A program made the position numbers and the translations under genes. A stretch of DNA of 64,000 bases, taken from the NCBI RefSeq assembly GCF_900142565.1, contig NZ_FRBH01000007.1:186001-250000 (forward strand). Reading direction: 5' to 3'. Below, one piece after another: positions 1 through 64,000 of this stretch. The notes below the pieces were generated by a model that searched no databases, had not been told where the DNA came from, and saw only the letters and a list, made by a program, of their open reading frames with translations. The stretch is from Chishuiella changwenlii. Its GTDB lineage: Bacteria > Bacteroidota > Bacteroidia > Flavobacteriales > Weeksellaceae. Position 1 is the stretch's first letter; every line of letters starts with the position of its first letter.

Positions 1-459
1 AAATATATGGTTAGTAGAACAGGTTATAATGCAGGTGTTAACGACGGAAGATACTTAAGAGTAGAAGATGTTATTTTAACTTTAGCAGAAGCTCAATATT
101 TAAGTGGTAACCAAGCAGGTGCTTTAGTTACTTTAAATAAATTAAGAGATGCTAGATATACTTCTTACGCTGGAGGAGAAACTGGTGATGCTTTATTTGA
201 AGCGATCATTACTGAAAGACGTAAAGAGTTAGCTTTCGAAGGAGATAGATTCTATACTATTAAACGTTTAATGGGTGTATCAGGAATTCCTGCAAAATAT
301 GCTCAAGGATTACAACGTGCAGGTAATGGACATAGAGCAGATGGTAGTGGAACAGTTTCACCAACTCAATCTTTACCAAAATCATCTCACTTATGGCAAT
401 TCCCAATTCCACAAGCAATTATCAATATTGATAAGATTAGCCAAACAGAGGGTTATTAA
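1..459 (+). CDS. SusD/RagB-family outer-membrane glycan-binding protein, C-terminal part
   Basis: The frame is already open at base 1, so only the last 152 residues are present and the gene begins upstream of the window. The fragment has the typical end of SusD/RagB lipoproteins: the helix segment RVEDVILTLAEAQYLSG, the signature TERRKELAFEGDRFYTIKR, and a closing FPIPQ segment followed by a short tail. In this family the lipoprotein sits on the cell surface, binds oligosaccharides (or peptides) and acts as the lid of a SusC TonB-dependent channel. The susC gene is expected just upstream, outside this window. The substrate cannot be read from this fragment. The ATG at 7 is internal. A strong terminator follows. 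Confidence 0.88.
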   Translation, partial: KYMVSRTGYNAGVNDGRYLRVEDVILTLAEAQYLSGNQAGALVTLNKLRDARYTSYAGGETGDALFEAIITERRKELAFEGDRFYTIKRLMGVSGIPAKYAQGLQRAGNGHRADGSGTVSPTQSLPKSSHLWQFPIPQAIINIDKISQTEGY

Positions 460-510
460 TAAATATTATAAGTTATCTTAAAAGATAATTTTATTAAATA
501 TTAAAAAACT

Positions 511-548
511 AAAATCATAACAGAATTTATTCTGTTATGATTTTTTTT
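511..548 (+). terminator. Intrinsic terminator after susD
   Basis: A perfect 15-bp stem (511-525 with 530-544) and a 4-base loop run into eight T. It closes the SusD transcription unit. Confidence 0.85.
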
Positions 549-667
549 ATATCATTACTTTTGAGTTAATCTGCTAACTAATAGATTATTTATAAAAAAA
601 CAATAATGAATTTAACGCTATAGATTTATTTTTTTCTATATTTATAGAGTACTAAAAAAATAGATTT

Positions 668-1327
668 ATGAAATATCTAATGACAGTCTTATTGGTTTTA
701 TCATTTATAAAATCCGAAGCTCAAGATCAAGATTCTAAGATGACAACAGGATTTTTTGGAGTTGAGATGAAAGATAACAAGAAAGATATTGTAGGCTCTC
801 CATATATTGATGCAAACTTTTCTCAATACACAATTACTGGTCATAAAACGAATGATGTACCATCATTAAGATACAATAATTATTCTGATCAAATGGAGTA
901 TATGAAAGATAAGGCTTCTTATGATTTAGATAGAGTAAATAATATGATTGTATCGCTTAGAAATGGAAATAAAACATATGTATATTTAGATGAATATTTT
1001 GTTGGAAATGATTCTAAATCTGGATATTTACAAGTTTTATTATCTGGTAGTAAGTCTACATTATATAAAAAAGAGGCTGTAATCATACAAGAAAAATTAG
1101 TAAAAGAAGATGTGATGGATGTAGGAAAAAAAATACAAGAGTATTCTACTTCAAAACCACAATACTTCTTAAAACTTAATGATAAGGTAGTTGCTGTTCC
1201 TCAGAAAAAAGGAGATTTTAATGATTTATTTACTGATAATGAATCAAAAGATTTTATAAAAAAGAATAAAATATCTTCTACAAAAGAGCAAGACTTAATC
1301 AAACTGGTTAATTTTTTAAATAAATAA
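668..1327 (+). CDS. Secreted hypothetical protein
   Basis: A 219-residue protein I do not recognise. The N-terminus is a signal peptide (residues 1-18, hydrophobic LMTVLLVLSFI, likely cleaved after SEA before QDQD). There is no lipobox cysteine, so the product should be periplasmic or secreted. The rest is hydrophilic, rich in Lys, Asp, Asn and Tyr, with no transmembrane helix and no catalytic motif I can name. The C-terminal third (residues 140-219) is lysine-rich and predicted mixed helix. It is flanked by its own upstream spacer and a strong downstream terminator, so it is probably a single-gene unit unrelated to susD. Function unknown. Confidence 0.7.
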   Translation: MKYLMTVLLVLSFIKSEAQDQDSKMTTGFFGVEMKDNKKDIVGSPYIDANFSQYTITGHKTNDVPSLRYNNYSDQMEYMKDKASYDLDRVNNMIVSLRNGNKTYVYLDEYFVGNDSKSGYLQVLLSGSKSTLYKKEAVIIQEKLVKEDVMDVGKKIQEYSTSKPQYFLKLNDKVVAVPQKKGDFNDLFTDNESKDFIKKNKISSTKEQDLIKLVNFLNK

Positions 1328-1357
1328 AAAATCCCCTCAAGACGAGGGGGTTTTTAT
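1328..1357 (+). terminator. Intrinsic terminator between convergent genes
   Basis: A GC stem (1333-1338 with 1344-1349) is preceded by an A run and followed by a T run, so it can work for both the secreted orphan (+) and, less well, the EEP gene (-). Confidence 0.8.
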
Positions 1358-1387
1358 TTTATATATTCTTCTTAAGAGTATAGAGAA

Positions 1388-2329
1388 CTATTCTATTCTC
1401 AACTCAGCTATAATAGGGAAATGATCAGATTTAATGTTTTCTCCACGATAGAAATTTGTCACATTAATAGATTTGGAAACCCAACACTGATCGATATTTG
1501 TTCTAAAAAGAGGAATAAAAGCATTCCAAGAATTATTTAATCCGAAGCCAGAACGAGCATCCTTCATTTTGTCTGATTGTACTAATTTAAAATTGGGTGA
1601 ATAAACTGTCGAATTCAAATCTCCAATTAATATAATATTAGAAATTTTCATTTCATCAATCTCTTTTTTCATTAATTGATATTGCTTATTTCTTCTTTCA
1701 AATCGTGCCTGATTTGGTAATGGAGGAACAGGGTGTGTTGCCAAAATAGAAAGAGATTTACCGTTAATTTTTAATTCTCCAATTAATGACGGATGCATTT
1801 CATCAATATAATTTTTTGTAACAATTGTATCAAAGGGAGTTTTAGAATAGATGGCTATTCCGAAATTATTATCTCGAACTTCTTCTTTAAAATAAGGATA
1901 TTCTTTTCTAATGAAATCAATATTTTTTTGCCAATCGGGAGTTAATTCTTGTAAAACTAAAACATCAGATTTCTCCGTTTTTAAATAATTCTTAAGCTCT
2001 TGAAATTCGCTATTCTGAGAAAAAATATTAATCGAAATTATTTTAAAATTTGGCTTTTCTCCTTTCGCATTTTCTCCAAAATAAAAATTTCCCATATTAA
2101 GATAAACTATGTAAGGAATTACAAAAATGGGAAGTAAAAAAAGTATATTTTTTTTCTCATTTTTTCTAATGGCATAATTATAAAGTAAACATAAAAAGAA
2201 CGCTATAATTAAAGCGTAAATAGAATAATGTACCAGCATATCAAATATAAAATATTCATAAAAACTTTTGCTGATTAAATAAATTCCTATAAATACAAAA
2301 AATAATATTTTACTCCATTTTGCTAACAT
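1388..2329 (-). CDS. Membrane-anchored endonuclease/exonuclease/phosphatase (EEP) family protein
   Basis: A 313-residue protein from the first ATG; an in-frame TTG at 2389 would add 20 residues and I judge it less likely. The N-terminal third has about three transmembrane helices (from LFFVFIGIYLI to LLPIFVIPYIVYL). The C-terminal domain has the DNase-I-like EEP fold: FKIISINIF, a metal-binding glutamate in VLVLQEL, the HPVPP segment, the GDLNS metal/phosphate motif, and the terminal catalytic SDHFPI. EEP domains hydrolyse phosphodiesters in nucleic acids, phosphoinositides or other phosphate compounds, and the substrate is not evident here. The active domain most likely faces the periplasm. 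It is transcribed alone, divergent from purK. Confidence 0.83.
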   Translation of the reverse strand: MLAKWSKILFFVFIGIYLISKSFYEYFIFDMLVHYSIYALIIAFFLCLLYNYAIRKNEKKNILFLLPIFVIPYIVYLNMGNFYFGENAKGEKPNFKIISINIFSQNSEFQELKNYLKTEKSDVLVLQELTPDWQKNIDFIRKEYPYFKEEVRDNNFGIAIYSKTPFDTIVTKNYIDEMHPSLIGELKINGKSLSILATHPVPPLPNQARFERRNKQYQLMKKEIDEMKISNIILIGDLNSTVYSPNFKLVQSDKMKDARSGFGLNNSWNAFIPLFRTNIDQCWVSKSINVTNFYRGENIKSDHFPIIAELRIE

Positions 2330-2469
2330 TTCATCAGGGTGTTTTAGTTCGCTGTAAAAGTAATGTATAATACTTACTAAGCCTCTCAAAAAATACTTAA
2401 TTCTATTATTCTTTACATAAAAATTGACCTTAATTCTTTTTGAGGCATTTAAAAAATTATATTATTCAT

Positions 2470-2477
2470 TAACTTTG
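2470..2477 (+). promoter_or_regulatory. Bacteroidota -7 element for purK
   Basis: TAACTTTG matches TAnnTTTG and ends only 4 bases before the ATG, implying an almost leaderless purKE mRNA. No good -33 TTG at standard spacing. Confidence 0.6.
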
Positions 2478-2481
2478 CATT

Positions 2482-3612
2482 ATGATAAAAATCGGAATTT
2501 TAGGAGGAGGGCAATTAGGTTATATGTTTTTGCAAAATGCATTACAGTATCCTTGTGAGATTAGTATTTTAGATCCAGCAGCCGATGCGCCATGTGCACC
2601 ACATGCTCATCATTTTGTACAAGGAGATTTTAAAGACTATGATACAGTTGTTGAATTTGGAAAAAATCTTGATGCAATTGGAATTGAAATAGAACATGTA
2701 AATGTTGAAGCATTACGCTATTTAAAATCAATTGGGAAAAAAGTAGTTCCAGATCCTGAAGCTTTGGCTATTATTCAAGATAAAGGAGTTCAAAAAGCTT
2801 TTTACACTTCAAATAATATTCCGACAGCACCTTATTTTGAGTTAGAGGATTGGGAAGAATTAAAATCTAAGCAAGATTTAAGTTATCCTATTTTTCAAAA
2901 ATCTAAAAAAGATGGTTATGATGGTAAAGGTGTACAGTTCTTAAAATCTGAAGCCGATTTAGAGAAAATGCTTCAAGCTCCATCTATTTTTGAAACTCCA
3001 GCCGATTTAAATAGAGAAATTGCTGTTGTTACAGTTGCCGACCATTTAGGTAATATTGTAACATATCCTACAGTAGAATTTATCATAAATGAAGAATATA
3101 ATTTATTAGATTATTTATTAATTCCATCTTCTTTATCTAAGGAGATTACAGATCGTGCAGAAGAAATTGCGCGTGATGTTGTAAAGGCACTAAATTCTCC
3201 TGGTGTTTTTGCAGTAGAAATGTTCTTAAATAAAGATAATTCTATTTGGGTAAATGAAACTGCTTCTCGTGTTCATAACTCTGGACATTCTACAATAGAA
3301 GCTGCTTATTCTTCTCAGTTCGATCAAATGTTGAGAACGCTAATGGAACTACCATTAGGATCAACAAAATTATTTACAACCTCTGCAATGGTTAATTTAA
3401 TTGGAATAGAAGGGGAAACGGGAACAGCAGAGATTAAAAACATCGAAAAGTTATTGGAAATACCAGGAGCTTTCTTGCATTGGTATGCAAAAGCTATTAC
3501 AAAACCTGGTCGTAAAATGGGACATGTAACTTTAGTAAATGATGATTTAGAAAAATTAAAACAAAACATAAAACAAGTTAATACAACGGTGAAAGTCGTT
3601 GCAAAAAAGTAA
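2482..3612 (+). CDS. purK: 5-(carboxyamino)imidazole ribonucleotide synthase
   Basis: A 376-residue PurK, normal length. It uses ATP and bicarbonate to carboxylate AIR to N5-CAIR in de novo purine synthesis. The Rossmann-like GGGQLGYM is at residues 8-15. The ATP-grasp core includes QKSKKDGYDGKGVQFL and ends in the NETASRVHNSGHSTIE segment, where the usual APRP stretch reads ASRV. The ATG at 2482 follows a TAnnTTTG promoter by 4 bases, so the start is well supported. It is followed after 6 bases by purE, which isomerises the product, so the two enzymes are made from one mRNA. Cytoplasmic. Confidence 0.96.
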   Translation: MIKIGILGGGQLGYMFLQNALQYPCEISILDPAADAPCAPHAHHFVQGDFKDYDTVVEFGKNLDAIGIEIEHVNVEALRYLKSIGKKVVPDPEALAIIQDKGVQKAFYTSNNIPTAPYFELEDWEELKSKQDLSYPIFQKSKKDGYDGKGVQFLKSEADLEKMLQAPSIFETPADLNREIAVVTVADHLGNIVTYPTVEFIINEEYNLLDYLLIPSSLSKEITDRAEEIARDVVKALNSPGVFAVEMFLNKDNSIWVNETASRVHNSGHSTIEAAYSSQFDQMLRTLMELPLGSTKLFTTSAMVNLIGIEGETGTAEIKNIEKLLEIPGAFLHWYAKAITKPGRKMGHVTLVNDDLEKLKQNIKQVNTTVKVVAKK

Positions 3613-3618
3613 ACAAAT

Positions 3619-4122
3619 ATGGTAGGAATTATAATGGGAAGTGATAGCGATTTGCCTATCATGAAACAAGCTGCTGAAATTTTAACAGATTTGAATATTC
3701 CATTCGAATTAACAATTGTTTCTGCTCATCGTACACCAGAACGTATGTTTGAGTATGCAAAAACTGCTCACGAACGCGGAATTAATGTTATAATAGCAGG
3801 AGCTGGTGGTGCTGCACATTTACCAGGAATGGTTGCTTCTATTACACCACTACCTGTAATAGGTGTTCCTATAAAATCTTCTAATTCTATTGATGGTTGG
3901 GATTCTATTTTATCAATTTTACAAATGCCAAATGGAATTCCAGTTGCTACAGTTGCTGTAAATGCAGCAAAAAATGCAGGAATATTGGCTGCTCGTATAT
4001 TAGGAGCTACTAATCCTGAAATACAAGAAAGAATGATTAGTTATCAACAAGATCTACAAAAAGCTGTTGAAGCTAAAATAGAGATTGTTAAGGGAGAATA
4101 TCCAAATGGATTTGATAAATAA
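3619..4122 (+). CDS. purE: N5-carboxyaminoimidazole ribonucleotide mutase, class I
   Basis: A 167-residue class I PurE that converts N5-CAIR to CAIR. The signature motifs are present: [11 protein letters not shown] near the N-terminus, SAHRTPERM, and [12 protein letters not shown], which together form the active site at the octamer interfaces. Length and motif order are standard. It starts 6 bases after the purK stop codon, so it is co-transcribed with purK. The operon ends in an unusual long palindrome. Confidence 0.97.
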
Positions 4123-4141
4123 AATTTTACATCAAAGTATT

Positions 4142-4187
4142 ACATAAACTAAAACCCTGCAAATATTTGCAGGGTTTTAGTTTATGT
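4142..4187 (+). terminator. Perfect 46-nt palindrome, purE terminator
   Basis: Bases 4142-4187 are a perfect inverted repeat with no spacer; the GC core is ACCCTGCAAA with its complement. As RNA it would form an about 21-bp hairpin. T residues lie inside the distal arm rather than after it. Confidence 0.65.
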
Positions 4188-4308
4188 AAAAGTTGCTTTA
4201 TATAATATATTGACTTAAATATAATATTGTTATTTCTTATATATAAATAAAAAAATGAATAATATTAATTAAATTTATCGCACCAATCTTAATTATAAAA
4301 ATCCTAAA

Positions 4309-5283
4309 ATGAGAATTTATTCATATTATCTCTTTTTTATACTGAGTTCTGTTTTAGCTAACTCCCAAACAAAACGTGATAGTACAAATTTTATTTCTTA
4401 TGAATCAGACATTATGATTCGTTCTAATTTTTATACAAATAGAGAAGCATACTTTTACACGTACGAAAATAATAATATACATCTAGTTACAAATAATAAA
4501 ATTTATACATCCCTATCATTAGATTACGAAGTAATTAGTGTAGCGATTGGTTTTGCACCTAATATTATTTCTAGAAATAAAAATGATAGTTTAAAAGGTA
4601 AAAGCTCTTTTACTCAAATTAGTTTCAGTATGTTCCCTAAGAATTTTATACAAACTTTTGGATATAAGAGAAACAAAGGATTTTATTTGACGAATACAAT
4701 AGAATATGATCCTAATTGGAGAGAAGGCATAGATCCCTATATACAATTTCCAGATTTAGAAATACAAGAATTTTTGGGAAGTACTTCTTATGTTTTTAAT
4801 AAAAATTTCTCTGTAAAAAGTATTTATTATCAGAACGAATGGCAAAAGATAAGTAGTGGAAGTTTGATAACATCTTTGGATTATAATTTGACTGTAACAC
4901 GTGATAAAATAGATGGAAAAATAAATCGAGACAACTTATTTAATTTCGGGATTAATATTGGTTATCATTATAATTGGATCGTCTCTAAAAATGTAAATAT
5001 TTCTCCTCATATCTATGTAGGTTTAGGAGGAAAGAGTGAAACTGAGAATAATATGTATTTAGATAAACGTACTGGTGGAGGTTTATTTGTGGGTTATAAT
5101 ACAGATAAATTTTTATTTGGATCAAAAATTAACTTATCATTTTCACGCTATAAAATTAATTCGGGAGAAAGGGTTGAAAATGATATTATAAATGGATTAT
5201 TTTACATTGGGTTTCGTTTTAAACCGCCTAAAGTAATTTCTAAAAATTATGATAATTTACAGAAAAAAGTACCTTTTTTGTAA
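4309..5283 (+). CDS. DUF4421-like predicted outer-membrane beta-barrel protein
   Basis: A 324-residue protein with a signal peptide (cleavage probably after ANS, near residue 19). The body alternates polar and hydrophobic residues with many aromatics, typical of a transmembrane beta-barrel. Segments such as YTSLSLDYEVISVAIGF, IDPYIQFPDLEI and SIYYQNEWQKISSGS resemble DUF4421, a Bacteroidota family of unknown function; I recognise this from memory and did not search it. Expected in the outer membrane. The final 30 residues are charged and lie outside the barrel. It is a single gene with its own promoter region and a hairpin terminator shared with the convergent YceI gene. Confidence 0.72.
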   Translation: MRIYSYYLFFILSSVLANSQTKRDSTNFISYESDIMIRSNFYTNREAYFYTYENNNIHLVTNNKIYTSLSLDYEVISVAIGFAPNIISRNKNDSLKGKSSFTQISFSMFPKNFIQTFGYKRNKGFYLTNTIEYDPNWREGIDPYIQFPDLEIQEFLGSTSYVFNKNFSVKSIYYQNEWQKISSGSLITSLDYNLTVTRDKIDGKINRDNLFNFGINIGYHYNWIVSKNVNISPHIYVGLGGKSETENNMYLDKRTGGGLFVGYNTDKFLFGSKINLSFSRYKINSGERVENDIINGLFYIGFRFKPPKVISKNYDNLQKKVPFL

Positions 5284-5285
5284 AA

Positions 5286-5325
5286 AATAAACTCTCTAAA
5301 ACTAATACGGTTTAAAGAGTTTATT
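5286..5325. terminator. Bidirectional hairpin between convergent genes
   Basis: AATAAACTCT at 5286-5295 pairs with AGAGTTTATT near 5314-5323 around an AT-rich loop. It lies between the DUF4421 gene (+) and the YceI operon (-). Confidence 0.55.
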
Positions 5326-5350
5326 ATGCACTAAATATTTATTTACTTAC

Positions 5351-5896
5351 TTATTGTTTTGATAATACAAAGTTATATTTGACATCTACTTCTTCTGCTA
5401 TTTTTTTCATAACCATTTTAGGAATAGTTACCTTATAATCTGCAGGTTTAACTTTAAATGCTCCTTTAACAATTATTTTATTGTCCTTTAGTGAAACAGA
5501 AGCCAACGTATTTATTTCTTTTGCAACACCATGAAATGTTAGAGTTCCTTTAATATTATATTTTTTTGGAGTTGCTGAAAGATCAGACAATTTAAAAGTT
5601 ACAATTTTACCTTTAAAAGTTGTTTTAGGATATTTTGCAGATTCTGCATAATTTTCGTTAAAATGTTCCTCCATTAATTTCACAGAGAACTTAAAATTAT
5701 TCACCACAGTTACAGAAGCAATTGCTCCTGTCTCAGCATCAATTACTGTTGTGTTATTTTTATCTACAGCATTTATATCCTCAAACATTGGTACAGATGC
5801 AGAGAAAGATAGGTTTCCTGTTTTCGTAATGTACTTTTGTGCAGATAATAAACTTGTAAATAAGATTGCAATAACTAATAAAATTTGTTTTTTCAT
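5351..5896 (-). CDS. YceI-like domain protein, periplasmic
   Basis: A 181-residue protein with signal peptide MKKQILLVIAILFTSLLSAQ. The mature part has the YceI pattern: residues from KTGNLSFSA, a central AKYPKTTFKGKI segment, and KYNIKGTLTFHGVAKEI. YceI-fold proteins are lipocalin-like beta-barrels that bind isoprenoid or other amphiphilic molecules in the periplasm. It is the last gene of a three-gene operon with a c-type cytochrome (5 bases upstream) and a DUF5777 barrel, a set that recurs in Bacteroidota. The context suggests a periplasmic redox or quinone-related role, which is inference. Confidence 0.88.
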   Translation of the reverse strand: MKKQILLVIAILFTSLLSAQKYITKTGNLSFSASVPMFEDINAVDKNNTTVIDAETGAIASVTVVNNFKFSVKLMEEHFNENYAESAKYPKTTFKGKIVTFKLSDLSATPKKYNIKGTLTFHGVAKEINTLASVSLKDNKIIVKGAFKVKPADYKVTIPKMVMKKIAEEVDVKYNFVLSKQ

Positions 5897-5901
5897 AATT
5901 T

Positions 5902-6258
5902 TTATTTTTCTGTTAAACCTTTATTTTTCCAGTCTATGATTGTATTAATTTCTGTATTTGGCATCCCATTAGGAGGCATACGAAATGGATCACCAGCTGG
6001 ACGTTGTATCAAATCTATAATACGATCAATAGACCTTGTTACTTGTTGATAATTATTTAATGGTACCGATGATGCTCTTCCACTTGGAGAATGACAACCT
6101 GTACATCTAGTTTCAATAATTGTTTTTACTTGTCCTTCATAACTTATTGTATCTGTTATGACAGTTCCAGTAGAAATATCTTCGAAAGTGTTGCTATCGC
6201 ATGACCATATAACAGCTACTATAACTGCTATTATTACTGTTAAAATTTTACTATTCAT
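5902..6258 (-). CDS. c-type cytochrome lipoprotein
   Basis: A 118-residue protein with a lipoprotein signal ending in VIWSC (Cys20), so it is membrane-anchored and exported. One heme-c site, CTGCH, lies at residues 52-56. Methionines in FRMPPNGMP about 40 residues later are the likely axial ligands. This is the small cytochrome c / planctomycete-type heme-binding pattern. It should carry electrons at the periplasmic face. The start lies 2 bases after the DUF5777 stop and YceI follows after 5 bases, so all three are translated from one mRNA. The electron partner is unknown. Confidence 0.87.
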   Translation of the reverse strand: MNSKILTVIIAVIVAVIWSCDSNTFEDISTGTVITDTISYEGQVKTIIETRCTGCHSPSGRASSVPLNNYQQVTRSIDRIIDLIQRPAGDPFRMPPNGMPNTEINTIIDWKNKGLTEK

Positions 6259-6260
6259 AA

Positions 6261-7106
6261 TTAAAATACTCTATATAAGTTAAATCCAAAAAATACATTT
6301 CCCTTTCCCCAATTACCAGAAGCATTTGTTAAGTAACCGATATCTGAATTGAATCTGGAGTTAGAAAATAAAAGTTGAAATACATGTCCTCCTGTTTCAA
6401 TGTCCAAGCCTAAAGAGAAAGGATTTTTATAAATACTAGAATTAGAAAAATTTACGAAATACTCTGTATTTACAGATATCCTTTTAGATAGTTTGTATCT
6501 ACCTCCTAAACCTGTAAGAAATTGATCTTTTTCTTCTTCTTTAGGCTCATAAAGATTTTTATGAACAAAAGATGGAGAAAACTGCAATGAAAAGCTTTCA
6601 CTGAATCTTCTAGAAACTAATGCTTGAGAGAGATAAGATAATCGATTAGAAAATTTTAATCCAGGATAGTCATCTTTACTCAAATCAGAGTTAACAGCTA
6701 ATACATTGTATCCAACTATTTCTACAGGGAAGTTTTCGGACTGTTTAGCAATACGATACTTGATTCCTCCTTCGTAAGTTTTTAAAAGTGTTTCTCGAGA
6801 AAGACTAAGAGATAAATTATCTGTTAATCCGTAAATAAAACCAATTTTCGTAGAAGCATTATCAAGACCGAAAAAGTTGTCAAATCCTTGACTAACATCT
6901 CCAAATCTATGGGCGACAACAGAGTAAAGATCTCCTTTTGAAGCTAATTTTGTAGATTGTCCTGTTACAATTTGTAATCCCTTAAATGCAGGAGGAATAA
7001 ATCCTGTTTCGGTAGTAGTCTCTATTTCTTCTAATAAATCTTCTTCCTGTGCATAAATAAAAGGAGAAAATATCATCATAAGAAATAGAATAGTATTCTT
7101 ATTCAT
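6261..7106 (-). CDS. DUF5777-family beta-barrel protein
   Basis: A 281-residue protein with a signal peptide (cleaved after YAQ, residue 20). The mature chain begins with an acidic stretch (EEDLLEEIETTTE) followed by FIPPAFKGLQIVTGQSTKL and a series of amphipathic strands ending in FFGFNLYRVF, whose terminal aromatic residue is typical of outer-membrane barrels. The N-terminal motif resembles DUF5777, usually found with a cytochrome c and YceI as here. It is the first gene of the operon. A role as outer-membrane partner of the cytochrome is inference only. Confidence 0.78.
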   Translation of the reverse strand: MNKNTILFLMMIFSPFIYAQEEDLLEEIETTTETGFIPPAFKGLQIVTGQSTKLASKGDLYSVVAHRFGDVSQGFDNFFGLDNASTKIGFIYGLTDNLSLSLSRETLLKTYEGGIKYRIAKQSENFPVEIVGYNVLAVNSDLSKDDYPGLKFSNRLSYLSQALVSRRFSESFSLQFSPSFVHKNLYEPKEEEKDQFLTGLGGRYKLSKRISVNTEYFVNFSNSSIYKNPFSLGLDIETGGHVFQLLFSNSRFNSDIGYLTNASGNWGKGNVFFGFNLYRVF

Positions 7107-7485
7107 ATTTATAGATTTAATGCCCCGTCATCAAATAGAGTACCAATGAGCTCTAAATCAATAATTAATATTTAATAAGAATTTATTTAGATTAACTTCA
7201 TATAGCAACAATCTTTTTAAGCAGTATTTTTCTCAAAATTTTAATTTAGTATGTATATGATGATTGATTAAGAGTCATAAAAAAACTTCATTTTTCGATA
7301 AAACATTTTTAAATGCATATATAGTTGATTAAGTATTGATAGGAGTGTTTTTTTAATGGTTAAGTATTGATTTTCAATTTTTAAAGTGTAAAAATTGTAG
7401 TATTTTTTATGTTAAAAAAACTGTGAAATTTTGAATATAGAAGAAAAATACTGATTATTGCGTACCTAAATCTACTACCTAAAAA
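7107..7485. other. 379-bp AT-rich divergent promoter region with 12-bp direct repeats
   Basis: No gene is visible. This region separates the DUF5777 operon (-) from the porin/symporter unit (+). It holds two exact copies of TTAAGTATTGAT at 7329-7340 and 7360-7371, spaced 31 bp (about three helical turns), a plausible binding site for a regulator of the porin operon. No convincing TAnnTTTG element was found close to 7486. Confidence 0.45.
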
Positions 7486-8829
7486 ATGAAGAATAAATTA
7501 TTAGCATTTGTTTTGCTTTTGTGTTCATTTTCTTATTCTCAAGAAAAGAGTGAGATAGATGAACTTAGAGAAGAAATAAAACAATTAAAAGAGAAAATAG
7601 ATAGCAATTCAACTTCTATAAAACACATTCAGGATAATCCAATACCTGCAGACGAATTAAAATCACCAGCTCGCATAAAATTTTCAGGTGGAGGACTTCT
7701 TCGATTTGGTGAATGGGATGTGAATCAACAAAGAATAAACCCCAAAAAAGGCTTACATTACAAAGACAGAGATAGATTTTGGAGTCGATTTAATTTTTAT
7801 CTGGGAACAGATATTAAATTAACAAAAGATATCGATTTCCATGCTCGTATAAGAACCGGAAACAAACAGTATTCTTTTATTTCTTTTGGAGGAAATGATG
7901 ATGAAAGATTGAATGTTTTACTAGACGAATTTTGGCTTAACTATTCCTATAAATTTACAGATTTAAGGATAGGTAGGCAAAGTGCATCTAGAATTTGGAA
8001 TAATCAATCTGGCGTAATGTTCGACATTCCAACTCATGATGGGGCAACTATTGTATCTGATTTTAAATTAGGGAGTGATTTAAATCTAAAATCTAAAGCT
8101 GCTTACTTTGTAGAAAGATATGCGAATAATGCTCCTTTAAAAGATCAAGGAAAAATGTATGGTTTTTCTTTAGAATTATCTTCTACGATTGCGAATGCTA
8201 TTCCTTGGAAAATATCTAGTGGAATTATAAAAGCGGAGGCATTACCAACTAGATATAAAAATGATTTAGCACAAACAGGAAATGGAGTAACACTCTATAA
8301 TGATGGTGATTTGGCACCAGATTATTCTATTTGGGCAAGTCAATTTAATATAAAATTTAAGCAATTTTACGGTTTATCATTAATAGTAGATTATTATAAT
8401 AATTTAAGAAAGTATAATGAGAACCCAATTTCTCACATGATTTACGATATAAATGGAAACAATTCTTATTCGAATCGAAATGAATATGATTCTTCTAAAA
8501 GTGTAGATTTTACAAAACAAACCCAAGGTTTTGTTGCAACCATTGCAATAGGAGATCAAGCAATAGCAAAACAAATTTATGCAGGTATATCTTATCTATA
8601 TATGGAAAAGTACGCTGCGATGGACTATTTTGCTCAGTATGACTTTTCGCGTTGGACATCATCAAATATTAAAGGACCAGAATTTTCTCTTGCTTACAAA
8701 TTAAATAAATATTTAAAACTACGGTCTAGATTATTTATAGCAGAAGAAATAAAAGGACTAAATGCTATAGATACTGATTTTAAAAGATCTGGAACAAGAA
8801 TAAGAATTGATATGAATATTAATTTTTAG
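7486..8829 (+). CDS. Putative porin (Porin_5-like)
   Basis: A 447-residue outer-membrane protein. A signal peptide (cleaved after SYSQ, residue 18) is followed by a short coiled coil (EIDELREEIKQLKEKID, about residues 22-40), as in trimeric porins where it anchors the barrel to the cell wall. The remaining 390 residues are beta-strand-rich, with strands such as FWSRFNFYLGTDIKL, the conserved LLDEFWLNYSY and LRIGRQ segments, and a terminal IRIDMNINF ending in Phe. It resembles the putative porin family PF16930. The next gene, a dicarboxylate/amino-acid symporter, starts 31 bases downstream, so the porin probably supplies the same organic acid across the outer membrane (inference). Confidence 0.82.
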   Translation: MKNKLLAFVLLLCSFSYSQEKSEIDELREEIKQLKEKIDSNSTSIKHIQDNPIPADELKSPARIKFSGGGLLRFGEWDVNQQRINPKKGLHYKDRDRFWSRFNFYLGTDIKLTKDIDFHARIRTGNKQYSFISFGGNDDERLNVLLDEFWLNYSYKFTDLRIGRQSASRIWNNQSGVMFDIPTHDGATIVSDFKLGSDLNLKSKAAYFVERYANNAPLKDQGKMYGFSLELSSTIANAIPWKISSGIIKAEALPTRYKNDLAQTGNGVTLYNDGDLAPDYSIWASQFNIKFKQFYGLSLIVDYYNNLRKYNENPISHMIYDINGNNSYSNRNEYDSSKSVDFTKQTQGFVATIAIGDQAIAKQIYAGISYLYMEKYAAMDYFAQYDFSRWTSSNIKGPEFSLAYKLNKYLKLRSRLFIAEEIKGLNAIDTDFKRSGTRIRIDMNINF

Positions 8830-8860
8830 ATAAAATAACTCACATAAACCTTTTTTAGAT

Positions 8861-10156
8861 ATGAAAATAGCATTACACTGGAGAATTTTAATAGGGATAA
8901 TTTCAGGGATTATCTTAGGTATTTCATTAAATTATTTTTTTAGAAACGAACCTGATGATAACTTTTTTTACTACATAAAATTTCTTTTTAAATATGTAGG
9001 ATCTGTATTTGTAAAATTACTTAAGATGCTTGTTGTTCCATTGGTAATGGCATCTATTTACATGTCTATTGTTAGCCTAGAGAATATTGCAGAAATAGGA
9101 AAAATAGGGAAAAAGACAATCATGTATTATATGTTAACAACAGCCTTAGCAGTTTTAATGGGAATTGTTGTTGTAAATATTATTCAACCGGGAAATGTTT
9201 CTGTAGAAACTGCAAGTGTTTTAAAGAAAGCAATGAATGTTCCAGATAAGGTATCGAGTGCAGGAGTGGGAGACAAAAGCTCTTTTGAGATTGTTGTTGA
9301 TACTTTAGTAGGAATGATCCCTGATAATCCATTTAATGCTTTGGCAACTACCAATGTACTTCAAGTAATATTCTTCTCTATTTTTATAGCAATTATTGCT
9401 GTAACAATGCGAGAAAAATCTGAACCATTTAATAATTTAATGAAATCTGTTGACGCTTTAATGCAAAAAGGAGTTGTTACAATAATGGGGTTAGCTCCAT
9501 ACTTTTTATTTTTCTTAGTGGGAGGAATTTTTATGCAAATAGGTATAGAAGCTCTACTTCCTTTATTAAAATATGCTTTTACGGTATTACTAGGTTTATT
9601 AGTTCATGGATTTATCATTTTACCATTAGTTGTCTGGATTTTTACAAAAGAGAATCCTTATAAGTATTTACTTAAAATGATGACACCTTTATTAACAGCT
9701 TGGTCAACATCATCATCTGCAGCAACTTTACCTGTTACGATGAAAACTGTAGAGAAAATAGGGGTTAGTCCAAAAATATCAAATTTTGTATTGCCATTAG
9801 GTGCAACAATAAATATGGATGGAACTGCTCTTTATGAATCAGTAGCAGTTATTTTTATTGCTGGTTTATTAGGTGTTCCTTTAGATTTTGGTCAACAAGT
9901 AGTTATTTTTCTTACAGCTTCATTAGCTGCAATGGGAGCAGCTGCAATTCCAGGAGCGGGTTTAGTAACAATGGGAATTGTATTATCTGCGGTTGGTTTG
10001 CCGTTAGAGGCAATAGGTATTATACTTGCTGTTGATGCACTATTAGATCAATTTAGAACAACTATTAATGTATGGGGAGATATCACAGCAGCAATAGTGA
10101 TTAATAAATCAGAAAAGAATAAAGAAGAATTAGAAGAAAGTATTTTAATTGAATAA
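8861..10156 (+). CDS. Dicarboxylate/amino acid:cation symporter (SDF/DAACS family)
   Basis: A 431-residue inner-membrane transporter of the GltP/DctA family, normal length. It has about eight transmembrane helices plus two re-entrant loops. The diagnostic serine-rich hairpin is TAWSTSSSAATLPVTMKT. The substrate/cation motif is GATINMDGTALYESV, and the second hairpin region GAAAIPGAGLVTMGI is followed by DALLDQFRTTINVWGD. These transporters import glutamate, aspartate or C4-dicarboxylates with H+ or Na+. It lies 31 bases after the porin gene and is probably co-transcribed. Which acid is transported cannot be decided from sequence. Confidence 0.93.
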   Translation: MKIALHWRILIGIISGIILGISLNYFFRNEPDDNFFYYIKFLFKYVGSVFVKLLKMLVVPLVMASIYMSIVSLENIAEIGKIGKKTIMYYMLTTALAVLMGIVVVNIIQPGNVSVETASVLKKAMNVPDKVSSAGVGDKSSFEIVVDTLVGMIPDNPFNALATTNVLQVIFFSIFIAIIAVTMREKSEPFNNLMKSVDALMQKGVVTIMGLAPYFLFFLVGGIFMQIGIEALLPLLKYAFTVLLGLLVHGFIILPLVVWIFTKENPYKYLLKMMTPLLTAWSTSSSAATLPVTMKTVEKIGVSPKISNFVLPLGATINMDGTALYESVAVIFIAGLLGVPLDFGQQVVIFLTASLAAMGAAAIPGAGLVTMGIVLSAVGLPLEAIGIILAVDALLDQFRTTINVWGDITAAIVINKSEKNKEELEESILIE

Positions 10157-10166
10157 AACACTACTT

Positions 10167-10457
10167 ATGAAAATACCAAAAATTATAGAAAGATTCATTT
10201 TTGAAAGTATAACAGCCACATTTGTTTATAAAGGACACAAAATGTTTTCTGCTACATATATTAACCCAGAAAATGGTGTTAAAATGAAGCTATTTACTTG
10301 TTATGATGAACAAATAAATAGTCAAACATTTGGAATATCGGTAAATAAATCCATTATTAGTGGTATACCAACTTTTGAAAAATTAATAGAAATAGCTTTT
10401 GAACTTGTAAGAGAAAATAAAAGCTTTTTAGGAAGTAATCAAATCGACTCTATTTAA
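10167..10457 (+). CDS. Hypothetical small protein
   Basis: A 96-residue protein from the ATG at 10167. A TTG at 10149 would overlap the symporter stop region and is less likely. The sequence MKIPKIIERFIFESITATF begins a basic/aromatic N-terminus; there is no signal peptide or transmembrane helix. Acidic and lysine-rich segments suggest a cytoplasmic alpha/beta protein. I do not recognise a family. It starts 10 bases after the symporter stop codon, so it probably belongs to the porin-symporter operon and may be functionally linked to it. A strong bidirectional terminator follows. Confidence 0.62.
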   Translation: MKIPKIIERFIFESITATFVYKGHKMFSATYINPENGVKMKLFTCYDEQINSQTFGISVNKSIISGIPTFEKLIEIAFELVRENKSFLGSNQIDSI

Positions 10458-10464
10458 TTCAAAT

Positions 10465-10492
10465 AAAAAAGGTTGCATTTGCAACCTTTTTT
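10465..10492. terminator. Bidirectional intrinsic terminator
   Basis: Stem GGTTGCA/TGCAACC (10471-10477 with 10480-10486) is flanked by A6 and T6, serving both the porin operon (+) and the S9 peptidase (-). Confidence 0.85.
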
Positions 10493-10504
10493 ATTTAGAA
10501 AAAA

Positions 10505-12934
10505 TTATTTTCCTTTATTCTTTACATATTTTTCTAACCATTGATCTTGTTCCCATAACATATGTAGAACATTTTCTTTGGCAGCATAACCGTGAGATTC
10601 TTTTGGTAAAAGAACAAAACGAGTTGTTGCACCTAAACCTTTAAGGGCGTTAAAATAACGCTCAGATTGCATAGGGAAAGTACCTGTATTGTTATCTGCT
10701 TCACCATGAATTAATAATAATGGTGTTTTCATTTTCTCTGCATTCATAAATGGAGACATTGTATTGTAAACTTCTGGAGCTTCCCAATAGTTACGTTGTT
10801 CCGACTGAAATCCGAATGGAGTTAATGTACGGTTATAAGCTCCTGAACGAGCAATTCCTGCAGCAAATAAATTAGAATGTGTTAATAAGTTAGCTGTCAT
10901 AAAAGCTCCATAAGAATGTCCTCCTACAGCAACACGTCCTCTATCTATAAATCCTAAAGCATCAACAGCATCAATTGCAGCTTTTGCATTTGCAACCAAT
11001 TGTGGTACAAATGTATCATTTGGCTCTTCTTTTCCTTCTCCAATAATTGGGAAAGCAGCATTATCAAGTACAGCATATCCTCTTAACGCCCAAAAAACTG
11101 GACCTCCGTAAGAAGGAGATGTAAATTTATTTTCTGAAGTTGTAACTTGTCCTGCTGTAGCAGCATCTTTAAACTCTCTAGGGTAAGCCCACATTAACAT
11201 TGGTAACTTCTCCTTTTTCGTTTTATCATAATTTGGAGGTAAGTACAATGTTCCAGATAATTCTACTCCATCTGCACGCTTATAAGTAATTAATTCCTTG
11301 TAAACATTATCTAAAGATTCGAACGGATTTTTAGTAAATGTAACTTGTTTTGCTTTTCCTCCTTTTTGGAAAATATTACGAATATATAAATTAGGATAAT
11401 CAGATTTAGATTGAATTTGCTCTAAAACAATACCTTTCTTAGTATCAATAAAACGAACAATAGCTTCTAATTTATCAGATTTCTGAGCTCTCCATAAACG
11501 CGTTACTTTTTGTGTTTTGATATCAAAATCATCAACAAATGGTAAAACACCTTCAGCAGAAATACCTTCACCTGTTAATAATAATTTTCCTTTGTTAAAA
11601 GAAAGAACATTATATCCATAATCATTCATCTCTGTTACAAAAGATCCAGGATCATTGTAGGCATCTTGTGTATTACGACTAAAAAATCTTTTTGCTTCTT
11701 GCGAAGGATTTGAAGGATTAAAAATATAATAACTTTCGTTACGTGTATTATACCAAGAATCTCTTATTAATGCAACATCATTATTTCCCCAAGTTACACC
11801 ACGGTAACGGTCTTTTACTTTTACTAATAATTCTTGTTTCCCTGTAAAAGGAGCTGCTAATTGATATAAAGCATCACGGTATTCTGCAGGTTTGTTTGCG
11901 TCTCCACCATCTAATGCTTCAACCCAATATAATGTAGAAGGTTGATCAGCACGCCAGTATAAACTTCTTTTTCCTAAAATAGTAGAAGAAAATCCTTTAG
12001 GAACAACTTCTTGTAAAGCTTTTTTATCTACTTCTTTTACTAATTTTCCGTTGATATCAAAAACAGTATCTACAGAAGGAAAACTATTATAAGTTACGAT
12101 GTAAGAAAATGGTTTCTGAATTTCGCTTGTTAAAACATATTTTCCATCAGGAGAAACAGAAACATCTGTATACATTGCAGCATCTTTCCATTTTGTTTTT
12201 GTCCCGCTTTCTATGTCAACTTTAACCAATTCTGATAAAGCTAATTGTTCAAAATTAAACTCATCATTTTTATTTTTTAATAAATCTTGATATGTTCTGT
12301 TTTGAGCTTCTTTTCCGTCTGCTACAGAAACTGTAGGACCTGTAGGAATAGCATCTGTTGTATTAATTAATGCTTTTTTAGAAGCAGGAATAACATTCAC
12401 CATTACTTCTTTATCAGAAATCCAACTAAATGGTCTTCCTAAGTTTGCATTTAATTTATCTTCGTAAATCTTTGTAGCGTTTAAAGTTTTTACATCAATA
12501 ATCCATAATTCTACACCTTTTTCAGTTGTATTAGTTACGGCAAATTTTGATTGACTTTTATTCCAAGACTGATTAGAAAAGCGCCCTACAGATGGTAAAC
12601 CTGCAATTGTTTTTTCTTTTGAAGTTTTTAAATCATAAAAAGTAATTTTCTCACTAAAAACTTCACGAGAATTTATATTTGTTACTGGATTAATACGTAA
12701 TCCTGCTAATCTAAATTCTGTTTCAGATAATTCTGCAATTGTTTTGTAGCGACTTCTGTAAGATAAAAAAGAATTCTCAGCCTTACGATCTGTAGAAATC
12801 GATGGTGGCATTTCAGCATCTGCTAATTGTAAAATTTCTTGTGGAGGTTTTTGGTAGGTAACATTTTCTTGTGCATAAAGCGTAGAACCTAATGTCATCG
12901 CTAAAAACACTAAGGAATAAATTATTCTCTTCAT
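10505..12934 (-). CDS. S9-family serine peptidase, glutamyl endopeptidase-like
   Basis: An 809-residue exported peptidase with signal peptide (cleaved after YAQ, residue 22). An N-terminal beta-propeller (roughly residues 100-530) caps a C-terminal alpha/beta-hydrolase domain. The catalytic triad is visible: Ser674 in GGHSYGAF, Asp747 in HGEADNNTG and His781 in KESHGY. The overall size, the LMWAYPREFKD segment and the GEADNN loop resemble the S9D glutamyl endopeptidases known from plants and Bacteroidota, rather than DPP-IV. It should cut peptides in the periplasm or at the surface. Single gene with its own terminator. The Glu specificity is inferred from family resemblance. Confidence 0.88.
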   Translation of the reverse strand: MKRIIYSLVFLAMTLGSTLYAQENVTYQKPPQEILQLADAEMPPSISTDRKAENSFLSYRSRYKTIAELSETEFRLAGLRINPVTNINSREVFSEKITFYDLKTSKEKTIAGLPSVGRFSNQSWNKSQSKFAVTNTTEKGVELWIIDVKTLNATKIYEDKLNANLGRPFSWISDKEVMVNVIPASKKALINTTDAIPTGPTVSVADGKEAQNRTYQDLLKNKNDEFNFEQLALSELVKVDIESGTKTKWKDAAMYTDVSVSPDGKYVLTSEIQKPFSYIVTYNSFPSVDTVFDINGKLVKEVDKKALQEVVPKGFSSTILGKRSLYWRADQPSTLYWVEALDGGDANKPAEYRDALYQLAAPFTGKQELLVKVKDRYRGVTWGNNDVALIRDSWYNTRNESYYIFNPSNPSQEAKRFFSRNTQDAYNDPGSFVTEMNDYGYNVLSFNKGKLLLTGEGISAEGVLPFVDDFDIKTQKVTRLWRAQKSDKLEAIVRFIDTKKGIVLEQIQSKSDYPNLYIRNIFQKGGKAKQVTFTKNPFESLDNVYKELITYKRADGVELSGTLYLPPNYDKTKKEKLPMLMWAYPREFKDAATAGQVTTSENKFTSPSYGGPVFWALRGYAVLDNAAFPIIGEGKEEPNDTFVPQLVANAKAAIDAVDALGFIDRGRVAVGGHSYGAFMTANLLTHSNLFAAGIARSGAYNRTLTPFGFQSEQRNYWEAPEVYNTMSPFMNAEKMKTPLLLIHGEADNNTGTFPMQSERYFNALKGLGATTRFVLLPKESHGYAAKENVLHMLWEQDQWLEKYVKNKGK

Positions 12935-13021
12935 GATGTTTGTTAATTTTTACTAAGATAGGGATTTAGTTATTATTTGAGGTTGCTTAAAACCTAAATT
13001 TGTAGTAAAAATTATAAAAAT

Positions 13022-13060
13022 TCAAAAGCTGTTTTCACAAATTGCGAAAACAGCTTTTTT
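13022..13060. terminator. Terminator-like hairpin between S9 peptidase and metG
   Basis: AAAAGCTGTTTTC pairs with GAAAACAGCTTTT across a short loop, with T-rich ends on both strands. In position it would end metG transcription on the minus strand. Confidence 0.75.
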
Positions 13061-13093
13061 ATAGAGAATATTTTACGTATTATTTAATACAAA

Positions 13094-15130
13094 TTATCCA
13101 ACTTGTACACCATTTGGAGTCTCTGCTTCTGGATTTACAAATGTTAATTTACCATCTGCTTTATCAGCAAATAATAACATTCCGTTAGATTCTATTCCAC
13201 GAATCTTTCTTGGAGCTAGATTAGCTAAAACCATTGCTTGTTTACCAACAATTTCTTCTAAAGTAAAATGTTCTGCGATTCCAGAAACAATTGTACGAAT
13301 ATCCATTCCTGTATCAACTCTTAATTCGAATAATTTATCAGCTTTTTCTACTTTTTTTGCTTCTAAAATTGTTCCGATACGAATGTCCATTTTTTGGAAA
13401 TCATCAAAAGAAATTAATTCTTTTTGTGGTTCTGCATTTGGGTTTGTCATATTATTTTTGACTTTACTGTCGTTTAATTTATTTATTTGATGCTCTATTG
13501 CCTCGTCTTCTATTTTAGCAAAGATTAATGCTGATTCACCTAATTGATGTCCAGTAGGAATATATTCGTCTGTTGACTCTAAATCATTCCAATCCGCTTT
13601 TTCAATATTCATCATTGCTAACATTTTTTCAGAAGCAAACGGAATAAATGGCTCTCCAAATTGTGCTAATGCAGCAGCAATTTGTGTTGCTGTGTACATA
13701 ATTCCTTTTACAGCTTCTGGCTCATCACCTTTTTTCCAAGGTTCTTGTGCTTGTAAGAACTGGTTTCCTAAACGTGCTAAATTCATATACTCTGTTAAAG
13801 CTGCACGGAATTCATATTTCTCAATATGTTCTGCAATGCGTTGAGCGAAGTATTTAATTTGTGTTAGTTCTTCAAACTCGATTGTTTTTTCAGGAACAAT
13901 TCCTTCATAATATTTGTGAGAAAGAACCATTACACGATTAATAAAGTTTCCTAAAATCCCAACTAACTCTGAATTATTTTTTGTTTGAAAATCTTTCCAA
14001 GTAAAATTATTGTCTTTGTTTTCTGGCATATTAGCCGTTAAAACATAGCGTAAAGTATCTTGTTGATTAGGAAATTCTTCTAAATATTCGTGTGCCCATA
14101 CAGCCCAGTTTCTAGAAGTAGATATTTTATCATCTTCTAAATTTAAGAATTCGTTTGCAGGAACATTGTCTGGCATAATGTAATCACCATGAGCTTTCAT
14201 CATTGTAGGGAAAATAATACAATGGAAAACAATGTTATCTTTTCCAATAAAGTGAACTAATTTAGTTTCTTCATTTTGCCAATAATCTTTCCAATTTTTC
14301 CCATTCTTTTCTGCCCATTCTTGTGTAAAAGAGATGTATCCAATTGGTGCATCGAACCAAACATACATTACTTTTCCTTCAGCACCTTCTACAGGAACAG
14401 GAATACCCCAGTTTAAATCACGTGTCATTGCACGAGGTTTTAAACCATCGTCTAACCAAGATTTTACTTGTCCATAAACACTCGATTTCCAATCATTTTT
14501 ATGCCCATCTAAAATCCATTCTTTTAAAAAGTCTTGGTATTGATCTAAAGGTAAATACCAGTTTTTTGTTTCTTTTCTAATAGGTGTATTTCCAGATAAA
14601 GCAGAACGAGGATTAATTAATTCTTCTGGGCTTAAAGTAGATCCACATTTTTCGCATTGATCACCATAAGCATCCGTATTTCCACACTTCGGACATTCTC
14701 CACGTATATAACGATCGGCTAAAAACTCTTTAGCTTCTTCGTCATAAAACTGTTCTGTAACGTCTTCTGTAAATTTATTATTGTTGTATAAAGTTTTAAA
14801 GAAGTCTTGAGAAACTTCTTTATGTTTTGTAGAAGTTGTACGAGAATAAACGTCAAATGTTACGCCAAAGTTTTCTAACGTATTCTTGATATTCTCATGG
14901 TAACGATCTACAATATCTTGTGGTGTAACACCTTCTTTTTTTGCACGTATTGTAATTGGAATTCCGTGTTCATCAGAACCTCCAATAAATGCAACATCTT
15001 TTCCTTTTCTTCTCAGAAAACGAGCATAAATATCCGATGGAATATAAACACCTGCCATGTGACCAATATGTAAAGGTCCATTTGCATAAGGTAAAGCTGC
15101 TGTAATTGTATATCTTTTTGGTTGAAACAT
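13094..15130 (-). CDS. metG: Methionine--tRNA ligase
   Basis: A 678-residue methionyl-tRNA synthetase of the long bacterial form. HIGH is at residues 21-24. The Zn knuckle has Cys146, Cys149, Cys159 and Cys162. The KMSKS-equivalent loop is KISTS (residues 335-339), followed by the anticodon-binding helix bundle. From about residue 575 there is a C-terminal EMAP-like tRNA-binding/dimerisation domain ([11 protein letters not shown] through [17 protein letters not shown]). It charges tRNA-Met and initiator tRNA in the cytoplasm. A perfect TAnnTTTG element lies 20 bases upstream of the ATG. It is a single-gene unit ending at a strong hairpin. Confidence 0.97.
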
Positions 15131-15150
15131 TTCTTAAAATCTATAAACGA

Positions 15151-15158
15151 CAAAGATA
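15151..15158 (-). promoter_or_regulatory. -7 element for metG
   Basis: TATCTTTG on the minus strand matches TAnnTTTG and lies 20 bases before the metG ATG. Confidence 0.55.
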
Positions 15159-15217
15159 CGATTTGTAGTTTGTTTTGCTTAAACCTTTTTCTTATTTTTA
15201 TAAAGTAATTCTATTTT

Positions 15218-15421
15218 ATGAAAGATCAAGTTGTCGCAACACCAGAAGATTTAGTTTCGGATTCTATAAATAATATCTTTACGTATATTAATTATTTTTT
15301 AGTTGCAGCTTTAGTTGTTTTATTAATTTATATGACAATTAGAGATTTTAAGAAAAAGAAGGCACAAAAACAATTGGATAAAGAGCGAGAAGAATATGCT
15401 AGAAGTGGCGATGAAAATTAA
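15218..15421 (+). CDS. Small single-pass membrane protein
   Basis: A 67-residue protein. Residues 1-20 are polar and acidic, residues 21-43 form one strong transmembrane helix (NYFLVAALVVLLIYMTI), and the C-terminus is a highly charged tail (FKKKKAQKQLDKEREEYAR). The positive-inside rule puts the tail in the cytoplasm. No family is recognised. It starts 87 bases from metG on the opposite strand. The charged helical tail could bind a protein or ribosome partner, but that is speculation. Confidence 0.65.
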   Translation: MKDQVVATPEDLVSDSINNIFTYINYFLVAALVVLLIYMTIRDFKKKKAQKQLDKEREEYARSGDEN

Positions 15422-15544
15422 ATTTTATTTAAATTTTACCAACTTTAGTCATCTAAACGCTAATCTATTCATTTAAGATTTTTTCATTCTTTAAAACTAC
15501 CTTATCTTAGGCGAGAATTAACACATTTAGGAAATCTAACTATT

Positions 15545-16240
15545 ATGAGTTCGTACGAGTATTACAACTTTCCGATTCAGTTAATTAAAGGTTTTTTAGA
15601 CGATTCTAAAAAAGTTTTAATTGATATTTCGCATTATTGCATATACAGAGTCTTTATTGATAATTTTGAAAAATATTCAGGATCTTTCACAGGATACCAA
15701 AAAGCTTGTGATGATTTTGGTATAGAATTTAAGAATGTGGCGGCTGCTTACCAAAACGGAAAAGATTTATACGAAGCAACAATTAGTAAAAGTCCCATGG
15801 TCGGAATGACATCAGAAATGTATTGGGATTACATGACGAATGAGAAAACCGATTTTGAGAAAGTTTTACTATTAGGAGATTTAGCTTTTAAGAGTATTTT
15901 AGGAGCAAAATCGTACATTAAATTAGATAACAAGTATTGGTTTAGTAGAATGAATGGTTCTGCAAAATCAATTACAAAAGAAGAACTTTCACCAAGTTTA
16001 CAGCGTTATCTTAATGAATATCAAACCAAGAAAATTAAAAATAAATTAATTGCAGATTGGGGGCTTTCTTCTTATTCTAGATTTAACAGAGGGTTTTATA
16101 TTAGCTATAAAATGACTTTAGATGATTTGGCTTATCATGCCGAAAAAATAAGAAAATCTACACAAGACAAGAAAATTAAAAACGACGTAAAAACTGCTCA
16201 TGAAAAGGCAATGGAGCGTTTAGCAAAAGAAAATTTATAG
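15545..16240 (+). CDS. Hypothetical cytoplasmic protein
   Basis: A 231-residue protein with no signal peptide or transmembrane helix. It starts MSSYEYYNFPIQLIKGFLDD and is rich in Tyr, Phe and Lys with predicted mostly helical structure. The C-terminal 40 residues (HAEKIRKSTQDKKIKNDVK onward) are strongly basic and likely a coiled coil. I do not recognise a domain. It stands alone between the small membrane protein and a bidirectional terminator. The size and the many aromatic residues recall uncharacterised Flavobacteriia-specific proteins, but no function can be assigned. Confidence 0.68.
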   Translation: MSSYEYYNFPIQLIKGFLDDSKKVLIDISHYCIYRVFIDNFEKYSGSFTGYQKACDDFGIEFKNVAAAYQNGKDLYEATISKSPMVGMTSEMYWDYMTNEKTDFEKVLLLGDLAFKSILGAKSYIKLDNKYWFSRMNGSAKSITKEELSPSLQRYLNEYQTKKIKNKLIADWGLSSYSRFNRGFYISYKMTLDDLAYHAEKIRKSTQDKKIKNDVKTAHEKAMERLAKENL

Positions 16241-16259
16241 AAATCATTCATTTTCAAAA

Positions 16260-16305
16260 TAACATAAAAATATGGACAAAATTTTGTCCCTATTTTTATG
16301 TTATA
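16260..16305. terminator. Bidirectional terminator between convergent genes
   Basis: The palindrome GGACAAAATTTTGTCC sits inside longer complementary arms (ACATAAAAATA / TATTTTTATGT). The A- and T-rich arms allow termination from both sides. Confidence 0.75.
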
Positions 16306-16309
16306 AAGT

Positions 16310-16744
16310 TTAATTCAATTTATATCTAATTCCTAAAAATCCTCTTATATATAAATCTCTATCATCCATTTCATATAGAGGGGTGAATTCTATATTTAAT
16401 GATAAATTTTTAAAATTATCAAATGGTTTTACAGCGACTCCAACAGGAAGTACAAAACCATTAATCTGATTAAAAATCATACCTGCTCCGACATATAAAT
16501 CATACTTATTTTTATTGATGAAATTATAATTTAACACCAATTCTGGAGTAATATTATCGATGTTTGTTCCAGAATAAATTCTTAAATCAGTCCACAATTT
16601 TTCATTAAAATTATAACCAATAGCAAATTTTGAATTTGAACTATTTGTGTAAAATGAAGCTGAAATTTGTGAATAGGTTTTTGTAGATAAAATAAGAATA
16701 GAAAATAATGTAATAAAATTTCTTAAAGTTTTAGTTTTTGACAT
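16310..16744 (-). CDS. Small outer-membrane beta-barrel-like protein
   Basis: A 144-residue protein with a signal peptide (residues 1-26, cleaved near TYSQ). The mature 118 residues show alternating strands with turns (KFAIGYNFNEKLWTDLRIYSG, YDLYVGAGMIFNQ, LYIRGFLGIRYKLN). The protein ends in an amphipathic strand, as in small eight-stranded outer-membrane barrels. No family is assigned. It is a single gene divergent to nothing nearby and separated from pheS by a terminator. Outer-membrane localisation is inferred. Confidence 0.68.
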   Translation of the reverse strand: MSKTKTLRNFITLFSILILSTKTYSQISASFYTNSSNSKFAIGYNFNEKLWTDLRIYSGTNIDNITPELVLNYNFINKNKYDLYVGAGMIFNQINGFVLPVGVAVKPFDNFKNLSLNIEFTPLYEMDDRDLYIRGFLGIRYKLN

Positions 16745-16837
16745 ATATCGTTTAATTTATTATATAATAATATGTCTATTACTTTCATTTATTCGGTTTT
16801 AAGCGGATAGGTTAACTTAGATTTAATATTAATAAAT

Positions 16838-16872
16838 AAAAAAATCTCACTTTATTTAAAGTGAGATTTTTA
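16838..16872. terminator. Terminator of pheS
   Basis: A near-perfect stem AAATCTCACTTTA / TAAAGTGAGATTT with a 2-base loop and flanking A and T runs, on the 3' side of pheS (minus strand). Confidence 0.8.
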
Positions 16873-16893
16873 AAATATAATTTGTGTATTTTT

Positions 16894-17913
16894 TTAGAAT
16901 AATTCTGCTTGAAATTGCTCAATAAAACGTTTATCATTTTCTGTGTATAAACGAATATCACCAATTTGATATAATAATAAAGCAATACGCTCTATCCCCA
17001 TACCAAATGCGTATCCAGAATATTTCTCAGGATCAATATCTACATTTCTTAATACGTTAGGGTCAACCATTCCACATCCCATAATTTCTAACCAACCAGT
17101 TCCTTTGGTCATACGATAGTCTGTTTCAGTTTCTAATCCCCAATATACATCAACTTCTGCAGAAGGCTCTGTAAATGGAAAGTAAGAAGGACGTAAACGG
17201 ATTTCAGATTTCCCAAATAATTCTGTTGTAAAATAACTTAATGTTTGTTTTAAATCTGCAAAAGAAACACCTTCGTCAATATATAAACCTTCTATTTGGT
17301 GAAACATCATATGAGAACGAGATGAGATTGCCTCATTACGGTAAACACGACCAGGAGCTAAGAAACGCATAGGAGGTTTATTGTTCTCCATGTGACGAAT
17401 CTGAACAGATGATGTATGTGTACGTAAAACGATATCTGGATCTTTTTCAATGAAGAAAGTATCTTGCATATCACGAGCAGGGTGATATGTTGGTAAATTT
17501 AAAGCTGTAAAATTATGCCAATCGTCTTCAATTTCTGGACCTTCAGAAACACTAAATCCAATACGATTAAAAATCTCAATAATTCGATTTTTTGTAATAT
17601 TAATCGGATGACGAGAACCTAATGGAAAAGGTTCACCTGGACGAGTTAAATCTAAAGAAGTATCTGTTTTTCCTTCATTAGAAATCTCATTTTTAAGAAC
17701 AGTTGATTTTTCAGTTGCTAATGTTTTTAATTCATTTACAACTTGACCAAATTCTTTTTTTTGTTCGTTTGGAACAGATTTAAACTGAGTGAATAAATCG
17801 GTTAAAATTCCTTTTTTTCCTAAAAATTTAATTCTGAATTCTTCAATTTCAGCAGCATTTGTTGAATGAAAGTTTTTTACTTCCTCAATATATTGTTTGA
17901 TTTGGTCAATCAT
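16894..17913 (-). CDS. pheS: Phenylalanine--tRNA ligase alpha subunit
   Basis: A 339-residue PheS, normal length. The N-terminal coiled-coil arm (about residues 1-85) binds tRNA. The class II catalytic core follows, with motif 2 around [18 protein letters not shown] and motif 3 [16 protein letters not shown], preceded by [15 protein letters not shown]. It pairs with PheT to charge tRNA-Phe; pheT is not in this window, so the two subunit genes are separated, as is common in Bacteroidota. A TAnnTTTG element lies 22 bases upstream of the ATG. A tRNA-Phe gene is present farther on at 55.2 kb. Confidence 0.97.
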
Positions 17914-17935
17914 AATTTTTTGATCAATTTGGATA

Positions 17936-17943
17936 CAAATTTA
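17936..17943 (-). promoter_or_regulatory. -7 element for pheS
   Basis: TAAATTTG on the minus strand matches TAnnTTTG, 22 bases before the ATG. Confidence 0.5.
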
Positions 17944-18010
17944 ACGGATAATCAATTTATAACAAATTATTCGTGAGTTTTTATCTATAAAAGAGTTTAA
18001 TAAATGGCCT

Positions 18011-19075
18011 TTACTTTAATTGTTGATAAAAATAAAGGGTATAATTCGGAAATAAATCGGGGTAAAAAATCTTTCCTAAATCATTTAGTATAATATCTGG
18101 GCGAACAATTCCTTGCTCAAAATAATCATTGGCACCTTTTATATTCATACGTTTATTATAAGCATAAACATTTCCATTTTTAAATGCATCAAACCAAGTA
18201 TAATTAGGATATGAAGCCTTCATCTCAGCTAAAGAATTTGCACTTGTAACGTTAATCCAATAATTAGCAGATTTACCTTTTTTATACACTTCTTCAAACG
18301 TTAGGCTCAAGCTATTTAATCCTGTTTTGTCATTAAAAATATAATTTCCTTTTGCGTCTTCAATTAATTTTGCTTGTAACAAGTCTTTTGTAGGTAAATA
18401 CCAAACATCTCCATACATTGTGTTAACAAGCGTAGATACATTACCTTTTCCTTTCGTTTGAATAATATTTTTTATAGAATCGTATCTATTTTTTACCAAC
18501 TCAAATTGTTGATTGGCTTCATTATTTTTATTAAATAATTTTCCGAAAACTTTTAAATATTCTATTTGTCCCAAAGGATTTTGTTCTTTGTATTCGTCAA
18601 GATATAAAACCTTAATACCGTTTTGTTCTAATTGTTGATGGTATTTTGCTAAAACAGGGTTGGAGTTCGCAATAATTAGTTGAGGTTTATTTTTTAAAAT
18701 TGTCTCAGTAAATAATTCGTTCGAGTTTCCAATTTCTAGAATCGTCTTATTTTTAATTCCTTGATCTATTTTAGGATTATACATAAAACTGGCATCTGTT
18801 ACACCTTTTATTAAGTTGAATTCTCCTAACTCTGTTAAAAATGAAACAGCAGAAGAGGTTTCTACCATCACGCTTTTTATAGGAAGTTCTTCTTTCTTGA
18901 AAGAAATTGTATTTCCAGATGATTTTATCGTAAGTGTTTGCTCATTTTCTTCAATCGAAATATTTTTTGAAAATTGAAAAGAATTGGGATTTTCAATGGT
19001 TTTATTTTCCGAAGATTGTTTACAATTAAATATTAGGAGGAGAAAAAGAAGACTTAGAACACTATTTTTTATCAT
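18011..19075 (-). CDS. ABC transporter substrate-binding lipoprotein (cluster 8, BtuF/FhuD type)
   Basis: A 354-residue lipoprotein: the lipobox ends in IFNC with Cys18. It has the bilobal type III binding-protein fold with a long rigid helix in the middle. Visible landmarks are the start of the first lobe VETSSAVSFLTELGEFNLIKG, the second-lobe start VLYLDEYKEQNPLGQIEY, and a terminal RPDIILNDLGKIFYPDLF. The family binds cobalamin, heme or ferric siderophores and delivers them to an ABC importer. No permease or ATPase gene is adjacent, so it must use components encoded elsewhere. The ligand is not predictable from sequence. Confidence 0.85.
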   Translation of the reverse strand: MIKNSVLSLLFLLLIFNCKQSSENKTIENPNSFQFSKNISIEENEQTLTIKSSGNTISFKKEELPIKSVMVETSSAVSFLTELGEFNLIKGVTDASFMYNPKIDQGIKNKTILEIGNSNELFTETILKNKPQLIIANSNPVLAKYHQQLEQNGIKVLYLDEYKEQNPLGQIEYLKVFGKLFNKNNEANQQFELVKNRYDSIKNIIQTKGKGNVSTLVNTMYGDVWYLPTKDLLQAKLIEDAKGNYIFNDKTGLNSLSLTFEEVYKKGKSANYWINVTSANSLAEMKASYPNYTWFDAFKNGNVYAYNKRMNIKGANDYFEQGIVRPDIILNDLGKIFYPDLFPNYTLYFYQQLK

Positions 19076-19143
19076 TTTTTTGAATTGATTAATTAAACTG
19101 CAAGATATGAATTTTAGAAAAATTGCTAAAAATAATAATCTAG

Positions 19144-19303
19144 GAGCCTACTTAAAATTCATCTAATAATTTGTTTATGTCTCTTTTTAGCGATAAAATC
19201 GTTAAATTTCTCATGATAGCTTCCGGCTATCCTTGCAAAATTTGCCTATTTATTTCTCAAAATAAACTATAAACAGTTTTATAATATAAATTTAAGTAGG
19301 CTC
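19144..19303. mobile_element. MITE-like element bounded by 13-bp inverted repeats
   Basis: GAGCCTACTTAAA at 19144-19156 and its exact complement at 19291-19303 bound a 160-bp non-coding segment. Inside are three small hairpins (19191-19201; 19215-19231, stem GATAGC/GCTATC; 19235-19245). The minus strand holds a 28-codon open stretch ending next to the left repeat, the position of a transposase C-terminus, but it is too short to trust. It is probably a non-autonomous or decayed insertion element next to tRNA-Arg. No clear target-site duplication was seen. Confidence 0.5.
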
Positions 19304-19383
19304 TAAATAATTGAAAACTTGTTGATTAAATTTCAGTTAAAAAAAAGTTATTAAAAAACTAGGTTTTTAGCAGAAAAGTGCTG

Positions 19384-19391
19384 TATATTTG
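19384..19391 (+). promoter_or_regulatory. -7 element for tRNA-Arg
   Basis: TATATTTG followed by CAGTC, 40 bases upstream of the tRNA. Nearly the same 13 bases precede the other tRNA-Arg and tRNA-Phe. Confidence 0.65.
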
Positions 19392-19431
19392 CAGTCGAAA
19401 ATAATGAAAACCTATTCATAATTTTCTAAAT

Positions 19432-19505
19432 GGCCGAGTGGCGCAACTGAATAGCGCACTTGATTACGGCTCAAGAGGTTACAGGTTTGAATCCTGTCTC
19501 GGTCA
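19432..19505 (+). tRNA. tRNA-Arg (anticodon ACG)
   Basis: A 74-nt cloverleaf. Acceptor stem GGCCGAG/CTCGGTC with one G-U pair, D stem GCGC/GCGC, anticodon stem CTTGA/TCAAG with loop TTACGGC (anticodon ACG, A34 presumably modified to inosine), T arm ACAGG/CCTGT with TTTGAAT, discriminator A. CCA is not encoded. The identical gene occurs on the minus strand at 61039-61112. Confidence 0.95.
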
Positions 19506-19506
19506 C

Positions 19507-19543
19507 AAAAAAGGCGTTAACTATTTTAGTTAACGCCTTTTTA
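19507..19543 (+). terminator. Terminator after tRNA-Arg
   Basis: An 11-bp stem GGCGTTAACTA/TAGTTAACGCC flanked by A and T runs starts 2 bases after the tRNA. Confidence 0.85.
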
Positions 19544-19607
19544 TTTTAGAAAAAAAATGTCAAATATTTTCATATTCGACATTTGGTATAAATTTAAATG
19601 TATTATT

Positions 19608-20192
19608 TTATTGTTGCTTATTCGCTAAACGCTTTCTAATTGTACTTACAAATTCCTTAGAAACACCTAAATATGAAGCAATATAATATTGCGCTACACG
19701 CTGCGGAATCGTAGGATATACTTTTATAAATTCAAGATAACGATCTGTAGCAGGTTGCGAAATTGTTTTTACCAAACGGTTTTGAAGTGTTACTACATAA
19801 CGTTGCATCATCATTCGGAAAGCTCTTTCAAACTTCGGTACTCTCTGCAATAATTCCTCTTTCGTTTCTGGAGTTAACATATAGATCTCAGTATCTTCCA
19901 ACGTTTCTATAAAAATCTTTGAAGGTGTTTTATTATTAAAAGAATCAATATCAGTAATCCACCAGTCTTCAACGGCGAACAGAAGTGTTACTTCAAATCC
20001 ATTTTCATCAAGATAATACGTTCGTATACAACCTTCTTTTACAAAACCTTCAAACTGACAAATTTCTCCTTCGCGTAGAAGATGTGTTTTCTTAGGAAAT
20101 GTCTGAAGAGTCAGTAAATCTTCATAAATTTTTTCCTCCTCAGCCGTTAAACTAACAAATCGAGAAATGTTTTTAATGATATTTTGAAACAT
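19608..20192 (-). CDS. Crp/Fnr-family transcriptional regulator
   Basis: A 194-residue regulator. Residues about 20-115 form the cyclic-nucleotide-binding-type beta-roll (LREGEICQFEGFVKEGCIRT, LLFAVEDWWITD), but without the standard cAMP phosphate-binding motif. The C-terminal winged helix is RVAQYYIASYLGVSKEFVST. This subtype is common in Bacteroidota and often controls a neighbouring small-molecule stress operon. It is the gene nearest the tRNA and points the same way as the antiporter, esterase, GNAT and dioxygenase genes, so it may regulate that set (inference). The effector is unknown. Confidence 0.85.
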   Translation of the reverse strand: MFQNIIKNISRFVSLTAEEEKIYEDLLTLQTFPKKTHLLREGEICQFEGFVKEGCIRTYYLDENGFEVTLLFAVEDWWITDIDSFNNKTPSKIFIETLEDTEIYMLTPETKEELLQRVPKFERAFRMMMQRYVVTLQNRLVKTISQPATDRYLEFIKVYPTIPQRVAQYYIASYLGVSKEFVSTIRKRLANKQQ

Positions 20193-20307
20193 AAATTTAT
20201 TTTACGGGTGCAAATTAGGAAAAAGTGTGTAAACTTTATTCTTTAGAAGTTCACTTCCTCCGTATTTTTGTTTTCTAGTCACCATTCCGTCAAAAAATTG
20301 GTTTATA

Positions 20308-21918
20308 TTACATATGTCTATTTCCAGTAATTTTTAGCTCATTCAAATCCAATTGAGATTCAGCTTTTCTTATTTCATCATCACTGAATTCCTTTTCGCG
20401 CTTAATTTTAAAAAGTTCCTTTCGTTGCAATGCAAAAATATCAAGCATAATTTCGTGATATTCATTCAGATCGTTTCGTCTATTGGTACACATTTCCAAT
20501 GATTCTAGATGACTTTGTTGTTGTTGAATATCATTTTCAACGGTATTTTTAAAATTCTCTACCAGACTGTTTGTTTCTAGATTAGATGAATACTTTTCAG
20601 TTAATCGGTTAATTGAAAGATTATTCAATCTGATTTGAATACTTGCCTGCTGTTCATGAGACGGGAGAATAGGATCCAATTCACCAATTTTAGTCAATTT
20701 AATAATCAACGGAAGTGTTAAACCTTGAAAGACTAATGTCACAAAAATAACTACAAACGTGATAAAAATAATCAGATTCCTCATAGGAAAAGCTGTCTCG
20801 CTATTCATCATTACAGGAATTGACAAAGCAGTTGCTAGTGATACAACACCACGCATTCCTGCCCACCCAATAATTAGAGGATTTTTCCATCCTGGATTTG
20901 GAGATTTTCTTTCTTTTTTGCTCAACCATCTGGGTACATGAGCCACAGGATAAATCCATAAAAGACGCACTACAATTACAATTAAACTGATGATTAAACC
21001 ATATTTAATACCTTCCATTACAGAAGTTTCACCTAAACCATTTATAATATCAGGAAGTTCTAAACCTATCAAGACGAAAACCAGTACATTCATTACGAAA
21101 ATCAATGTGTTCCAAACACCGGTCATATTTATTCTCGTTATTCCAGTCTTGAAAATCTCATGTGAACGAAACGACATAAACAGTCCACCACTTACTACAG
21201 ACATTACTCCAGAATAATGGAAATGCTCTGCAGCCAAAAATAAAACATAAGGTGTAATTACTGTTAATGCAGCATCAATTGCAGGAGTTGTTGGCAAAAA
21301 CCGATGAATAGCGTAAAAAACGTGTGCTCCTGCAATTCCGACAACAACTCCCATTCCAGCCACTAAAAAGAATTGTCCTGTAGCTTCCTGCATCGAAAAT
21401 ACTCCCGTCATCACAGCTACTAAAGCAAATCTGAAAACGATAAGAGATGAAGCATCATTTATAAGGCTTTCTCCTTCCAACATTGCAATTGTACGTTTCG
21501 GAACTTTAAGACCTTTTAAAACCGTTGTTGCTGCAATGGCATCTGGTGGAGAAACAATTCCGCCTAATAAAAACCCCATTGCCAATGTAAATCCAGGAAT
21601 TAAAGCTTGTGAAGCGAATGCTACAACAATAGAGGTTATAAAAACCAATCCGAAAGCAAGTGATCCAATGGTACGTTTCCATTTCCAGAAATCATTCCAC
21701 GAGGTATACCAAGCAGCTTCATACAATAAAGGAGGGAGAAAAATAAGAAAAATAATATCAGGATCTAGTTGTAAAACCGGAACTCCCGGAATAAAACTGA
21801 TTCCTAAACCTGCTAATACCAAAAATATAGGATAAGCAATTCTAATGCGTTGTGCCAACATTACTAGGAATATTACGACAATTAAAAGTCCGAGAATTAA
21901 AAGGAGTTTTTCGTGCAT
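20308..21918 (-). CDS. Na+/H+ antiporter, CPA1 family
   Basis: A 536-residue monovalent cation:proton antiporter with about 12 transmembrane helices (residues 1-415) and a cytoplasmic helical tail (about 420-536). Family motifs are visible: SPPDAIAATTVLK (residues 123-135) and the ion-binding GESLINDASSLIVF with Asn154-Asp155. WAGMRGVVSLATALSIP is the conserved late segment. It exchanges cytoplasmic Na+ or K+ for H+. In other bacteria such antiporters accompany electrophile-detoxifying genes because acidifying the cytoplasm protects against electrophiles, which fits the neighbouring Mhq-like genes (inference). It starts 54 bases after the esterase stop on the same strand. Confidence 0.93.
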   Translation of the reverse strand: MHEKLLLILGLLIVVIFLVMLAQRIRIAYPIFLVLAGLGISFIPGVPVLQLDPDIIFLIFLPPLLYEAAWYTSWNDFWKWKRTIGSLAFGLVFITSIVVAFASQALIPGFTLAMGFLLGGIVSPPDAIAATTVLKGLKVPKRTIAMLEGESLINDASSLIVFRFALVAVMTGVFSMQEATGQFFLVAGMGVVVGIAGAHVFYAIHRFLPTTPAIDAALTVITPYVLFLAAEHFHYSGVMSVVSGGLFMSFRSHEIFKTGITRINMTGVWNTLIFVMNVLVFVLIGLELPDIINGLGETSVMEGIKYGLIISLIVIVVRLLWIYPVAHVPRWLSKKERKSPNPGWKNPLIIGWAGMRGVVSLATALSIPVMMNSETAFPMRNLIIFITFVVIFVTLVFQGLTLPLIIKLTKIGELDPILPSHEQQASIQIRLNNLSINRLTEKYSSNLETNSLVENFKNTVENDIQQQQSHLESLEMCTNRRNDLNEYHEIMLDIFALQRKELFKIKREKEFSDDEIRKAESQLDLNELKITGNRHM

Positions 21919-21972
21919 AGTTTTATTTTTTTTAGATGTCAGACGGCAAGATGCTAGACTTACACTTAGTGT

Positions 21973-22593
21973 TTATTTAAAGATAATAGAATTAGCTAAT
22001 TCAATTTGCTCTTGATTTATAGAATGTCCAAAATTAACATAGACTTTCTCTGTAACATCAGCATTCATTTCTCTCAAAATATTGGTTGTAGCATAAACTC
22101 GTTCCACTGGAACGTGGAAATCAGGGTTGCTCGTTCCTAAGAAAATTGGAGTTTGTGCAAAATCACCTTTGTAATTTTCACGATTAATTTTTTCACCAAT
22201 AACTCCACCTATAATGGCAACTGCACCACCAAATTTTTGAGCATTTCTTGCTAAAAATTCCAATGTTAAACACGCTCCTTGTGAAAACCCGAAAAAGTAA
22301 ATGTTTTCAGCTTTAATCCCTGCATCCAAAGCAGTTTGGACAGTTTTTCCTACTGTCTCGATTGCTGATGATAACCAAGGTTCGTTTTGTTCTGTTGGTG
22401 CAATGAATGAAAAAGGATACCAAGTTCCGTTCGTAGCTTGTGGTGCCAATAAGGCATAATCTTCCACATTCAAATGCTGAGATAAACTCAAAATATCTTG
22501 TGCACTTCCGCCTCTTCCATGAATCATGATTAAAACATTTTCTGCTTCATTCAATGATTTACCTCCTGTTTTTATATCTAAAATATGACTCAT
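21973..22593 (-). CDS. Carboxylesterase/phospholipase-type alpha/beta hydrolase (MhqD-like)
   Basis: A 206-residue compact serine hydrolase. The oxyanion segment is LIMIHGRGGSAQDIL, the nucleophile is Ser104 in GFSQGACL, the acid is Asp158 in GTSNPDFHVP and the base is His190 in FGHS. The size and motifs match the carboxylesterase 2 / MhqD family. In Bacillus, MhqD acts with the dioxygenase MhqO in resistance to hydroquinones. Here the MhqO-like gene lies about 0.4 kb upstream on the same strand with a GNAT between them, so a joint role in quinone breakdown is a reasonable inference. Cytoplasmic. Confidence 0.87.
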   Translation of the reverse strand: MSHILDIKTGGKSLNEAENVLIMIHGRGGSAQDILSLSQHLNVEDYALLAPQATNGTWYPFSFIAPTEQNEPWLSSAIETVGKTVQTALDAGIKAENIYFFGFSQGACLTLEFLARNAQKFGGAVAIIGGVIGEKINRENYKGDFAQTPIFLGTSNPDFHVPVERVYATTNILREMNADVTEKVYVNFGHSINQEQIELANSIIFK

Positions 22594-22656
22594 TTTATCT
22601 GTATTATTTTAGTTGATGGTATTTTGTTAACTGCTGATAATTTAATTTATAGCTTA

Positions 22657-22953
22657 TTAAGCTTCTTCTTTGAACCAAACGTCTTTGTATTCTTCGGGAT
22701 TTCGTTTGAATTGTGCATGAACGTATGGGCAAAGCGGAACTATTTTTAAATTATTCTCTCTGGCATAAGAAACCAGTTGATTTAATAATAATTTCGCAAA
22801 ACCATTTCCTGCGTATTCGTCATCAACCTCGGTATGATAAACAGTTAATTTATCTTTTATAACCGAGATATCCATTTTACCTGCTTTTTTATCGTCTGAG
22901 AAAAGTTGAACTTCACCTCTTACATTTCCTAAAACTACTTTTGTTGTTTCCAT
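22657..22953 (-). CDS. Small GNAT-type N-acetyltransferase (YjdJ-like)
   Basis: A 98-residue protein of the short GNAT group. The acetyl-CoA-binding segment is VDDEYAGNGFAKLLLNQLV, where the expected R/Q-x-x-G/A loop reads YAGNGFAK. The C-terminal LKIVPLCPYVHAQFKRNPE is the highly conserved end of this subgroup, with a Cys in LCPYV. Its acceptor substrate is not known in any organism I can name. It lies between the dioxygenase and esterase genes, all on the minus strand with gaps of 54-63 bases, so it is likely part of the same transcript. Confidence 0.88.
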   Translation of the reverse strand: METTKVVLGNVRGEVQLFSDDKKAGKMDISVIKDKLTVYHTEVDDEYAGNGFAKLLLNQLVSYARENNLKIVPLCPYVHAQFKRNPEEYKDVWFKEEA

Positions 22954-23007
22954 ACTATTTTTTTGCTTATTGCTAAGATATATTGTTTGTGAAATTTGCG
23001 TAATGAC

Positions 23008-23940
23008 CTATGATAACTTAGGTAATACTTCTTCGATTCTTGAACGTAATGGCTCGTGCTGTTTTGGAAGTTTTAAGTTAGTCCCCAATTCATCTAAAGG
23101 CTCATCTACAGTGAATCCTGGATTGTCAGTTGCAATCTCGAATAAAATACCTCCTGGCTCACGGAAATATAATGAGTAGAAATAATCTCTGTCGATTTTA
23201 GTCGTGATATTTAATCCTGCTGCAACTACTTTTTCACGAAATTCCATTAAAACTTCTTCATCTTTTACTCTAAAAGCAACGTGATGATTAGTTCCTGCCG
23301 CGTTTTTTCCTGACTGGATTTCATCATTCTCAATAATATCAACAATATTAGCTGTTTCAATAGCATTGGTTGCAAATCTGTATCTGTCACCTTCCTTTTT
23401 TTGTAAATCGTATCCGAAAATATCTGTCAATACTTTGATGGTAGGAGCTGCATTTTTCAGTGTTAAAGTAATATTGTGAAAACCTTTCAAACCATTTTCA
23501 TCTTTAATATCATCAGTTACCCAAGGTTTTCTGTCATCTGCTGTTGAAGATTCGATGAACTGTAATTGTAAACCGTCTGGATCTTGAAATGAAATCAGTT
23601 TTTCACCAAAAATCTCTCCTTCTTCAAAATCTACATGAAATTCTTGAAGTCTATTTTTCCAAAATTCTAAGCTACCTTTTGGAACTGAATATCCGATATG
23701 TGTTGCCAAACCCGATCCGTTAGTTCCTTTACTAATTCTCTCCCAAGGAAAGAAAGTTAGGATTGTTCCTGGAGTTCCTTCTTCGTTTCCGAAATAAAAG
23801 TGATACGTAGTTGGATCGTCAAAGTTGACAGTTTTCTTTACTAATCTTAATCCTAAAACCTGAGTGTAAAAAGCTAAATTTCTATTTGCGTTTCCTGCGA
23901 TTGCTGTAATGTGGTGCAATCCTAATATTCTATTTTCCAT
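23008..23940 (-). CDS. Ring-cleaving dioxygenase, VOC family (MhqO-like)
   Basis: A 310-residue protein of two VOC (glyoxalase/extradiol dioxygenase) halves. The first starts at GLHHITAIAGNANRNLAFY (metal-ligand His at residue 9 or 10) and the second half carries GTNHHVAFRV and the ligand glutamate in GGILFEIATDNPG. These supply the His-His-Glu Fe(II) site. Close relatives are MhqA/MhqO, which open hydroquinone or catechol rings and are induced by quinones. It is the first gene of the minus-strand set with the GNAT and esterase. A TAnnTTTG element lies 27 bases upstream. Confidence 0.9.
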   Translation of the reverse strand: MENRILGLHHITAIAGNANRNLAFYTQVLGLRLVKKTVNFDDPTTYHFYFGNEEGTPGTILTFFPWERISKGTNGSGLATHIGYSVPKGSLEFWKNRLQEFHVDFEEGEIFGEKLISFQDPDGLQLQFIESSTADDRKPWVTDDIKDENGLKGFHNITLTLKNAAPTIKVLTDIFGYDLQKKEGDRYRFATNAIETANIVDIIENDEIQSGKNAAGTNHHVAFRVKDEEVLMEFREKVVAAGLNITTKIDRDYFYSLYFREPGGILFEIATDNPGFTVDEPLDELGTNLKLPKQHEPLRSRIEEVLPKLS

Positions 23941-23967
23941 TTTGTTTATTATTTAATTTTGATATGA

Positions 23968-23975
23968 CAAATTTA
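23968..23975 (-). promoter_or_regulatory. -7 element for the dioxygenase operon
   Basis: TAAATTTG on the minus strand, 27 bases before the dioxygenase ATG. Confidence 0.45.
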
Positions 23976-24204
23976 TGACGAGTGAAAATGCTACACATTT
24001 AACTAGTTTAATAAATCACATTTCTATGAATTTAATTTTGAAAGAATATTACTTCTATATAAAAACGATATTCAATACTATAATGATACTTTTTAAAACA
24101 GATAATCTTAGGTAGTTCGAATTTTGGAAAAATGCTTTTAAAATTTTTTTCCATTAAAATATACGAAATTAAACTAGATTAATTTTTACGTGTTTTGGCT
24201 GCTA

Positions 24205-24212
24205 TACATTTG
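24205..24212 (+). promoter_or_regulatory. -7 element for the haloperoxidase-type hydrolase
   Basis: TACATTTG matches TAnnTTTG, 39 bases before the ATG at 24252. Confidence 0.5.
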
Positions 24213-24251
24213 CTAAAGAATTAAAACAATTAACATTTAAAAAATATTATT

Positions 24252-25073
24252 ATGAGCACATTAAAATTAAAAGACGGAACAGAGATTTTTTATAAAGACC
24301 AAGGAGAAGGACCAGTATTAATGTTTCACCATGGGTGGCCATTATCATCTGACGATTGGGATGCACAAGTAATTTTCTTTCTTCAGAGAGGTTACAGAGT
24401 AATTTCTCATGACAGAAGAGGGCATGGTCGTTCTAGTCAAGATATTTATAATCATACAATAGAGCAATATGCTTCTGATGTTGCAGAGTTGGTTGAATTC
24501 TTAGGTTTGAAAGATGTTGTTCACATCGGTCACTCTACGGGAGGAGGTGAAGTTATTCGTTATGTTAACAAATATTCTAAAGGAAGAGCTAAAAAAGCAG
24601 TTTTAATAAGTGCAGTTCCTCCAGTAATGGTAAAAAGTGAAAGCAATCCTGATGGAGTTCCAATGGAAGTTTTTGATGGAATAAGAGAGCAGACCTTGAA
24701 CAATAGAAATCAATTTTATATTGACTTAACTTTCCCTTTCTACGGTTATAATAGAGAAGGTGCCGATATAAAAGAAGGTGTACAAAGAAATTGGTGGAGA
24801 CAAGGAATGATGGGTGGTATCGTAGCTCATTATGATGGAATAAAAGCATTTTCTGAAACTGATTTTACTGAAGATTTGAAAGCTGTGGATATTCCTGTTT
24901 TGGTTCTTCATGGTGAAGATGACCAGATTGTTCCAATTGAAAATTCTGCAATAAAATCTGCAAAACTGTTGAAAAATGCAAAATTGATTACATACCCAGG
25001 TTTTTCTCATGGAATGCCAACTACGGAGCACGAAACGATTAATAAAGATCTTTTAGAGTTTATTAAAGAGTAA
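24252..25073 (+). CDS. Alpha/beta hydrolase, cofactor-free haloperoxidase/arylesterase type
   Basis: A 273-residue cytoplasmic alpha/beta hydrolase. The oxyanion segment is FHHGWPLSSDDWDAQ, the nucleophile is Ser95 in GHSTGGGEV, the acid lies in VLHGEDDQIVP (about residue 223) and the base in GFSHGMPTTEH (about residue 252). This matches bacterial non-heme chloroperoxidases/aryl esterases, which work as esterases or perhydrolases in vivo. The natural substrate is unknown. It is transcribed divergently from the MhqO-like set and ends at a terminator that is part of the 81-bp direct repeat described below. Confidence 0.92.
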   Translation: MSTLKLKDGTEIFYKDQGEGPVLMFHHGWPLSSDDWDAQVIFFLQRGYRVISHDRRGHGRSSQDIYNHTIEQYASDVAELVEFLGLKDVVHIGHSTGGGEVIRYVNKYSKGRAKKAVLISAVPPVMVKSESNPDGVPMEVFDGIREQTLNNRNQFYIDLTFPFYGYNREGADIKEGVQRNWWRQGMMGGIVAHYDGIKAFSETDFTEDLKAVDIPVLVLHGEDDQIVPIENSAIKSAKLLKNAKLITYPGFSHGMPTTEHETINKDLLEFIKE

Positions 25074-25081
25074 TTAGAAAT

Positions 25082-25162
25082 AAAAAGCTCATCAATTTTG
25101 ATGAGCTTTTATATTTCTATATATTTTCTTCTAGTATTTCGTTTTCATTAGTTGGTTTAATA
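25082..25162. repeat. 81-bp direct repeat, left copy (contains a terminator)
   Basis: Bases 25082-25162 match 31259-31339 with one difference (T25132 versus C31309). The first 30 bases are a hairpin terminator (AGCTCATCAA/TTGATGAGCT) for the hydrolase gene. The last bases form the stop codon and final Tyr codon of the OYE gene. In the right copy the same bases encode the C-terminus of a membrane protein, so the left copy is likely the derived one. Confidence 0.93.
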
Positions 25163-26254
25163 CAACTCAAAATCTTTTAATTCCGCAGTTGGTCTTAAAG
25201 TTTTCTCAGCGTCAAATTCTTTTAAAGGACGTCCTTCCTTTATTTTTAATGGAAAGTCGTGGTTTGCTAATGCAGATTTGCCAATCGTCACTAAATCTGC
25301 TACTCCTTCTGAAATGATTGATTTTGCCGAATTTTCTGAATCAATTTTACCATTTAATAAAATAGGTATTTGCAAAGTTTTTCTTGCAATCTGAGCCAAT
25401 GAAAGAATTTCAAGGGTTTTATATTTATTAGTATCAAAAGCAGGAGCTGTAGCATCAAATTCAGTTAAATGAACATAATCAACTCCGGATTTTTCAACAG
25501 TTTTAAATATGAACTCCGCTTCTTCTTCATTCTTCCATTTATGAAAATAATCATTAACTTTTCCTTGAGAAAGTCTTATTCCAACAACAAAATCATGGCT
25601 AACATTCTTTTTAATTTCCTTAATAATATCAACATAAATTCTCAATCTATTTTCAATATTGCCTCCATACTCATCATTTCTGGTATTACTATATGGAGTA
25701 AGAAATTGGTCTAGAAGATAACCATTTGCACCATGAATCTCGACTCCGTCAAAACCTGCAATCTCTGCGTTCTTAGCAGCTTTAACAAAAGAATGAATAA
25801 TTTCATTAATATCATTTTTAGAAGCAGATTTAGGTATAGCATAATTACCATTTCCAAAATAGAAATCCAATTGTTGCCCTTTTGGTTGTACTGATGAAGG
25901 CGCAATTGTTTCGTTTAAATAATAATTGCCTTGAGAAAGACCTCCTGAATGCTGAATTTGCATAATAATTTTTGCACCATTAGCTTTCACATCATCAACA
26001 ATATTTTTCCATCCATCAATGTGTGTATCTAAAGCTATTCCCGGTTGTAATCTATAAGTCTGACTGTATTTTGTATCAATATAATTTCCTTTCGTGATAA
26101 TCAATCCAAAACCTCCTTTTGCAAAACTAGTATAATAATTTTTCATTTTTTCAGTAGGAATTCCATCTTCTGTTGCACTAATTCTGGTCATTGGAGCTAA
26201 AGCAAATCTGTTTTTTACATTTAAATTTCCAATTTTAAATTCATGAAATAACAT
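25157..26254 (-). CDS. Old yellow enzyme family NADH:flavin oxidoreductase (alkene reductase)
   Basis: A 365-residue FMN-dependent TIM-barrel enzyme. It opens MLFHEFKIGNLNVKNRFALAPMTRI and contains IMQIQHSGGLS, the substrate-anion-binding EIHGANGYLLDQFL (His and Asn four residues apart) and TPYSNTRNDEYGGNIENR. The family reduces C=C bonds of alpha,beta-unsaturated carbonyls, nitroesters or quinones with NAD(P)H and protects against electrophiles. Length is normal, but the last codon and stop lie inside the 81-bp repeat, so the C-terminal tail may have been set by the insertion event. It is divergent from an HxlR regulator that probably controls it. Confidence 0.93.
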   Translation of the reverse strand: MLFHEFKIGNLNVKNRFALAPMTRISATEDGIPTEKMKNYYTSFAKGGFGLIITKGNYIDTKYSQTYRLQPGIALDTHIDGWKNIVDDVKANGAKIIMQIQHSGGLSQGNYYLNETIAPSSVQPKGQQLDFYFGNGNYAIPKSASKNDINEIIHSFVKAAKNAEIAGFDGVEIHGANGYLLDQFLTPYSNTRNDEYGGNIENRLRIYVDIIKEIKKNVSHDFVVGIRLSQGKVNDYFHKWKNEEEAEFIFKTVEKSGVDYVHLTEFDATAPAFDTNKYKTLEILSLAQIARKTLQIPILLNGKIDSENSAKSIISEGVADLVTIGKSALANHDFPLKIKEGRPLKEFDAEKTLRPTAELKDFELY

Positions 26255-26320
26255 AATAATAACTCTTTATTTTGTACAAAATTACACTTGAAAAAACTTA
26301 TTAATGCTAATTACAACCAC

Positions 26321-26347
26321 TTGTCTGTTACGAACAATTTTGTCTGT
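26321..26347. promoter_or_regulatory. Candidate HxlR operator (direct repeat)
   Basis: TTGTCTGT occurs at 26321-26328 and again at 26340-26347, 19 bases apart, in the 149-bp OYE-hxlR divergent promoter. No binding data; assigned by position and repetition only. Confidence 0.35.
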
Positions 26348-26403
26348 CGTCGATTAAGATATACAAATCATGATTTTGTAACTTTGTATATAATTTAGAG
26401 AAA

Positions 26404-26772
26404 ATGAGTAATAGAAAAGAAAATTCGACTTATTCTATCAATGAAAAAATTGTTCACGAAGAATGTGACCTAATTTATGCTATTAACAAATTGGGAGGAA
26501 GATGGAAACTTTATATTCTGAGCAAATTAGAAGGTAGAAAGATGCGTTATAAAGAGCTACGAGATGAGATTCATCCGATTACTGAAAGAATGCTGACACT
26601 GCAGTTAAAAGCCTTAGAAGAAGATAAACTTGTTAAACGAACAGTCTATGCTGATGTACCGCCAAGAACAGAATATGAACTGACTGAATACGCAAAAAAA
26701 CTAATCCCGATTTGGAATTCTTTAATTGAATGGGGAGGAAGTCATAAAGAGATTATGAAAGAAGATTTATAA
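26404..26772 (+). CDS. HxlR-family winged-helix transcriptional regulator
   Basis: A 122-residue regulator of the HxlR/DUF24 family: EECDLIYAINKLGGRWKLYI begins the core, followed by GRKMRYKELRDEIHPITERM as the DNA-reading helix-turn-helix and VPPRTEYELTEYAKKLIPI as the wing and dimerisation end. Cys21 falls at the position of the redox-active cysteine of quinone-sensing members such as YodB, although the usual CP is CD here. Divergent placement beside an old yellow enzyme strongly suggests electrophile-responsive control of that gene (inference). Confidence 0.92.
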   Translation: MSNRKENSTYSINEKIVHEECDLIYAINKLGGRWKLYILSKLEGRKMRYKELRDEIHPITERMLTLQLKALEEDKLVKRTVYADVPPRTEYELTEYAKKLIPIWNSLIEWGGSHKEIMKEDL

Positions 26773-26841
26773 TTGATGAACTTAGAGTAAATAATTCTAA
26801 GTTCATCAATTAATACAAAGACAAAAACCATGAAGAGAATG

Positions 26842-27906
26842 TTAATTTATTTTTTCAAAGATCTTAGACATAGTTTCTTTATCAAGACTTTCCATATCTA
26901 TTAATTTCAGAGATTTTACCATTTTCAAAGTTGATGTTTTGTATTTCAAAAAATGTGGTGTCTGCAAATGAAACTGATACGCTTCTTCATCCGCATAAAT
27001 TTCTACAATTCTTATCCTAGCAGGATTTTCCTTTTGATACATCGGAAAAATAGCAATCACGCCTTTCTCTAATTTTATAGAAGTCGAAGCTTCTTCTTTC
27101 AGAATTGAATTATATTCTTCCAAAAATTCAGGAAAAATGTCTATTTCGGAAATACGAATCATCATATCGTTTTTGATAATAGGAATGAGTGGTTCTCCAA
27201 TTATTTTCCTAACAGTATTGGCTTGAGTTTTATTAACAGATTCTTGTATTAAATTAGCTAATTCCGCTAATTGATCTTCAGTAATTCCTGTATTTTTCCC
27301 CATGACGATATGGGATTTCAATTGAGATTCAACACCTGTTAAAGAAGCTAAAGCAGAAACTGTCACTAATTCTCTTTGCTGATAAGTGAGAACATCACTC
27401 ACAAAAATATCCGCAAATAAATGTTCTTTTAGAAAAGCATCAATTCTTGGAGCAAACTCTCCAAAACCAGTTGCTGGTTTAGTTTGTGGCGTTTTTGTTA
27501 ATGCTTCCAATGTTTTTCTGCCTTTTTCGTATTTATCAATAACATTATTTTCAATGATAATTTTTTTTCCTTCAACATCATTGATTCCTTTTGTTTTTCT
27601 TTCTTCTAAAACTACTTTAAAAGTATTAATAGCATTCAGACTTCTCGGAAAACCGCAATACGCATACAATTGAACCAATACTTCTTTAATTTCATTAATA
27701 GTCAAACCAGAATCTAATCCAGCATTCAGCTGAACTTTCAAATTTTCAAGATTTCCAGTTGCCGTAAGTGAAGAAATTTTCACCAAGCTTTGTTCTTTAT
27801 CATTCAGATTTTGATGAGTCTTATTTTCTTGTGCATTCATTTTTGTCATACTAAATGTGAGAACAAAAAGAATGATCCATTGTAGAAACTTGTTTTTGCT
27901 CTTCAT
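26842..27906 (-). CDS. Exported double carboxymuconolactone decarboxylase-domain protein with C-terminal ABM domain
   Basis: A 354-residue protein with signal peptide (cleaved after MNAQ, about residue 25). Two CMD-type helical domains follow (about residues 35-105, with LVQLYAYCGFPRSLNAI, and 140-235, with LTYQQRELVTVSALASLTG). A C-terminal antibiotic-biosynthesis-monooxygenase-like ferredoxin fold spans about 245-340 (MMIRISEIDIFPEFLEEYN). The AhpD CxxC pair is absent, so peroxidase activity is unlikely. The fused ABM domain and export signal are unusual. It follows the cupin gene by 6 bases, so the two are co-expressed. Confidence 0.83.
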   Translation of the reverse strand: MKSKNKFLQWIILFVLTFSMTKMNAQENKTHQNLNDKEQSLVKISSLTATGNLENLKVQLNAGLDSGLTINEIKEVLVQLYAYCGFPRSLNAINTFKVVLEERKTKGINDVEGKKIIIENNVIDKYEKGRKTLEALTKTPQTKPATGFGEFAPRIDAFLKEHLFADIFVSDVLTYQQRELVTVSALASLTGVESQLKSHIVMGKNTGITEDQLAELANLIQESVNKTQANTVRKIIGEPLIPIIKNDMMIRISEIDIFPEFLEEYNSILKEEASTSIKLEKGVIAIFPMYQKENPARIRIVEIYADEEAYQFHLQTPHFLKYKTSTLKMVKSLKLIDMESLDKETMSKIFEKIN

Positions 27907-27912
27907 AAAAAA

Positions 27913-28473
27913 TTATTTTTTATTGGCTTCATTAAATTCTTCATCAGACACAGCTTCCAACCATGTATTCTGATTGGTTTGCGGATTTCCATTTGTAGCT
28001 AAATGCGAGAACCAACTTTCTGCAGTCGCACCATGCCAATGCTCAACATTCGGAGCAATTTCTACGATATCACCAGCTTTTAAACGACGGGCAGGTTTTC
28101 CTCTCTCTTGATATAAACCTTCACCACCTACAACAATCAAAAGTTGTCCACCAGTGTGAGTGTGCCAATTGTTTCGACAACCTGGTTCAAATGTAACATT
28201 AGAAAGAGGAATACTTAAATCTTTATTATTTGTAAGTTGTGCTAAATAGGACTTGCCTATAAAATATTTTGCAAAAGCAGTGTTTTCTTCACCTATCGGA
28301 AAGTCACTTATTTTAGGGATATTTGTACTCATTTTCTTAGATTTTATTTTGTTTGAATTTACTACATTTTGTGCTAAAATGTCTAAAGGATTTAGTAGCA
28401 TTAAGCCTACACTAACCAAAGCTGTCTGCTCAATAAATTTTCTTCTCGAATTTTGATTGTTGTTTTCTTCCAT
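27913..28473 (-). CDS. Cupin-domain protein with Tat-like signal
   Basis: A 186-residue protein. The N-terminus has a twin-arginine-type motif SRRKFIEQ followed by a hydrophobic run, so export in folded form is likely. The cupin barrel shows the metal-binding motif 1 in WHTHTGGQLLIVVGGEG and motif 2 in GDIVEIAPNVEHWHGA, with all the usual His ligands present. The family resembles small cupins often found fused or adjacent to CMD proteins. It lies 6 bases upstream of the exported CMD-ABM gene and 3 bases downstream of the acetyltransferase stop. Substrate unknown; a lactone or aromatic compound is a guess from the pairing. Confidence 0.87.
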   Translation of the reverse strand: MEENNNQNSRRKFIEQTALVSVGLMLLNPLDILAQNVVNSNKIKSKKMSTNIPKISDFPIGEENTAFAKYFIGKSYLAQLTNNKDLSIPLSNVTFEPGCRNNWHTHTGGQLLIVVGGEGLYQERGKPARRLKAGDIVEIAPNVEHWHGATAESWFSHLATNGNPQTNQNTWLEAVSDEEFNEANKK

Positions 28474-28476
28474 GTT

Positions 28477-29043
28477 TTATGATTCAATTGTTTTGATGAT
28501 TTTTGCAGGAACTCCTCCTACCACCACGTTATCTGGAACATCTTTGGAAACGACTGCTCCAGCAGCGATAACTGCATTTTCGCCAATCGTAATTCCTGGA
28601 AGAATTGTCGCATTAGCTCCAATCCACGCATTTCGTTTGATGAGAATAGATTTACCTATTAATCCTTTTCTGTGTTGAGGTTCTAAAGGATGATTTTCAG
28701 TTATCAGACTAACTTTCGGACCGATTAAAACATCGTCTTCAATGGTAATTCCGCCTAAGGTCAGAAAAGTACAATCGAAGTTGATGAATACATTTTTACC
28801 GATGTTAAGATGTTTTCCGTAGTTGATGTAAATAGGTGTAAACACCGCTACATTCTCCAATTTTTTACCGACAATTTCACTTAATATTTTCAAAATATTA
28901 TCCGGTTCATTGGAATTATTGAGTTGAAGCAATTGCTTCTTAACTTGATAAGAAGCTTCTTTCAATTTGTGAATTTCCGGGTCGTCTGGCATTATTGTTT
29001 CGCCATTTTTTAGTTTAGTGAAAATATTTTCTTTAAATCTCAT
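28477..29043 (-). CDS. Sugar O-acetyltransferase (maltose/galactoside type, left-handed beta-helix)
   Basis: A 188-residue acetyl-CoA-dependent transferase of the LacA/Maa/NodL group. The N-terminal cap (MPDDPEIHKLKEASYQVKKQ) precedes hexapeptide-repeat coils (GKNVFINFDCTFLTLGGI onward). The catalytic His lies in TENHPLEPQHRKG and the last coil is GENAVIAAGAVVSKDVPDN. It acetylates a sugar hydroxyl in the cytoplasm; the acceptor is not known. It lies just upstream of the cupin/CMD pair (3-base gap) and 72 bases downstream of the hydrolase gene on the same strand. A second ATG within the first 20 residues is possible (MPDDPE). Confidence 0.92.
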   Translation of the reverse strand: MRFKENIFTKLKNGETIMPDDPEIHKLKEASYQVKKQLLQLNNSNEPDNILKILSEIVGKKLENVAVFTPIYINYGKHLNIGKNVFINFDCTFLTLGGITIEDDVLIGPKVSLITENHPLEPQHRKGLIGKSILIKRNAWIGANATILPGITIGENAVIAAGAVVSKDVPDNVVVGGVPAKIIKTIES

Positions 29044-29115
29044 TTTTAATATTTAGAAAAAAAATGCTAAATCTGCAGTTTTATTAAACAGATTTAGCTA
29101 TTGGAATAATATCAA

Positions 29116-30162
29116 TTATTTTAAATTGATTCTGAAGAAATTATCCAGTTTTTCAAATGGAATTACATCCACTTTATCATATAAATCGACGTGAACTGCA
29201 TTTGGGATAATCATCAATTCTTTCGGTTCAGAAGCTACTTTGTAAATATCTTCGCTCATATATTTAGAATGTGCATTCTCTCCAGCAATCAGTAACATTG
29301 GTCTTGGCGAAATTTCTTTGATATAACTCAGCATTACTGAATTCGCAAAAGATAAAGAGTTGGTTTTTGTCCAGCCTTTATTGGAATTTAAAGAACGTTT
29401 GTGATAACCTCTCGGCGTTTTGTAATAATCAAAATAATCTTTCACAAACTGAGGTTCATCACCGTTTAATTTTTCTGGTAAATGGCTTGTCGGATATTCA
29501 GGTTTTCCGTTTTCGGCATCTATCCAACGTTGCAGACTCATTGTTTCAAAAGCTTTAGTTCGTTCTTCCTGAGTCATTTTATCATAATAACCTTTGGCAT
29601 TTACTCTCGAAATATCATAAGCACTGGTCGTTGCGACAGCTTTTACTCGTTTGTCTGCAATGGTTGCATTTAAGGCGAAAGTTGCGAAACCACAAATTCC
29701 TATGATTCCGATTTTGTTTCTATCCACATTGTTTTGAAGTCCTAAGAAATCAACTGCTGCACTGAAGTCTTCAGTATTGATATCAGGTGAAGCAATATCT
29801 CTCGGCTCTCCTCCACTTTCGCCTGTGTAAGAAGGATCGAAAGCGATAACTGCAAAACCTCTTTCCGCCATTTGATTGGCATACAAACCAGAAGATTGCT
29901 CTTTCACTGCACCGAAAGGTCCGCTGATTGCCAACGCTGCCAATTTTTCGTTTCCTGTATTTTTTGGAAGATATAAATCTCCGGAAAGGGTTATTCCGTA
30001 ACGGTTTTTAAAGGTAACTGCTTTTCGTGTAACCTTATCACTTAATTTGAATGTATAATGTTCTGTAGTTTCCATTTTCTTTGAATTTGATTTTTTATTC
30101 TGTGCGAATGCTTGTCCGATCAAAAGAAAGGATAAAGCCATCACTGTTGTTATTATTTTCAT
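29116..30162 (-). CDS. Exported alpha/beta hydrolase with a cysteine at the nucleophile position
   Basis: A 348-residue protein with signal peptide (cleaved after AFAQ, residue 21). It has the alpha/beta-hydrolase order: AISGPFGAVKEQSSGLYANQ, FAVIAFDPSYTGESGG, the nucleophile elbow GIIGICGFATFAL with Cys157 instead of Ser, AGENAHSKYMSED as the acid region, and a His in NAVHVDLYDK (about 329). A Cys nucleophile recalls dienelactone hydrolases. Similar YcjY/DUF-type hydrolases are common beside AraC regulators and aldehyde or quinone reductases. The AraC gene starts 90 bases upstream on the same strand. Confidence 0.87.
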   Translation of the reverse strand: MKIITTVMALSFLLIGQAFAQNKKSNSKKMETTEHYTFKLSDKVTRKAVTFKNRYGITLSGDLYLPKNTGNEKLAALAISGPFGAVKEQSSGLYANQMAERGFAVIAFDPSYTGESGGEPRDIASPDINTEDFSAAVDFLGLQNNVDRNKIGIIGICGFATFALNATIADKRVKAVATTSAYDISRVNAKGYYDKMTQEERTKAFETMSLQRWIDAENGKPEYPTSHLPEKLNGDEPQFVKDYFDYYKTPRGYHKRSLNSNKGWTKTNSLSFANSVMLSYIKEISPRPMLLIAGENAHSKYMSEDIYKVASEPKELMIIPNAVHVDLYDKVDVIPFEKLDNFFRINLK

Positions 30163-30252
30163 ATCTGAATTTTGTTTAAAAAATTACTGATACAAAATTA
30201 AAAACAGCGAAACGCTAACAGTTAATGATAATCAAACCAAAAATTAAGAAAA

Positions 30253-31131
30253 TCAAACTTCGGCTAAACGAAATGCTTTTGGATTAGTTCCAGTTTGCTT
30301 TTTAAAAAAATTATTGAAATACGTTGGATAATCGAACCCAAGTGCGAATGCTATTTCTGAAATATTCCAGTCGGTGTGCTGCAACAATGCTTTTGCTTCT
30401 GTAAGAATACGTTCCGAGATATGAGTCGTTGTAGATTTTCCAGTTACTTCTTTTACAGCACGATTGAGATAATTGACGTGTACATTTAGGTTTTTCGCAA
30501 ACTCTTGAGCAGATTTTAGTTGCAAAGATTGATCTGTAGTTTCAATAGGAAATTGTCTTTCCAAAAGTTCAAGAAAAACGGAAGATAACCTTGACGCAGC
30601 ATTTTTCTTTTGGTCGAAATCTTCGGCAGGTTCCAGTTTCAAAGATTCGTGGATTATCAGGCTGATGTAGTTGCGTATCAACTCATCTTTATAAACATAA
30701 TCACTTTCCTGTTCAGCAATCATCTTTTGGAAAAGAGTATTGAGAAAAAGTCTCTGCTCTTCAGTAATTTTCAGAACGGGAGTTCCGCCAATTTTAAAGA
30801 AAGAAGACTGCTGTAAGCTTTCAGAACGTTCAGAATTCTTAAAAAACTCCTCAGAAAAAAGAATAGTATAGCCTTTATAAGCCGTTGAAATTGTTTCCCA
30901 AGAATACGGAATATGCGGATTTCCAAAAAAAAGAACCGTTCCTTCCTGCTCGAAGCTTTTATCAGAATAATGAATTTTACTTTTCCCTGTTGTCAAGCAT
31001 ATTTTATAGAATTCTTTTCTGCTGTACACGCGAGTATCGCTTCCGTCCTGCTCAATCTGGAATGCACGGAAACCTTTTAGTTTTAATTCAGTATTAAACT
31101 CCGAAACAACTCTTTTTACCTTTTCTTTCAT
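30253..31131 (-). CDS. AraC-family transcriptional regulator
   Basis: A 292-residue regulator. Residues about 20-170 form a cupin-like sensing domain (VLFFGNPHIPYSWETISTAY). The C-terminal 100 residues hold the double helix-turn-helix: SAQEFAKNLNVHVNYLNRAV and the conserved WNISEIAFALGFDYPTYFNN ending in FFKKQTGTNPKAF. This subtype is frequent in Chryseobacterium-like genomes upstream of an inducible operon. It probably controls the downstream hydrolase-acetyltransferase-cupin-CMD genes (all minus strand). It is the last gene before the right 81-bp repeat. Confidence 0.9.
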   Translation of the reverse strand: MKEKVKRVVSEFNTELKLKGFRAFQIEQDGSDTRVYSRKEFYKICLTTGKSKIHYSDKSFEQEGTVLFFGNPHIPYSWETISTAYKGYTILFSEEFFKNSERSESLQQSSFFKIGGTPVLKITEEQRLFLNTLFQKMIAEQESDYVYKDELIRNYISLIIHESLKLEPAEDFDQKKNAASRLSSVFLELLERQFPIETTDQSLQLKSAQEFAKNLNVHVNYLNRAVKEVTGKSTTTHISERILTEAKALLQHTDWNISEIAFALGFDYPTYFNNFFKKQTGTNPKAFRLAEV

Positions 31132-31258
31132 TTTTTAAAGTTAAGAAAATCAAATAATATTTAATTTAGTTTTATAAGTAAGAACTCTTAAATAATTATA
31201 TAGTTTAAAAGTTAAATTGACTTTTTTGTGAAATAATTATATACAATATCACTCACAA

Positions 31259-31339
31259 AAAAAGCTCATCAATTTTGATGAGCTTTTATATTTCTATATA
31301 TTTTCTTCCAGTATTTCGTTTTCATTAGTTGGTTTAATA
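31259..31339. repeat. 81-bp direct repeat, right copy (contains a terminator)
   Basis: Direct copy of 25082-25162 with one mismatch. The left 30 bases are the hairpin terminator and the remainder encodes the C-terminal tail PTNENEILEENI of the membrane protein at 31294-31731, so this looks like the ancestral copy. Confidence 0.93.
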
Positions 31340-31731
31340 ATTAAGAAATACATACAGTTTGCAAACCATGTCATCCAAAATAGATAGAAACCGAAATGGA
31401 AACTTGCTTTTAATAATCGGTGAGATGTTTCTGTAAAATCATGATAAGTATAATACAATCCTCCAAAGCCCATTATAAGAAATACCATAGGTAAAATGAA
31501 TTGTTTTAGCTTAGAAACGTTCTTTTTTTGCCAAATACTGAAAATTGTAAATAGAATTACTTGAATCACAAAAAACAATAGCGCTGTTTTCCACCACGAT
31601 TTAAGAATTGCATATTCATTGTAAATGATGGTGATACCAACTCGACCAATAAATGACATCTTCGAAATTAAAATTCCTGATAATAGAGAAGAAAACGCTA
31701 AAACCAAAACGGCTATAATTCTATTTTTCAT
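31294..31731 (-). CDS. Four-helix integral membrane protein, unknown function
   Basis: A 145-residue protein with about four transmembrane helices (residues 5-22, 48-66, 78-96 and 108-128) and a short acidic tail NENEILEENI. Charged residues (KKNVSKLKQ between helices 2 and 3) put the loop in the cytoplasm. No family recognised. The 3' 46 bases of the gene are duplicated 6.2 kb away as part of the 81-bp repeat, so this gene marks the probable original insertion site of the neighbouring block. Own terminator inside the repeat. Confidence 0.72.
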   Translation of the reverse strand: MKNRIIAVLVLAFSSLLSGILISKMSFIGRVGITIIYNEYAILKSWWKTALLFFVIQVILFTIFSIWQKKNVSKLKQFILPMVFLIMGFGGLYYTYHDFTETSHRLLKASFHFGFYLFWMTWFANCMYFLIIKPTNENEILEENI

Positions 31732-31827
31732 ACTTACTTAAAATTAAAAACATTATTCAAAAAAATAATCTCCAGAATAGATTCAAATTACTTAATATAA
31801 ATATACCAAATAAAGAAATCATTTAAA

Positions 31828-31860
31828 TAAAAAAAGCTTTGCAATTAAGCAAAGCTTTTC
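31828..31860 (-). terminator. Terminator of the PfkB kinase gene
   Basis: Stem AAAAGCTTTGC/GCAAAGCTTTT followed on the minus strand by a T run, 26 bases past the kinase stop codon. Confidence 0.8.
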
Positions 31861-31885
31861 AAATTCTTATCTTAACTATCAAATT

Positions 31886-32806
31886 TTATAAATTGATAGA
31901 AAAATCCATTAATTTTTTGAATTCTTTTAAACGTTCAGCTAATCCTTCACGTGTTAAATTTTGTAAAGATTCTGTACCAAATTTTTCACATGTTACAGAT
32001 GCTAAAGCAGAACCATAAACAATTGCACGTTTCATATTATCAAAAGAGAAATCGTTTGTTTTTGCTAAATATCCAGAGAAACCTCCAGCAAATGTATCAC
32101 CAGCTCCAGTTGGATCAAATACATCTTCTAATGGTAATGCAGGTGCAAAGAAAACATTTTCTTCTTGGAATAATAAAGCACCGTGTTCACCTTTTTTGAT
32201 GATAACAGTTTTTGGTCCAAAAGACATAATTTTCTTAGCTGCTTTTACTAAGCTATATTCTCCTGATAATTGACGAGCTTCTTCATCGTTAATAGAAATT
32301 ACATCAACATCTTTTATAACGTCCATTAATTCGTTTAATGCACAATCCATCCAAAAGTTCATTGTATCTAAAACAACTAATCCTGGACGATTATCTAATT
32401 GTGTTAAAACTCCTTTTTGTACCAATGGGTGTAAGTTTCCTAACATTAAAACGTTTGGAGATTTACGATCATTAGGAACAACTGGATTAAAAGTTTCTAA
32501 TACATTTAATTCTGTTGCTAATGTATCACGTGTATTTAAATCGTTGTGATATCTTCCTTCCCAAAAGAAAGTTTTCCCTTCTTTTACGATTTCCATACCA
32601 TCTAAATTAATTCCTTTAGATGTCAATAAGTCGATGTATTCTTGAGGAAAATCTCCTCCTACAACTGAAACGATTCCTGTATCTACGCCTAATAAAGAAG
32701 ACGCCATACCGATATATGTAGCGGCACCACCTAAGATTTTATCTGTTTTTCCGAATGGAGATTCTAATTTATCAAAGGCTACTGTACCAACGGTTAATAA
32801 ACTCAT
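31886..32806 (-). CDS. PfkB-family sugar/nucleoside kinase
   Basis: A 306-residue ribokinase-fold kinase. The first conserved region is around GKTDKILGGAATYIGMASSLLG. The C-terminal ATP-binding and catalytic motif is DPTGAGDTFAGGFSGYLA, whose Asp is the catalytic base. Family members phosphorylate sugars or nucleosides such as adenosine or ribose in the cytoplasm. Residues for a specific substrate cannot be assigned. It has a TAnnTTTG promoter 27 bases upstream of its ATG and a good terminator. The hisS gene ends 50 bases upstream on the same strand, but the promoter between them suggests separate transcription. Confidence 0.9.
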   Translation of the reverse strand: MSLLTVGTVAFDKLESPFGKTDKILGGAATYIGMASSLLGVDTGIVSVVGGDFPQEYIDLLTSKGINLDGMEIVKEGKTFFWEGRYHNDLNTRDTLATELNVLETFNPVVPNDRKSPNVLMLGNLHPLVQKGVLTQLDNRPGLVVLDTMNFWMDCALNELMDVIKDVDVISINDEEARQLSGEYSLVKAAKKIMSFGPKTVIIKKGEHGALLFQEENVFFAPALPLEDVFDPTGAGDTFAGGFSGYLAKTNDFSFDNMKRAIVYGSALASVTCEKFGTESLQNLTREGLAERLKEFKKLMDFSINL

Positions 32807-32833
32807 TTTGTATATTCTAAATTAAATAGTTTG

Positions 32834-32841
32834 CAAATATA
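32834..32841 (-). promoter_or_regulatory. -7 element for the PfkB kinase gene
   Basis: TATATTTG on the minus strand, 27 bases before the ATG, in the hisS-kinase gap. Confidence 0.5.
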
Positions 32842-32856
32842 TTGAACTTATTTGAA

Positions 32857-34227
32857 TTATAAGGCATTAGCTAAATCTGCGAAGGCAATTTCTGTTTGTT
32901 CACCAGAAATCATATCTTTTACAGTCGCTTTTTGCTCTTCAATTTCTTTTTCTCCTAAAAGAATAACTTTCTTAATTCCTTTTTTGTCTGCATATCCCAT
33001 TTGCTTTTTCATTTTAGCATCGTCTGGATATACTTCTGTATTAATTCCTTGAGAACGTAATTGTTTAACCAATTTCATTGCATGAGCGGCTTCTTTTGTT
33101 CCGAAATTAATGAATAATGCCTGAATATTAGTTGAATCTTCTAAAGCAGGGAATAAGTTATTATCTTCTAAAACTAAGTAAATACGATCTAAACCAAAAG
33201 AAATTCCAACACCAGAAATATCTTTTAATCCAAAAATTCCAGTTAAATCGTCATAGCGACCACCACCACCAATAGACGAAGAAAATTCACCAATTTTTGC
33301 TTTAACTTCAAAAATAGCTCCTGTGTAATAATCTAATCCTCTAGCCAAAGTTAAGTTCAAGATTAAATCAGCAGATTGTAATCCGATGTTTTCTGTATTT
33401 TCAAAAACAAATTCTAATTCCTCAATTCCTTTTAATCCCGTTTCCGATGTTTTCAAGATTTCTTTTAATTGAGCAAATTGTGTTTTGTAATCTCCATTCA
33501 TTGTAAATAAAGGCGATAATATTTCTATTGCAGATTCAGAAATTCCTTTTCCACGCATTTCCTCTTTTACAGCTTCTTCACCAATTTTATCTAATTTATC
33601 TAAAGCAACAGTAAAATCGATTAACTGAGCAGAAATATCTGCAACTTCTGCTAATCCTGATAATATTTTACGATTGTTAATATGAATTTCAACTGGCGCA
33701 TTTAATTGTGTAAAAACTGAATCGTATAATTGAACAAAATCTACTTCTTGTAATAAAGAGTCTGAACCAACAACATCTGCATCACATTGAAAAAACTCGC
33801 GAAAACGTCCTTTTTGCGGACGATCTGCACGCCAAACTGGCTGAATTTGGTAACGCTTAAATGGAAATGTAATATCATTCTGATGTTGTACAACGTAACG
33901 AGCAAAAGGCACTGTTAAATCGTAACGTAATGCTTTTTCAGAGATTTTAGCAATTACTTTTTGACTATTTTTTTCTGCTAATAATTGCTCATCAACTTTA
34001 GATAAATAATCTCCAGAATTAAGAATTTTAAAAATTAAACGATCTCCTTCTTCTCCATATTTACCAGTTAATGTTGATAAATTTTCGAATGATGGAGTTT
34101 CTATTGGAGAAAATCCAAATAACACAAATTGTTTTTTTATTGTGTTGATAATATATTGACGACGATTCACTTCTAAAGGAGAGAAATCTCTTGTTCCTTT
34201 TGGAATCGATGGTTTTTGAATTGCCAT
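32857..34227 (-). CDS. hisS: Histidine--tRNA ligase
   Basis: A 456-residue class II synthetase. Motif 1 region [18 protein letters not shown] is at the N-terminus. Motif 2 lies around [20 protein letters not shown], the histidine-specific motifs include [14 protein letters not shown], and motif 3 is [16 protein letters not shown]. The C-terminal anticodon-binding domain runs from about 365 ([19 protein letters not shown]). It charges tRNA-His. Length is normal for Bacteroidota. A TAnnTTTG element lies 26 bases upstream. Confidence 0.97.
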
Positions 34228-34253
34228 TTTCTAAATGTTTCTTTTACAAGTGA

Positions 34254-34261
34254 CAAAAATA
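34254..34261 (-). promoter_or_regulatory. -7 element for hisS
   Basis: TATTTTTG on the minus strand, 26 bases before the hisS ATG. Confidence 0.5.
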
Positions 34262-34284
34262 AGGCTTTTTTGAAATTTCTACCT

Positions 34285-34731
34285 TTATTTTAAATCTTTT
34301 ACTTTAGGAACAGATTTATATGGCGTTCCTAATATTCGAAATGTAGAAGTATTTCCATGTTTACTAAATTTTGTAATCACTTCTTCTAATTTCGACATAT
34401 TCTTCGCAATAAGGTGAACAATAACACAAAAATCTCCTGTGGATTTCATGACAGATATAACACCATTAATATTTTCAACTTCTTCTATAAATTTCGGAAT
34501 ATTACAATACTGAATATCAATTCCGATAATCACATTTTCATTTATTCCTAATTGTTCATAATCCACATCAATAGAATAAGATTTAATTATTCCAGCTTCT
34601 TCCATCTTTTTTATTCTCTCGGCTACAGCTGGAGATGTAAGTCCAATTTTTTTACCTAATTCAGTATTTGTGATGCGAGAATTATGCATCAATTCATTAA
34701 GAATTGAAAGATTTAAGTTGTCTAGGTTCAT
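34285..34731 (-). CDS. Lrp/AsnC-family transcriptional regulator
   Basis: A 148-residue regulator. The N-terminal helix-turn-helix spans about residues 8-50 (SILNELMHNSRITNTELGKK, SPAVAERIKKMEEAGII). The C-terminal RAM ligand-binding domain spans about 65-140 (VIIGIDIQYCNIPKFIEEVE). Such proteins form octameric rings and sense amino acids. It is divergent from an EamA exporter, and the shared 91-bp promoter holds repeated TTAAAGT boxes. The natural inference is amino-acid-controlled expression of the exporter and of itself. Confidence 0.93.
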   Translation of the reverse strand: MNLDNLNLSILNELMHNSRITNTELGKKIGLTSPAVAERIKKMEEAGIIKSYSIDVDYEQLGINENVIIGIDIQYCNIPKFIEEVENINGVISVMKSTGDFCVIVHLIAKNMSKLEEVITKFSKHGNTSTFRILGTPYKSVPKVKDLK

Positions 34732-34742
34732 TATTTTAATAA

Positions 34743-34786
34743 TTAAAGTATTTAAAGTTATAAAATTAATATTTAAAGTACTTTAT
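34743..34786. promoter_or_regulatory. Candidate Lrp operator with repeated TTAAAGT boxes
   Basis: TATTTAAAGT occurs at 34749-34758 and 34770-34779 (21-bp spacing, two helical turns). A third TTAAAGT starts at 34743 and the right box runs into the palindrome AAAGTACTTT. It lies midway in the lrp-eamA divergent promoter, as expected for an Lrp-family operator. Confidence 0.5.
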
Positions 34787-34822
34787 TTCTAACATTGGAG
34801 GACTTTTGTATAAATAAAAATT

Positions 34823-35716
34823 ATGAAATCTAACCTATCTATACTTTTAGCTTTTATCGCTGTTATATGTCTTGCAACAGGAGGTATATTTGTAAAATTA
34901 TCTAGTACAGCACCAATAAATACAGCTTTTTACAGAATTTTGTTTGCTGTAATTCTTCTTTTTCCGTTTGTTTATAAAGATTTAAAAAAGATAAATAAAC
35001 AAGATTGGATTATTGTTTTATTTAGTGGCGTATTTTTAGCAATAGATTTAATTTTATGGAATAAATCATTCTCATTTACAACGGTAGCAAATGCTAATTT
35101 GTTTGTTAATTTAGTTCCCTTTACAACCATCCCATTATCTTACTATCTTTTTAAAGAAAAAATAAATAAACCATTTTTAGTAGGAATACTTATTACGATG
35201 GTAGGGATACTTGTTTTAATGTCTAAAAACTTTCAATCGTCAGGAAATATTAAAGGAGATTTATTAGCGTTTTTAGCTTCTATTTTTTACGGATTATTTT
35301 TAATCGCAGTGTATAAAGTTCGATTAAAAATGAAAATATCAACTTTAATGTTTATTAGTGGTTTAGGATCTTTACCAGTTTTAGCTTTAGGAATTTCAGT
35401 TTTTGAAAAATTTGAGATACCAACTTCTATAAATGATATTTTCTTCTTGTTAGCCTTAACTATATTTTCTCAATTATTAGGACAAGGACTACTTAGTTAT
35501 AGTATGAAAAAGATAAGCATTACATTATCTTCAATCATTATTCTAACACAGCCTATTTTTAGTGCTATTTATGCTTATATCATTTTTAATGAAACACTAA
35601 CAATTATAGAAATTTTAGGAATTATAATCATACTAATAGGTGTTTACATTGGTAAAAAAGAAAAGTTTAATTATAATTTTTCTTTTACTAGAAAAAAGGT
35701 GTACAGTTTGAAATAG
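34823..35716 (+). CDS. EamA/DMT-family transporter
   Basis: A 297-residue inner-membrane protein with ten predicted helices in two EamA repeats (residues about 8-138 and 150-286). It starts LSILLAFIAVICLATGGIF and the repeat junction is at LLAFLASIFYGLFLIAVYKV. The C-terminal tail is basic. The family exports amino acids, other metabolites or drugs. The divergent Lrp-type regulator suggests an amino-acid substrate, inferred from context only. A strong terminator follows. Confidence 0.9.
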   Translation: MKSNLSILLAFIAVICLATGGIFVKLSSTAPINTAFYRILFAVILLFPFVYKDLKKINKQDWIIVLFSGVFLAIDLILWNKSFSFTTVANANLFVNLVPFTTIPLSYYLFKEKINKPFLVGILITMVGILVLMSKNFQSSGNIKGDLLAFLASIFYGLFLIAVYKVRLKMKISTLMFISGLGSLPVLALGISVFEKFEIPTSINDIFFLLALTIFSQLLGQGLLSYSMKKISITLSSIIILTQPIFSAIYAYIIFNETLTIIEILGIIIILIGVYIGKKEKFNYNFSFTRKKVYSLK

Positions 35717-35734
35717 ATACCTATTAAATTATAA

Positions 35735-35765
35735 AAACTCGACTTTTCTAAAGCCGAGTTTTTAT
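35735..35765. terminator. Bidirectional terminator after the EamA gene
   Basis: AAAAACTCG pairs with CGAGTTTTT around an inner CTTT/AAAG stem, flanked by A and T runs, between convergent EamA (+) and astacin (-) genes. Confidence 0.8.
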
Positions 35766-35776
35766 CTAATATTTAT

Positions 35777-36640
35777 CTATCTTGGATACATTCTATTTAT
35801 TGCGTTAATATCAGTCTGTATTAAATAATTTTGTCTATTGTAAGTGTATGATCTTCCATTTCTTTGAACAATAGTTGGTTGTCCATTACGAGAGTAAGAA
35901 TTAGTCCAATACATCATCATAGATTGAGCATTAAATTCTCCTATATCTACTCCATCTCGACCAATACCATTACTACTATAAATGTTAAAATTGTGTTGCT
36001 GTCCATTTTGAATATTATTCCAATTTATTATAACATAATTATCTCTATCTCTACGTGTATGCTCATGAAAAAGACCTATTGTATGTCCCATTTCGTGTAG
36101 TAAAGATCCTAATGGTATATTCCAATCAAGTGAAATGTATTTAGATCCATTTTGACGTCCAATTGTTGCTGATCCATCTGTACCATTACTACCAGAAGGG
36201 ACAAACTGTACATATGTTGGTGCATTAAAGCCAACTTCTGTCCATTTTAAATTCGTTTTACTATTATACTCTCTAATTGCAGCATTAATTCTATTGTGGA
36301 GATTTGTATTTCTTATCTGATTAGAAATCGTGTAATAAACGGTGTTATTTGGCCATCTTAGTCTATTTGCAACTGCACCTCTGTTTTGTAGATTTTCTTT
36401 CAGCTGTTCATCAGTAATAAGCATATCACCTTGGAAAATATTTTTTCCATCTTTTCTGATATAAATAATTTCCTCTCCCAGAAAAGATCCTTTTTTAAGG
36501 TCTTTGTTAGTAACTTGCTTTTCTAATTTTTCATTATTATCATCATTTGTATCGCAAGATGATAATAATACAACTGTACACAATAATCCTTTTGAAAGTA
36601 TTGATCCCAATCTTTGTTTTTGATTCATAAGTTTTTTCAT
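35777..36640 (-). CDS. Astacin-family (M12A) zinc metallopeptidase lipoprotein, flavastacin-like
   Basis: A 287-residue exported protease. The lipobox ends LLSSC with Cys29, so the enzyme is lipid-anchored. Residues 30-95 look like a propeptide (GEEIIYIRKDGKNIFQGDM). The catalytic domain begins at RLRWPNNTVYYTI. The astacin zinc site HEMGHTIGLFHEH is at residues 182-194 (three His ligands), and the Met-turn with the Tyr ligand is SMMMYW at 240-245. Relatives in Flavobacteriia (flavastacin, myroilysin) are secreted; this one appears surface- or periplasm-anchored. It cuts proteins outside the cytoplasm. Confidence 0.92.
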   Translation of the reverse strand: MKKLMNQKQRLGSILSKGLLCTVVLLSSCDTNDDNNEKLEKQVTNKDLKKGSFLGEEIIYIRKDGKNIFQGDMLITDEQLKENLQNRGAVANRLRWPNNTVYYTISNQIRNTNLHNRINAAIREYNSKTNLKWTEVGFNAPTYVQFVPSGSNGTDGSATIGRQNGSKYISLDWNIPLGSLLHEMGHTIGLFHEHTRRDRDNYVIINWNNIQNGQQHNFNIYSSNGIGRDGVDIGEFNAQSMMMYWTNSYSRNGQPTIVQRNGRSYTYNRQNYLIQTDINAINRMYPR

Positions 36641-37036
36641 ATTAATTAATTTTGAGTTATTTCATCATTGTTTTTTAGTATTACTAGATTTAGTAGAGAT
36701 ATTAAATACTACACAATGGAATAGAAACAACCTATTTAATTAATATTAACTTTTTCTTCAATAATTGTAATTTTAAATGTTTCATAAATAGGTAGTAAAT
36801 GTTTATTTTTTTATTTAAAACTAGAAAAAATATATTTATCAATCAAATATTCAACTCCTTAATTATGTTAAATTTTAAAAAATTAACATAAGTCTATCTT
36901 AATAGAATTGTTGTTTAGATAATCCACATTTTAATCTAAATTAAAATGTGGATGTAGGAAACATAAATCTAAAAAACAACAATATATTCTAAATCTCTAA
37001 TCGTAAATTGTCAAACGTAATTCGTAATTTTGCTTT
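36641..37036. other. 396-bp AT-rich spacer with a long hairpin
   Basis: No gene is visible. At 36922-36953 there is a perfect 14-bp inverted repeat (ATCCACATTTTAAT and its complement, 4-base loop) nested in outer arms GTTGTTT-AGAT (36909-36920) and its near-complement (about 36966-36980). There is no T run after it, so it does not look like a terminator. The recF promoter lies 45 bases further. Confidence 0.55.
37025..37032 (+). promoter_or_regulatory. -7 element for recF
   Basis: TAATTTTG ends 4 bases before the recF ATG, implying a near-leaderless mRNA. Confidence 0.6.
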
Positions 37037-38116
37037 ATGTATTTAAAAGAACTTAAAGCAAGACAATTCAAGAATTTTGATGAAAATAATTTCGAATTTT
37101 CACCAAAAATTAATGCATTTGTAGGACAAAATGGAAAAGGAAAAACCAATGTTTTAGATGCAATACATTATCTAGCTTTAAGCAAATCTTATCTTAATCA
37201 TTCCGATGCAATGAATATTCAATTCGATTGTGATTTTTTCACGCTCGAAGGAACATTCGATAAAAACGAATCAGATGATATTATTTTTTGCTTAGTTCGT
37301 CCCGGTCAACCCAAACAACTAAAAAGAAATTCAAAATCTTATGACCGAATTTCAGATCATATTGGTCAATATCCTTTGGTGATGATTTCACCTTATGATA
37401 GTGATTTAATAAAAGAAGGGAGTGAAGTAAGACGTAAATTTTTAGACAATATTATTTCGCAGTCTAATAAGCAATATTTAGCAGATTTAATGCGCTATAA
37501 TAAAGTATTGATGCAACGAAATGCGTTGTTAAAATATTTTACGGCGAATAATACATTTGATGCAACATCTTTAGAAATTTACGACGAAGAATTAATTCAT
37601 TTAGGAAAAAGAATACATGAGACAAGAAAAGAATTCGTTGAAAACTTTTTAGAAGCTTTTCTAAAATATTACAATGAAATATCAGAAGGACGAGAGAAAG
37701 TGAACATCGAATATATTTCTCAGCTGAATGATGCACCTTTTGAATCAGTTTTAAAAGAAGCGCTATATAAAGATAGAGCGGCACAATATTCTACAGCGGG
37801 AATACATAAGGACGATTTATTGTTTACGATTACTAATTATCCGATTAAGAAATTTGGTTCGCAAGGACAACAGAAATCTTATTTAATTGCTTTAAAATTA
37901 GCACAATTAGAAGTAATAAAAGAAGCGTTAAACTTAACACCCTTGTTGTTATTAGACGATATTTTTGATAAATTAGATGAGCATCGTGTAACACAATTAA
38001 TTAAGTTGGTAAACGAGGAACGTTTCGGACAAATTTTTATTACCGATACACATTCCGAAAGAACTGAACAAATTATTAAACAAATTAATTCTGAAAGTAA
38101 AGTCTTCCGATTATGA
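37037..38116 (+). CDS. recF: DNA replication and repair protein RecF
   Basis: A 359-residue SMC-like ATPase. Walker A is GQNGKGKT (residues 30-37), the ABC signature-like segment is KFGSQGQQKSYLIALKL, and Walker B is LLLLDDIFDKLDEHR. RecF works with RecO and RecR to load RecA at gapped DNA. The usual neighbours dnaA, dnaN and gyrB are not adjacent, so the gene stands outside the classical oriC cluster, as in many Bacteroidota. Its stop overlaps the start of the DUF721 gene by 4 bases, so the two are translationally coupled. Confidence 0.96.
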   Translation: MYLKELKARQFKNFDENNFEFSPKINAFVGQNGKGKTNVLDAIHYLALSKSYLNHSDAMNIQFDCDFFTLEGTFDKNESDDIIFCLVRPGQPKQLKRNSKSYDRISDHIGQYPLVMISPYDSDLIKEGSEVRRKFLDNIISQSNKQYLADLMRYNKVLMQRNALLKYFTANNTFDATSLEIYDEELIHLGKRIHETRKEFVENFLEAFLKYYNEISEGREKVNIEYISQLNDAPFESVLKEALYKDRAAQYSTAGIHKDDLLFTITNYPIKKFGSQGQQKSYLIALKLAQLEVIKEALNLTPLLLLDDIFDKLDEHRVTQLIKLVNEERFGQIFITDTHSERTEQIIKQINSESKVFRL

Positions 38117-38415
38117 AAAAGTATGAAAAACGAAGTAATCAACAAACGCTTGGTCAGGCTTTAGAGCATTTTATAAAACAAAGTGGAAAAGAAGAATTAA
38201 TTTGGGAGGTAAAAGCAGAGGAAGCTTGGCACAAAGTGATGGGTAAATTCTTCGAAAAGTATACCGATCGTGTTGAGGTTAGACAACGTATTTTATATGT
38301 AAAAATTAATTCTCCAGCTATGCGACAAGAATTACTAATGGGGAAATCTAAAATTATTGCCAACATCAACGAAGAAATTAAAAAAGATTTTCTAATTGAT
38401 GCCAAAATTTATTAA
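38113..38415 (+). CDS. DUF721 (DciA-like) protein
   Basis: A 100-residue basic protein that begins in the recF stop (ATGA overlap). It shows the DUF721 pattern: NQQTLGQALEHFIKQSGKE, AEEAWHKVMGKFFEKYTDRV, LYVKINSPAMRQELLMGKS and a C-terminal LIDAKIY. DUF721 proteins relate to DciA, which loads the replicative helicase in bacteria lacking DnaC. Coupling to recF supports a DNA replication or repair role. Short and soluble, with no signal peptide. Confidence 0.88.
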   Translation: MKKYEKRSNQQTLGQALEHFIKQSGKEELIWEVKAEEAWHKVMGKFFEKYTDRVEVRQRILYVKINSPAMRQELLMGKSKIIANINEEIKKDFLIDAKIY

Positions 38416-38417
38416 TC

Positions 38418-39374
38418 ATGCCTTATATAAAATCTGCTTATCCAAAACCAAGTTTTCTAAATAGAAATTCGCATTATTCTACAATATATCCAGCGAAAAT
38501 AAAAAAGTATCCAGTTCCTGATTATTCAAGAGAAAAGATAGAAACACCAGATCATGATTTTTTAAATTTAGATTGGAGAAAACAAGCACATAAACAAAAA
38601 TTAATCATTCTATTTCATGGTTTAGAAGGAGATTCTAAAAGAACTTATCTTAACTCATGTTCAGATTATTTTTACCAAAAAGGCTTTTCTGTTCTAGCTT
38701 GGAATCACAGATCGTGTGGGGGAGAGATGAACAAAACATGTACATTATATCACCATGGTTCTATTAATGATGTAAATAGTGTTGTAGAAAAAGCATTAAG
38801 CGAAGATTATAAAGAAATTTACTTAATTGGCTACTCTATGGGAGGAGCTTTGGTTTTAAATTATCTTGGAAGTTATACGATTGATGAACGTGTAAAATGT
38901 GGAATTGTTTTTTCTGCTCCATTGTCTTTAAAATCTTGTTCGGATAGTTTGAAAAAAGGAATTAATAAAGTTTATTTTAAAAATTTTCAACGCACACTTG
39001 TTCCTAAATTCAAAGAGAAAGCAAATCAATTTCCTGGGAAATTAAATGAAGATATGATTGATAGAATCAAAACATTTGATGAAATTGATGAATATTTTAC
39101 GGCGCCTTTACATGGGTATTCTTCTAAAGAAGATTATTATGATAAAGCATCTCCTTTGGCGGTTATTGATAATATAACAACGCCATGCTTAATTGTAAAT
39201 GCCAAAAATGATCCATTCTTAGGGGAAGAATGTTATCCAATTCAACGTTTTGAAAAACATTCTTTTTGCACATTCGAAATGCCAAAATATGGTGGACATT
39301 GTGGTTTTCCATTAAAAAATAATCATCATTCTTGGACAGAAATGAGAGCATATAAGTTTATTGACGAATTATAA
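38418..39374 (+). CDS. YheT-like alpha/beta hydrolase
   Basis: A 318-residue hydrolase of the YheT/AB-hydrolase-4 group. The N-terminal extension YIKSAYPKPSFLNRNSHYST is typical. The oxyanion segment is LIILFHGLEGDSKRTY, followed by the family signature WNHRSCGGEMN. The nucleophile is the Ser of GYSMGGALVL, the acid lies in LIVNAKNDPFLGEE, and the His is in KYGGHCGFPL. The physiological substrate is unknown (lipid or ester proposed for relatives). It starts 2 bases after the DUF721 stop, so it forms the third gene of the recF operon. Confidence 0.92.
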   Translation: MPYIKSAYPKPSFLNRNSHYSTIYPAKIKKYPVPDYSREKIETPDHDFLNLDWRKQAHKQKLIILFHGLEGDSKRTYLNSCSDYFYQKGFSVLAWNHRSCGGEMNKTCTLYHHGSINDVNSVVEKALSEDYKEIYLIGYSMGGALVLNYLGSYTIDERVKCGIVFSAPLSLKSCSDSLKKGINKVYFKNFQRTLVPKFKEKANQFPGKLNEDMIDRIKTFDEIDEYFTAPLHGYSSKEDYYDKASPLAVIDNITTPCLIVNAKNDPFLGEECYPIQRFEKHSFCTFEMPKYGGHCGFPLKNNHHSWTEMRAYKFIDEL

Positions 39375-39830
39375 TTTACATATTCACCCAGTTTGTCAAG
39401 CTGAAACTTATCAATAACTCGATTCCTTACTAATGGGGTTTTAACCCGAATTTCTATTTGAGAATTTGATAAGATAGAGTGGAGTCTTAATCAGGATTTG
39501 AGATTGTAAACAGCTCTGAACTCATTATAGTTTACTACAACTCTATTCTCTTCTTTTTTATCCAATTTAAGATAATTCAAATCTAAAGGAATTCATTTCA
39601 GCTTCACATCGTGTAAGTAGTGATGAGATCCTGAAATAACAAGATGACATACTAGACTTAAACTAAATTTATAATTACATAATATTTAGTTTTGTCATAG
39701 AAATCAGCATGATAAGCTTAACATTCGTCGTTTATTTATTGATATTTTAATGTCATTCCGAAAAAACATTCTATCTAACAAAATAAACCTTATGTCTTAA
39801 AATCTTAAGTCTTATATCTAAATAGATCAT
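39375..39830. repeat. 456-bp non-coding spacer with degenerate dispersed-repeat-like segments
   Basis: No gene is visible on either strand. The text resembles intergenic repeats common in Bacteroidota: the segment CACCCAGTTTGTCAAGCTG near 39386, GAGATCCTGAAATAACAAG near 39625, and TGTCATTCCG at 39751. A small hairpin GGGTT/AACCC occurs near 39433. I judge these from memory of such repeats; no copy elsewhere in this window confirms them. Confidence 0.35.
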
Positions 39831-40604
39831 CTACACTCTTTGGCGAACAGCTTCGTAAACACAAATTGCAGCAGCATTACTCACGTTTAAAGAATCTACA
39901 AAACCAAGCATCGGAATTTTGATTAACGAATCTGAGTTATCTGCCCAAAAGTCTGAAAGACCAGTAGCCTCCGTTCCTAAAATAATTGCAGATGATTTTG
40001 TGAAATTAGTTTCATATAAACTCTTTGTTTCATCTCTTAAGAAAGTAGAAACAATTTGAATATTTTTTGATTGTAGAAAATTTAAAACATCTTCTTTTTT
40101 TCCAGCAGCAATATTATTTGTAAAAAGAGTTCCTACAGAAGAACGAATAACATTAGGATTAAAGAAATCTACAGTTTCATCGCACACAATTACAGCGTCA
40201 ACTTTTGCCCCATCACCAGTTCTTAAAACAGCACCAAGGTTTCCTGGTTTTTCTACTGCTTCTAAAACAATTACTAAAGCATTTTCTGGTAAATGTAAGT
40301 CCTCTAGTTGTACAGCTTTCGTTTTATAAACACCAATAATTCCTCCAGTAGATTTTCTGTAAGCCAATTTTTCAAAAACAGGACGAGTGATGGTAAAAAC
40401 CTTTGCGTTTCCAAAATTTATAGTATGCTGATAAATATCTTCGCAAAGATAGATTTCAACAGCCTCGTAATTCCCTTTTATAGCCAATTCATTTTCTTGT
40501 GTTCCTTCCACAATAAATAAACCTTGGTTTTTACGCTCTCTTGATTTTTCTTGCAGTTTAAGCAAGTTTTTAATCCTTGGATTTTGAAGACTTTCTATTT
40601 GCAT
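39831..40604 (-). CDS. TrmH/SpoU-family RNA 2'-O-methyltransferase
   Basis: A 257-residue SPOUT methyltransferase. The N-terminal L30e-like substrate domain (SLQNPRIKNLLKLQEKSRER, GLFIVEG) leads to the knotted catalytic domain with motif 1 KPGNLGAVLRTGDGAKVDAV, motif 2 AIILGTEATGLSDFW, and motif 3 IKIPMLGFVDSLNVSNAAAI. It transfers a methyl group from SAM to a ribose of rRNA or tRNA; the exact site is not predictable. Single gene, divergent from the U32 gene. Confidence 0.95.
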   Translation of the reverse strand: MQIESLQNPRIKNLLKLQEKSRERKNQGLFIVEGTQENELAIKGNYEAVEIYLCEDIYQHTINFGNAKVFTITRPVFEKLAYRKSTGGIIGVYKTKAVQLEDLHLPENALVIVLEAVEKPGNLGAVLRTGDGAKVDAVIVCDETVDFFNPNVIRSSVGTLFTNNIAAGKKEDVLNFLQSKNIQIVSTFLRDETKSLYETNFTKSSAIILGTEATGLSDFWADNSDSLIKIPMLGFVDSLNVSNAAAICVYEAVRQRV

Positions 40605-40727
40605 GCTGCAAAATTACTTCTTTTTCACTCAATATTAAATAGATTTTTTACGATTCATATTATACCTCTTAAAAAACTCATTATCAATTTGATTCAATTT
40701 ATATTCAGTATAAACTTATATTTTTTG

Positions 40728-40735
40728 TAACTTTG
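40728..40735 (+). promoter_or_regulatory. -7 element for the U32/ferredoxin unit
   Basis: TAACTTTG, 23 bases before the ATG at 40759. Confidence 0.55.
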
Positions 40736-40758
40736 CACCTTTAAATCAGAATTTTCGT

Positions 40759-42051
40759 ATGACTAATAATGGAAGAATGGAGTTAATGGCTCCTGCTGGG
40801 AATTTCGAATCGTTGCAGGCAGCATTAGATAATGGAGCAGATTCTGTATACTTCGGAGTTGATCAGTTAAATATGCGTGCGAGAGCATCAATTAACTTTA
40901 CAATGGGAGATTTACCAGAAATCGTACAACGTTGTGAAGAGAAAGGTGTACGTTCTTATCTTACATTAAATACAATTATATATGACCACGATTTGTCTTT
41001 AATTAAAAACTTATTGGACAGTGCAAAACAAGCTAATATTACGGCTGTTATTGCAATGGATCAATCGGTTATTGCTTATGCAAGACAAATTGGTGTCGAA
41101 ATACATATTTCAACTCAAATTAACGTAACAAATATAGAAACTGTTAAGTTTTATGCAATGTTTGCAGATACAATGGTATTATCGCGTGAGTTGAGTTTGA
41201 AACAAATTAATAAGATTTGCGAACAAATTGTAAAAGATGATGTACGTGGACCAAGTGGAAACTTAGTAGAAATAGAAATTTTTGGTCACGGAGCATTGTG
41301 TATGGCTGTTTCTGGGAAATGTTACTTAAGCTTACATTCTCATAATTCATCTGCCAATCGTGGTGCTTGTAAACAAAATTGTCGTAAAAAGTATACAGTT
41401 ATTGACCAAGAAACTGGTTTCGAGATCGAATTAGATAATGAGTACATGATGTCTCCTAAAGATTTATGTACAATGGAATTTTTAGATGAGGTTGTTGAAG
41501 CTGGCGTAAAAGTATTAAAAATAGAAGGTCGTGGACGTTCTCCAGAATATGTAGCAACAGTTATTCGTTGTTACAGAGAAGCAATAGATTCTATTGCTGA
41601 TGGGACATATTCTAAAGAGAAAGTAGATTACTGGATGGGATTATTACAAACAGTCTATAATCGTGGTTTTTGGTCTGGGTATTATTTAGGTCAGAAATTA
41701 GGAGAATGGTCTGCTGTTCCAGGATCTATGGCAACACAGAAAAAAGTTTACATTGGTAAAGGTGTTCACTTTTTCCCAAAAGCTAACATTGGACAATTTG
41801 TTATTGATGCTTACGATTTAAAAGTTGGTGATTTAATTTTAGTTACAGGACCTACAACAGGAGCAAAAGAAATGGTTGTTCCATCAATGTTTGTAGAAGA
41901 TGTAGAAAGCAATACAGCTAAGAAAGGAGATAGTATTACAATTCCAATGGAATTTAGAATCCGCCCTTCAGATAAATTATATAAATTAGTAAAAGTAGAC
42001 GAGCCAGGAACACAGCAAAATAGTGTTGCAGAAGGAGCATATTCTCACTAA
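40759..42051 (+). CDS. U32-family protein, TrhP/RlhA-like RNA hydroxylation enzyme
   Basis: A 430-residue protein of the former peptidase U32 family. The TIM-barrel start MELMAPAGNFESLQAALDNG is followed by ADSVYFGVDQLNMRA. Four cysteines (Cys181, 188, 204 and 208 in GALCMAVSGKC and RGACKQNC) bind the 4Fe-4S cluster. C-terminal EGRGRSPEYVATVIRCYREA is also conserved. In other bacteria U32 proteins hydroxylate uridines in tRNA (TrhP, ho5U34) or cytidine in 23S rRNA (RlhA) and do not act as proteases. A ferredoxin gene follows after 14 bases and is a plausible electron donor. Confidence 0.93.
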   Translation: MTNNGRMELMAPAGNFESLQAALDNGADSVYFGVDQLNMRARASINFTMGDLPEIVQRCEEKGVRSYLTLNTIIYDHDLSLIKNLLDSAKQANITAVIAMDQSVIAYARQIGVEIHISTQINVTNIETVKFYAMFADTMVLSRELSLKQINKICEQIVKDDVRGPSGNLVEIEIFGHGALCMAVSGKCYLSLHSHNSSANRGACKQNCRKKYTVIDQETGFEIELDNEYMMSPKDLCTMEFLDEVVEAGVKVLKIEGRGRSPEYVATVIRCYREAIDSIADGTYSKEKVDYWMGLLQTVYNRGFWSGYYLGQKLGEWSAVPGSMATQKKVYIGKGVHFFPKANIGQFVIDAYDLKVGDLILVTGPTTGAKEMVVPSMFVEDVESNTAKKGDSITIPMEFRIRPSDKLYKLVKVDEPGTQQNSVAEGAYSH

Positions 42052-42065
42052 AAACTACTTAATTA

Positions 42066-42296
42066 ATGGTTATTATTACATTACAACGCGATAAATGTAT
42101 TGGCTGCAACTATTGCTACGAATTAGCACCAGAACGCTTTCGTATGTCTAAAAAAGATGGTAAATCTGTTTTGCTAAAATCAATTGATAAAAAAGGTTTT
42201 CATACTTTAAAAGATCCAGATCATACAATTGCTGACAATTGTGATCGAGCAGCAAAAGCTTGTCCAGTAAACATTATTACAGTAAAAGAAATATAA
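42066..42296 (+). CDS. Single-cluster 4Fe-4S ferredoxin
   Basis: A 76-residue protein. Cluster ligands are Cys11, Cys14 and Cys17 (CIGCNYC) plus Cys66 in ACPV; an extra Cys59 is present. It starts IITLQRDKCIGC, typical of small monocluster ferredoxins. As a low-potential electron carrier it probably serves the U32 enzyme encoded 14 bases upstream in the same transcript (inference from gene order). Cytoplasmic. A clear terminator follows. Confidence 0.9.
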   Translation: MVIITLQRDKCIGCNYCYELAPERFRMSKKDGKSVLLKSIDKKGFHTLKDPDHTIADNCDRAAKACPVNIITVKEI

Positions 42297-42318
42297 AATT
42301 TCACAAAAATTTAACAAT

Positions 42319-42354
42319 ACCCCTATTTATTTGATTAATAGGGGTTTATTTTTG
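42319..42354 (+). terminator. Terminator of the U32/ferredoxin operon
   Basis: Stem ACCCCTATT/AATAGGGGT followed by a T-rich tail. Confidence 0.85.
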
Positions 42355-42435
42355 TTTTAAATATTTATTATTAAGTAATATTGTTTTAAACAATTCTAAA
42401 ATTCTATTTTCATATTTTTTAACGCAACCTTTTTT

Positions 42436-42443
42436 TATTTTTG
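42436..42443 (+). promoter_or_regulatory. -7 element for the 44-residue membrane protein
   Basis: TATTTTTG followed by C, 41 bases before the ATG at 42484. Confidence 0.5.
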
Positions 42444-42483
42444 CATCCTATTTATAATAGACAATAAAATAAACTTATAACTT

Positions 42484-42618
42484 ATGTCAAAAAGAATTCA
42501 TAAAACCTACAAAGAATCTTTTTTAAAGAGATTAGGAATAAATGTTAAATTAGTAGATATTTTACTTGCTTCTGCTGTTATTGGAGGGATATTTATTTTC
42601 TTTTTATTAAAAGATTAA
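42484..42618 (+). CDS. 44-residue single-pass membrane protein
   Basis: A small gene missed by length filters. It starts MSKRIHKTYKESFLKRLGIN, a basic amphipathic N-terminus, followed by one transmembrane helix LVDILLASAVIGGIFIFFLL and a short KD end. It is preceded by a TAnnTTTG promoter, and the 5-formyl-THF cyclo-ligase gene starts 52 bases downstream, so the two may be co-transcribed. Coding is supported by a stop-free frame with host-like codons between good signals. Function unknown; single-helix proteins of this size often modulate membrane enzymes. Confidence 0.6.
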   Translation: MSKRIHKTYKESFLKRLGINVKLVDILLASAVIGGIFIFFLLKD

Positions 42619-42669
42619 TCACTTATTTAAAATTATTTCTAAATTAGTTTAAACAATAATTTAGACGTA

Positions 42670-43230
42670 ATGCTAAAAGCTGAGGTTAGGAAATATTACA
42701 GAAATATCAGAAAACAATTTTCTAAACAAGACGTTGAACGTTTAAGTAAAGAAATATCTGATCAACTTCAGTTTTTAGACCTTTCGTTGGATCAAACTTT
42801 CCATATTTTTCTACCAATAGAAAAAAATAACGAAATTAATACTTACCCTATTATAGAGTGGCTATTTAGCCAAAACAAAACTGTTACCTTACCACTTGTT
42901 GTTGGTGATGATATGATAAACTGTAAAGTTGAAAAAGGATTTGAGACACAATTAAATTCTCTTCATATTCCAGAACCTATTGTATATAAAGAAATAGAAT
43001 CTACAGCAATTGATGTTATTTTTATACCAATGTTTGTTGCCGATAAAAAAGGTAATCGTGTTGGTTATGGAGGTGGATATTACGATAAATTTTTATCGAG
43101 ATGTAGACCTGATGCAAAAAAAATAGGCCTAACTTATTTTAGACCTATTGATAGTATTGATGATGTTTATTTCGGAGATTTTCCTATAGACTTTTGTGTA
43201 ACACCAGGCGGAATAGAATCGTTTACCTGA
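42670..43230 (+). CDS. 5-formyltetrahydrofolate cyclo-ligase
   Basis: A 186-residue enzyme that uses ATP to convert 5-formyl-THF to 5,10-methenyl-THF, returning stored folate to one-carbon metabolism. Visible motifs are the N-terminal VRKYYRNIRKQFS, FHIFLPIEKNNEINTYPIIE, the phosphate-binding VIFIPMFVADKKGNRVGYGG and GYYDKFLSRC. Length is normal. Its 3' end overlaps the convergent lipoprotein gene by 64 bases on the other strand, so there is no terminator between them. Confidence 0.94.
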   Translation: MLKAEVRKYYRNIRKQFSKQDVERLSKEISDQLQFLDLSLDQTFHIFLPIEKNNEINTYPIIEWLFSQNKTVTLPLVVGDDMINCKVEKGFETQLNSLHIPEPIVYKEIESTAIDVIFIPMFVADKKGNRVGYGGGYYDKFLSRCRPDAKKIGLTYFRPIDSIDDVYFGDFPIDFCVTPGGIESFT

Positions 43231-43796
43231 ATGGTGTCATTCTCATTTAAAGATGTAAAGTAAAACTTAAACTCTCTTTTAAATTGTATTGGTTCTTGTT
43301 TTAAAACGAATATACCAATTCTGTCATTTGATTCTATTAGTTTCTTATCTTCATTAAAATAATTTATAGAATAAGCAACTTTTTTGATTGAATCTGGCGT
43401 AATTGAATCTTTTGCTAAAATTTTAAATTTAGTTACAGAAGTATAGGTTACTTTCTTAGAAGATAAATCTCTTAACAATGAAAATATTTCTGTAGTATCT
43501 TTTTTCGGGAAATAGGTTAATAATTGCTCTCTTAATAAACTATTAAGTACAGTATCATTAGAATTTGATGCCAAAGCAGAAAGTTCATACAACTCTCTTA
43601 GTTTCTGTTTTGTAATAAAATTTACAGCTTCTACAGAATCCATTTTACTACTTACTGTGGCGGCTTCGTTCTTATAACCTTTAATTGTATCTGGATTATA
43701 ATCACCTTTGTACTTTTCGTCTTTACACGAAAGTAATATCCAAACACTTAATAGCAATAACATGCTAAATTGAGTAATTTTATTTATCATTCTCAT
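43167..43796 (-). CDS. Lipoprotein of unknown function, partner of the upstream membrane protein
   Basis: A 209-residue lipoprotein (lipobox LLSC, Cys near residue 24). The mature part is helical at first (SSKMDSVEAVNFITKQKLRE) and then mixed, with a long C-terminal beta-rich segment. No family recognised. Its start lies 17 bases inside the upstream membrane-protein gene, so the two are translationally coupled and probably act together at the membrane. The last 64 bases overlap 5-formyl-THF cyclo-ligase in antisense. Confidence 0.7.
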   Translation of the reverse strand: MRMINKITQFSMLLLLSVWILLSCKDEKYKGDYNPDTIKGYKNEAATVSSKMDSVEAVNFITKQKLRELYELSALASNSNDTVLNSLLREQLLTYFPKKDTTEIFSLLRDLSSKKVTYTSVTKFKILAKDSITPDSIKKVAYSINYFNEDKKLIESNDRIGIFVLKQEPIQFKREFKFYFTSLNENDTIQVNDSIPPGVTQKSIGKSPK

Positions 43797-44838
43797 CTTG
43801 TTGGATTTTAAATTTTAATTTGACAATTTTCCCATTTTTGTTTTCTGATTCTATTAAAGAAAAATTCTTTAAAGAGGTTGTTGGTATCGTTACCAAGTTT
43901 ATATACTGCTGTTTTGAAAGAATCTCTACACCAAAAAAATCGTTATCATACACCTGATAAATTAAGGCGTTATCAGCAATCATCTGATTTAGTTTATCTA
44001 TACGTTGCTTTAAATCCTTTGCAGAATTAGAGTAGTAGTACAGCATAATTTTATAATCATCTGGTTCTAATAGTAATTTTTCGGGTTGATTATATTGATG
44101 AAGGTTAACCTTAAAAGTATCTTGTTTATAATAAGGCGAACTCACAAACATTTTAATTGTATCGGTTTCAGATTTAAATTTAATACAACCAGTTTTTGTA
44201 GATAAATAGAGTGGAGTAAAACCATCTCTTAAAATTGTGATCTCAACAGAGTTTGTTACAGCAGTTTGGCGATCCGCATCTACAAAACAAAATTCATATT
44301 CTCTTTGACTAAAAAAAGCAAAGTAAACAGACGTTGCAATAACAGTAAGTAGAATAACAACAAAAGCAACCATAGAAGCTGTACGTAGCTTAAAATTTGT
44401 TTTTTTATTTTTTTCTACTTCTTTTATTTTTACTTTTTGCTCAATATTTTCATCATGATCAATAGTGTCTATATCAGAAGAAACTAATTCAATTTTTTCT
44501 TCTATTATAGAATCAGTTTTTGGTTTATCTGTCTCAAAATGTTCTATTTTCTGAACATTTAAAAAATGTGCCCAATTCTTATATCCGCAATATTGTGCTA
44601 GTAAATTTAGCATGTCTATGCGAGGAAGTTTCTTAAAATCTGATTTAAAATAAGTATAAAACCATTTTTCACTAACAGTGGATTTAGTTTTATTAAATAA
44701 ATCGTCTTGAAAACTTGTTATTTCTTGTCCCTTCCAATCTGATATATTTTCTGATTGAGCAGAGTTTTCTTCTAAAAAACGATTAGCAATCGCTTTTTTT
44801 AAAATCTCAAAAATTTCTATATCTGTAAATTTGCTCAA
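43780..44838 (-). CDS. Single-pass membrane protein with a helical cytoplasmic domain and periplasmic domain
   Basis: 352 residues. The only usable start is a TTG at 44838: the frame has no ATG before codon 76 and meets a TAG six codons upstream. Residues 1-95 form a cytoplasmic helical domain with a conserved-looking block around SEKWFYTYFKSDFKKL and LNLLAQYCGYKNWAHFL, reminiscent of a helix-turn-helix-like region seen in other Bacteroidota membrane proteins. An acidic linker leads to one transmembrane helix (about 165-187) and a periplasmic domain of about 165 residues with beta-rich segments. A signalling role across the membrane is possible but unproven. Confidence 0.68.
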   Translation of the reverse strand: MSKFTDIEIFEILKKAIANRFLEENSAQSENISDWKGQEITSFQDDLFNKTKSTVSEKWFYTYFKSDFKKLPRIDMLNLLAQYCGYKNWAHFLNVQKIEHFETDKPKTDSIIEEKIELVSSDIDTIDHDENIEQKVKIKEVEKNKKTNFKLRTASMVAFVVILLTVIATSVYFAFFSQREYEFCFVDADRQTAVTNSVEITILRDGFTPLYLSTKTGCIKFKSETDTIKMFVSSPYYKQDTFKVNLHQYNQPEKLLLEPDDYKIMLYYYSNSAKDLKQRIDKLNQMIADNALIYQVYDNDFFGVEILSKQQYINLVTIPTTSLKNFSLIESENKNGKIVKLKFKIQQDENDK

Positions 44839-45063
44839 AAAAATATTGTTTACCTATTTGTTTATCAATGTTTTGTAAAATAGAATTCTATTTTACAATT
44901 TCCGTTTTAATTTCGCTACAAATAAAATGATTTATTTCTGATAATAGCATTGCTTTAGGCTTTTTATCGTACTTTGATTAAGTTAAATTTTTGTAAAAAT
45001 TACAAGAGATTGAATTACAAAAATCTTACAACAGTTTTATTTCAATCTTTAGATTGCTTCATC

Positions 45064-45071
45064 TAACTTTG
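45064..45071 (+). promoter_or_regulatory. -7 element for the small lipoprotein
   Basis: TAACTTTG, 45 bases before the ATG at 45117. Confidence 0.5.
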
Positions 45072-45116
45072 AATCATTAATTAATATAGTCCTTTAAAAC
45101 ATAAAAAATTAAAGTT

Positions 45117-45317
45117 ATGAAAAAAATTGCATTAATCGCTTTTGTAGCTATTTCATTTACAACATTTTCTTGTAAAGAAAATGCTTCTCAGCCAGAACCT
45201 TCAGCACCAACGGAGGATTCTTTAAATATAGAACAAACAGAAGTTCCTGCTCAAACAGCTGATTCTGTAGAAAGTGTAACAGTTGATTCTGCTAAAACAG
45301 ATTCTGTTGCTAAATAA
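45117..45317 (+). CDS. Small acidic lipoprotein
   Basis: A 66-residue lipoprotein with lipobox FTTFSC (Cys19). The mature 47 residues are low-complexity, rich in Ser, Asp, Thr, Glu, Ala and Val with repeated DSV and TDS units, and probably disordered. There is no domain. Such short acidic lipoproteins are frequent in Bacteroidota and may be surface-exposed; the sequence after Cys (KENASQPE) lacks an obvious strong acidic surface-export signal. Transcribed alone with promoter and terminator. Confidence 0.72.
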   Translation: MKKIALIAFVAISFTTFSCKENASQPEPSAPTEDSLNIEQTEVPAQTADSVESVTVDSAKTDSVAK

Positions 45318-45337
45318 TTATACATATTATTAGACAT

Positions 45338-45367
45338 AAAAAAATCCGCTTATAAAGCGGATTTTTT
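45338..45367. terminator. Bidirectional terminator
   Basis: Stem ATCCGCTT/AAGCGGAT with a 3-base loop between A and T runs, serving the small lipoprotein (+) and the alcohol dehydrogenase (-). Confidence 0.85.
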
Positions 45368-45384
45368 AGTATTTAAAAATAATT

Positions 45385-46434
45385 TTAAGCTTCTTTTAAT
45401 GATTTAATATCAATTACAAATCGATATTTAACATCAGACTTCATCATTCTTTCGTAAGCAGTATTGATTGTTTGAATATCAATTACCTCAACATCAGAAA
45501 CAATATTATGTTCTCCACAAAAATCTAACATTTCTTGTGTTTCTTTAATACCTCCGATTAATGATCCTGCTAAATTTTTTCTTTTCATTACTAATAAACC
45601 TCCGTTTACAGCTTCTATTGGTTCTATTGCTCCAACGATACACATTGTTTTATCTAGTTTTAAAAGATTTAAATATGGATTAGCATCGTGTTTTACAGGG
45701 ATTGTATTTAAAAGAAAATCAAATGAATTTTTATGCGCTTCCATTTGTGCATTATCTTTAGATATTAATACCTCATCTGCTCCTAATTTTTTAGCATCTG
45801 CACCTTTAGATTCAGAAGTTGTAATCATTACAACATGAGCACCCATTGCTTTTGCAAATTTAACTCCCATGTGACCTAATCCACCAAGACCAATAACACC
45901 AACTTTATCTCCTGGTTTTACATTCCAATGACGTAATGGAGACCAAGTAGTAATCCCAGCACATAATAATGGTGCAGCAGCTTTTACATCGATGTTTTCT
46001 GGTACACGAAGAACAAATTTTTCTTCTACTACGATGTTTTCAGAATATCCACCATAAGTAACACCTCCATGTTTAGAGTTTTTAGAATTGTAAGTTCCTG
46101 TAAAACCATTTTCACAATATTGTTCTAAACCTTCTTCGCAAGGATGACAATCTTGACAAGATTCTACCATACAACCTACACCTACTAAATCTCCAACTTT
46201 AAAGTTAGTTACTTCTGAACCTACTTCTTTAATTCGCCCAATAATTTCGTGCCCAGGAACAACAGGATAATTTGGTTTTCCCCAATCTCCTTTTGCAGTA
46301 TGAATATCACTATGACAAACACCACAATATTCGATATCTATAAAGATGTCTTTTGGTGATAATTGACGACGTTTTATTGTATGTGGTGCTAATGCATCTA
46401 CTTCGTTAAATGCTGCGTATGTTTTTGTACTCAT
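45385..46434 (-). CDS. Zinc-dependent NAD(P)-alcohol dehydrogenase (CAD/YahK type)
   Basis: A 349-residue medium-chain dehydrogenase/reductase. The catalytic zinc site is Cys37 with His62-Glu63 (VPGHEIIGRI). The structural zinc site is Cys93, Cys96, Cys99 and Cys107 (ESCQDCHPCE, QYC). The coenzyme-binding glycine motif is GVIGLGGLGHMGVKFA. Close relatives are broad-range aldehyde reductases such as YahK and cinnamyl-alcohol-dehydrogenase-like enzymes, which usually prefer NADPH. It probably detoxifies or reduces aldehydes in the cytoplasm. Single-gene unit. Confidence 0.95.
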   Translation of the reverse strand: MSTKTYAAFNEVDALAPHTIKRRQLSPKDIFIDIEYCGVCHSDIHTAKGDWGKPNYPVVPGHEIIGRIKEVGSEVTNFKVGDLVGVGCMVESCQDCHPCEEGLEQYCENGFTGTYNSKNSKHGGVTYGGYSENIVVEEKFVLRVPENIDVKAAAPLLCAGITTWSPLRHWNVKPGDKVGVIGLGGLGHMGVKFAKAMGAHVVMITTSESKGADAKKLGADEVLISKDNAQMEAHKNSFDFLLNTIPVKHDANPYLNLLKLDKTMCIVGAIEPIEAVNGGLLVMKRKNLAGSLIGGIKETQEMLDFCGEHNIVSDVEVIDIQTINTAYERMMKSDVKYRFVIDIKSLKEA

Positions 46435-46593
46435 TTTTATATATTTAAATTATTTAAGTATTTAAAATTAGAAAAAACTTCTAAAATAATGTATAAAGGT
46501 TATGTTATTTATACCTTATAAATTCTAATTATTAAAAATAATTTTTCTACTACTTGCTATTAGTCTATTCACTTATATTGTTTTATAAAAAGT

Positions 46594-46624
46594 AAAAAAA
46601 TCCATCTGATTGCTCAGATGGATT
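46594..46624 (-). terminator. Terminator, first of three near-identical copies
   Basis: Stem AATCCATCTGA/TCAGATGGATT, loop TTGC, T run on the minus strand. The same hairpin follows the next two genes at 47590-47620 and 48503-48532. Confidence 0.85.
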
Positions 46625-46629
46625 GATGT

Positions 46630-47571
46630 TTATTTAATATTATTTATAATTTCTCTTTGTTTGTCTAATGTATATTCAGTTTTACAATCTATAGTTAATT
46701 CTGATTTATACATTTTTATGTAATTATCTAAGTCTGAACAATCTTTTAGAAAGAAAAATTCTTTTGACTTCACATCAAAAATAACTCCTTTCATATAATT
46801 GATATCATGAAATGTAAAGTTATTTTTAACAAGATTAATATAGCTTTGAGAATAATCTTCTTTCTTATTGTTTGATACAATTGCATCAGTAACAGCTCCT
46901 ACCGCTGCTCCTATTGCACCTCCAGCAATAGCAAATATTGAAGTGAAATCACTATCCATTCCCTTTGGTAATTCAAAATATAAATGATTTTCACTTCCTG
47001 CTTTCACTCTAACATAAGCAAAGCTAGGAATGCCACTACCAAGATTAGTTTTACTTTTTTTAGTTAATTTAGAAAATTGCTTCAAACTAAAATAAACATC
47101 TCCATTTTGTACTATAGCAAAGTATTTATTTTGCTGAAACTCTGGGAACTTTCCTTTCCTGTCGTAAAAATTAACTAAATCATCAGAGTATTCAAATGCC
47201 TCCGCCTGCATATTAGGTTTCTTTTCGAAAGTGATTGCCTCAGGAGTCTTGTTAATAAAACTCTCTATCGTTAAATATAGTCCATCAGGATAGTTTAAAG
47301 TTCCTTCATAATAAGTTTGTTTTATATCAGGAATGCTTTTAGAATAATCAATAGAATCAAATTCTAAGTCAATATCTTTTAAACGAGCATAAACTAATGC
47401 GTTTTTAAAATTATCAGTATTAAATTTAATAAACTTACCGTCTTTTAAGTATTGTACGTTTGTAATTTCAAACTTTTCATTTGTTTTTTTAGAAGTAATT
47501 GTTGCTTTCTTTATGTATTGACCAAATGCAAATGAGGTAAGTAGAGTAAATAAGGTAAAGGTATATTTCAT
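46630..47571 (-). CDS. Secreted glycine-zipper protein, paralogue A
   Basis: A 313-residue exported protein from the ATG at 47571; a start 30 bases earlier would read through the preceding terminator and is rejected. The signal peptide MKYTFTLFTLLTSFAFGQ is nearly identical to that of the next gene. The middle has YFAIVQNGDVYFSLKQFSKL and the C-terminal half carries a hydrophobic glycine-zipper (AIAGGAIGAAVGAVTDAIVS, about residues 224-243) that may insert in a membrane. No named domain. A tandem paralogue with shared terminator indicates local duplication. Confidence 0.75.
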   Translation of the reverse strand: MKYTFTLFTLLTSFAFGQYIKKATITSKKTNEKFEITNVQYLKDGKFIKFNTDNFKNALVYARLKDIDLEFDSIDYSKSIPDIKQTYYEGTLNYPDGLYLTIESFINKTPEAITFEKKPNMQAEAFEYSDDLVNFYDRKGKFPEFQQNKYFAIVQNGDVYFSLKQFSKLTKKSKTNLGSGIPSFAYVRVKAGSENHLYFELPKGMDSDFTSIFAIAGGAIGAAVGAVTDAIVSNNKKEDYSQSYINLVKNNFTFHDINYMKGVIFDVKSKEFFFLKDCSDLDNYIKMYKSELTIDCKTEYTLDKQREIINNIK

Positions 47572-47589
47572 TTTAATTTTTTGTAAAAG

Positions 47590-47620
47590 TAAAAAATCCA
47601 TCCGATTACTCAGATGGATT
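47590..47620 (-). terminator. Terminator, second copy
   Basis: Same hairpin as at 46594, with one mismatch in the stem (ATCCGA versus ATCTGA). Confidence 0.8.
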
Positions 47621-47624
47621 GATA

Positions 47625-48488
47625 TTATTTAATATTATTTATCATTAATTTTCTAACATTCTGAATATTATATTCTTCCTTATTTTCACAATCAAAATTC
47701 ATATTGAGATTAGTCCCGAAATATTCATTGAATTTCTTGCAGCCTTGTACTTTGTAAAACTTTTTTTCGCTGTTCAGTAAAACAATAGGTACATAACCAC
47801 TATGATTCGAAGAAAGTGCTCCTGCAATAGCTCCACCAATCATTCCTCCTGCAACTCCTCCTGCAACCATCCAAAAAGTAGAATTTGAGGATACTGGAAA
47901 ATCCGTATAATAATAGTCATCATTTTTAAATTTAACTCTAACGTATCTCATACTTTGTGTTCCCAAATTAGCAGAACCTTTCATTTTTTTCGATTCATTT
48001 TTATTAATTCCTTTTACTCCAAAATATAAATCATTATAATATACAACTGCAAATGCAGTTCTTAGAATTTCATCATCGGATCTTCTTTTAAAAGTCATTA
48101 AATCTTTAGGTCTTTCTAAAAAATCTTCTCCATCTGGTCTGCCAGCTAATTTCTCAGTAGAAGAAGGTTTTCTATTATAAAAATCTTCAATTGTTTCATA
48201 AATTCCTTCTGGTAAATCATTTTCGAAATATGTTTCTTTAAGTTTAGGAATTTCTTTAGAAAAGTTAATTGAATCAAATTCAATATTAGAAACTTTTTTG
48301 ATTTTTACAGTCTGTAGAGTATAAGGAACCTCTTTTTCTACAAATTGATATTCTTTCTCTCCGTAAATAATTTCTTCTGTTTCAATCTTTTTTCCATTAT
48401 CTAAAACAATGGTTGCATTTTTAACATATTGTCCGAAAGTAAATGAAGAAAGTAGAGTTAATAAAGTAAATGTGTATTTCATTTTCAT
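47625..48488 (-). CDS. Secreted glycine-zipper protein, paralogue B
   Basis: 287 residues with signal peptide MKMKYTFTLLTLLSSFTFGQ (an ATG two codons later is equally possible). It shares with paralogue A the N-terminus, the segment TYFENDLPEGIYETIEDFYN (TYYEGTLNYPDGLYLTIESF in A), the AVVYYNDLYFGVKGINKN segment, a glycine-zipper WMVAGGVAGGMIGGAIAGAL, and the YNIQNVRKLMINNIK end. The zipper suggests insertion in or contact with a membrane. No known function; probably periplasmic or outer-membrane associated. Confidence 0.75.
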   Translation of the reverse strand: MKMKYTFTLLTLLSSFTFGQYVKNATIVLDNGKKIETEEIIYGEKEYQFVEKEVPYTLQTVKIKKVSNIEFDSINFSKEIPKLKETYFENDLPEGIYETIEDFYNRKPSSTEKLAGRPDGEDFLERPKDLMTFKRRSDDEILRTAFAVVYYNDLYFGVKGINKNESKKMKGSANLGTQSMRYVRVKFKNDDYYYTDFPVSSNSTFWMVAGGVAGGMIGGAIAGALSSNHSGYVPIVLLNSEKKFYKVQGCKKFNEYFGTNLNMNFDCENKEEYNIQNVRKLMINNIK

Positions 48489-48502
48489 TTTTTTGTAAAT
48501 GT

Positions 48503-48532
48503 AAAAAATCCATCTGATTGCTCAGATGGATT
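48503..48532 (-). terminator. Terminator, third copy
   Basis: Hairpin AATCCATCTGA/TCAGATGGATT identical to the first copy, 23 bases past the prolyl oligopeptidase stop codon. Confidence 0.85.
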
Positions 48533-48554
48533 GATATTTATTTAATATTGGATA

Positions 48555-50669
48555 TTATTTTAATTTTTTAATTCCCATATTCCATAATGTAAATGCATAT
48601 TTATCAGCTGTTTCGTTAATTACAACTTCTGTAGAACGACCAGCTCCATGACCAGCTTTTGTCTCAATTCTAATTAAAACAGGATTGTCACAACCTTGTT
48701 TAGCTTGTAAATTTGCTGCAAATTTATATGAATGAGCAGGAACAACACGATCATCATGATCTCCTGTTGTAACTAATGTTGCAGGATAACAAGTTCCCTC
48801 TTTTACATTATGAACAGGAGAATAAGATTTTAAATATTCAAACATTTCTTTACTATCCTCTGCTGTTCCGTAATCATATCCCCAACCTGCACCAGCAGTA
48901 AATGTATGGTAACGTAACATATCTAAAACTCCAACCGCTGGTAACGCAACTTTTGCAACTTTAGGATTTATAGTTTCTGTAGCACCTACTAATAAACCTC
49001 CATTAGAACCTCCAGATAAAGCTGTAAAGTCTGGTGAAGTATATTTATTTTTTTGTAAGTATTCTGCAGCAGCAATAAAATCGTTGAATACATTTAGTTT
49101 ATTAAACTGACGACCTCCATCGTGCCATTTTTTTCCATATTCACCTCCTCCACGTAAATTTGGAACAGCGTAAATACCTCCATTCTCTATCCAAGCAGCA
49201 ACTGCTGGGCTAAATCCTGGTGTTAAACTAATATTGAAACCTCCATAACCGTAAACAATTGTAGGGTTTTTACCATTTTTCTTAAGATCTTTTTTATACG
49301 TAATAATCATTGGAACTTTTGTTCCATCTTTTGATGTGTAAAAAATTTGTTCAGAGATGTAGTCATCAGAATCAAATTTTACATTTGGTTTAATATAAAC
49401 TTCAAATTTCCCGCTTTCTACATTGTATTTATAACTTGTAGAAGGTGTAATATAATTTGAGAAACCAAAATAAATATCTTTCTCAGATTTTTTTCCTCCG
49501 AAACCAGATGCAGAACCAACTCCTGGTAATTCTATTTGACGAACTTTCGTACCGTCATATTTATATTGTTCTACAACAGAAATGGCATCTTTTAAATATT
49601 TAGCGAATAAATATCCACCAGCTGTAGAAATATTTAATACATTTTCTGTTTCTGGAATAACAGTTTGCCAAGCACTTTCGCTTAAATCTGCAGTAGTTGC
49701 TTTTACAACTTTATTATTTGGCGCTTTATTATTTGTAAATAAATAGAAAGTTTCACCATCGTTATCTATAATAGATGTATTCGTCTCAAAATTATCAACA
49801 ATTGTATTTATTTTCCCATTTGCTTGAGATAAATCTTGATAATATAATTCGTTTCCTGACGTCGTATTAGCAGCAGTAATGATTAAGAAACGTTCATCAT
49901 CTGTTAAGTAAGCACCAACGTAACGACGAGGAATTGCTTGTCCTCCGAAAATCATTTGATCTTTTTTCTGAGAAGTTCCTAACTTGTGATAATATAATTT
50001 ATGTTGATCTGTTTTTTCTGATAATTCTGATCCTTTTGGTTTATCGTAAGAAGAATAATAAAAACCATCGTTTCCTTTCCAAGCGATTCCAGAAAACTTA
50101 ACATCAATTAATGTTTCTCCTACTTGTTTTTTATCTTTTGCATTTAAAATAATTACTTTTCTCCAATCAGAACCTCCTTCAGAAATTGAGTAAGCAACTA
50201 AGCTTCCATCTTTAGAAAAACTAACGTCTGATAAAGAAACAGAACCATCTTTAGAAAACTTATTTGGATCTAAGAAAATTTCTTCAATTCCTTCTTCTCC
50301 TAATTTACGGTATAAAACAGAATGTTGTTGTAAACCGTCATTTTTATAATAATAAGTATAATCTCCTTCTTTAAATGGAGTAGAAATTTTCTCGTAATTC
50401 CATATTTCAGTTAAAGATTTTTTTAATTGAGCTCTTAATGGAATGTCATTTAAATAAGCATAAGTTGTTTTATTTTGCTCTACAACCCATTTTTTTGTTT
50501 CTGGAGACAAATCATTCTCTAACCAACGGTATGGATCTTGTACTTTTTCTCCAAAATAAGTATCTACATGATCTCCTTTTTTTGTTTCAGGATACTTTTT
50601 CTTGTAACTCTGAGCATTAACTCCAGTCATAACTGCTAAGTTTAATAAAATAAAAGCTATTTTTTTCAT
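48555..50669 (-). CDS. Prolyl oligopeptidase (S9A)
   Basis: A 704-residue exported peptidase from the ATG at 50669, where a signal peptide MKKIAFILLNLAVMTGVNAQ begins; an ATG 39 bases earlier would mask it. The N-terminus YPETKKGDHVDTYFGEKVQD is the usual POP start. A seven-bladed propeller is followed by the hydrolase domain with Ser555 in GGSNGGLLVG, the acid in TTGDHDDRVVP and His674 in AGHGAGR. It cleaves after proline in short peptides, here in the periplasm. The gene lies upstream of the two glycine-zipper genes on the same strand, each with its own terminator. Confidence 0.94.
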   Translation of the reverse strand: MKKIAFILLNLAVMTGVNAQSYKKKYPETKKGDHVDTYFGEKVQDPYRWLENDLSPETKKWVVEQNKTTYAYLNDIPLRAQLKKSLTEIWNYEKISTPFKEGDYTYYYKNDGLQQHSVLYRKLGEEGIEEIFLDPNKFSKDGSVSLSDVSFSKDGSLVAYSISEGGSDWRKVIILNAKDKKQVGETLIDVKFSGIAWKGNDGFYYSSYDKPKGSELSEKTDQHKLYYHKLGTSQKKDQMIFGGQAIPRRYVGAYLTDDERFLIITAANTTSGNELYYQDLSQANGKINTIVDNFETNTSIIDNDGETFYLFTNNKAPNNKVVKATTADLSESAWQTVIPETENVLNISTAGGYLFAKYLKDAISVVEQYKYDGTKVRQIELPGVGSASGFGGKKSEKDIYFGFSNYITPSTSYKYNVESGKFEVYIKPNVKFDSDDYISEQIFYTSKDGTKVPMIITYKKDLKKNGKNPTIVYGYGGFNISLTPGFSPAVAAWIENGGIYAVPNLRGGGEYGKKWHDGGRQFNKLNVFNDFIAAAEYLQKNKYTSPDFTALSGGSNGGLLVGATETINPKVAKVALPAVGVLDMLRYHTFTAGAGWGYDYGTAEDSKEMFEYLKSYSPVHNVKEGTCYPATLVTTGDHDDRVVPAHSYKFAANLQAKQGCDNPVLIRIETKAGHGAGRSTEVVINETADKYAFTLWNMGIKKLK

Positions 50670-50830
50670 CTTTCCGATTATACTATTTCTGTAAAGATAG
50701 CAAATCATACCATATAATTATCGCATACGAAATACATTTTTAAACGTTTAAATATTTAAAATTTAATATCATCTTAACAGACTTCAATTAACGTATTAGC
50801 TAACTTTATGAGAGTAAAAATAAATATAAT

Positions 50831-51622
50831 ATGTCAAATTTTAAAGGGAAAACAATTATAATAACTGGTGCTGCAATGGGTTTAGGATATGCAGCAGCTG
50901 AAGCATTAGCTTCAAAAGGAGCTAACTTAACATTGGTAGATTATAATAATGATAGTTTAGAAAAAGCAAAAAATGAGCTAAAAGAAAAATATCCAGAAAG
51001 TAAATTTTTAACTGTAGTTGCAGATGTTTCTATTGAAGAGAATGTGAAAAAATATGTAGAAGAAACTGTAAAAGAATTCGGAAAGATAGATGGACTTTAT
51101 AATAATGCTGGAATAGAAGGGAAGCAAGCTCCATTAATTGATTATGATATAGATGTTTTTAAAAAAGTTGTAGACATTAATTTGATGGGTGTTCATTATG
51201 GAATGAAATACGTTATTCCTGAATTACAAAAGAATGGAGGAGGAAAAATTGTTAATGTAGCTTCTGTTGGTGGTATAAGAGGTGTTTTAAATCAGACAGC
51301 TTATGTGGCAACAAAACATGCGGTTGCTGGTATGACAAAGAATGCTGCGTTGGAGTATGGGAAAGATAATATTTTAACAAATGCTATAGCACCAGGTGCT
51401 ATTTTAACACCAATGGTTGCAGAGGCTTTTAAACAAGTAAATCCTAGTGATCCTAAAGTAGCTGAAAAAGAATATGCGTCAAGAAATCCTACAAGAAAGT
51501 TAGGTGATCCGAAAGATGTAGGAAATTTAGTTGCTTATCTTCTTAGTGATGAAAATGGATATGTATCAGGACAAGTTATTGCGATAGATGGAGGTGAATC
51601 TAACATGTATGGAAATTCATAA
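50831..51622 (+). CDS. SDR-family oxidoreductase
   Basis: A 263-residue classical short-chain dehydrogenase. The coenzyme motif is TGAAMGLG near residue 12, then NNAGIEG, the catalytic Tyr-Lys in AYVATKHAVAGM, and the C-terminal GYVSGQVIAIDGGESN. An acidic residue in LVDYNND after strand 2 suggests NAD(H) over NADP(H). The substrate (an alcohol, sugar or steroid-like compound) is unknown. Single gene with a TAACTTTA near-match to the -7 element upstream and a strong terminator. Confidence 0.92.
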   Translation: MSNFKGKTIIITGAAMGLGYAAAEALASKGANLTLVDYNNDSLEKAKNELKEKYPESKFLTVVADVSIEENVKKYVEETVKEFGKIDGLYNNAGIEGKQAPLIDYDIDVFKKVVDINLMGVHYGMKYVIPELQKNGGGKIVNVASVGGIRGVLNQTAYVATKHAVAGMTKNAALEYGKDNILTNAIAPGAILTPMVAEAFKQVNPSDPKVAEKEYASRNPTRKLGDPKDVGNLVAYLLSDENGYVSGQVIAIDGGESNMYGNS

Positions 51623-51644
51623 AAAAGAATAATATAATTAATAC

Positions 51645-51682
51645 AAAAGCTAGTTCATTATTTATTATGAACTAGCTTTTTT
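51645..51682. terminator. Bidirectional terminator after the SDR gene
   Basis: Stem AAAAGCTAGTTCAT/ATGAACTAGCTTTT with T-rich tails on both strands. Confidence 0.85.
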
Positions 51683-51709
51683 AATAACTAACTATTTTAG
51701 TCAAACATA

Positions 51710-52834
51710 TTAGTTTGTTTTATTTATTAAGTTAACCATTTGGTTAAAAGAAAATACCGATTTTAATTTTTGAAGATCAGATGCTGTTGTTAAGTTTCTA
51801 GGCAAAATATTTATAGTATGACCAAAGTAAAATACAACTCTATTTCCAGGACCTGTTGCGAAAAATAAAGCTTCTTTAGTATCAAGGTTTTCTAAATATA
51901 CTTCACTACCTTCAGGTAAATCTGTAGAAGAGATTAGTTCATAAGGTAATGTTACACGTGATCTGCTATCATTGTTATTTGTAAAATATTTAATATTTCT
52001 TTGGTCGCCAAATGGTCCATTATTTACATCATGATTTGTTATTACTACATCTTTATTGAGAAAAGATCTACTACTTGTATAGTTCAAATTTTGTCCAGTA
52101 TATTCCTTGAATAGAGATTGTGCCAAAACTCTTCCACCTGTATCATTCCTTTGACTTAAATTTATAAATAATACTCCACCTCTGTTTACATAATCTTTTA
52201 ATTTATCGGCTAATAAAATTGCTCTAGTATTATTTGATGTTGATGAAATAGAAGTAATAATAGCTCCTTCGGCATGCACTATATTATATCTACTATAGAT
52301 TTCTTCTCCAGAAATCATATTTTCTACAGCTGTACCTCCTCTATTCGTTGAAGATTGTCCAGGATTAGATATGGAATGAGTACGTACTGGTTGACCGGCT
52401 CTAACCCAACTAATAGATTTATCGTATATACCTTCATTAGCTCCAAAATTTTTACGATTTACAATATGTTCTAACCATGGTTGAGTATCAAAAGTAGTAA
52501 GATGAGAGGTAGCCATAAAAACACCTTTTCCTTTTCTTGCTGTATCAGAATAATTTTTTTCTCCAATACAGTTAGACCATGAGTTATCTGTTTTATATAG
52601 ACGTACGCAGTCTAATGTAGAATCGTACATAACTGTTCCAGGTACTGGACTTCCTCCGTTTTGTGGATTTATAATATTACTAACATTACTATTTGTTGGT
52701 AGAACTAAACCATTATCGTTTGTAGTTGGTTTGTTAATATCTAATGCCCCTCTAGGGGTTGTTGTTCCTACTCCCACTTGAGCGTAAGAAAGTAATCCTA
52801 TATATAAAAATGATAGGATAAATGATTTTTTCAT
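51710..52834 (-). CDS. Secreted surface protein with GTTTPRGALDIN module and GATase-like C-terminal domain
   Basis: 374 residues. After the signal peptide (cleaved at SYAQ, residue 19) the chain starts VGVGTTTPRGALDINKPT, a module shared by many Flavobacteriia secreted proteins, followed by PVPGTVMYDSTLDCVRLYK and WSNCIGE. From about residue 100 a second domain begins (GVFMATSHLTTFD), with alternating strands and helices (LADKLKDYVNRGGVLFINLS, VVFYFGHTINILP). It recalls the glutamine-amidotransferase-like fold of non-catalytic Bacteroidota proteins; this is a structural guess. No catalytic triad is evident. Tandem with a short paralogue. Confidence 0.75.
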   Translation of the reverse strand: MKKSFILSFLYIGLLSYAQVGVGTTTPRGALDINKPTTNDNGLVLPTNSNVSNIINPQNGGSPVPGTVMYDSTLDCVRLYKTDNSWSNCIGEKNYSDTARKGKGVFMATSHLTTFDTQPWLEHIVNRKNFGANEGIYDKSISWVRAGQPVRTHSISNPGQSSTNRGGTAVENMISGEEIYSRYNIVHAEGAIITSISSTSNNTRAILLADKLKDYVNRGGVLFINLSQRNDTGGRVLAQSLFKEYTGQNLNYTSSRSFLNKDVVITNHDVNNGPFGDQRNIKYFTNNNDSRSRVTLPYELISSTDLPEGSEVYLENLDTKEALFFATGPGNRVVFYFGHTINILPRNLTTASDLQKLKSVFSFNQMVNLINKTN

Positions 52835-52862
52835 AGTAATTGTTTTTATTTGGTTAAAAAAC

Positions 52863-53186
52863 TTAAGGGGTTATTATTGGTATTGTAGGATTTATGGGTT
52901 TAGAGCAATCTTCACAAAAACAATCTGACCATGTATTTGTTTGTTTATATAATCTTATACAGCTATTTTTTATGTCGTAAAAAATAGTACCTGGAACTGG
53001 ATTGTTATTTGTTTCAGGGTTCTTGATATTTGTTGCATCTAAATTAGATGGCAGAACTAATCCTGCTATACTTTCTGTTGGAGAGTTTATGTCTAAAGCT
53101 CCTCGAGGAGTTGACGTTCCTATTCCGATTTGCGCAAATATGCAGATATTAGTGAATAGGAGTAATAAACTGAAGAGGTTTTTCAT
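52863..53186 (-). CDS. Short secreted protein, N-terminal-module paralogue of the downstream gene
   Basis: 107 residues: signal peptide (cleaved at IFAQ), then IGIGTSTPRGALDINSPT, PVPGTIFYDIKNSCIRLYK and WSDCFCEDCSKP. It matches the first 95 residues of the next gene and then ends in a proline-rich tail (PINPTIPIITP) instead of the C-terminal domain. It may be a free-standing version of the module or a truncated duplicate. It precedes the full-length paralogue by 28 bases, probably in one operon. Cysteines in CFCEDC are unusual for the family. Confidence 0.72.
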   Translation of the reverse strand: MKNLFSLLLLFTNICIFAQIGIGTSTPRGALDINSPTESIAGLVLPSNLDATNIKNPETNNNPVPGTIFYDIKNSCIRLYKQTNTWSDCFCEDCSKPINPTIPIITP

Positions 53187-53460
53187 ATTTATTAAAATTT
53201 GGTTAAGGTTGGTTAATTTTTTTCCAAATTACTTTTATAAAATAGCTTGAAAACATGTATTTATATGGTTATTTTAAATATTCATATAAAAGAAATAGGT
53301 TTTAAGATGTGTTAATTAATATTTCCCACATTAACAAACGATATGCCAATTATTTAATAATAGTATAGCTTTTTTTTATTAAAATTATAATGTATTTTTA
53401 TTCATTCATAGTAAGTATTTAAGACATATTTAATAAGTATTTAATACTCGATTGATCATA
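53187..53460. other. AT-rich spacer
   Basis: No gene is visible in 53187-53460. It should hold the promoter for the two module proteins; no exact TAnnTTTG element close to 53186 was found. Confidence 0.4.
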
Positions 53461-53495
53461 AAAAAAGGTTGCTTTTAAATAAAGCAACCTTTTTT
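53461..53495 (-). terminator. Terminator of HMG-CoA synthase
   Basis: Stem AAAAAAGGTTGCTTT and its complement with a 5-base loop, 21 bases past the stop codon on the minus strand. Confidence 0.85.
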
Positions 53496-53515
53496 TATAT
53501 GGTGTATAAATTAAC

Positions 53516-54841
53516 TTATTTTTTAAAAGTATAGTATCTCGCTCCTTTTAAATCAGGATTATCAGTTTCTATTCTTTCTAAGGCAAAACCTTTAGAATCA
53601 TCTATAGATTGAGTTAATTTTTTATTATGTAAATCTTGGTATTCTTCAAAAGAAATGGCTTGTCTATTTTCTAAATAGTTAAATAAATTGATCTTATCAA
53701 TTACTTTTTTCCATTCTTTACCAACTTTACCTTGGAATACTTTAGATTTTGATCCAGATCCATAAGCAATAAAACCTATTTCTTTTCCTTCTAGTTCTTC
53801 ACCATTATCTGAGCTTACTTGTAAGGCCGATAAAAATGCAGTAAAAATAGAAGCTGTGTACATATTTCCGATAGCAGAAGAAGCGCGTTGAGTAGGTTCA
53901 ATTTTTTCTTTTACTAATGTCTTATAAGCATCAGATTTGGCTATAATTTTTAAATTATCGTTTGTGTTTTCTTCTCCATTTTCCAAAGAAAAAACATCAG
54001 AAAACATTCTTTTACCTTGAAAAGCATAAGGTAGATGAAATGCTATATAACGCCAATTTTCATATAATTTACCTTGCAAATTAGCCTTTTCTTTAAAGTT
54101 AAAGTAGGCTTCTCTTACGCGGTCTTTATAACATTCGTTTGAGTATTGTCCTTCGAAAACAGGTTCGTCAGAAAAAATTTCAACTTCAGTTTTTGTAGTT
54201 TCTAATGCTTGTAAAATTGCAGGATTTTTTGTTGATTGATGAGGTTTAAAGAAATCAAAAACAGATTCCATTCCAATTCCCCAAATACCATCAAATGCTA
54301 TTACATCTGGCTGGTTAGAAATAAGTAAAGCAACAGCTCCAGCTCCTTGTGTATATTCACCCGTAGATTCTAAACCATATTTTGCATAATCAGCTGCAAT
54401 TACAATTGCTTTTTTAGCAGGATTTACCTTCACATAATCTATAGAATTATGCATGGCATCAACACCTCCGATACAAGCAAAAGTCATATCAACAACATCA
54501 GTATTTTTAAATGCTCTTTCTCCAAGTTTTTCTGCTAAAACAGATTCTACTAGTTGTACTGCGTAAGTTGCAGTTGGTTTTGCTCCATCTAAGGCACTTT
54601 CTGTTCCTAGATAAACACGACCAATCTCTGAAGGATTTATGTTGAAATCTGTGATAAGTTTTAATAAAGCATTCGCTGCAATAGTAGCTGTATCTTCGTG
54701 AACATCCAAAACAGCCATTTTCTTTAATCCTAAGCCTAATTCTAATTTTTCAGGATCTATATTTCTTTTTATAGCTAAATCTTTTATTGGCAAATATATA
54801 CGCGGAACATAAATAGAAGCCGCCTCTATTCCATATTTCAT
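53516..54841 (-). CDS. Hydroxymethylglutaryl-CoA synthase
   Basis: A 441-residue thiolase-superfamily enzyme that condenses acetyl-CoA with acetoacetyl-CoA to HMG-CoA, the committed step into the mevalonate pathway. Catalytic residues are visible: Glu81 in GTESALD, Cys123 in DMTFACIGGVDAM and His269 in AFHLPYAFQGKRM. The start KYGIEAASIYVPRIYL is typical. Flavobacteriia make isoprenoids by this pathway rather than by the DXP route, which supports the taxonomic assignment. A good TAnnTTTG promoter lies 28 bases upstream. Single-gene unit. Confidence 0.93.
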   Translation of the reverse strand: MKYGIEAASIYVPRIYLPIKDLAIKRNIDPEKLELGLGLKKMAVLDVHEDTATIAANALLKLITDFNINPSEIGRVYLGTESALDGAKPTATYAVQLVESVLAEKLGERAFKNTDVVDMTFACIGGVDAMHNSIDYVKVNPAKKAIVIAADYAKYGLESTGEYTQGAGAVALLISNQPDVIAFDGIWGIGMESVFDFFKPHQSTKNPAILQALETTKTEVEIFSDEPVFEGQYSNECYKDRVREAYFNFKEKANLQGKLYENWRYIAFHLPYAFQGKRMFSDVFSLENGEENTNDNLKIIAKSDAYKTLVKEKIEPTQRASSAIGNMYTASIFTAFLSALQVSSDNGEELEGKEIGFIAYGSGSKSKVFQGKVGKEWKKVIDKINLFNYLENRQAISFEEYQDLHNKKLTQSIDDSKGFALERIETDNPDLKGARYYTFKK

Positions 54842-54869
54842 TATTTTTTAATTTATTTAAAGCAAGCGC

Positions 54870-54877
54870 CAAAGTTA
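54870..54877 (-). promoter_or_regulatory. -7 element for HMG-CoA synthase
   Basis: TAACTTTG on the minus strand, 28 bases before the ATG. Confidence 0.55.
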
Positions 54878-55129
54878 AGTGTAATTTAATTTTATTGTAG
54901 TATAAAATAAATCTTGAATTTCAGGAAACATTGTTTCATTATCAATAAATCAATTTATGATGTTGTTTTTCTGAAATTTCTCAAATTAATGAGGCTCAAT
55001 TTGAATATTCTATTTTCGGAATTAGTAGGTTTGATGCACCATTATTTTTTTGAAATTTAAACTTTTTTATTTTTATTGTATTGATAATTAATTTATTAAA
55101 AATTATTTTAAAAATATTTGAAAATAATT

Positions 55130-55161
55130 TTGGATTTATAAAAAATACATCCTTATATTTG
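55130..55161 (+). promoter_or_regulatory. Promoter of tRNA-Phe
   Basis: TATATTTG at 55154-55161 and a TTG at 55130-55132, 21 bases apart, match the TTG-N19-21-TAnnTTTG consensus. The best complete promoter in the window. Confidence 0.7.
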
Positions 55162-55176
55162 CAATCCAAAATGAAC

Positions 55177-55249
55177 GGTGCCTTAGCTCAGTTGGTAGAG
55201 CAAAGGACTGAAAATCCTTGTGTCCCTGGTTCGATTCCTGGAGGCACCA
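55177..55249 (+). tRNA. tRNA-Phe (anticodon GAA)
   Basis: A 73-nt cloverleaf. Acceptor GGTGCCT/AGGCACC, D arm with AGCTCAGTTGGTAGAGC, anticodon stem AAGGA/TCCTT with loop CTGAAAA (anticodon GAA), T arm CCTGG with TTCGATTC, discriminator A. CCA is not encoded. Confidence 0.97.
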
Positions 55250-55255
55250 CATTTT

Positions 55256-55288
55256 AAAACCTCAAGCAATTGCTTGAGGTTTTTTTTA
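55256..55288 (+). terminator. Terminator after tRNA-Phe
   Basis: Perfect stem AAACCTCAAGCAA/TTGCTTGAGGTTT then a T8 run. Confidence 0.9.
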
Positions 55289-55363
55289 TTATATACGATA
55301 TAACATTTTTTTAATCAAATATTTGTTGTAAACGTTTTTAAATAATTGTAAATTGCATTGCAA

Positions 55364-55714
55364 ATGGAAATAGGAAATAGACCGTGGGGATCTTACTATG
55401 TATTAGAAGATACTGACTTTTATAAGCTGAAAAGAATTGAGGTAAATATTGGAGGACGTTTGTCTTACCAGTACCATAATCATCGTGCTGAAGTTTGGAC
55501 AATTGTTCAAGGTAAAGCTTTAGTGACACTTGATGATAAAGATTATGAATACAAAGCTGGAGAAGTAGTAATTATTCCTTTAAAGGCAAAACATCGTATT
55601 AAAAACATCGGAGACGAAACGTTGATTTTTATTGAAGTACAACATGGCACGTATTTTGGAGAAGAAGATATTGTTCGTATAGAGGATGATTATAATCGAT
55701 CTAGTGAAGATTAG
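55364..55714 (+). CDS. Mannose-6-phosphate isomerase-type cupin
   Basis: 116 residues from the ATG at 55364; a TTG two codons earlier is rejected. The sequence RPWGSYYVLEDTDFYKLKRI, then HNHRAEVWTIVQGKALVTLD and AGEVVIIPLKAKHRIKN, is the C-terminal cupin of type II phosphomannose isomerase / GDP-mannose pyrophosphorylase. Here it is a stand-alone protein without the nucleotidyltransferase half. The next gene encodes a small CTP/ATP-type nucleotidyltransferase 23 bases downstream, so the pair may make an activated sugar or polyol (inference). Confidence 0.87.
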   Translation: MEIGNRPWGSYYVLEDTDFYKLKRIEVNIGGRLSYQYHNHRAEVWTIVQGKALVTLDDKDYEYKAGEVVIIPLKAKHRIKNIGDETLIFIEVQHGTYFGEEDIVRIEDDYNRSSED

Positions 55715-55737
55715 ATATAACTAAAACCTAAAATACT

Positions 55738-56166
55738 ATGAAAATTGGAATAACTTTTAGTGCATTCGACCTTTTGCACGCAGGGCATATTAAGATGCTT
55801 GAAGATGCAAAACAGAAATGTGATTATTTAATTGTTGGACTACAGACTGACCCAACGTTAGATAGACCAGAAAAAAATAAACCTACTCAAACAGTAGTAG
55901 AGCGTTATATCCAATTAAAGGGATGTAAGTTTGTAGATGAAATTATTCCTTATGCTACAGAACAAGATTTAGAAGATGTTTTAAGATCATTCCATATTGA
56001 TGTTAGAATATTAGGAATAGAATATCAAGATAAAAACTTTACTGGTAGAAAATATTGCGAAGAGAAAGGAATTGAATTATATTACAATTCTAGAGATCAT
56101 CGTTTTTCTAGTTCAGGATTAAGAAAAGTTGTTGCTGAAAAAGAACTTTTTAAAGTTGCAAAATAA
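55738..56166 (+). CDS. Cytidylyltransferase-like nucleotidyltransferase (TagD/RfaE type)
   Basis: A 142-residue enzyme. It starts MKIGITFSAFDLLHAGHIKM with the nucleotide-binding HxGH motif (HAGH, residues 14-17), and the second nucleotide-binding segment is near the C-terminus (RDHRFSSSGLRK), in place of the RTEGISTT motif. It resembles glycerol-3-phosphate or ribitol-5-phosphate cytidylyltransferases or the ADP-heptose synthase adenylyl domain. Substrate undecided. Co-transcribed with the mannose-isomerase-type cupin, which hints at surface polymer synthesis. Confidence 0.87.
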   Translation: MKIGITFSAFDLLHAGHIKMLEDAKQKCDYLIVGLQTDPTLDRPEKNKPTQTVVERYIQLKGCKFVDEIIPYATEQDLEDVLRSFHIDVRILGIEYQDKNFTGRKYCEEKGIELYYNSRDHRFSSSGLRKVVAEKELFKVAK

Positions 56167-56174
56167 TATACAAG

Positions 56175-56209
56175 AAGGTTAGAAAATTATTTCTAACCTT
56201 TTTTATTTT
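56175..56209 (+). terminator. Terminator of the cupin/nucleotidyltransferase operon
   Basis: Stem AAGGTTAGAAA/TTTCTAACCTT, 4-base loop, T-rich tail. Confidence 0.85.
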
Positions 56210-56259
56210 TTAAAACTTACATCTTAAAAATTTAATACAAAAATATTTAACAAATATCA

Positions 56260-56267
56260 TACCTTTG
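56260..56267 (+). promoter_or_regulatory. -7 element for der
   Basis: TACCTTTG ends 4 bases before the der ATG, implying a near-leaderless mRNA. Confidence 0.6.
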
Positions 56268-56271
56268 CAAA

Positions 56272-57579
56272 ATGTCAAATATAGTTGCAATTGTAGGAAG
56301 ACCAAACGTTGGTAAATCTACATTCTTCAATCGTTTAATCCAAAAAAGACAAGCCATCGTAGATGACACTTCTGGTGTTACACGTGACCGTCATTATGGA
56401 AAATCGGATTGGAATGGAAAAGAGTTTACCGTAATAGATACCGGAGGGTATGTCGTTGGTTCTGATGATACCTTTGAAGAAGAGATCCGCAAACAAGTTG
56501 AATTAGCCATTGATGAAGCAAACGTTATTTTGTTTATGGTAGATAATCAAGTTGGATTAACGGACATGGATAAGGAAGTTGGCAACCTTTTAAGACGCTC
56601 TAAAAAGCCTACATTTTTAGTAGTGAATAAGGTCGATACCAACAAAAATTTAGAAGATACCTATGAGTTTTATAACTTAGGAATCGAGAATATGTACACA
56701 ATCGCTGCAATGAGTGGTAGTGGTACAGGTGAATTATTAGATGATGTGGTTAATTGTTTTACAGAAGAAGAACATATTGATCCATTTGAAGGTTTACCAA
56801 AAATTACAATCGTAGGTCGTCCAAATGCTGGAAAATCTACTTTAATTAATGCTTTACTTGGAGAAGAGCGTAACATTGTAACAGATATCGCAGGTACAAC
56901 ACGTGATTCTATCGAAACATTATATAATAAATTCGGACACGAATTTGTTTTGGTAGATACTGCTGGAATGCGTAAAAAAGGAAAAGTAAGTGAAGACTTA
57001 GAGTTTTATTCTGTTATGCGTTCAGTTCGTGCAATAGAGGAGTGTGATGTTTGTGTGTTAATGATTGATGCGGAGCGTGGAATTGAAGCACAAGATTTAA
57101 ATATCCTTTATTTAGCAGAACGTAACCGTAAAGGAGTTGTTATCTTAATTAATAAATGGGATTTATTAGAAAAAGAAACAAATACGATGAAAGAGTACAA
57201 GGATGCTATTTTACGTCGTATTGCTCCATTTACAGATGTTCCTGTATTGTTTATTTCTGCATTAACAAAACAACGTGTTTTAAAAGCTGTTGATACGTTT
57301 ATAGAAGTTTACGAAAACAGAAGTCGTCGTATTAAAACAAGTAAATTAAACGAAACGTTATTACCGATTATTGAAATTACTCCTCCACCAGCGGTGAAAG
57401 GAAAATATATGAAGATAAAATATGTAACGCAATTACCTACAAAAACGCCTCAGTTTGCATTTTTCTGTAATTTGCCGCAATATATTAGAGATCCGTATAA
57501 ACGATTTATCGAAAATCAATTGAGAAAGGAATTCAATTTTGAAGGTGTTCCGATTGAGATTTATTTCAGAAAGAAATAA
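56272..57579 (+). CDS. der: Ribosome biogenesis GTPase Der
   Basis: A 435-residue protein with two tandem GTPase domains and a C-terminal KH-like domain. Domain 1 has P-loop GRPNVGKST (residues 8-16), DTGG and NKVD. Domain 2 has GRPNAGKST (about residue 182), DTAG and NKWD. The KH-like end is [20 protein letters not shown] onward. It is essential for 50S subunit assembly. Length is normal. A strong terminator follows. Confidence 0.97.
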
Positions 57580-57589
57580 TAAAAAATAG

Positions 57590-57623
57590 AAAGTCCATTT
57601 AAATTTTTTAAATGGACTTTTTT
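57590..57623. terminator. Bidirectional terminator after der
   Basis: A 14-bp stem AAAGTCCATTTAAA/TTTAAATGGACTTT with a 3-base loop. The stem core resembles the terminator at 60941-60976. Confidence 0.9.
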
Positions 57624-57634
57624 ATTGATTATGA

Positions 57635-58204
57635 TTATAAAGTAATATCTTTTCTTATTCTGCTTAAAGAAGACTGTGTTATCCCAAGATATGATGCAAC
57701 ATAGGACAAAGGTATCTTGTTTGCTGACGGAAAACTATTTAAAAAATTTTCATAACGCTCTTTTGCATTTTCTGTCATCATAGGGCTTATTCTATTTACT
57801 TTATCTGCTAATCCTTTCGCTGTAATTTTAGCAATAATCTGATCCCACTGAATTATTGTCGCAGATAATTCTTTCATTGCTTGTCTAGATAACACGAAAT
57901 ATTCGCAATTTGTAATGGCTTGAATATATTCTGTAGACGGAATCTCTTGATTATAACTGTTGATATCAGCTAAAAAATTATTTTCACTTAAGAAATATTT
58001 AGTTATTTCATCTCCTTTATGATTGTAATAACAAACACGCATAATTCCTTCCGTTAGAAAAATAATTTCATTCGGAATTTTTCCAGCTTCGTGATAAAAT
58101 TCTTCTTTAGTAGTTTTTCTACTTGTTACTTTACTTTTTATTAATTCAATCTGTTGACTGTTTAAATTTCCAAATTGCTGTAAATAGTTAATTAAAATTT
58201 CCAT
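57635..58204 (-). CDS. Crp/Fnr-family transcriptional regulator
   Basis: A 189-residue regulator: an N-terminal beta-roll (about residues 25-115, EAGKIPNEIIFLTEGIMRVC, FLSENNFLADINSYN) and a C-terminal winged helix with KIPLSYVASYLGITQSSLSR. It lacks the canonical cAMP-binding motif. Its start lies 2 bases after the stop of the SDR gene on the same strand, so regulator and enzyme are translationally coupled. It probably controls a signal linked to the SDR substrate (inference). Confidence 0.87.
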   Translation of the reverse strand: MEILINYLQQFGNLNSQQIELIKSKVTSRKTTKEEFYHEAGKIPNEIIFLTEGIMRVCYYNHKGDEITKYFLSENNFLADINSYNQEIPSTEYIQAITNCEYFVLSRQAMKELSATIIQWDQIIAKITAKGLADKVNRISPMMTENAKERYENFLNSFPSANKIPLSYVASYLGITQSSLSRIRKDITL

Positions 58205-58206
58205 TG

Positions 58207-59016
58207 TTATTTCATTTGGCTCATAATTAATTTATCAAATAACTTATCTGATAATAGCTTTCTTATAAATAAAAAAGGTTTTGCATTGCTTGCTGCATAA
58301 CGTGCTTTAGGAGATTTAGATTCTATAGACTTTGTAATTAATTTTGCAATTTCTACAGCTTCAATTGCTTTTTCTTTTTGAGCTGTATAAGACTTAATTA
58401 CGGCTTTAGCTAAATCTTTATATACTGTTTTTCCCGAAACACGCATTAAATCGTCAGTTCCATTCTGAATCATTTCTGATTTTGTTCCTCCTGGTTCAAT
58501 TACAATTACATCTATACCGAATTGTTTTACTTCGTTTCTTAAACAATCACTTAATCCTTCAATTGCAAATTTACTAGCATGATACCAGCTTCCTAGTGGT
58601 AATCCTACTTTTCCACCAATAGAAGATATATTTACAATTTTTCCATAGCTATTTTTTCTCATTTCTGGTAATACTAGCTGTATTAAGCGTGAAACTCCAA
58701 ATAGATTAATTTCCATCTGATTTTTTGCTTCTGCTATCGAAACATCTTCTAAGGCTCCATAAGAACCTAAACCAGCACAGTTAATCAAAATATCAATCCT
58801 TTTTTCTTGCTTTAAAATTATATCTATACAAGTCGTTATACTACTATCAATTGTTACATCTAAAGCAACGGGTTTTACTCCATATAATGTTAAGTCTTCT
58901 AATAATTCTACTCTTCTTGCTGCACCATATACGATGTATCCTTTTTTTGCTAAATATATCGCGGTAGCTTTTCCTATACCAGATGTAGCACCAGTAACTA
59001 AAACTATTTTTTTCAT
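58207..59016 (-). CDS. SDR-family oxidoreductase
   Basis: A 269-residue short-chain dehydrogenase. Coenzyme motif VTGATSGIGKATAIYLAKKG, then INCAGLGSYG, the catalytic segment SWYHASKFAIEGLSDCLRNE and VIEPGGTKSEM. The Arg-rich AARRVELLEDL after strand 2 favours NADP(H). Relatives are retinol- or ketone-reducing SDRs of the oxidoreductase-YdfG-like type. It is upstream of and coupled to the Crp-type gene. Substrate unknown. Confidence 0.92.
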   Translation of the reverse strand: MKKIVLVTGATSGIGKATAIYLAKKGYIVYGAARRVELLEDLTLYGVKPVALDVTIDSSITTCIDIILKQEKRIDILINCAGLGSYGALEDVSIAEAKNQMEINLFGVSRLIQLVLPEMRKNSYGKIVNISSIGGKVGLPLGSWYHASKFAIEGLSDCLRNEVKQFGIDVIVIEPGGTKSEMIQNGTDDLMRVSGKTVYKDLAKAVIKSYTAQKEKAIEAVEIAKLITKSIESKSPKARYAASNAKPFLFIRKLLSDKLFDKLIMSQMK

Positions 59017-59159
59017 TTTTTAATCTATATTTAAATTAATTATGATGTAAAATTATTTGTAAAAAAAAGTTCATTACTTGCCATTTGGCAAAAGCAATAT
59101 TATATTTTTAGTTTTAAAATGATGTAGTTAAAATCTACTATTATCATCTTGTTTTATTT

Positions 59160-59167
59160 TACATTTG
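59160..59167 (+). promoter_or_regulatory. -7 element for the AraC regulator
   Basis: TACATTTG, 18 bases before the ATG at 59186. It overlaps the TTG of a longer alternative frame, another reason to reject that start. Confidence 0.5.
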
Positions 59168-59185
59168 TTTCATAATCAATTTAGA

Positions 59186-60067
59186 ATGGAAGAGACAGTA
59201 GGATTATTAAACAAGATAAGACAACATAATAAATTACTGATTGCTTTAAACGAAAACTGTAAAGTTTCTTTACCAGATGATGTTTTAGAAGTATTAAGAA
59301 AACCTCACCGACTTTCGTTTTATTATTTTCAGTACATGGAAAAAGGCTCGGCAACTTTTAAAACAGATTTAACTGAGTTTACAATTGCTGATGGTGAATT
59401 AGCTTTTGGTGTACCAAATCAGATTTTTACAAAGTTACCTTACGATGTAAATATGCTACAATATGCTCTTTCTTTTGACGAGCACACACTTAGTTTATTA
59501 CCTGGTAATTATCCATTTTTATTTAATCCATTTGCAGCTAATTCAATTCAGTTTGATTTAGAGTCACAACAAAGAATAAAAAATTTACTTTCTGGTTTGT
59601 TCCAGCTCTTAAATGGTTCTGGCAAGCAGAAAAAAGCTGAAGTTATTTTGGCTCATTTACATACTTTATTAACAGAATATAATACAGCATATTTTGAACA
59701 ATATCAAGATCAGAAAGAATTGAAAGGATCAAAATTAGAAAAATATATCGCTTTTAAAATCGCTGTAGAGACTCAATTAAATGAGCATCATGATGTACAA
59801 AGAATTGCCGATCAGTTATCTCTAACTTCGAATACATTATATGCAATAGTAAAAGAATTTGGCGGTTTGTCTCCTAAAGAATGGATAACCAATCGAATTA
59901 TGATGGAAGCGCAACGAAAGCTTCAATATTCGAATCTTTCGGTAAAAGAATTGGCTTATGAACTTGGGTTTAGTGATCCTAGTTATTTCTCTCGTTTATT
60001 CAAAAAAAATACAGGAATGAGTGTGCGCGACTACCTTAGCGAGATACAAGATTTGTCCAGCAATTAA
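59186..60067 (+). CDS. AraC-family transcriptional regulator
   Basis: 293 residues from the ATG at 59186. Residues about 20-180 form the ligand-sensing domain (FYYFQYMEKGSATFKTDLTE, IADGELAFGVPNQIF). The C-terminal HTH pair is VQRIADQLSLTSNTLYAIVK and VKELAYELGFSDPSYFSRLF, ending in TGMSVRDY. The downstream SDR gene has its own promoter 60 bases later. The regulator is likely to control that SDR and possibly the divergent SDR-Crp pair. Effector unknown. Confidence 0.91.
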   Translation: MEETVGLLNKIRQHNKLLIALNENCKVSLPDDVLEVLRKPHRLSFYYFQYMEKGSATFKTDLTEFTIADGELAFGVPNQIFTKLPYDVNMLQYALSFDEHTLSLLPGNYPFLFNPFAANSIQFDLESQQRIKNLLSGLFQLLNGSGKQKKAEVILAHLHTLLTEYNTAYFEQYQDQKELKGSKLEKYIAFKIAVETQLNEHHDVQRIADQLSLTSNTLYAIVKEFGGLSPKEWITNRIMMEAQRKLQYSNLSVKELAYELGFSDPSYFSRLFKKNTGMSVRDYLSEIQDLSSN

Positions 60068-60102
60068 ATAGATTTGTCCTTATTAGTTGCTGTTTCATCT
60101 GC

Positions 60103-60110
60103 TAGCTTTG
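60103..60110 (+). promoter_or_regulatory. -7 element for the second SDR gene
   Basis: TAGCTTTG, 20 bases before the ATG at 60131. Confidence 0.5.
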
Positions 60111-60130
60111 TGATAACAAAATAAAGAGAA

Positions 60131-60868
60131 ATGAAAACAGCATTGATAACAGGAGCAAATAAAGGGATTGGTTTTGAGGTTGCTAAAATATTGGCAAAAC
60201 AAGGAATCTATGTATATATTGGTTGTCGTAATCTTGATAATGGAACAAAAGCATTAAAAGAATTAAATACAGGAGGTATTCATAATGTTGCCATTATTCG
60301 GTTAGATGTTACCAATCAAGAATCTATAGATGAAGCTAAAAAAGAAATTCTAAAGACAACAGACGTTTTAGATATTTTGGTAAACAATGCTGGAATATCT
60401 GGAGAATTTGAACAATCAGCAATTTCATCTAAAATAGACGAGTATAAAAAGGTTTATGAAACAAATGTTTTTGGAGTTATAAGTGTTACTCAAACTTTTC
60501 TTGATATGATGGAAAAATCTCCCGAGCCAAGAATTGTAAATGTAAGTACAGCTATGGCATCGCTTTCCTTAGCAGCAGAAATAGATAATGAGAATTATCC
60601 AAAACGATACGCAATCTATCAGTCTTCTAAGTCTGCACTTAATATGTATACTTTACAATTGGCTTATGAACTAAAAGATTTACCATTTAAAGTAAATGCT
60701 GTTTGTCCTGGATGGACTAAAACTGATTTTACAAATCATCAAGGAACAAGTACACCCGAAGAAGCAGGGCAAAGAATTGCAAAATATGTATTACTAGATG
60801 AAACAGGACCAACGGCAAAATTTTTTAGCGAAGAATACTATCCTGCGCCAGCAAATTGTCCTTGGTAA
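60131..60868 (+). CDS. SDR-family carbonyl reductase-like protein
   Basis: A 245-residue SDR. Coenzyme motif LITGANKGIGFEVAKILAKQ, then LVNNAGISGEFEQ, catalytic YAIYQSSKSALNMYTLQLAY and VCPGWTKTDFTNHQGTSTPE. The sequence resembles plant/animal carbonyl reductases, and the basic GCRNLDNG after strand 2 suggests NADPH. It probably reduces reactive carbonyls or quinones. Downstream of the AraC regulator and followed by a terminator. Confidence 0.92.
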   Translation: MKTALITGANKGIGFEVAKILAKQGIYVYIGCRNLDNGTKALKELNTGGIHNVAIIRLDVTNQESIDEAKKEILKTTDVLDILVNNAGISGEFEQSAISSKIDEYKKVYETNVFGVISVTQTFLDMMEKSPEPRIVNVSTAMASLSLAAEIDNENYPKRYAIYQSSKSALNMYTLQLAYELKDLPFKVNAVCPGWTKTDFTNHQGTSTPEEAGQRIAKYVLLDETGPTAKFFSEEYYPAPANCPW

Positions 60869-60940
60869 AATAGATTATTTGTTTGATAAAGAGAGCTTAA
60901 TAGCTTAATTTTACCTTTTGAAGCTGAGTGATAAAATCCA

Positions 60941-60976
60941 AAAAGTCCATTTACATAATGTAGATGGACTTTCTTA
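60941..60976 (+). terminator. Terminator after the SDR gene
   Basis: Stem AAAGTCCAT-TAC / GTA-ATGGACTTT with one bulge, 72 bases past the stop, then a T-rich tail. Confidence 0.75.
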
Positions 60977-61004
60977 TTAATAACAATAGAATTTAATATT
61001 CATA

Positions 61005-61036
61005 AAAAATGCTCAGCGTCATACGTTGAGCATTTT
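61005..61036 (-). terminator. Terminator after the second tRNA-Arg
   Basis: On the minus strand, stem AATGCTCAACG/CGCTGAGCATT with one G-U pair and a T run, 2 bases after the tRNA. Confidence 0.85.
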
Positions 61037-61038
61037 AG

Positions 61039-61112
61039 TGACCGAGACAGGATTCAAACCTGTAACCTCTTGAGCCGTAATCAAGTGCGCTATTCAGTTG
61101 CGCCACTCGGCC
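61039..61112 (-). tRNA. tRNA-Arg (anticodon ACG), second copy
   Basis: 74 nt, base-for-base identical to the tRNA at 19432-19505 but on the opposite strand. Same structure and anticodon ACG. The only shared upstream sequence is the promoter (TATATTTGCAGTC). Confidence 0.96.
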
Positions 61113-61150
61113 ATTTCAAAATAAAAAAATATCGTTCTTATTTTGGACTG

Positions 61151-61158
61151 CAAATATA
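61151..61158 (-). promoter_or_regulatory. -7 element for the second tRNA-Arg
   Basis: TATATTTG on the minus strand followed by CAGTC, 38 bases before the tRNA. Confidence 0.6.
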
Positions 61159-61315
61159 TAAAGAATTATTTTATGTGCAAATATTTTTTATAATTAATTT
61201 AATCTTTTTCCTAATTGTTACTTGAAAGTAATTTTTTTTCAATAATGTATTAAAAGATGTGTTTACTATTGTTAAATTTTTATTTTTTAAATAGTTTAGC
61301 GGAAAATTTTAAACT

Positions 61316-61762
61316 ATGATTGACTGGTACACAAAGGTCGTTTTCGAAAATTACACAAATTTCTATGGAAGAGCTAGAAGAAGTGAATATTGGTATTTTA
61401 TTTTAATGGATTTGATAATTCAATTTATTTTATTTTGTCTATTCATAATGTTTTTTGGATTTTCAATTTTCTCAGTAGATGCAACTCCTATGGGAATTTT
61501 AGGATTTTCTATGATAGGGATTTGGTCGCTTTATTGTCTTGCAACTGCATTGCCGAGATTGGCTGTAAATGTTAGAAGATTACATGATACAGGAAGAAGT
61601 GGCCTTTTTTATTTTATAGTTTTTATTCCAGTAATTGGTCCAATTTTATTATTGATTTGGTTAGTTACAGAAGGACATGCTAGTGAAAATCGTTGGGGGA
61701 AAGATCCAAAAGTTTTATTTTCAGATAGTGGTCACATTCTATCAAATAATCAAAACTACTAA
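61316..61762 (+). CDS. DUF805 membrane protein
   Basis: A 148-residue protein with three to four transmembrane helices (about residues 26-47, 62-82 and 102-122). The signature YTNFYGRARRSEYWYFILM begins it and the family motif VRRLHDTGRSGLFYFIVFIP is in the middle, ending ENRWGKDPK. DUF805 proteins are small inner-membrane proteins of unknown function in many bacteria. Single gene in an AT-rich spacer. Confidence 0.93.
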   Translation: MIDWYTKVVFENYTNFYGRARRSEYWYFILMDLIIQFILFCLFIMFFGFSIFSVDATPMGILGFSMIGIWSLYCLATALPRLAVNVRRLHDTGRSGLFYFIVFIPVIGPILLLIWLVTEGHASENRWGKDPKVLFSDSGHILSNNQNY

Positions 61763-61893
61763 TTTCCTTTTTGAATAATATATATAAGTATTTATTTTAT
61801 ACAGTGTAATTTTAAATTGCGCCTTAGCTATATTCATCTATTTTTTGTATTTTCGCAGTCCATAGAATCAGTATTAAATACAATTATAATAAA

Positions 61894-62310
61894 ATGGCAA
61901 ACATTACATTTACAATGATTAAGCCTGATGCAGTTGCAAAAGGACATATCGGAGATATTTTAAAAGACATCACAGATGCAGGTTTCAAAATTAAAGCTGC
62001 TAAAATGACTCAATTAGCAAAACAAGATGCTGAAGCATTTTATGCTATTCATAAAGAGCGTCCTTTCTTTAAGGATTTAGTAGAGTTTATGACTTCTGGA
62101 CCAATCGTCGCTGCGGTTTTAGAAAAAGACAATGCTGTAGCTGATTTCCGTACTTTAATTGGTGCTACTAATCCAGCTGAAGCTGCTGAAGGAACAATCC
62201 GTGCTAAATATGCAGAATCTATTGATGCTAATGCTGTTCACGGATCAGATTCTGATGAGAATGCTGCTATTGAAGCTGCTTTCCATTTTGCTGCAAAAGA
62301 GATTTTCTAA
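61894..62310 (+). CDS. ndk: Nucleoside diphosphate kinase
   Basis: 138 residues, normal length. It starts [20 protein letters not shown], with [35 protein letters not shown] and the phosphorylated His116 in [12 protein letters not shown]. It transfers the gamma phosphate of ATP to other nucleoside diphosphates to balance NTP pools. In the GTIRAKY segment Lys replaces the more usual Asp. A TATTTTCG near-match to the -7 element lies about 40 bases upstream. Single gene, terminator follows. Confidence 0.97.
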
Positions 62311-62336
62311 TAAGATTAAAGTAAATCTAAACATAC

Positions 62337-62371
62337 AATCCTTTCGAAGTAATTTCGAGAGGATTTTTTTT
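62337..62371 (+). terminator. Terminator after ndk
   Basis: Stem AATCCTTTCGAA/TTCGAGAGGATT with one G-U pair and a T8 tail. Confidence 0.85.
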
Positions 62372-62411
62372 GCGCTTATAATTTTAGTACCTTTAAATTA
62401 AAATCTAGAAT

Positions 62412-62861
62412 ATGAAGAATTATTTCTTAGCTCTATTTACTTTAACCACTTTAGTTATTTTTAGTTGTAAAAGTGAAAAAGAGGATGTAAACACAGAGGT
62501 AGAAATTACTGATACTATAGCCTCGGGACCAACAGAGAAATTAATTAATTACGAAGGTGTTTACAAAGGTGTTTTTCCATGTGAAAAAGGAGATTGTAAG
62601 AACGTTGAAATGGAAATTAAGTTACTTCCTAATCATGGATATGTTTATTCAACGAAACGAACTGGAGTCGACAAAATGGCTTTAAAGACAACTGGTGTTT
62701 TCGAATTTGAGAAAGATGGGACTATAATTGTTTTACCAGAAATTGCTGATGCGCCAAATGGATATTTACTAGAAGATGGTAAAATTGTTCGTTTAGATAG
62801 AAACAAAAATAAAATTACGACTGCAGATTCTGCAAAGTTTGTATTAAATAAAGAAAAATAG
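62412..62861 (+). CDS. NlpE-like lipoprotein
   Basis: A 149-residue lipoprotein (lipobox VIFSC, Cys19). The N-terminal NlpE-type domain shows NYEGVYKGVFPCEKGDCKNV, then MEIKLLPNHGYVYSTKRTG, GVFEFEKDGTIIVLPE and YLLEDGKIVRLDRN. NlpE-like proteins are outer-membrane lipoproteins that sense copper or surface stress. In Bacteroidota the short form has only the N-terminal lipocalin-like domain. Two cysteines (FPCEKGDC) may form a disulphide. Confidence 0.85.
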   Translation: MKNYFLALFTLTTLVIFSCKSEKEDVNTEVEITDTIASGPTEKLINYEGVYKGVFPCEKGDCKNVEMEIKLLPNHGYVYSTKRTGVDKMALKTTGVFEFEKDGTIIVLPEIADAPNGYLLEDGKIVRLDRNKNKITTADSAKFVLNKEK

Positions 62862-62956
62862 TTTGTTGTTGGGCTTGTTGGAACATTTAATTATTCTTCA
62901 GAAAGCTTAGAATAACGATTTATTACCTTGAAAAAAGATTAAAAACTTTATTATAG

Positions 62957-62991
62957 AACTTTCTTTACAACTCTATGTTGCAAAGAAAGTT
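62957..62991. terminator. Hairpin overlapping the thioesterase stop codon
   Basis: AACTTTCTTT-CAA at 62957-62970 pairs with TTG-AAAGAAAGTT at 62978-62991 with one A-C mismatch. It includes the last codons of the thioesterase gene; no strong T run on the minus side. Confidence 0.4.
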
Positions 62992-63702
62992 TATTTTATC
63001 TTGATGTTGAATTCTAAATAGAATTCCATTCTTATTCTTTTGTTGATGAATTTCTATTTCGTCAAAAAGATTTAATTCCTTTAGAAAATTCATTTCGATA
63101 GCTTTTATTTGATGATTAAGCAAAACTTCTGGCTCAATTGTATCTAAACACCATTCTAAATATTTTGTATTGTTCACATGATTTACAATGTCTAAATCAG
63201 AAAACTTTACTTTATAATTTGTTTTTAAATCTGCTTCGAAGTCTTTTTCTAAAATTGAAATTTCTTGTTTAGTTGGTTTTCTATCAGGAAAACGTTCAAT
63301 ATGAGATGAGTCAATTTGTAAAATATCTGGACGCCTTTTATTCGTATTAAAAACAGCCCATAAACTTGTCGCATTTACTAATTTCTTACCGTTTTTGAGA
63401 ATAGAAAAATCTCGAATTGATTTTGCACCTTTTAAAATTTCAATCCAAGTTTCAACTTCAACAATATCATTCCAAAAAGGTAATTCATCAATTTCTATTC
63501 TAATCCTATTCATTACCCAAGACTGATTGTCTTTTTGTAAATCTTCAAAACCTAATCCACCTTTTGTAGCGTGTTCGGAAGCTGTTAACTGAAATAAATT
63601 AGCTAATTGAGTTAATTTTAATTGAGCTGTAGGATCACATTGAGAAAAAAAGATTTCCCATTTTTTAGTGTGAATTGATTTAAAGTTTTCAGAAATAGGC
63701 AT
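62965..63702 (-). CDS. Acyl-[ACP] thioesterase
   Basis: 245 residues of tandem hot-dog folds. The N-terminal half has QCDPTAQLKLTQLANLFQ and the helix ASEHATKGGLGF, plus WVMNRIRIEIDELPFWNDIV. The second half has VKFSDLDIVNHVNNTKYLEW, whose Asp, Asn and His are the usual catalytic region, and AIEMNFLKELNLFDEI. It releases free fatty acids from acyl-ACP in lipid metabolism. 12 bases separate its start from the ribH stop, so they are likely co-transcribed, although the pathways are unrelated. Confidence 0.92.
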   Translation of the reverse strand: MPISENFKSIHTKKWEIFFSQCDPTAQLKLTQLANLFQLTASEHATKGGLGFEDLQKDNQSWVMNRIRIEIDELPFWNDIVEVETWIEILKGAKSIRDFSILKNGKKLVNATSLWAVFNTNKRRPDILQIDSSHIERFPDRKPTKQEISILEKDFEADLKTNYKVKFSDLDIVNHVNNTKYLEWCLDTIEPEVLLNHQIKAIEMNFLKELNLFDEIEIHQQKNKNGILFRIQHQDKINFLCNIEL

Positions 63703-63714
63703 TAAAAAGAATTT

Positions 63715-64000
63715 TTAAACAAATTTTCCTGTTGATAATTTATTTAATTGTCTTCTTAAATCTACCATCATTACAGCAGCAACACCAGCTTCTACACCTT
63801 TATTTCCGTGTTTTCCTCCAGAGCGATCTATTGATTGTTGCTCGTTTTCATCCGTTAAAACACAAAAGATAATTGGAATATCATGTTTAATGTTTAAGTC
63901 TTTAATTCCTTGTGTAACACCTTCGCAAACATAATCAAAATGAGCTGTAGCTCCTCTAATCACACAACCAACAACAATTATTCCGTCTAAATCTGGTTGA
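63715..64000 (-). CDS. ribH: 6,7-dimethyl-8-ribityllumazine synthase, C-terminal part
   Basis: Only the last 94 residues are in the window; the frame runs off the right edge. It reads DLDGIIVVGCVIRGATAHFD and continues YVCEGVTQGIKDLN, with PIIFCVLTDENEQQSIDRSG and GGKHGNKGVEAG. The His in TAHFDYV is the catalytic acid/base and the GNKG loop binds phosphate. It condenses a pyrimidinedione with a four-carbon phosphate in riboflavin synthesis and forms a 60-subunit or pentameric particle. The GTG at 63963 is an internal Val codon, not a start. Confidence 0.96.
   Translation of the reverse strand, partial: QPDLDGIIVVGCVIRGATAHFDYVCEGVTQGIKDLNIKHDIPIIFCVLTDENEQQSIDRSGGKHGNKGVEAGVAAVMMVDLRRQLNKLSTGKFV

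Follow-up and report, generated by a model that had tools for sequence, protein, structure and literature searches.

Genomic islands associated with tRNA genes form a general class in which accessory DNA starts from the 3′ end of a tRNA gene. Cis-mobilizable elements stand in tandem at the 3′ end of a gene, as integrase-less blocks with repeats made of the gene end. A third class of product comes from homology-facilitated illegitimate recombination in an E. coli conjugation assay (PMC3240628). There, a PCR product diagnostic of a duplication came from 56 of 60 clones, and 109–950 bp of the homologous gene end was duplicated in the 14 clones sequenced. True one-ended events made up 4 of the 60 and were accompanied by deletions, and the authors explain the duplications by a single crossover of a circle that had lost part of its homology.

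The locus described here has something in common with each of these. It lies in a window of 64,000 nucleotides (the whole stretch of DNA analysed) from an Empedobacter-group bacterium, where 11.75 kb of accessory DNA occupies the gap between a tRNA-Arg gene (19432–19506) and memb. As in the tRNA-associated islands, the accessory DNA begins at the tRNA 3′ end (19507), further left than the 81-bp repeat that flanks its second half; unlike them, no integrase was found among the 13 block proteins scanned, and the likeness to tRNA-derived sequence at the far, memb-side end is limited to TCACAAAAAA (10 bp). Integrase-less blocks parted by gene-end repeats recall the cis-mobilizable elements, but here, among the matches listed, the left-hand block (block L) has no copy at its outer end, and the site is not conserved. 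In the E. coli integrants, too, foreign DNA adjoins a directly duplicated part of one resident gene end, although the duplication is 109–950 bp in the clones sequenced there and the DNA a laboratory plasmid, in contrast to 81 bp and a natural gene block here.

Two gene blocks beside tRNA-Arg

The left border of the accessory region is a tRNA-Arg(acg) gene on the forward strand, identified by ARAGORN and Rfam and placed by flank scores and synteny; at gathering scores Rfam gave no family other than tRNA in 19000–32000. There is a second tRNA-Arg(acg) on the reverse strand at 61038–61112 (ARAGORN, flank scores). The flanks of both were compared with those in four of the 13 genus relatives. The upstream flank of the 19432 gene scores closer to the relatives' pheS-side tRNA-Arg in 4/4, which rules out that this is simply their memb-side tRNA. 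The upstream flank of the 61038 gene is of the memb-side type in three of the four, with G013 slightly the other way (29.0 versus 29.5), and its downstream flank is of the pheS-side type in all four. Judged by its flanks, the second tRNA gene is the mark of an inversion, and a segment of this genome has evidently been inverted by recombination between two tRNA-Arg genes. The downstream flank of the 19432 gene resembles neither type, as an insertion of DNA at this point would produce.

Block L (19507–25081), characterised by Pfam and NCBIfam, synteny and GC content, runs from a Crp-like regulator through a Na+/H+ antiporter (a_cpa1), a phospholipase/carboxylesterase, a small GNAT and a glyoxalase-fold protein to an alpha/beta hydrolase. 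The same gene order is found in another genus of the family (G572, locus L205) with proteins 87–93% identical, and the genus relatives contain only short or weak matching pieces. The hydrolase (24252–25073, forward strand; Pfam) runs into the left copy of the repeat as its terminator. Its protein is up to 95% identical to homologues in other genera of the family; within its own genus the identity is 34–35% over nearly full length, with shorter pieces up to 42%. On these comparisons the hydrolase is evidently an imported gene.

Block R (25163–31258), characterised by Pfam, the search of relatives and GC content, comprises an OYE, an HxlR regulator, a CMD/ABM fusion, a cupin, a hexapeptide acetyltransferase, a hydrolase and an AraC protein. 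The OYE is an old-yellow-enzyme family NADH:flavin oxidoreductase (25157–26254, reverse strand; Oxidored_FMN, 4.6e-79), and the HxlR-type regulator follows at 26404–26772 on the forward strand (HxlR, 7.9e-26). The remaining genes, from CMD/ABM to AraC (26842–31131; Pfam), all lie on the reverse strand, and related runs occur at loci L137, L139, L219 and L220. As a unit block R was not found in the 13 genus relatives; partial clusters are present in G013 and G002. The GC fraction is 0.332 in block L and 0.325 in block R, with 0.292–0.294 in the surroundings. Both blocks are, from their sequence relationships, evidently foreign to the site.

No recombinase, integrase, transposase or phage family was found by Pfam or NCBIfam in the 13 block proteins. 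These are 13 of the 16 ORFs of at least 90 aa in 19507–31258; three overlapping ORFs of 95–101 aa and all shorter ORFs lay outside the scan, so that a recombinase remnant could be missed. Block R thus has direct repeats at both ends (81 bp, 80/81), as an integrase-type island would, and no recombinase gene inside among the proteins scanned. Nor is there a flanking IS with a transposase, as in a composite transposon: none was seen in the 13 proteins, and the repeats are just 81 bp. A plasmid origin was rejected, since 423 plasmid records match pieces of 24000–31800 and none covers 80%; among the 20 listed, the highest coverage is 16%, corresponding to two genes. A 46-base piece of the repeat had no exact match in viral contigs.

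The repeat and the end of the resident gene

The copies of the repeat lie at 25082–25162 and 31259–31339. They are identical at 80 of 81 nucleotides with starts 6177 apart, and the first-pass annotation had both the single difference and the contents of each copy right. The right copy occupies its native position at the 3′ end of memb, which encodes a resident 145-aa membrane protein (31294–31731, reverse strand; synteny in relatives) and forms the right border. This copy takes in the memb terminator, the final 14 codons with the stop codon, and one further base. The left copy starts 8 bases past the hydrolase stop (25073); it provides the terminator of that gene and contains the TAA stop codon of OYE together with its last codon (Tyr). 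The sole mismatch between the copies is silent in the memb frame (CTA/CTG). Both fold as terminator-like hairpins, the left at −22.7 kcal/mol on both strands and the right at −15.8 and −15.4 kcal/mol on the two strands; in each of the four folds, none of 200 shuffled sequences did as well. The OYE protein ends KDFELY*, compared with KDFEL* in a Priestia plasmid homologue. Shortening of OYE by the join is ruled out, as five plasmid homologues end no more than two residues from the same place; OYE is therefore full length and the join falls at its stop codon.

We find memb in 12 of the 13 genus relatives, adjoined by pfkB in all 12; Pfam and NCBIfam searches gave no family for it. In each of these 12 the site contains neither block, and the gene beyond memb is tRNA-Arg(acg), not the hydrolase. 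A hairpin with identical AGCTCATC-GATGAGCT arms lies 3′ of memb in all six of the named relatives printed, and the hairpin is therefore resident. It is absent from the 3′ flanks of the hydrolase in other genera (0/12 in one printed set and 0/4 in another). Thus the 81-bp repeat is the 3′ end of memb with its terminator, duplicated. As in an insertion-duplication that combines homologous and illegitimate exchange, the repeat belongs to the end of a resident gene, and the DNA between the copies is foreign to the site. The proposal that hydrolase and memb were ancestral convergent neighbours has to be abandoned, given the tRNA-Arg in 12/12 relatives and an imported hydrolase; since the hydrolase itself was imported, the order hydrolase-terminator-memb could at most have been an intermediate. 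The first-pass annotation proposed looking for strains in which a single copy joins hydrolase and memb; the 12 relatives do have a blockless site, but that exact join was seen in none of the 13 searched.

The same comparison bears on vertical inheritance, whereby L and R would be old, lost from all the relatives, with gene conversion keeping the repeats alike. This is a bare possibility, and a very improbable one given the uninterrupted arrangement in all 12 relatives with memb and the closer identity of the hydrolase to another genus than to its own.

In the host genome (3.44 Mb in 23 contigs), 40 of 61 candidates were scored, and among the 41 matches listed just two are full length (E = 1.6e-36 and 5.0e-35); the others are partial, at no more than 50.9 bits. 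No third full copy is among them, and so none at the outer limit of block L, whereas a cis-mobilizable tandem array would have one at the outer end of each unit. The repeats could still be the attachment sites of an element lacking its own integrase, with block R moved in trans: direct repeats at the 3′ end of a gene resemble att sites, and the host genome has another repeat pair at the end of mnmE. We regard this as improbable. The missing outer copy, among the matches listed, disfavours an attachment site; the C-terminal tail of memb varies among relatives, as would be unlikely of a conserved att site; the terminator belongs to memb in the relatives; and the scan of 13 proteins from L and R gave no integrase.

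A proposed route for the second addition

The copy between the blocks is most likely the scar of a second addition. The repeat, its identity with the memb end, the foreign blocks, the empty site in relatives and the swapped tRNA-Arg flanks are observed; how the DNA recombined, the sequence of the additions and the mode of DNA entry are inferred. Two foreign blocks would have been added successively into the gap between tRNA-Arg and the terminator of the convergent memb. We consider it more likely than not that the second block came in through a homologous exchange on one side, at the memb end, and an illegitimate join on the other, with duplication of 81 bp. The exchange would have occurred in or beside the 3′ end of memb, and the illegitimate join would have fused the stop codon of OYE to memb some 14 codons before memb ends, leaving an 81-bp copy of terminator and memb end between the blocks. 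The substrate may have been a circle carrying R and the memb end, integrated by a single crossover, or a linear fragment, from a strain with the other block at the same place, entering by one-ended recombination. The rarity of one-ended events in the E. coli assay, and their deletions, speak against the linear version.

We count in favour of this route the empty-type gene order, the resident hairpin, the foreign blocks, the lack of a recombinase among the proteins scanned, the E. coli product, the full-length OYE and a TCACA sequence. Against it, 81 bp offers little length for a crossover and falls under the minimum of 109 bp in the E. coli assay, and that assay used E. coli conjugation, not the Empedobacter group. 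The earlier idea of an insertion with an 81-bp duplication stands in part: block R does not belong to the site, the repeat duplicates the memb end, no recombinase gene was found among the proteins scanned, and single-crossover integration is a documented source of such duplications (PMC3240628), but the tandem duplication offered with it is unneeded.

The TCACA precedes the A-run of the right copy and resembles the 3′ end of the tRNA. It was spotted post hoc, and such a sequence accompanies 10 of 4134 comparable A-runs, its own site counted in. It would be left unexplained if block R had been captured in a staggered double-strand break, with 81-nt single strands filled in and no donor homology. 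That event would fit the lack of a recombinase in the 13 proteins scanned, and each copy retains one outer neighbour (hydrolase on the left, memb on the right), as a target duplication would; we nevertheless think it unlikely, though less so than movement in trans.

From the layout of the copies, recombination between them would be expected to delete 6,177 bp, with hydrolase-terminator-memb left behind. A ComEC-domain protein in the host genome says little about DNA entry, since one is also present in 10 of 14 control genomes. Natural competence has been published for Riemerella columbina, and Flavobacterium johnsoniae was not competent (PMC7965970).

Generality and meaning

How general is such a footprint? 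A scan for direct repeats of 40–400 bp, at least 90% identical and 0.8–20 kb apart, gave 11 pairs in 1.42 Mb of the 3.44-Mb genome. The automatic hairpin test flagged two of these, the present 81-bp repeat and one of 45 bp at C10:275803/276991, and missed a hairpin seen by eye in the 87-bp mnmE pair. A comparable footprint may be present at mnmE and, more weakly, at der. Inspection for gene ends covered three of the 11 pairs, so the pattern is not established as common.

We tentatively suggest, as a possibility with the odds against it, that strains differ in which of several alternative blocks fills a slot between tRNA-Arg and memb, and that inter-strain recombination stacked both here, the duplicated gene end and terminator being a fossil of the stacking. 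If so, each block would arrive with a ready-made terminator, and if the footprint also recurs, duplicated terminators would be a readable mark of blocks gained without their own recombinase. Should single-block strains exist, the order and route of stacking would be directly readable. The locus is a clean natural case of gene gain in which no integrase or transposase was found. The unoccupied site, the tRNA at the border, a cluster of the donor type for one of the blocks and the scar left by the join are visible together. Without being extraordinary, it clearly illustrates the growth of bacterial genomes.

The 81-bp repeat and the end of memb

The claimed 81-bp direct repeat is real. The copies at 25082-25162 and 31259-31339 are alike in 80 of 81 bases, a match for which a chance origin is excluded (E about 1e-36), and a search of the 3.44-Mb host genome found no further full-length match. 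On the right, the repeat forms the natural end of the gene memb (31294-31731, minus strand), which encodes a 145-aa membrane protein and adjoins pfkB and hisS; the sole base difference between the copies is silent in the memb frame. In the left copy the same bases lie between the hydrolase and OYE genes. Folding gives a hairpin with a T-rich tail in each copy, the left stem being the longer because TATTTCTA within the repeat base-pairs with the outer flank TAGAAATA. The names pfkB, hisS, pheS, der, mnmE and FecB-like are presumptive, assigned by reading translations; for two of these six genes NCBIfam gave matches, to kinases and binding proteins, that were all below cut-off.

The resident site and a probable inversion between tRNA-Arg genes

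The first-pass annotation took the hydrolase and memb to have been convergent neighbours, between which the OYE to AraC genes were inserted with duplication of 81 bp, by way of a circle or a tandem duplication. Insertion with duplication was correct; the ancestral neighbours were not, since tRNA-Arg(acg) lies beyond memb in 12 of 12 memb-bearing relatives. The gene is present in 12 of 13 genus relatives, with pfkB adjacent in every one, and the neighbours found through it are Empedobacter tilapiae, stercoris, sedimenti, falsenii and brevis, and Algoriella xinjiangensis. In all 12 the tRNA gene starts 52-92 bases past the last aligned memb base with its 3′ end pointing toward memb, and in the six named relatives (those with sequence inspected) a hairpin with the same arms stands between the two. 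In the window the memb-side tRNA is gone from memb, and other genes occupy that place.

A second tRNA-Arg(acg) of the relatives adjoins pheS and a FecB-like gene, with der and tRNA-Phe coming next (4/4 loci compared). The window has an inverted tRNA-Arg(acg) pair, at 19432-19506 and 61038-61112, whose flanks are swapped relative to the genus, a sign of inversion. The upstream flank of the 19432 tRNA is of the pheS-side type in all four genomes compared. That of the 61038 tRNA is of the memb-side type in three of four, G013 slightly favouring the opposite, while its downstream flank is of the pheS-side type (4/4). Both der and tRNA-Phe are found on the 61038 side, in inverted orientation. Because the flanks are swapped and der and tRNA-Phe inverted, it is most likely that the two tRNA-Arg genes recombined and the intervening DNA was inverted, which would have placed memb opposite the 19432 tRNA. 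The accessory DNA occupies 19507-31258, 11.75 kb from tRNA 3′ end to terminator.

Content and sources of the two blocks

The GC fractions of block L (19507-25081) and block R (25163-31258), 0.332 and 0.325, exceed those of the flanks (0.292 and 0.294). Block L encodes Crp, a Na+/H+ antiporter, an esterase, a GNAT protein, a glyoxalase-fold protein and the hydrolase. Its gene order is kept in G572 (locus L205), a genome of the same family, at 87-93% protein identity and with one extra paralogue. In a DNA search 96 of 197 family genomes, our own counted, match block L at E ≤1e-30; most belong to genera g21 and g9, both presumably Chryseobacterium. Within the genus only G004 and G007 reach this level besides the window genome, with weaker short pieces in G002 and G013.

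Block R encodes OYE, HxlR, a CMD/ABM fusion, cupin, acetyltransferase, hydrolase and AraC, and as a whole unit is absent from all 13 genus relatives searched. Partial counterparts occur in G013, where a CMD-cupin-acetyltransferase run is 74% identical in DNA, and in G002, whose acetyltransferase-hydrolase pair is about 70% identical. The best-scoring match to OYE has 39% identity among 148 family genomes and 43% at the level of the class (395 genomes, E limit 1e-70); the best overall, at 53%, is on a Priestia plasmid. The left join falls at the OYE stop codon. The protein, ending KDFELY-stop, is whole, because in five plasmid homologues the C-terminus lies no more than two residues from the same place (KDFEL-stop). 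The block R regulator scores below the cut-offs of the redox regulators RrpA/RrpB, which it resembles, and the block L esterase has weak similarity to MhqD (38.9 bits versus a cut-off of 325). Together with OYE and CMD/ABM, these likenesses suggest a role in dealing with reactive aromatic or quinone compounds.

Origin of the repeat and similar footprints

The best fit to the repeat is one homologous exchange together with one illegitimate join, which would leave the memb end in two copies. The memb hairpin occurs in the 3′ flanks of 0/12 and 0/4 other-genus hydrolase homologues in the two sets inspected; the hydrolase's own kind, to judge from these flanks, carries other terminators. The alternative that the repeat is an attachment site is disfavoured by the available tests, as the outer end of block L has no copy and the memb tail is variable among relatives. 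Scanning 13 proteins from the two blocks revealed no integrase, transposase or phage families; the scan covered 13 of the 16 ORFs of at least 90 aa in 19507-31258, all but three overlapping ones of 95-101 aa.

In an E. coli conjugation assay of homology-facilitated illegitimate recombination, 56 of 60 clones gave a PCR product diagnostic of duplication, the remaining four being one-ended events with deletion; in the 14 clones sequenced, the duplicated part of the homologous gene end measured 109-950 bp, and the authors explain it by single crossover of a circle that had lost some of its homology (PMC3240628). The assay fits the circle first proposed better than a linear molecule, and both versions are retained. 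Among relatives, natural competence is reported for Riemerella anatipestifer. R. columbina is competent as well, and Flavobacterium johnsoniae is not (PMC7965970).

A scan of 1.42 Mb (41% of the genome) gave 11 repeat pairs within its limits (40-400 bp, ≥90% identity, 0.8-20 kb apart); gene ends were inspected for three, the 81-bp pair included. An 87-bp direct repeat at mnmE, elsewhere in the host genome (C9:216776-216862 and C9:223509-223595, L213/L214; 96.6% identity), reads as a gene end with a hairpin, flanking a block of 6.6 kb, a make-up like that of the 81-bp pair. The block contains an OYE and, from its ORFs, presumably SnoaL-like, luciferase-like, SDR and LysR proteins; the block beside it has an AAA/OLD-type ATPase and an HNH protein. 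The mnmE block shares its inner end with a third related copy (C9:210979-211045), which looks like what is expected of tandem site-specific elements, and the trmE (mnmE) 3′ end is the known SGI1 site. Visual inspection of the ORFs listed there showed no recognisable integrase.

Within the window, 57630-60930 is a second accessory block (Crp-like, SDR, AraC, SDR) between der and the second tRNA-Arg. Terminators of 51 bp, 78% similar, bracket it (57579-57629 and 60931-60981), a weaker likeness to the 81-bp pair; the relatives inspected have one such terminator in this interval. A mechanism common to the 81-bp, mnmE and 57630-60930 footprints is possible. Three direct repeats (46581-46661, 47577-47657 and 48489-48569; 64-81% to the reference) lie between and around two related genes, and look like a local gene duplication. 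Two terminator-like stretches lying 1.1 kb apart elsewhere in the host genome (C10:275803-275844 and C10:276991-277035) are near-identical, at 91% over 45 bp.

The order of the two additions may be recorded in TCACA ahead of the right-copy A-run, which matches the last bases of the tRNA standing there in relatives. This is one short match, spotted after the fact; TCAC precedes 10 of 4134 A-runs (5-9 bases, then G) in 1.42 Mb of the host genome on both strands, this site counted. The titles and abstract starts listed from an open-licence library for Empedobacter genomic islands, and for islands with illegitimate recombination, included none on this site, and Empedobacter with tRNA-Arg gave no papers there. 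The change is of an instructive yet ordinary kind, of moderate interest for its clarity. If TCACA is a remnant, block R would have joined the old site directly, and block L with the memb-end copy would have come later, the reverse of the order first proposed.
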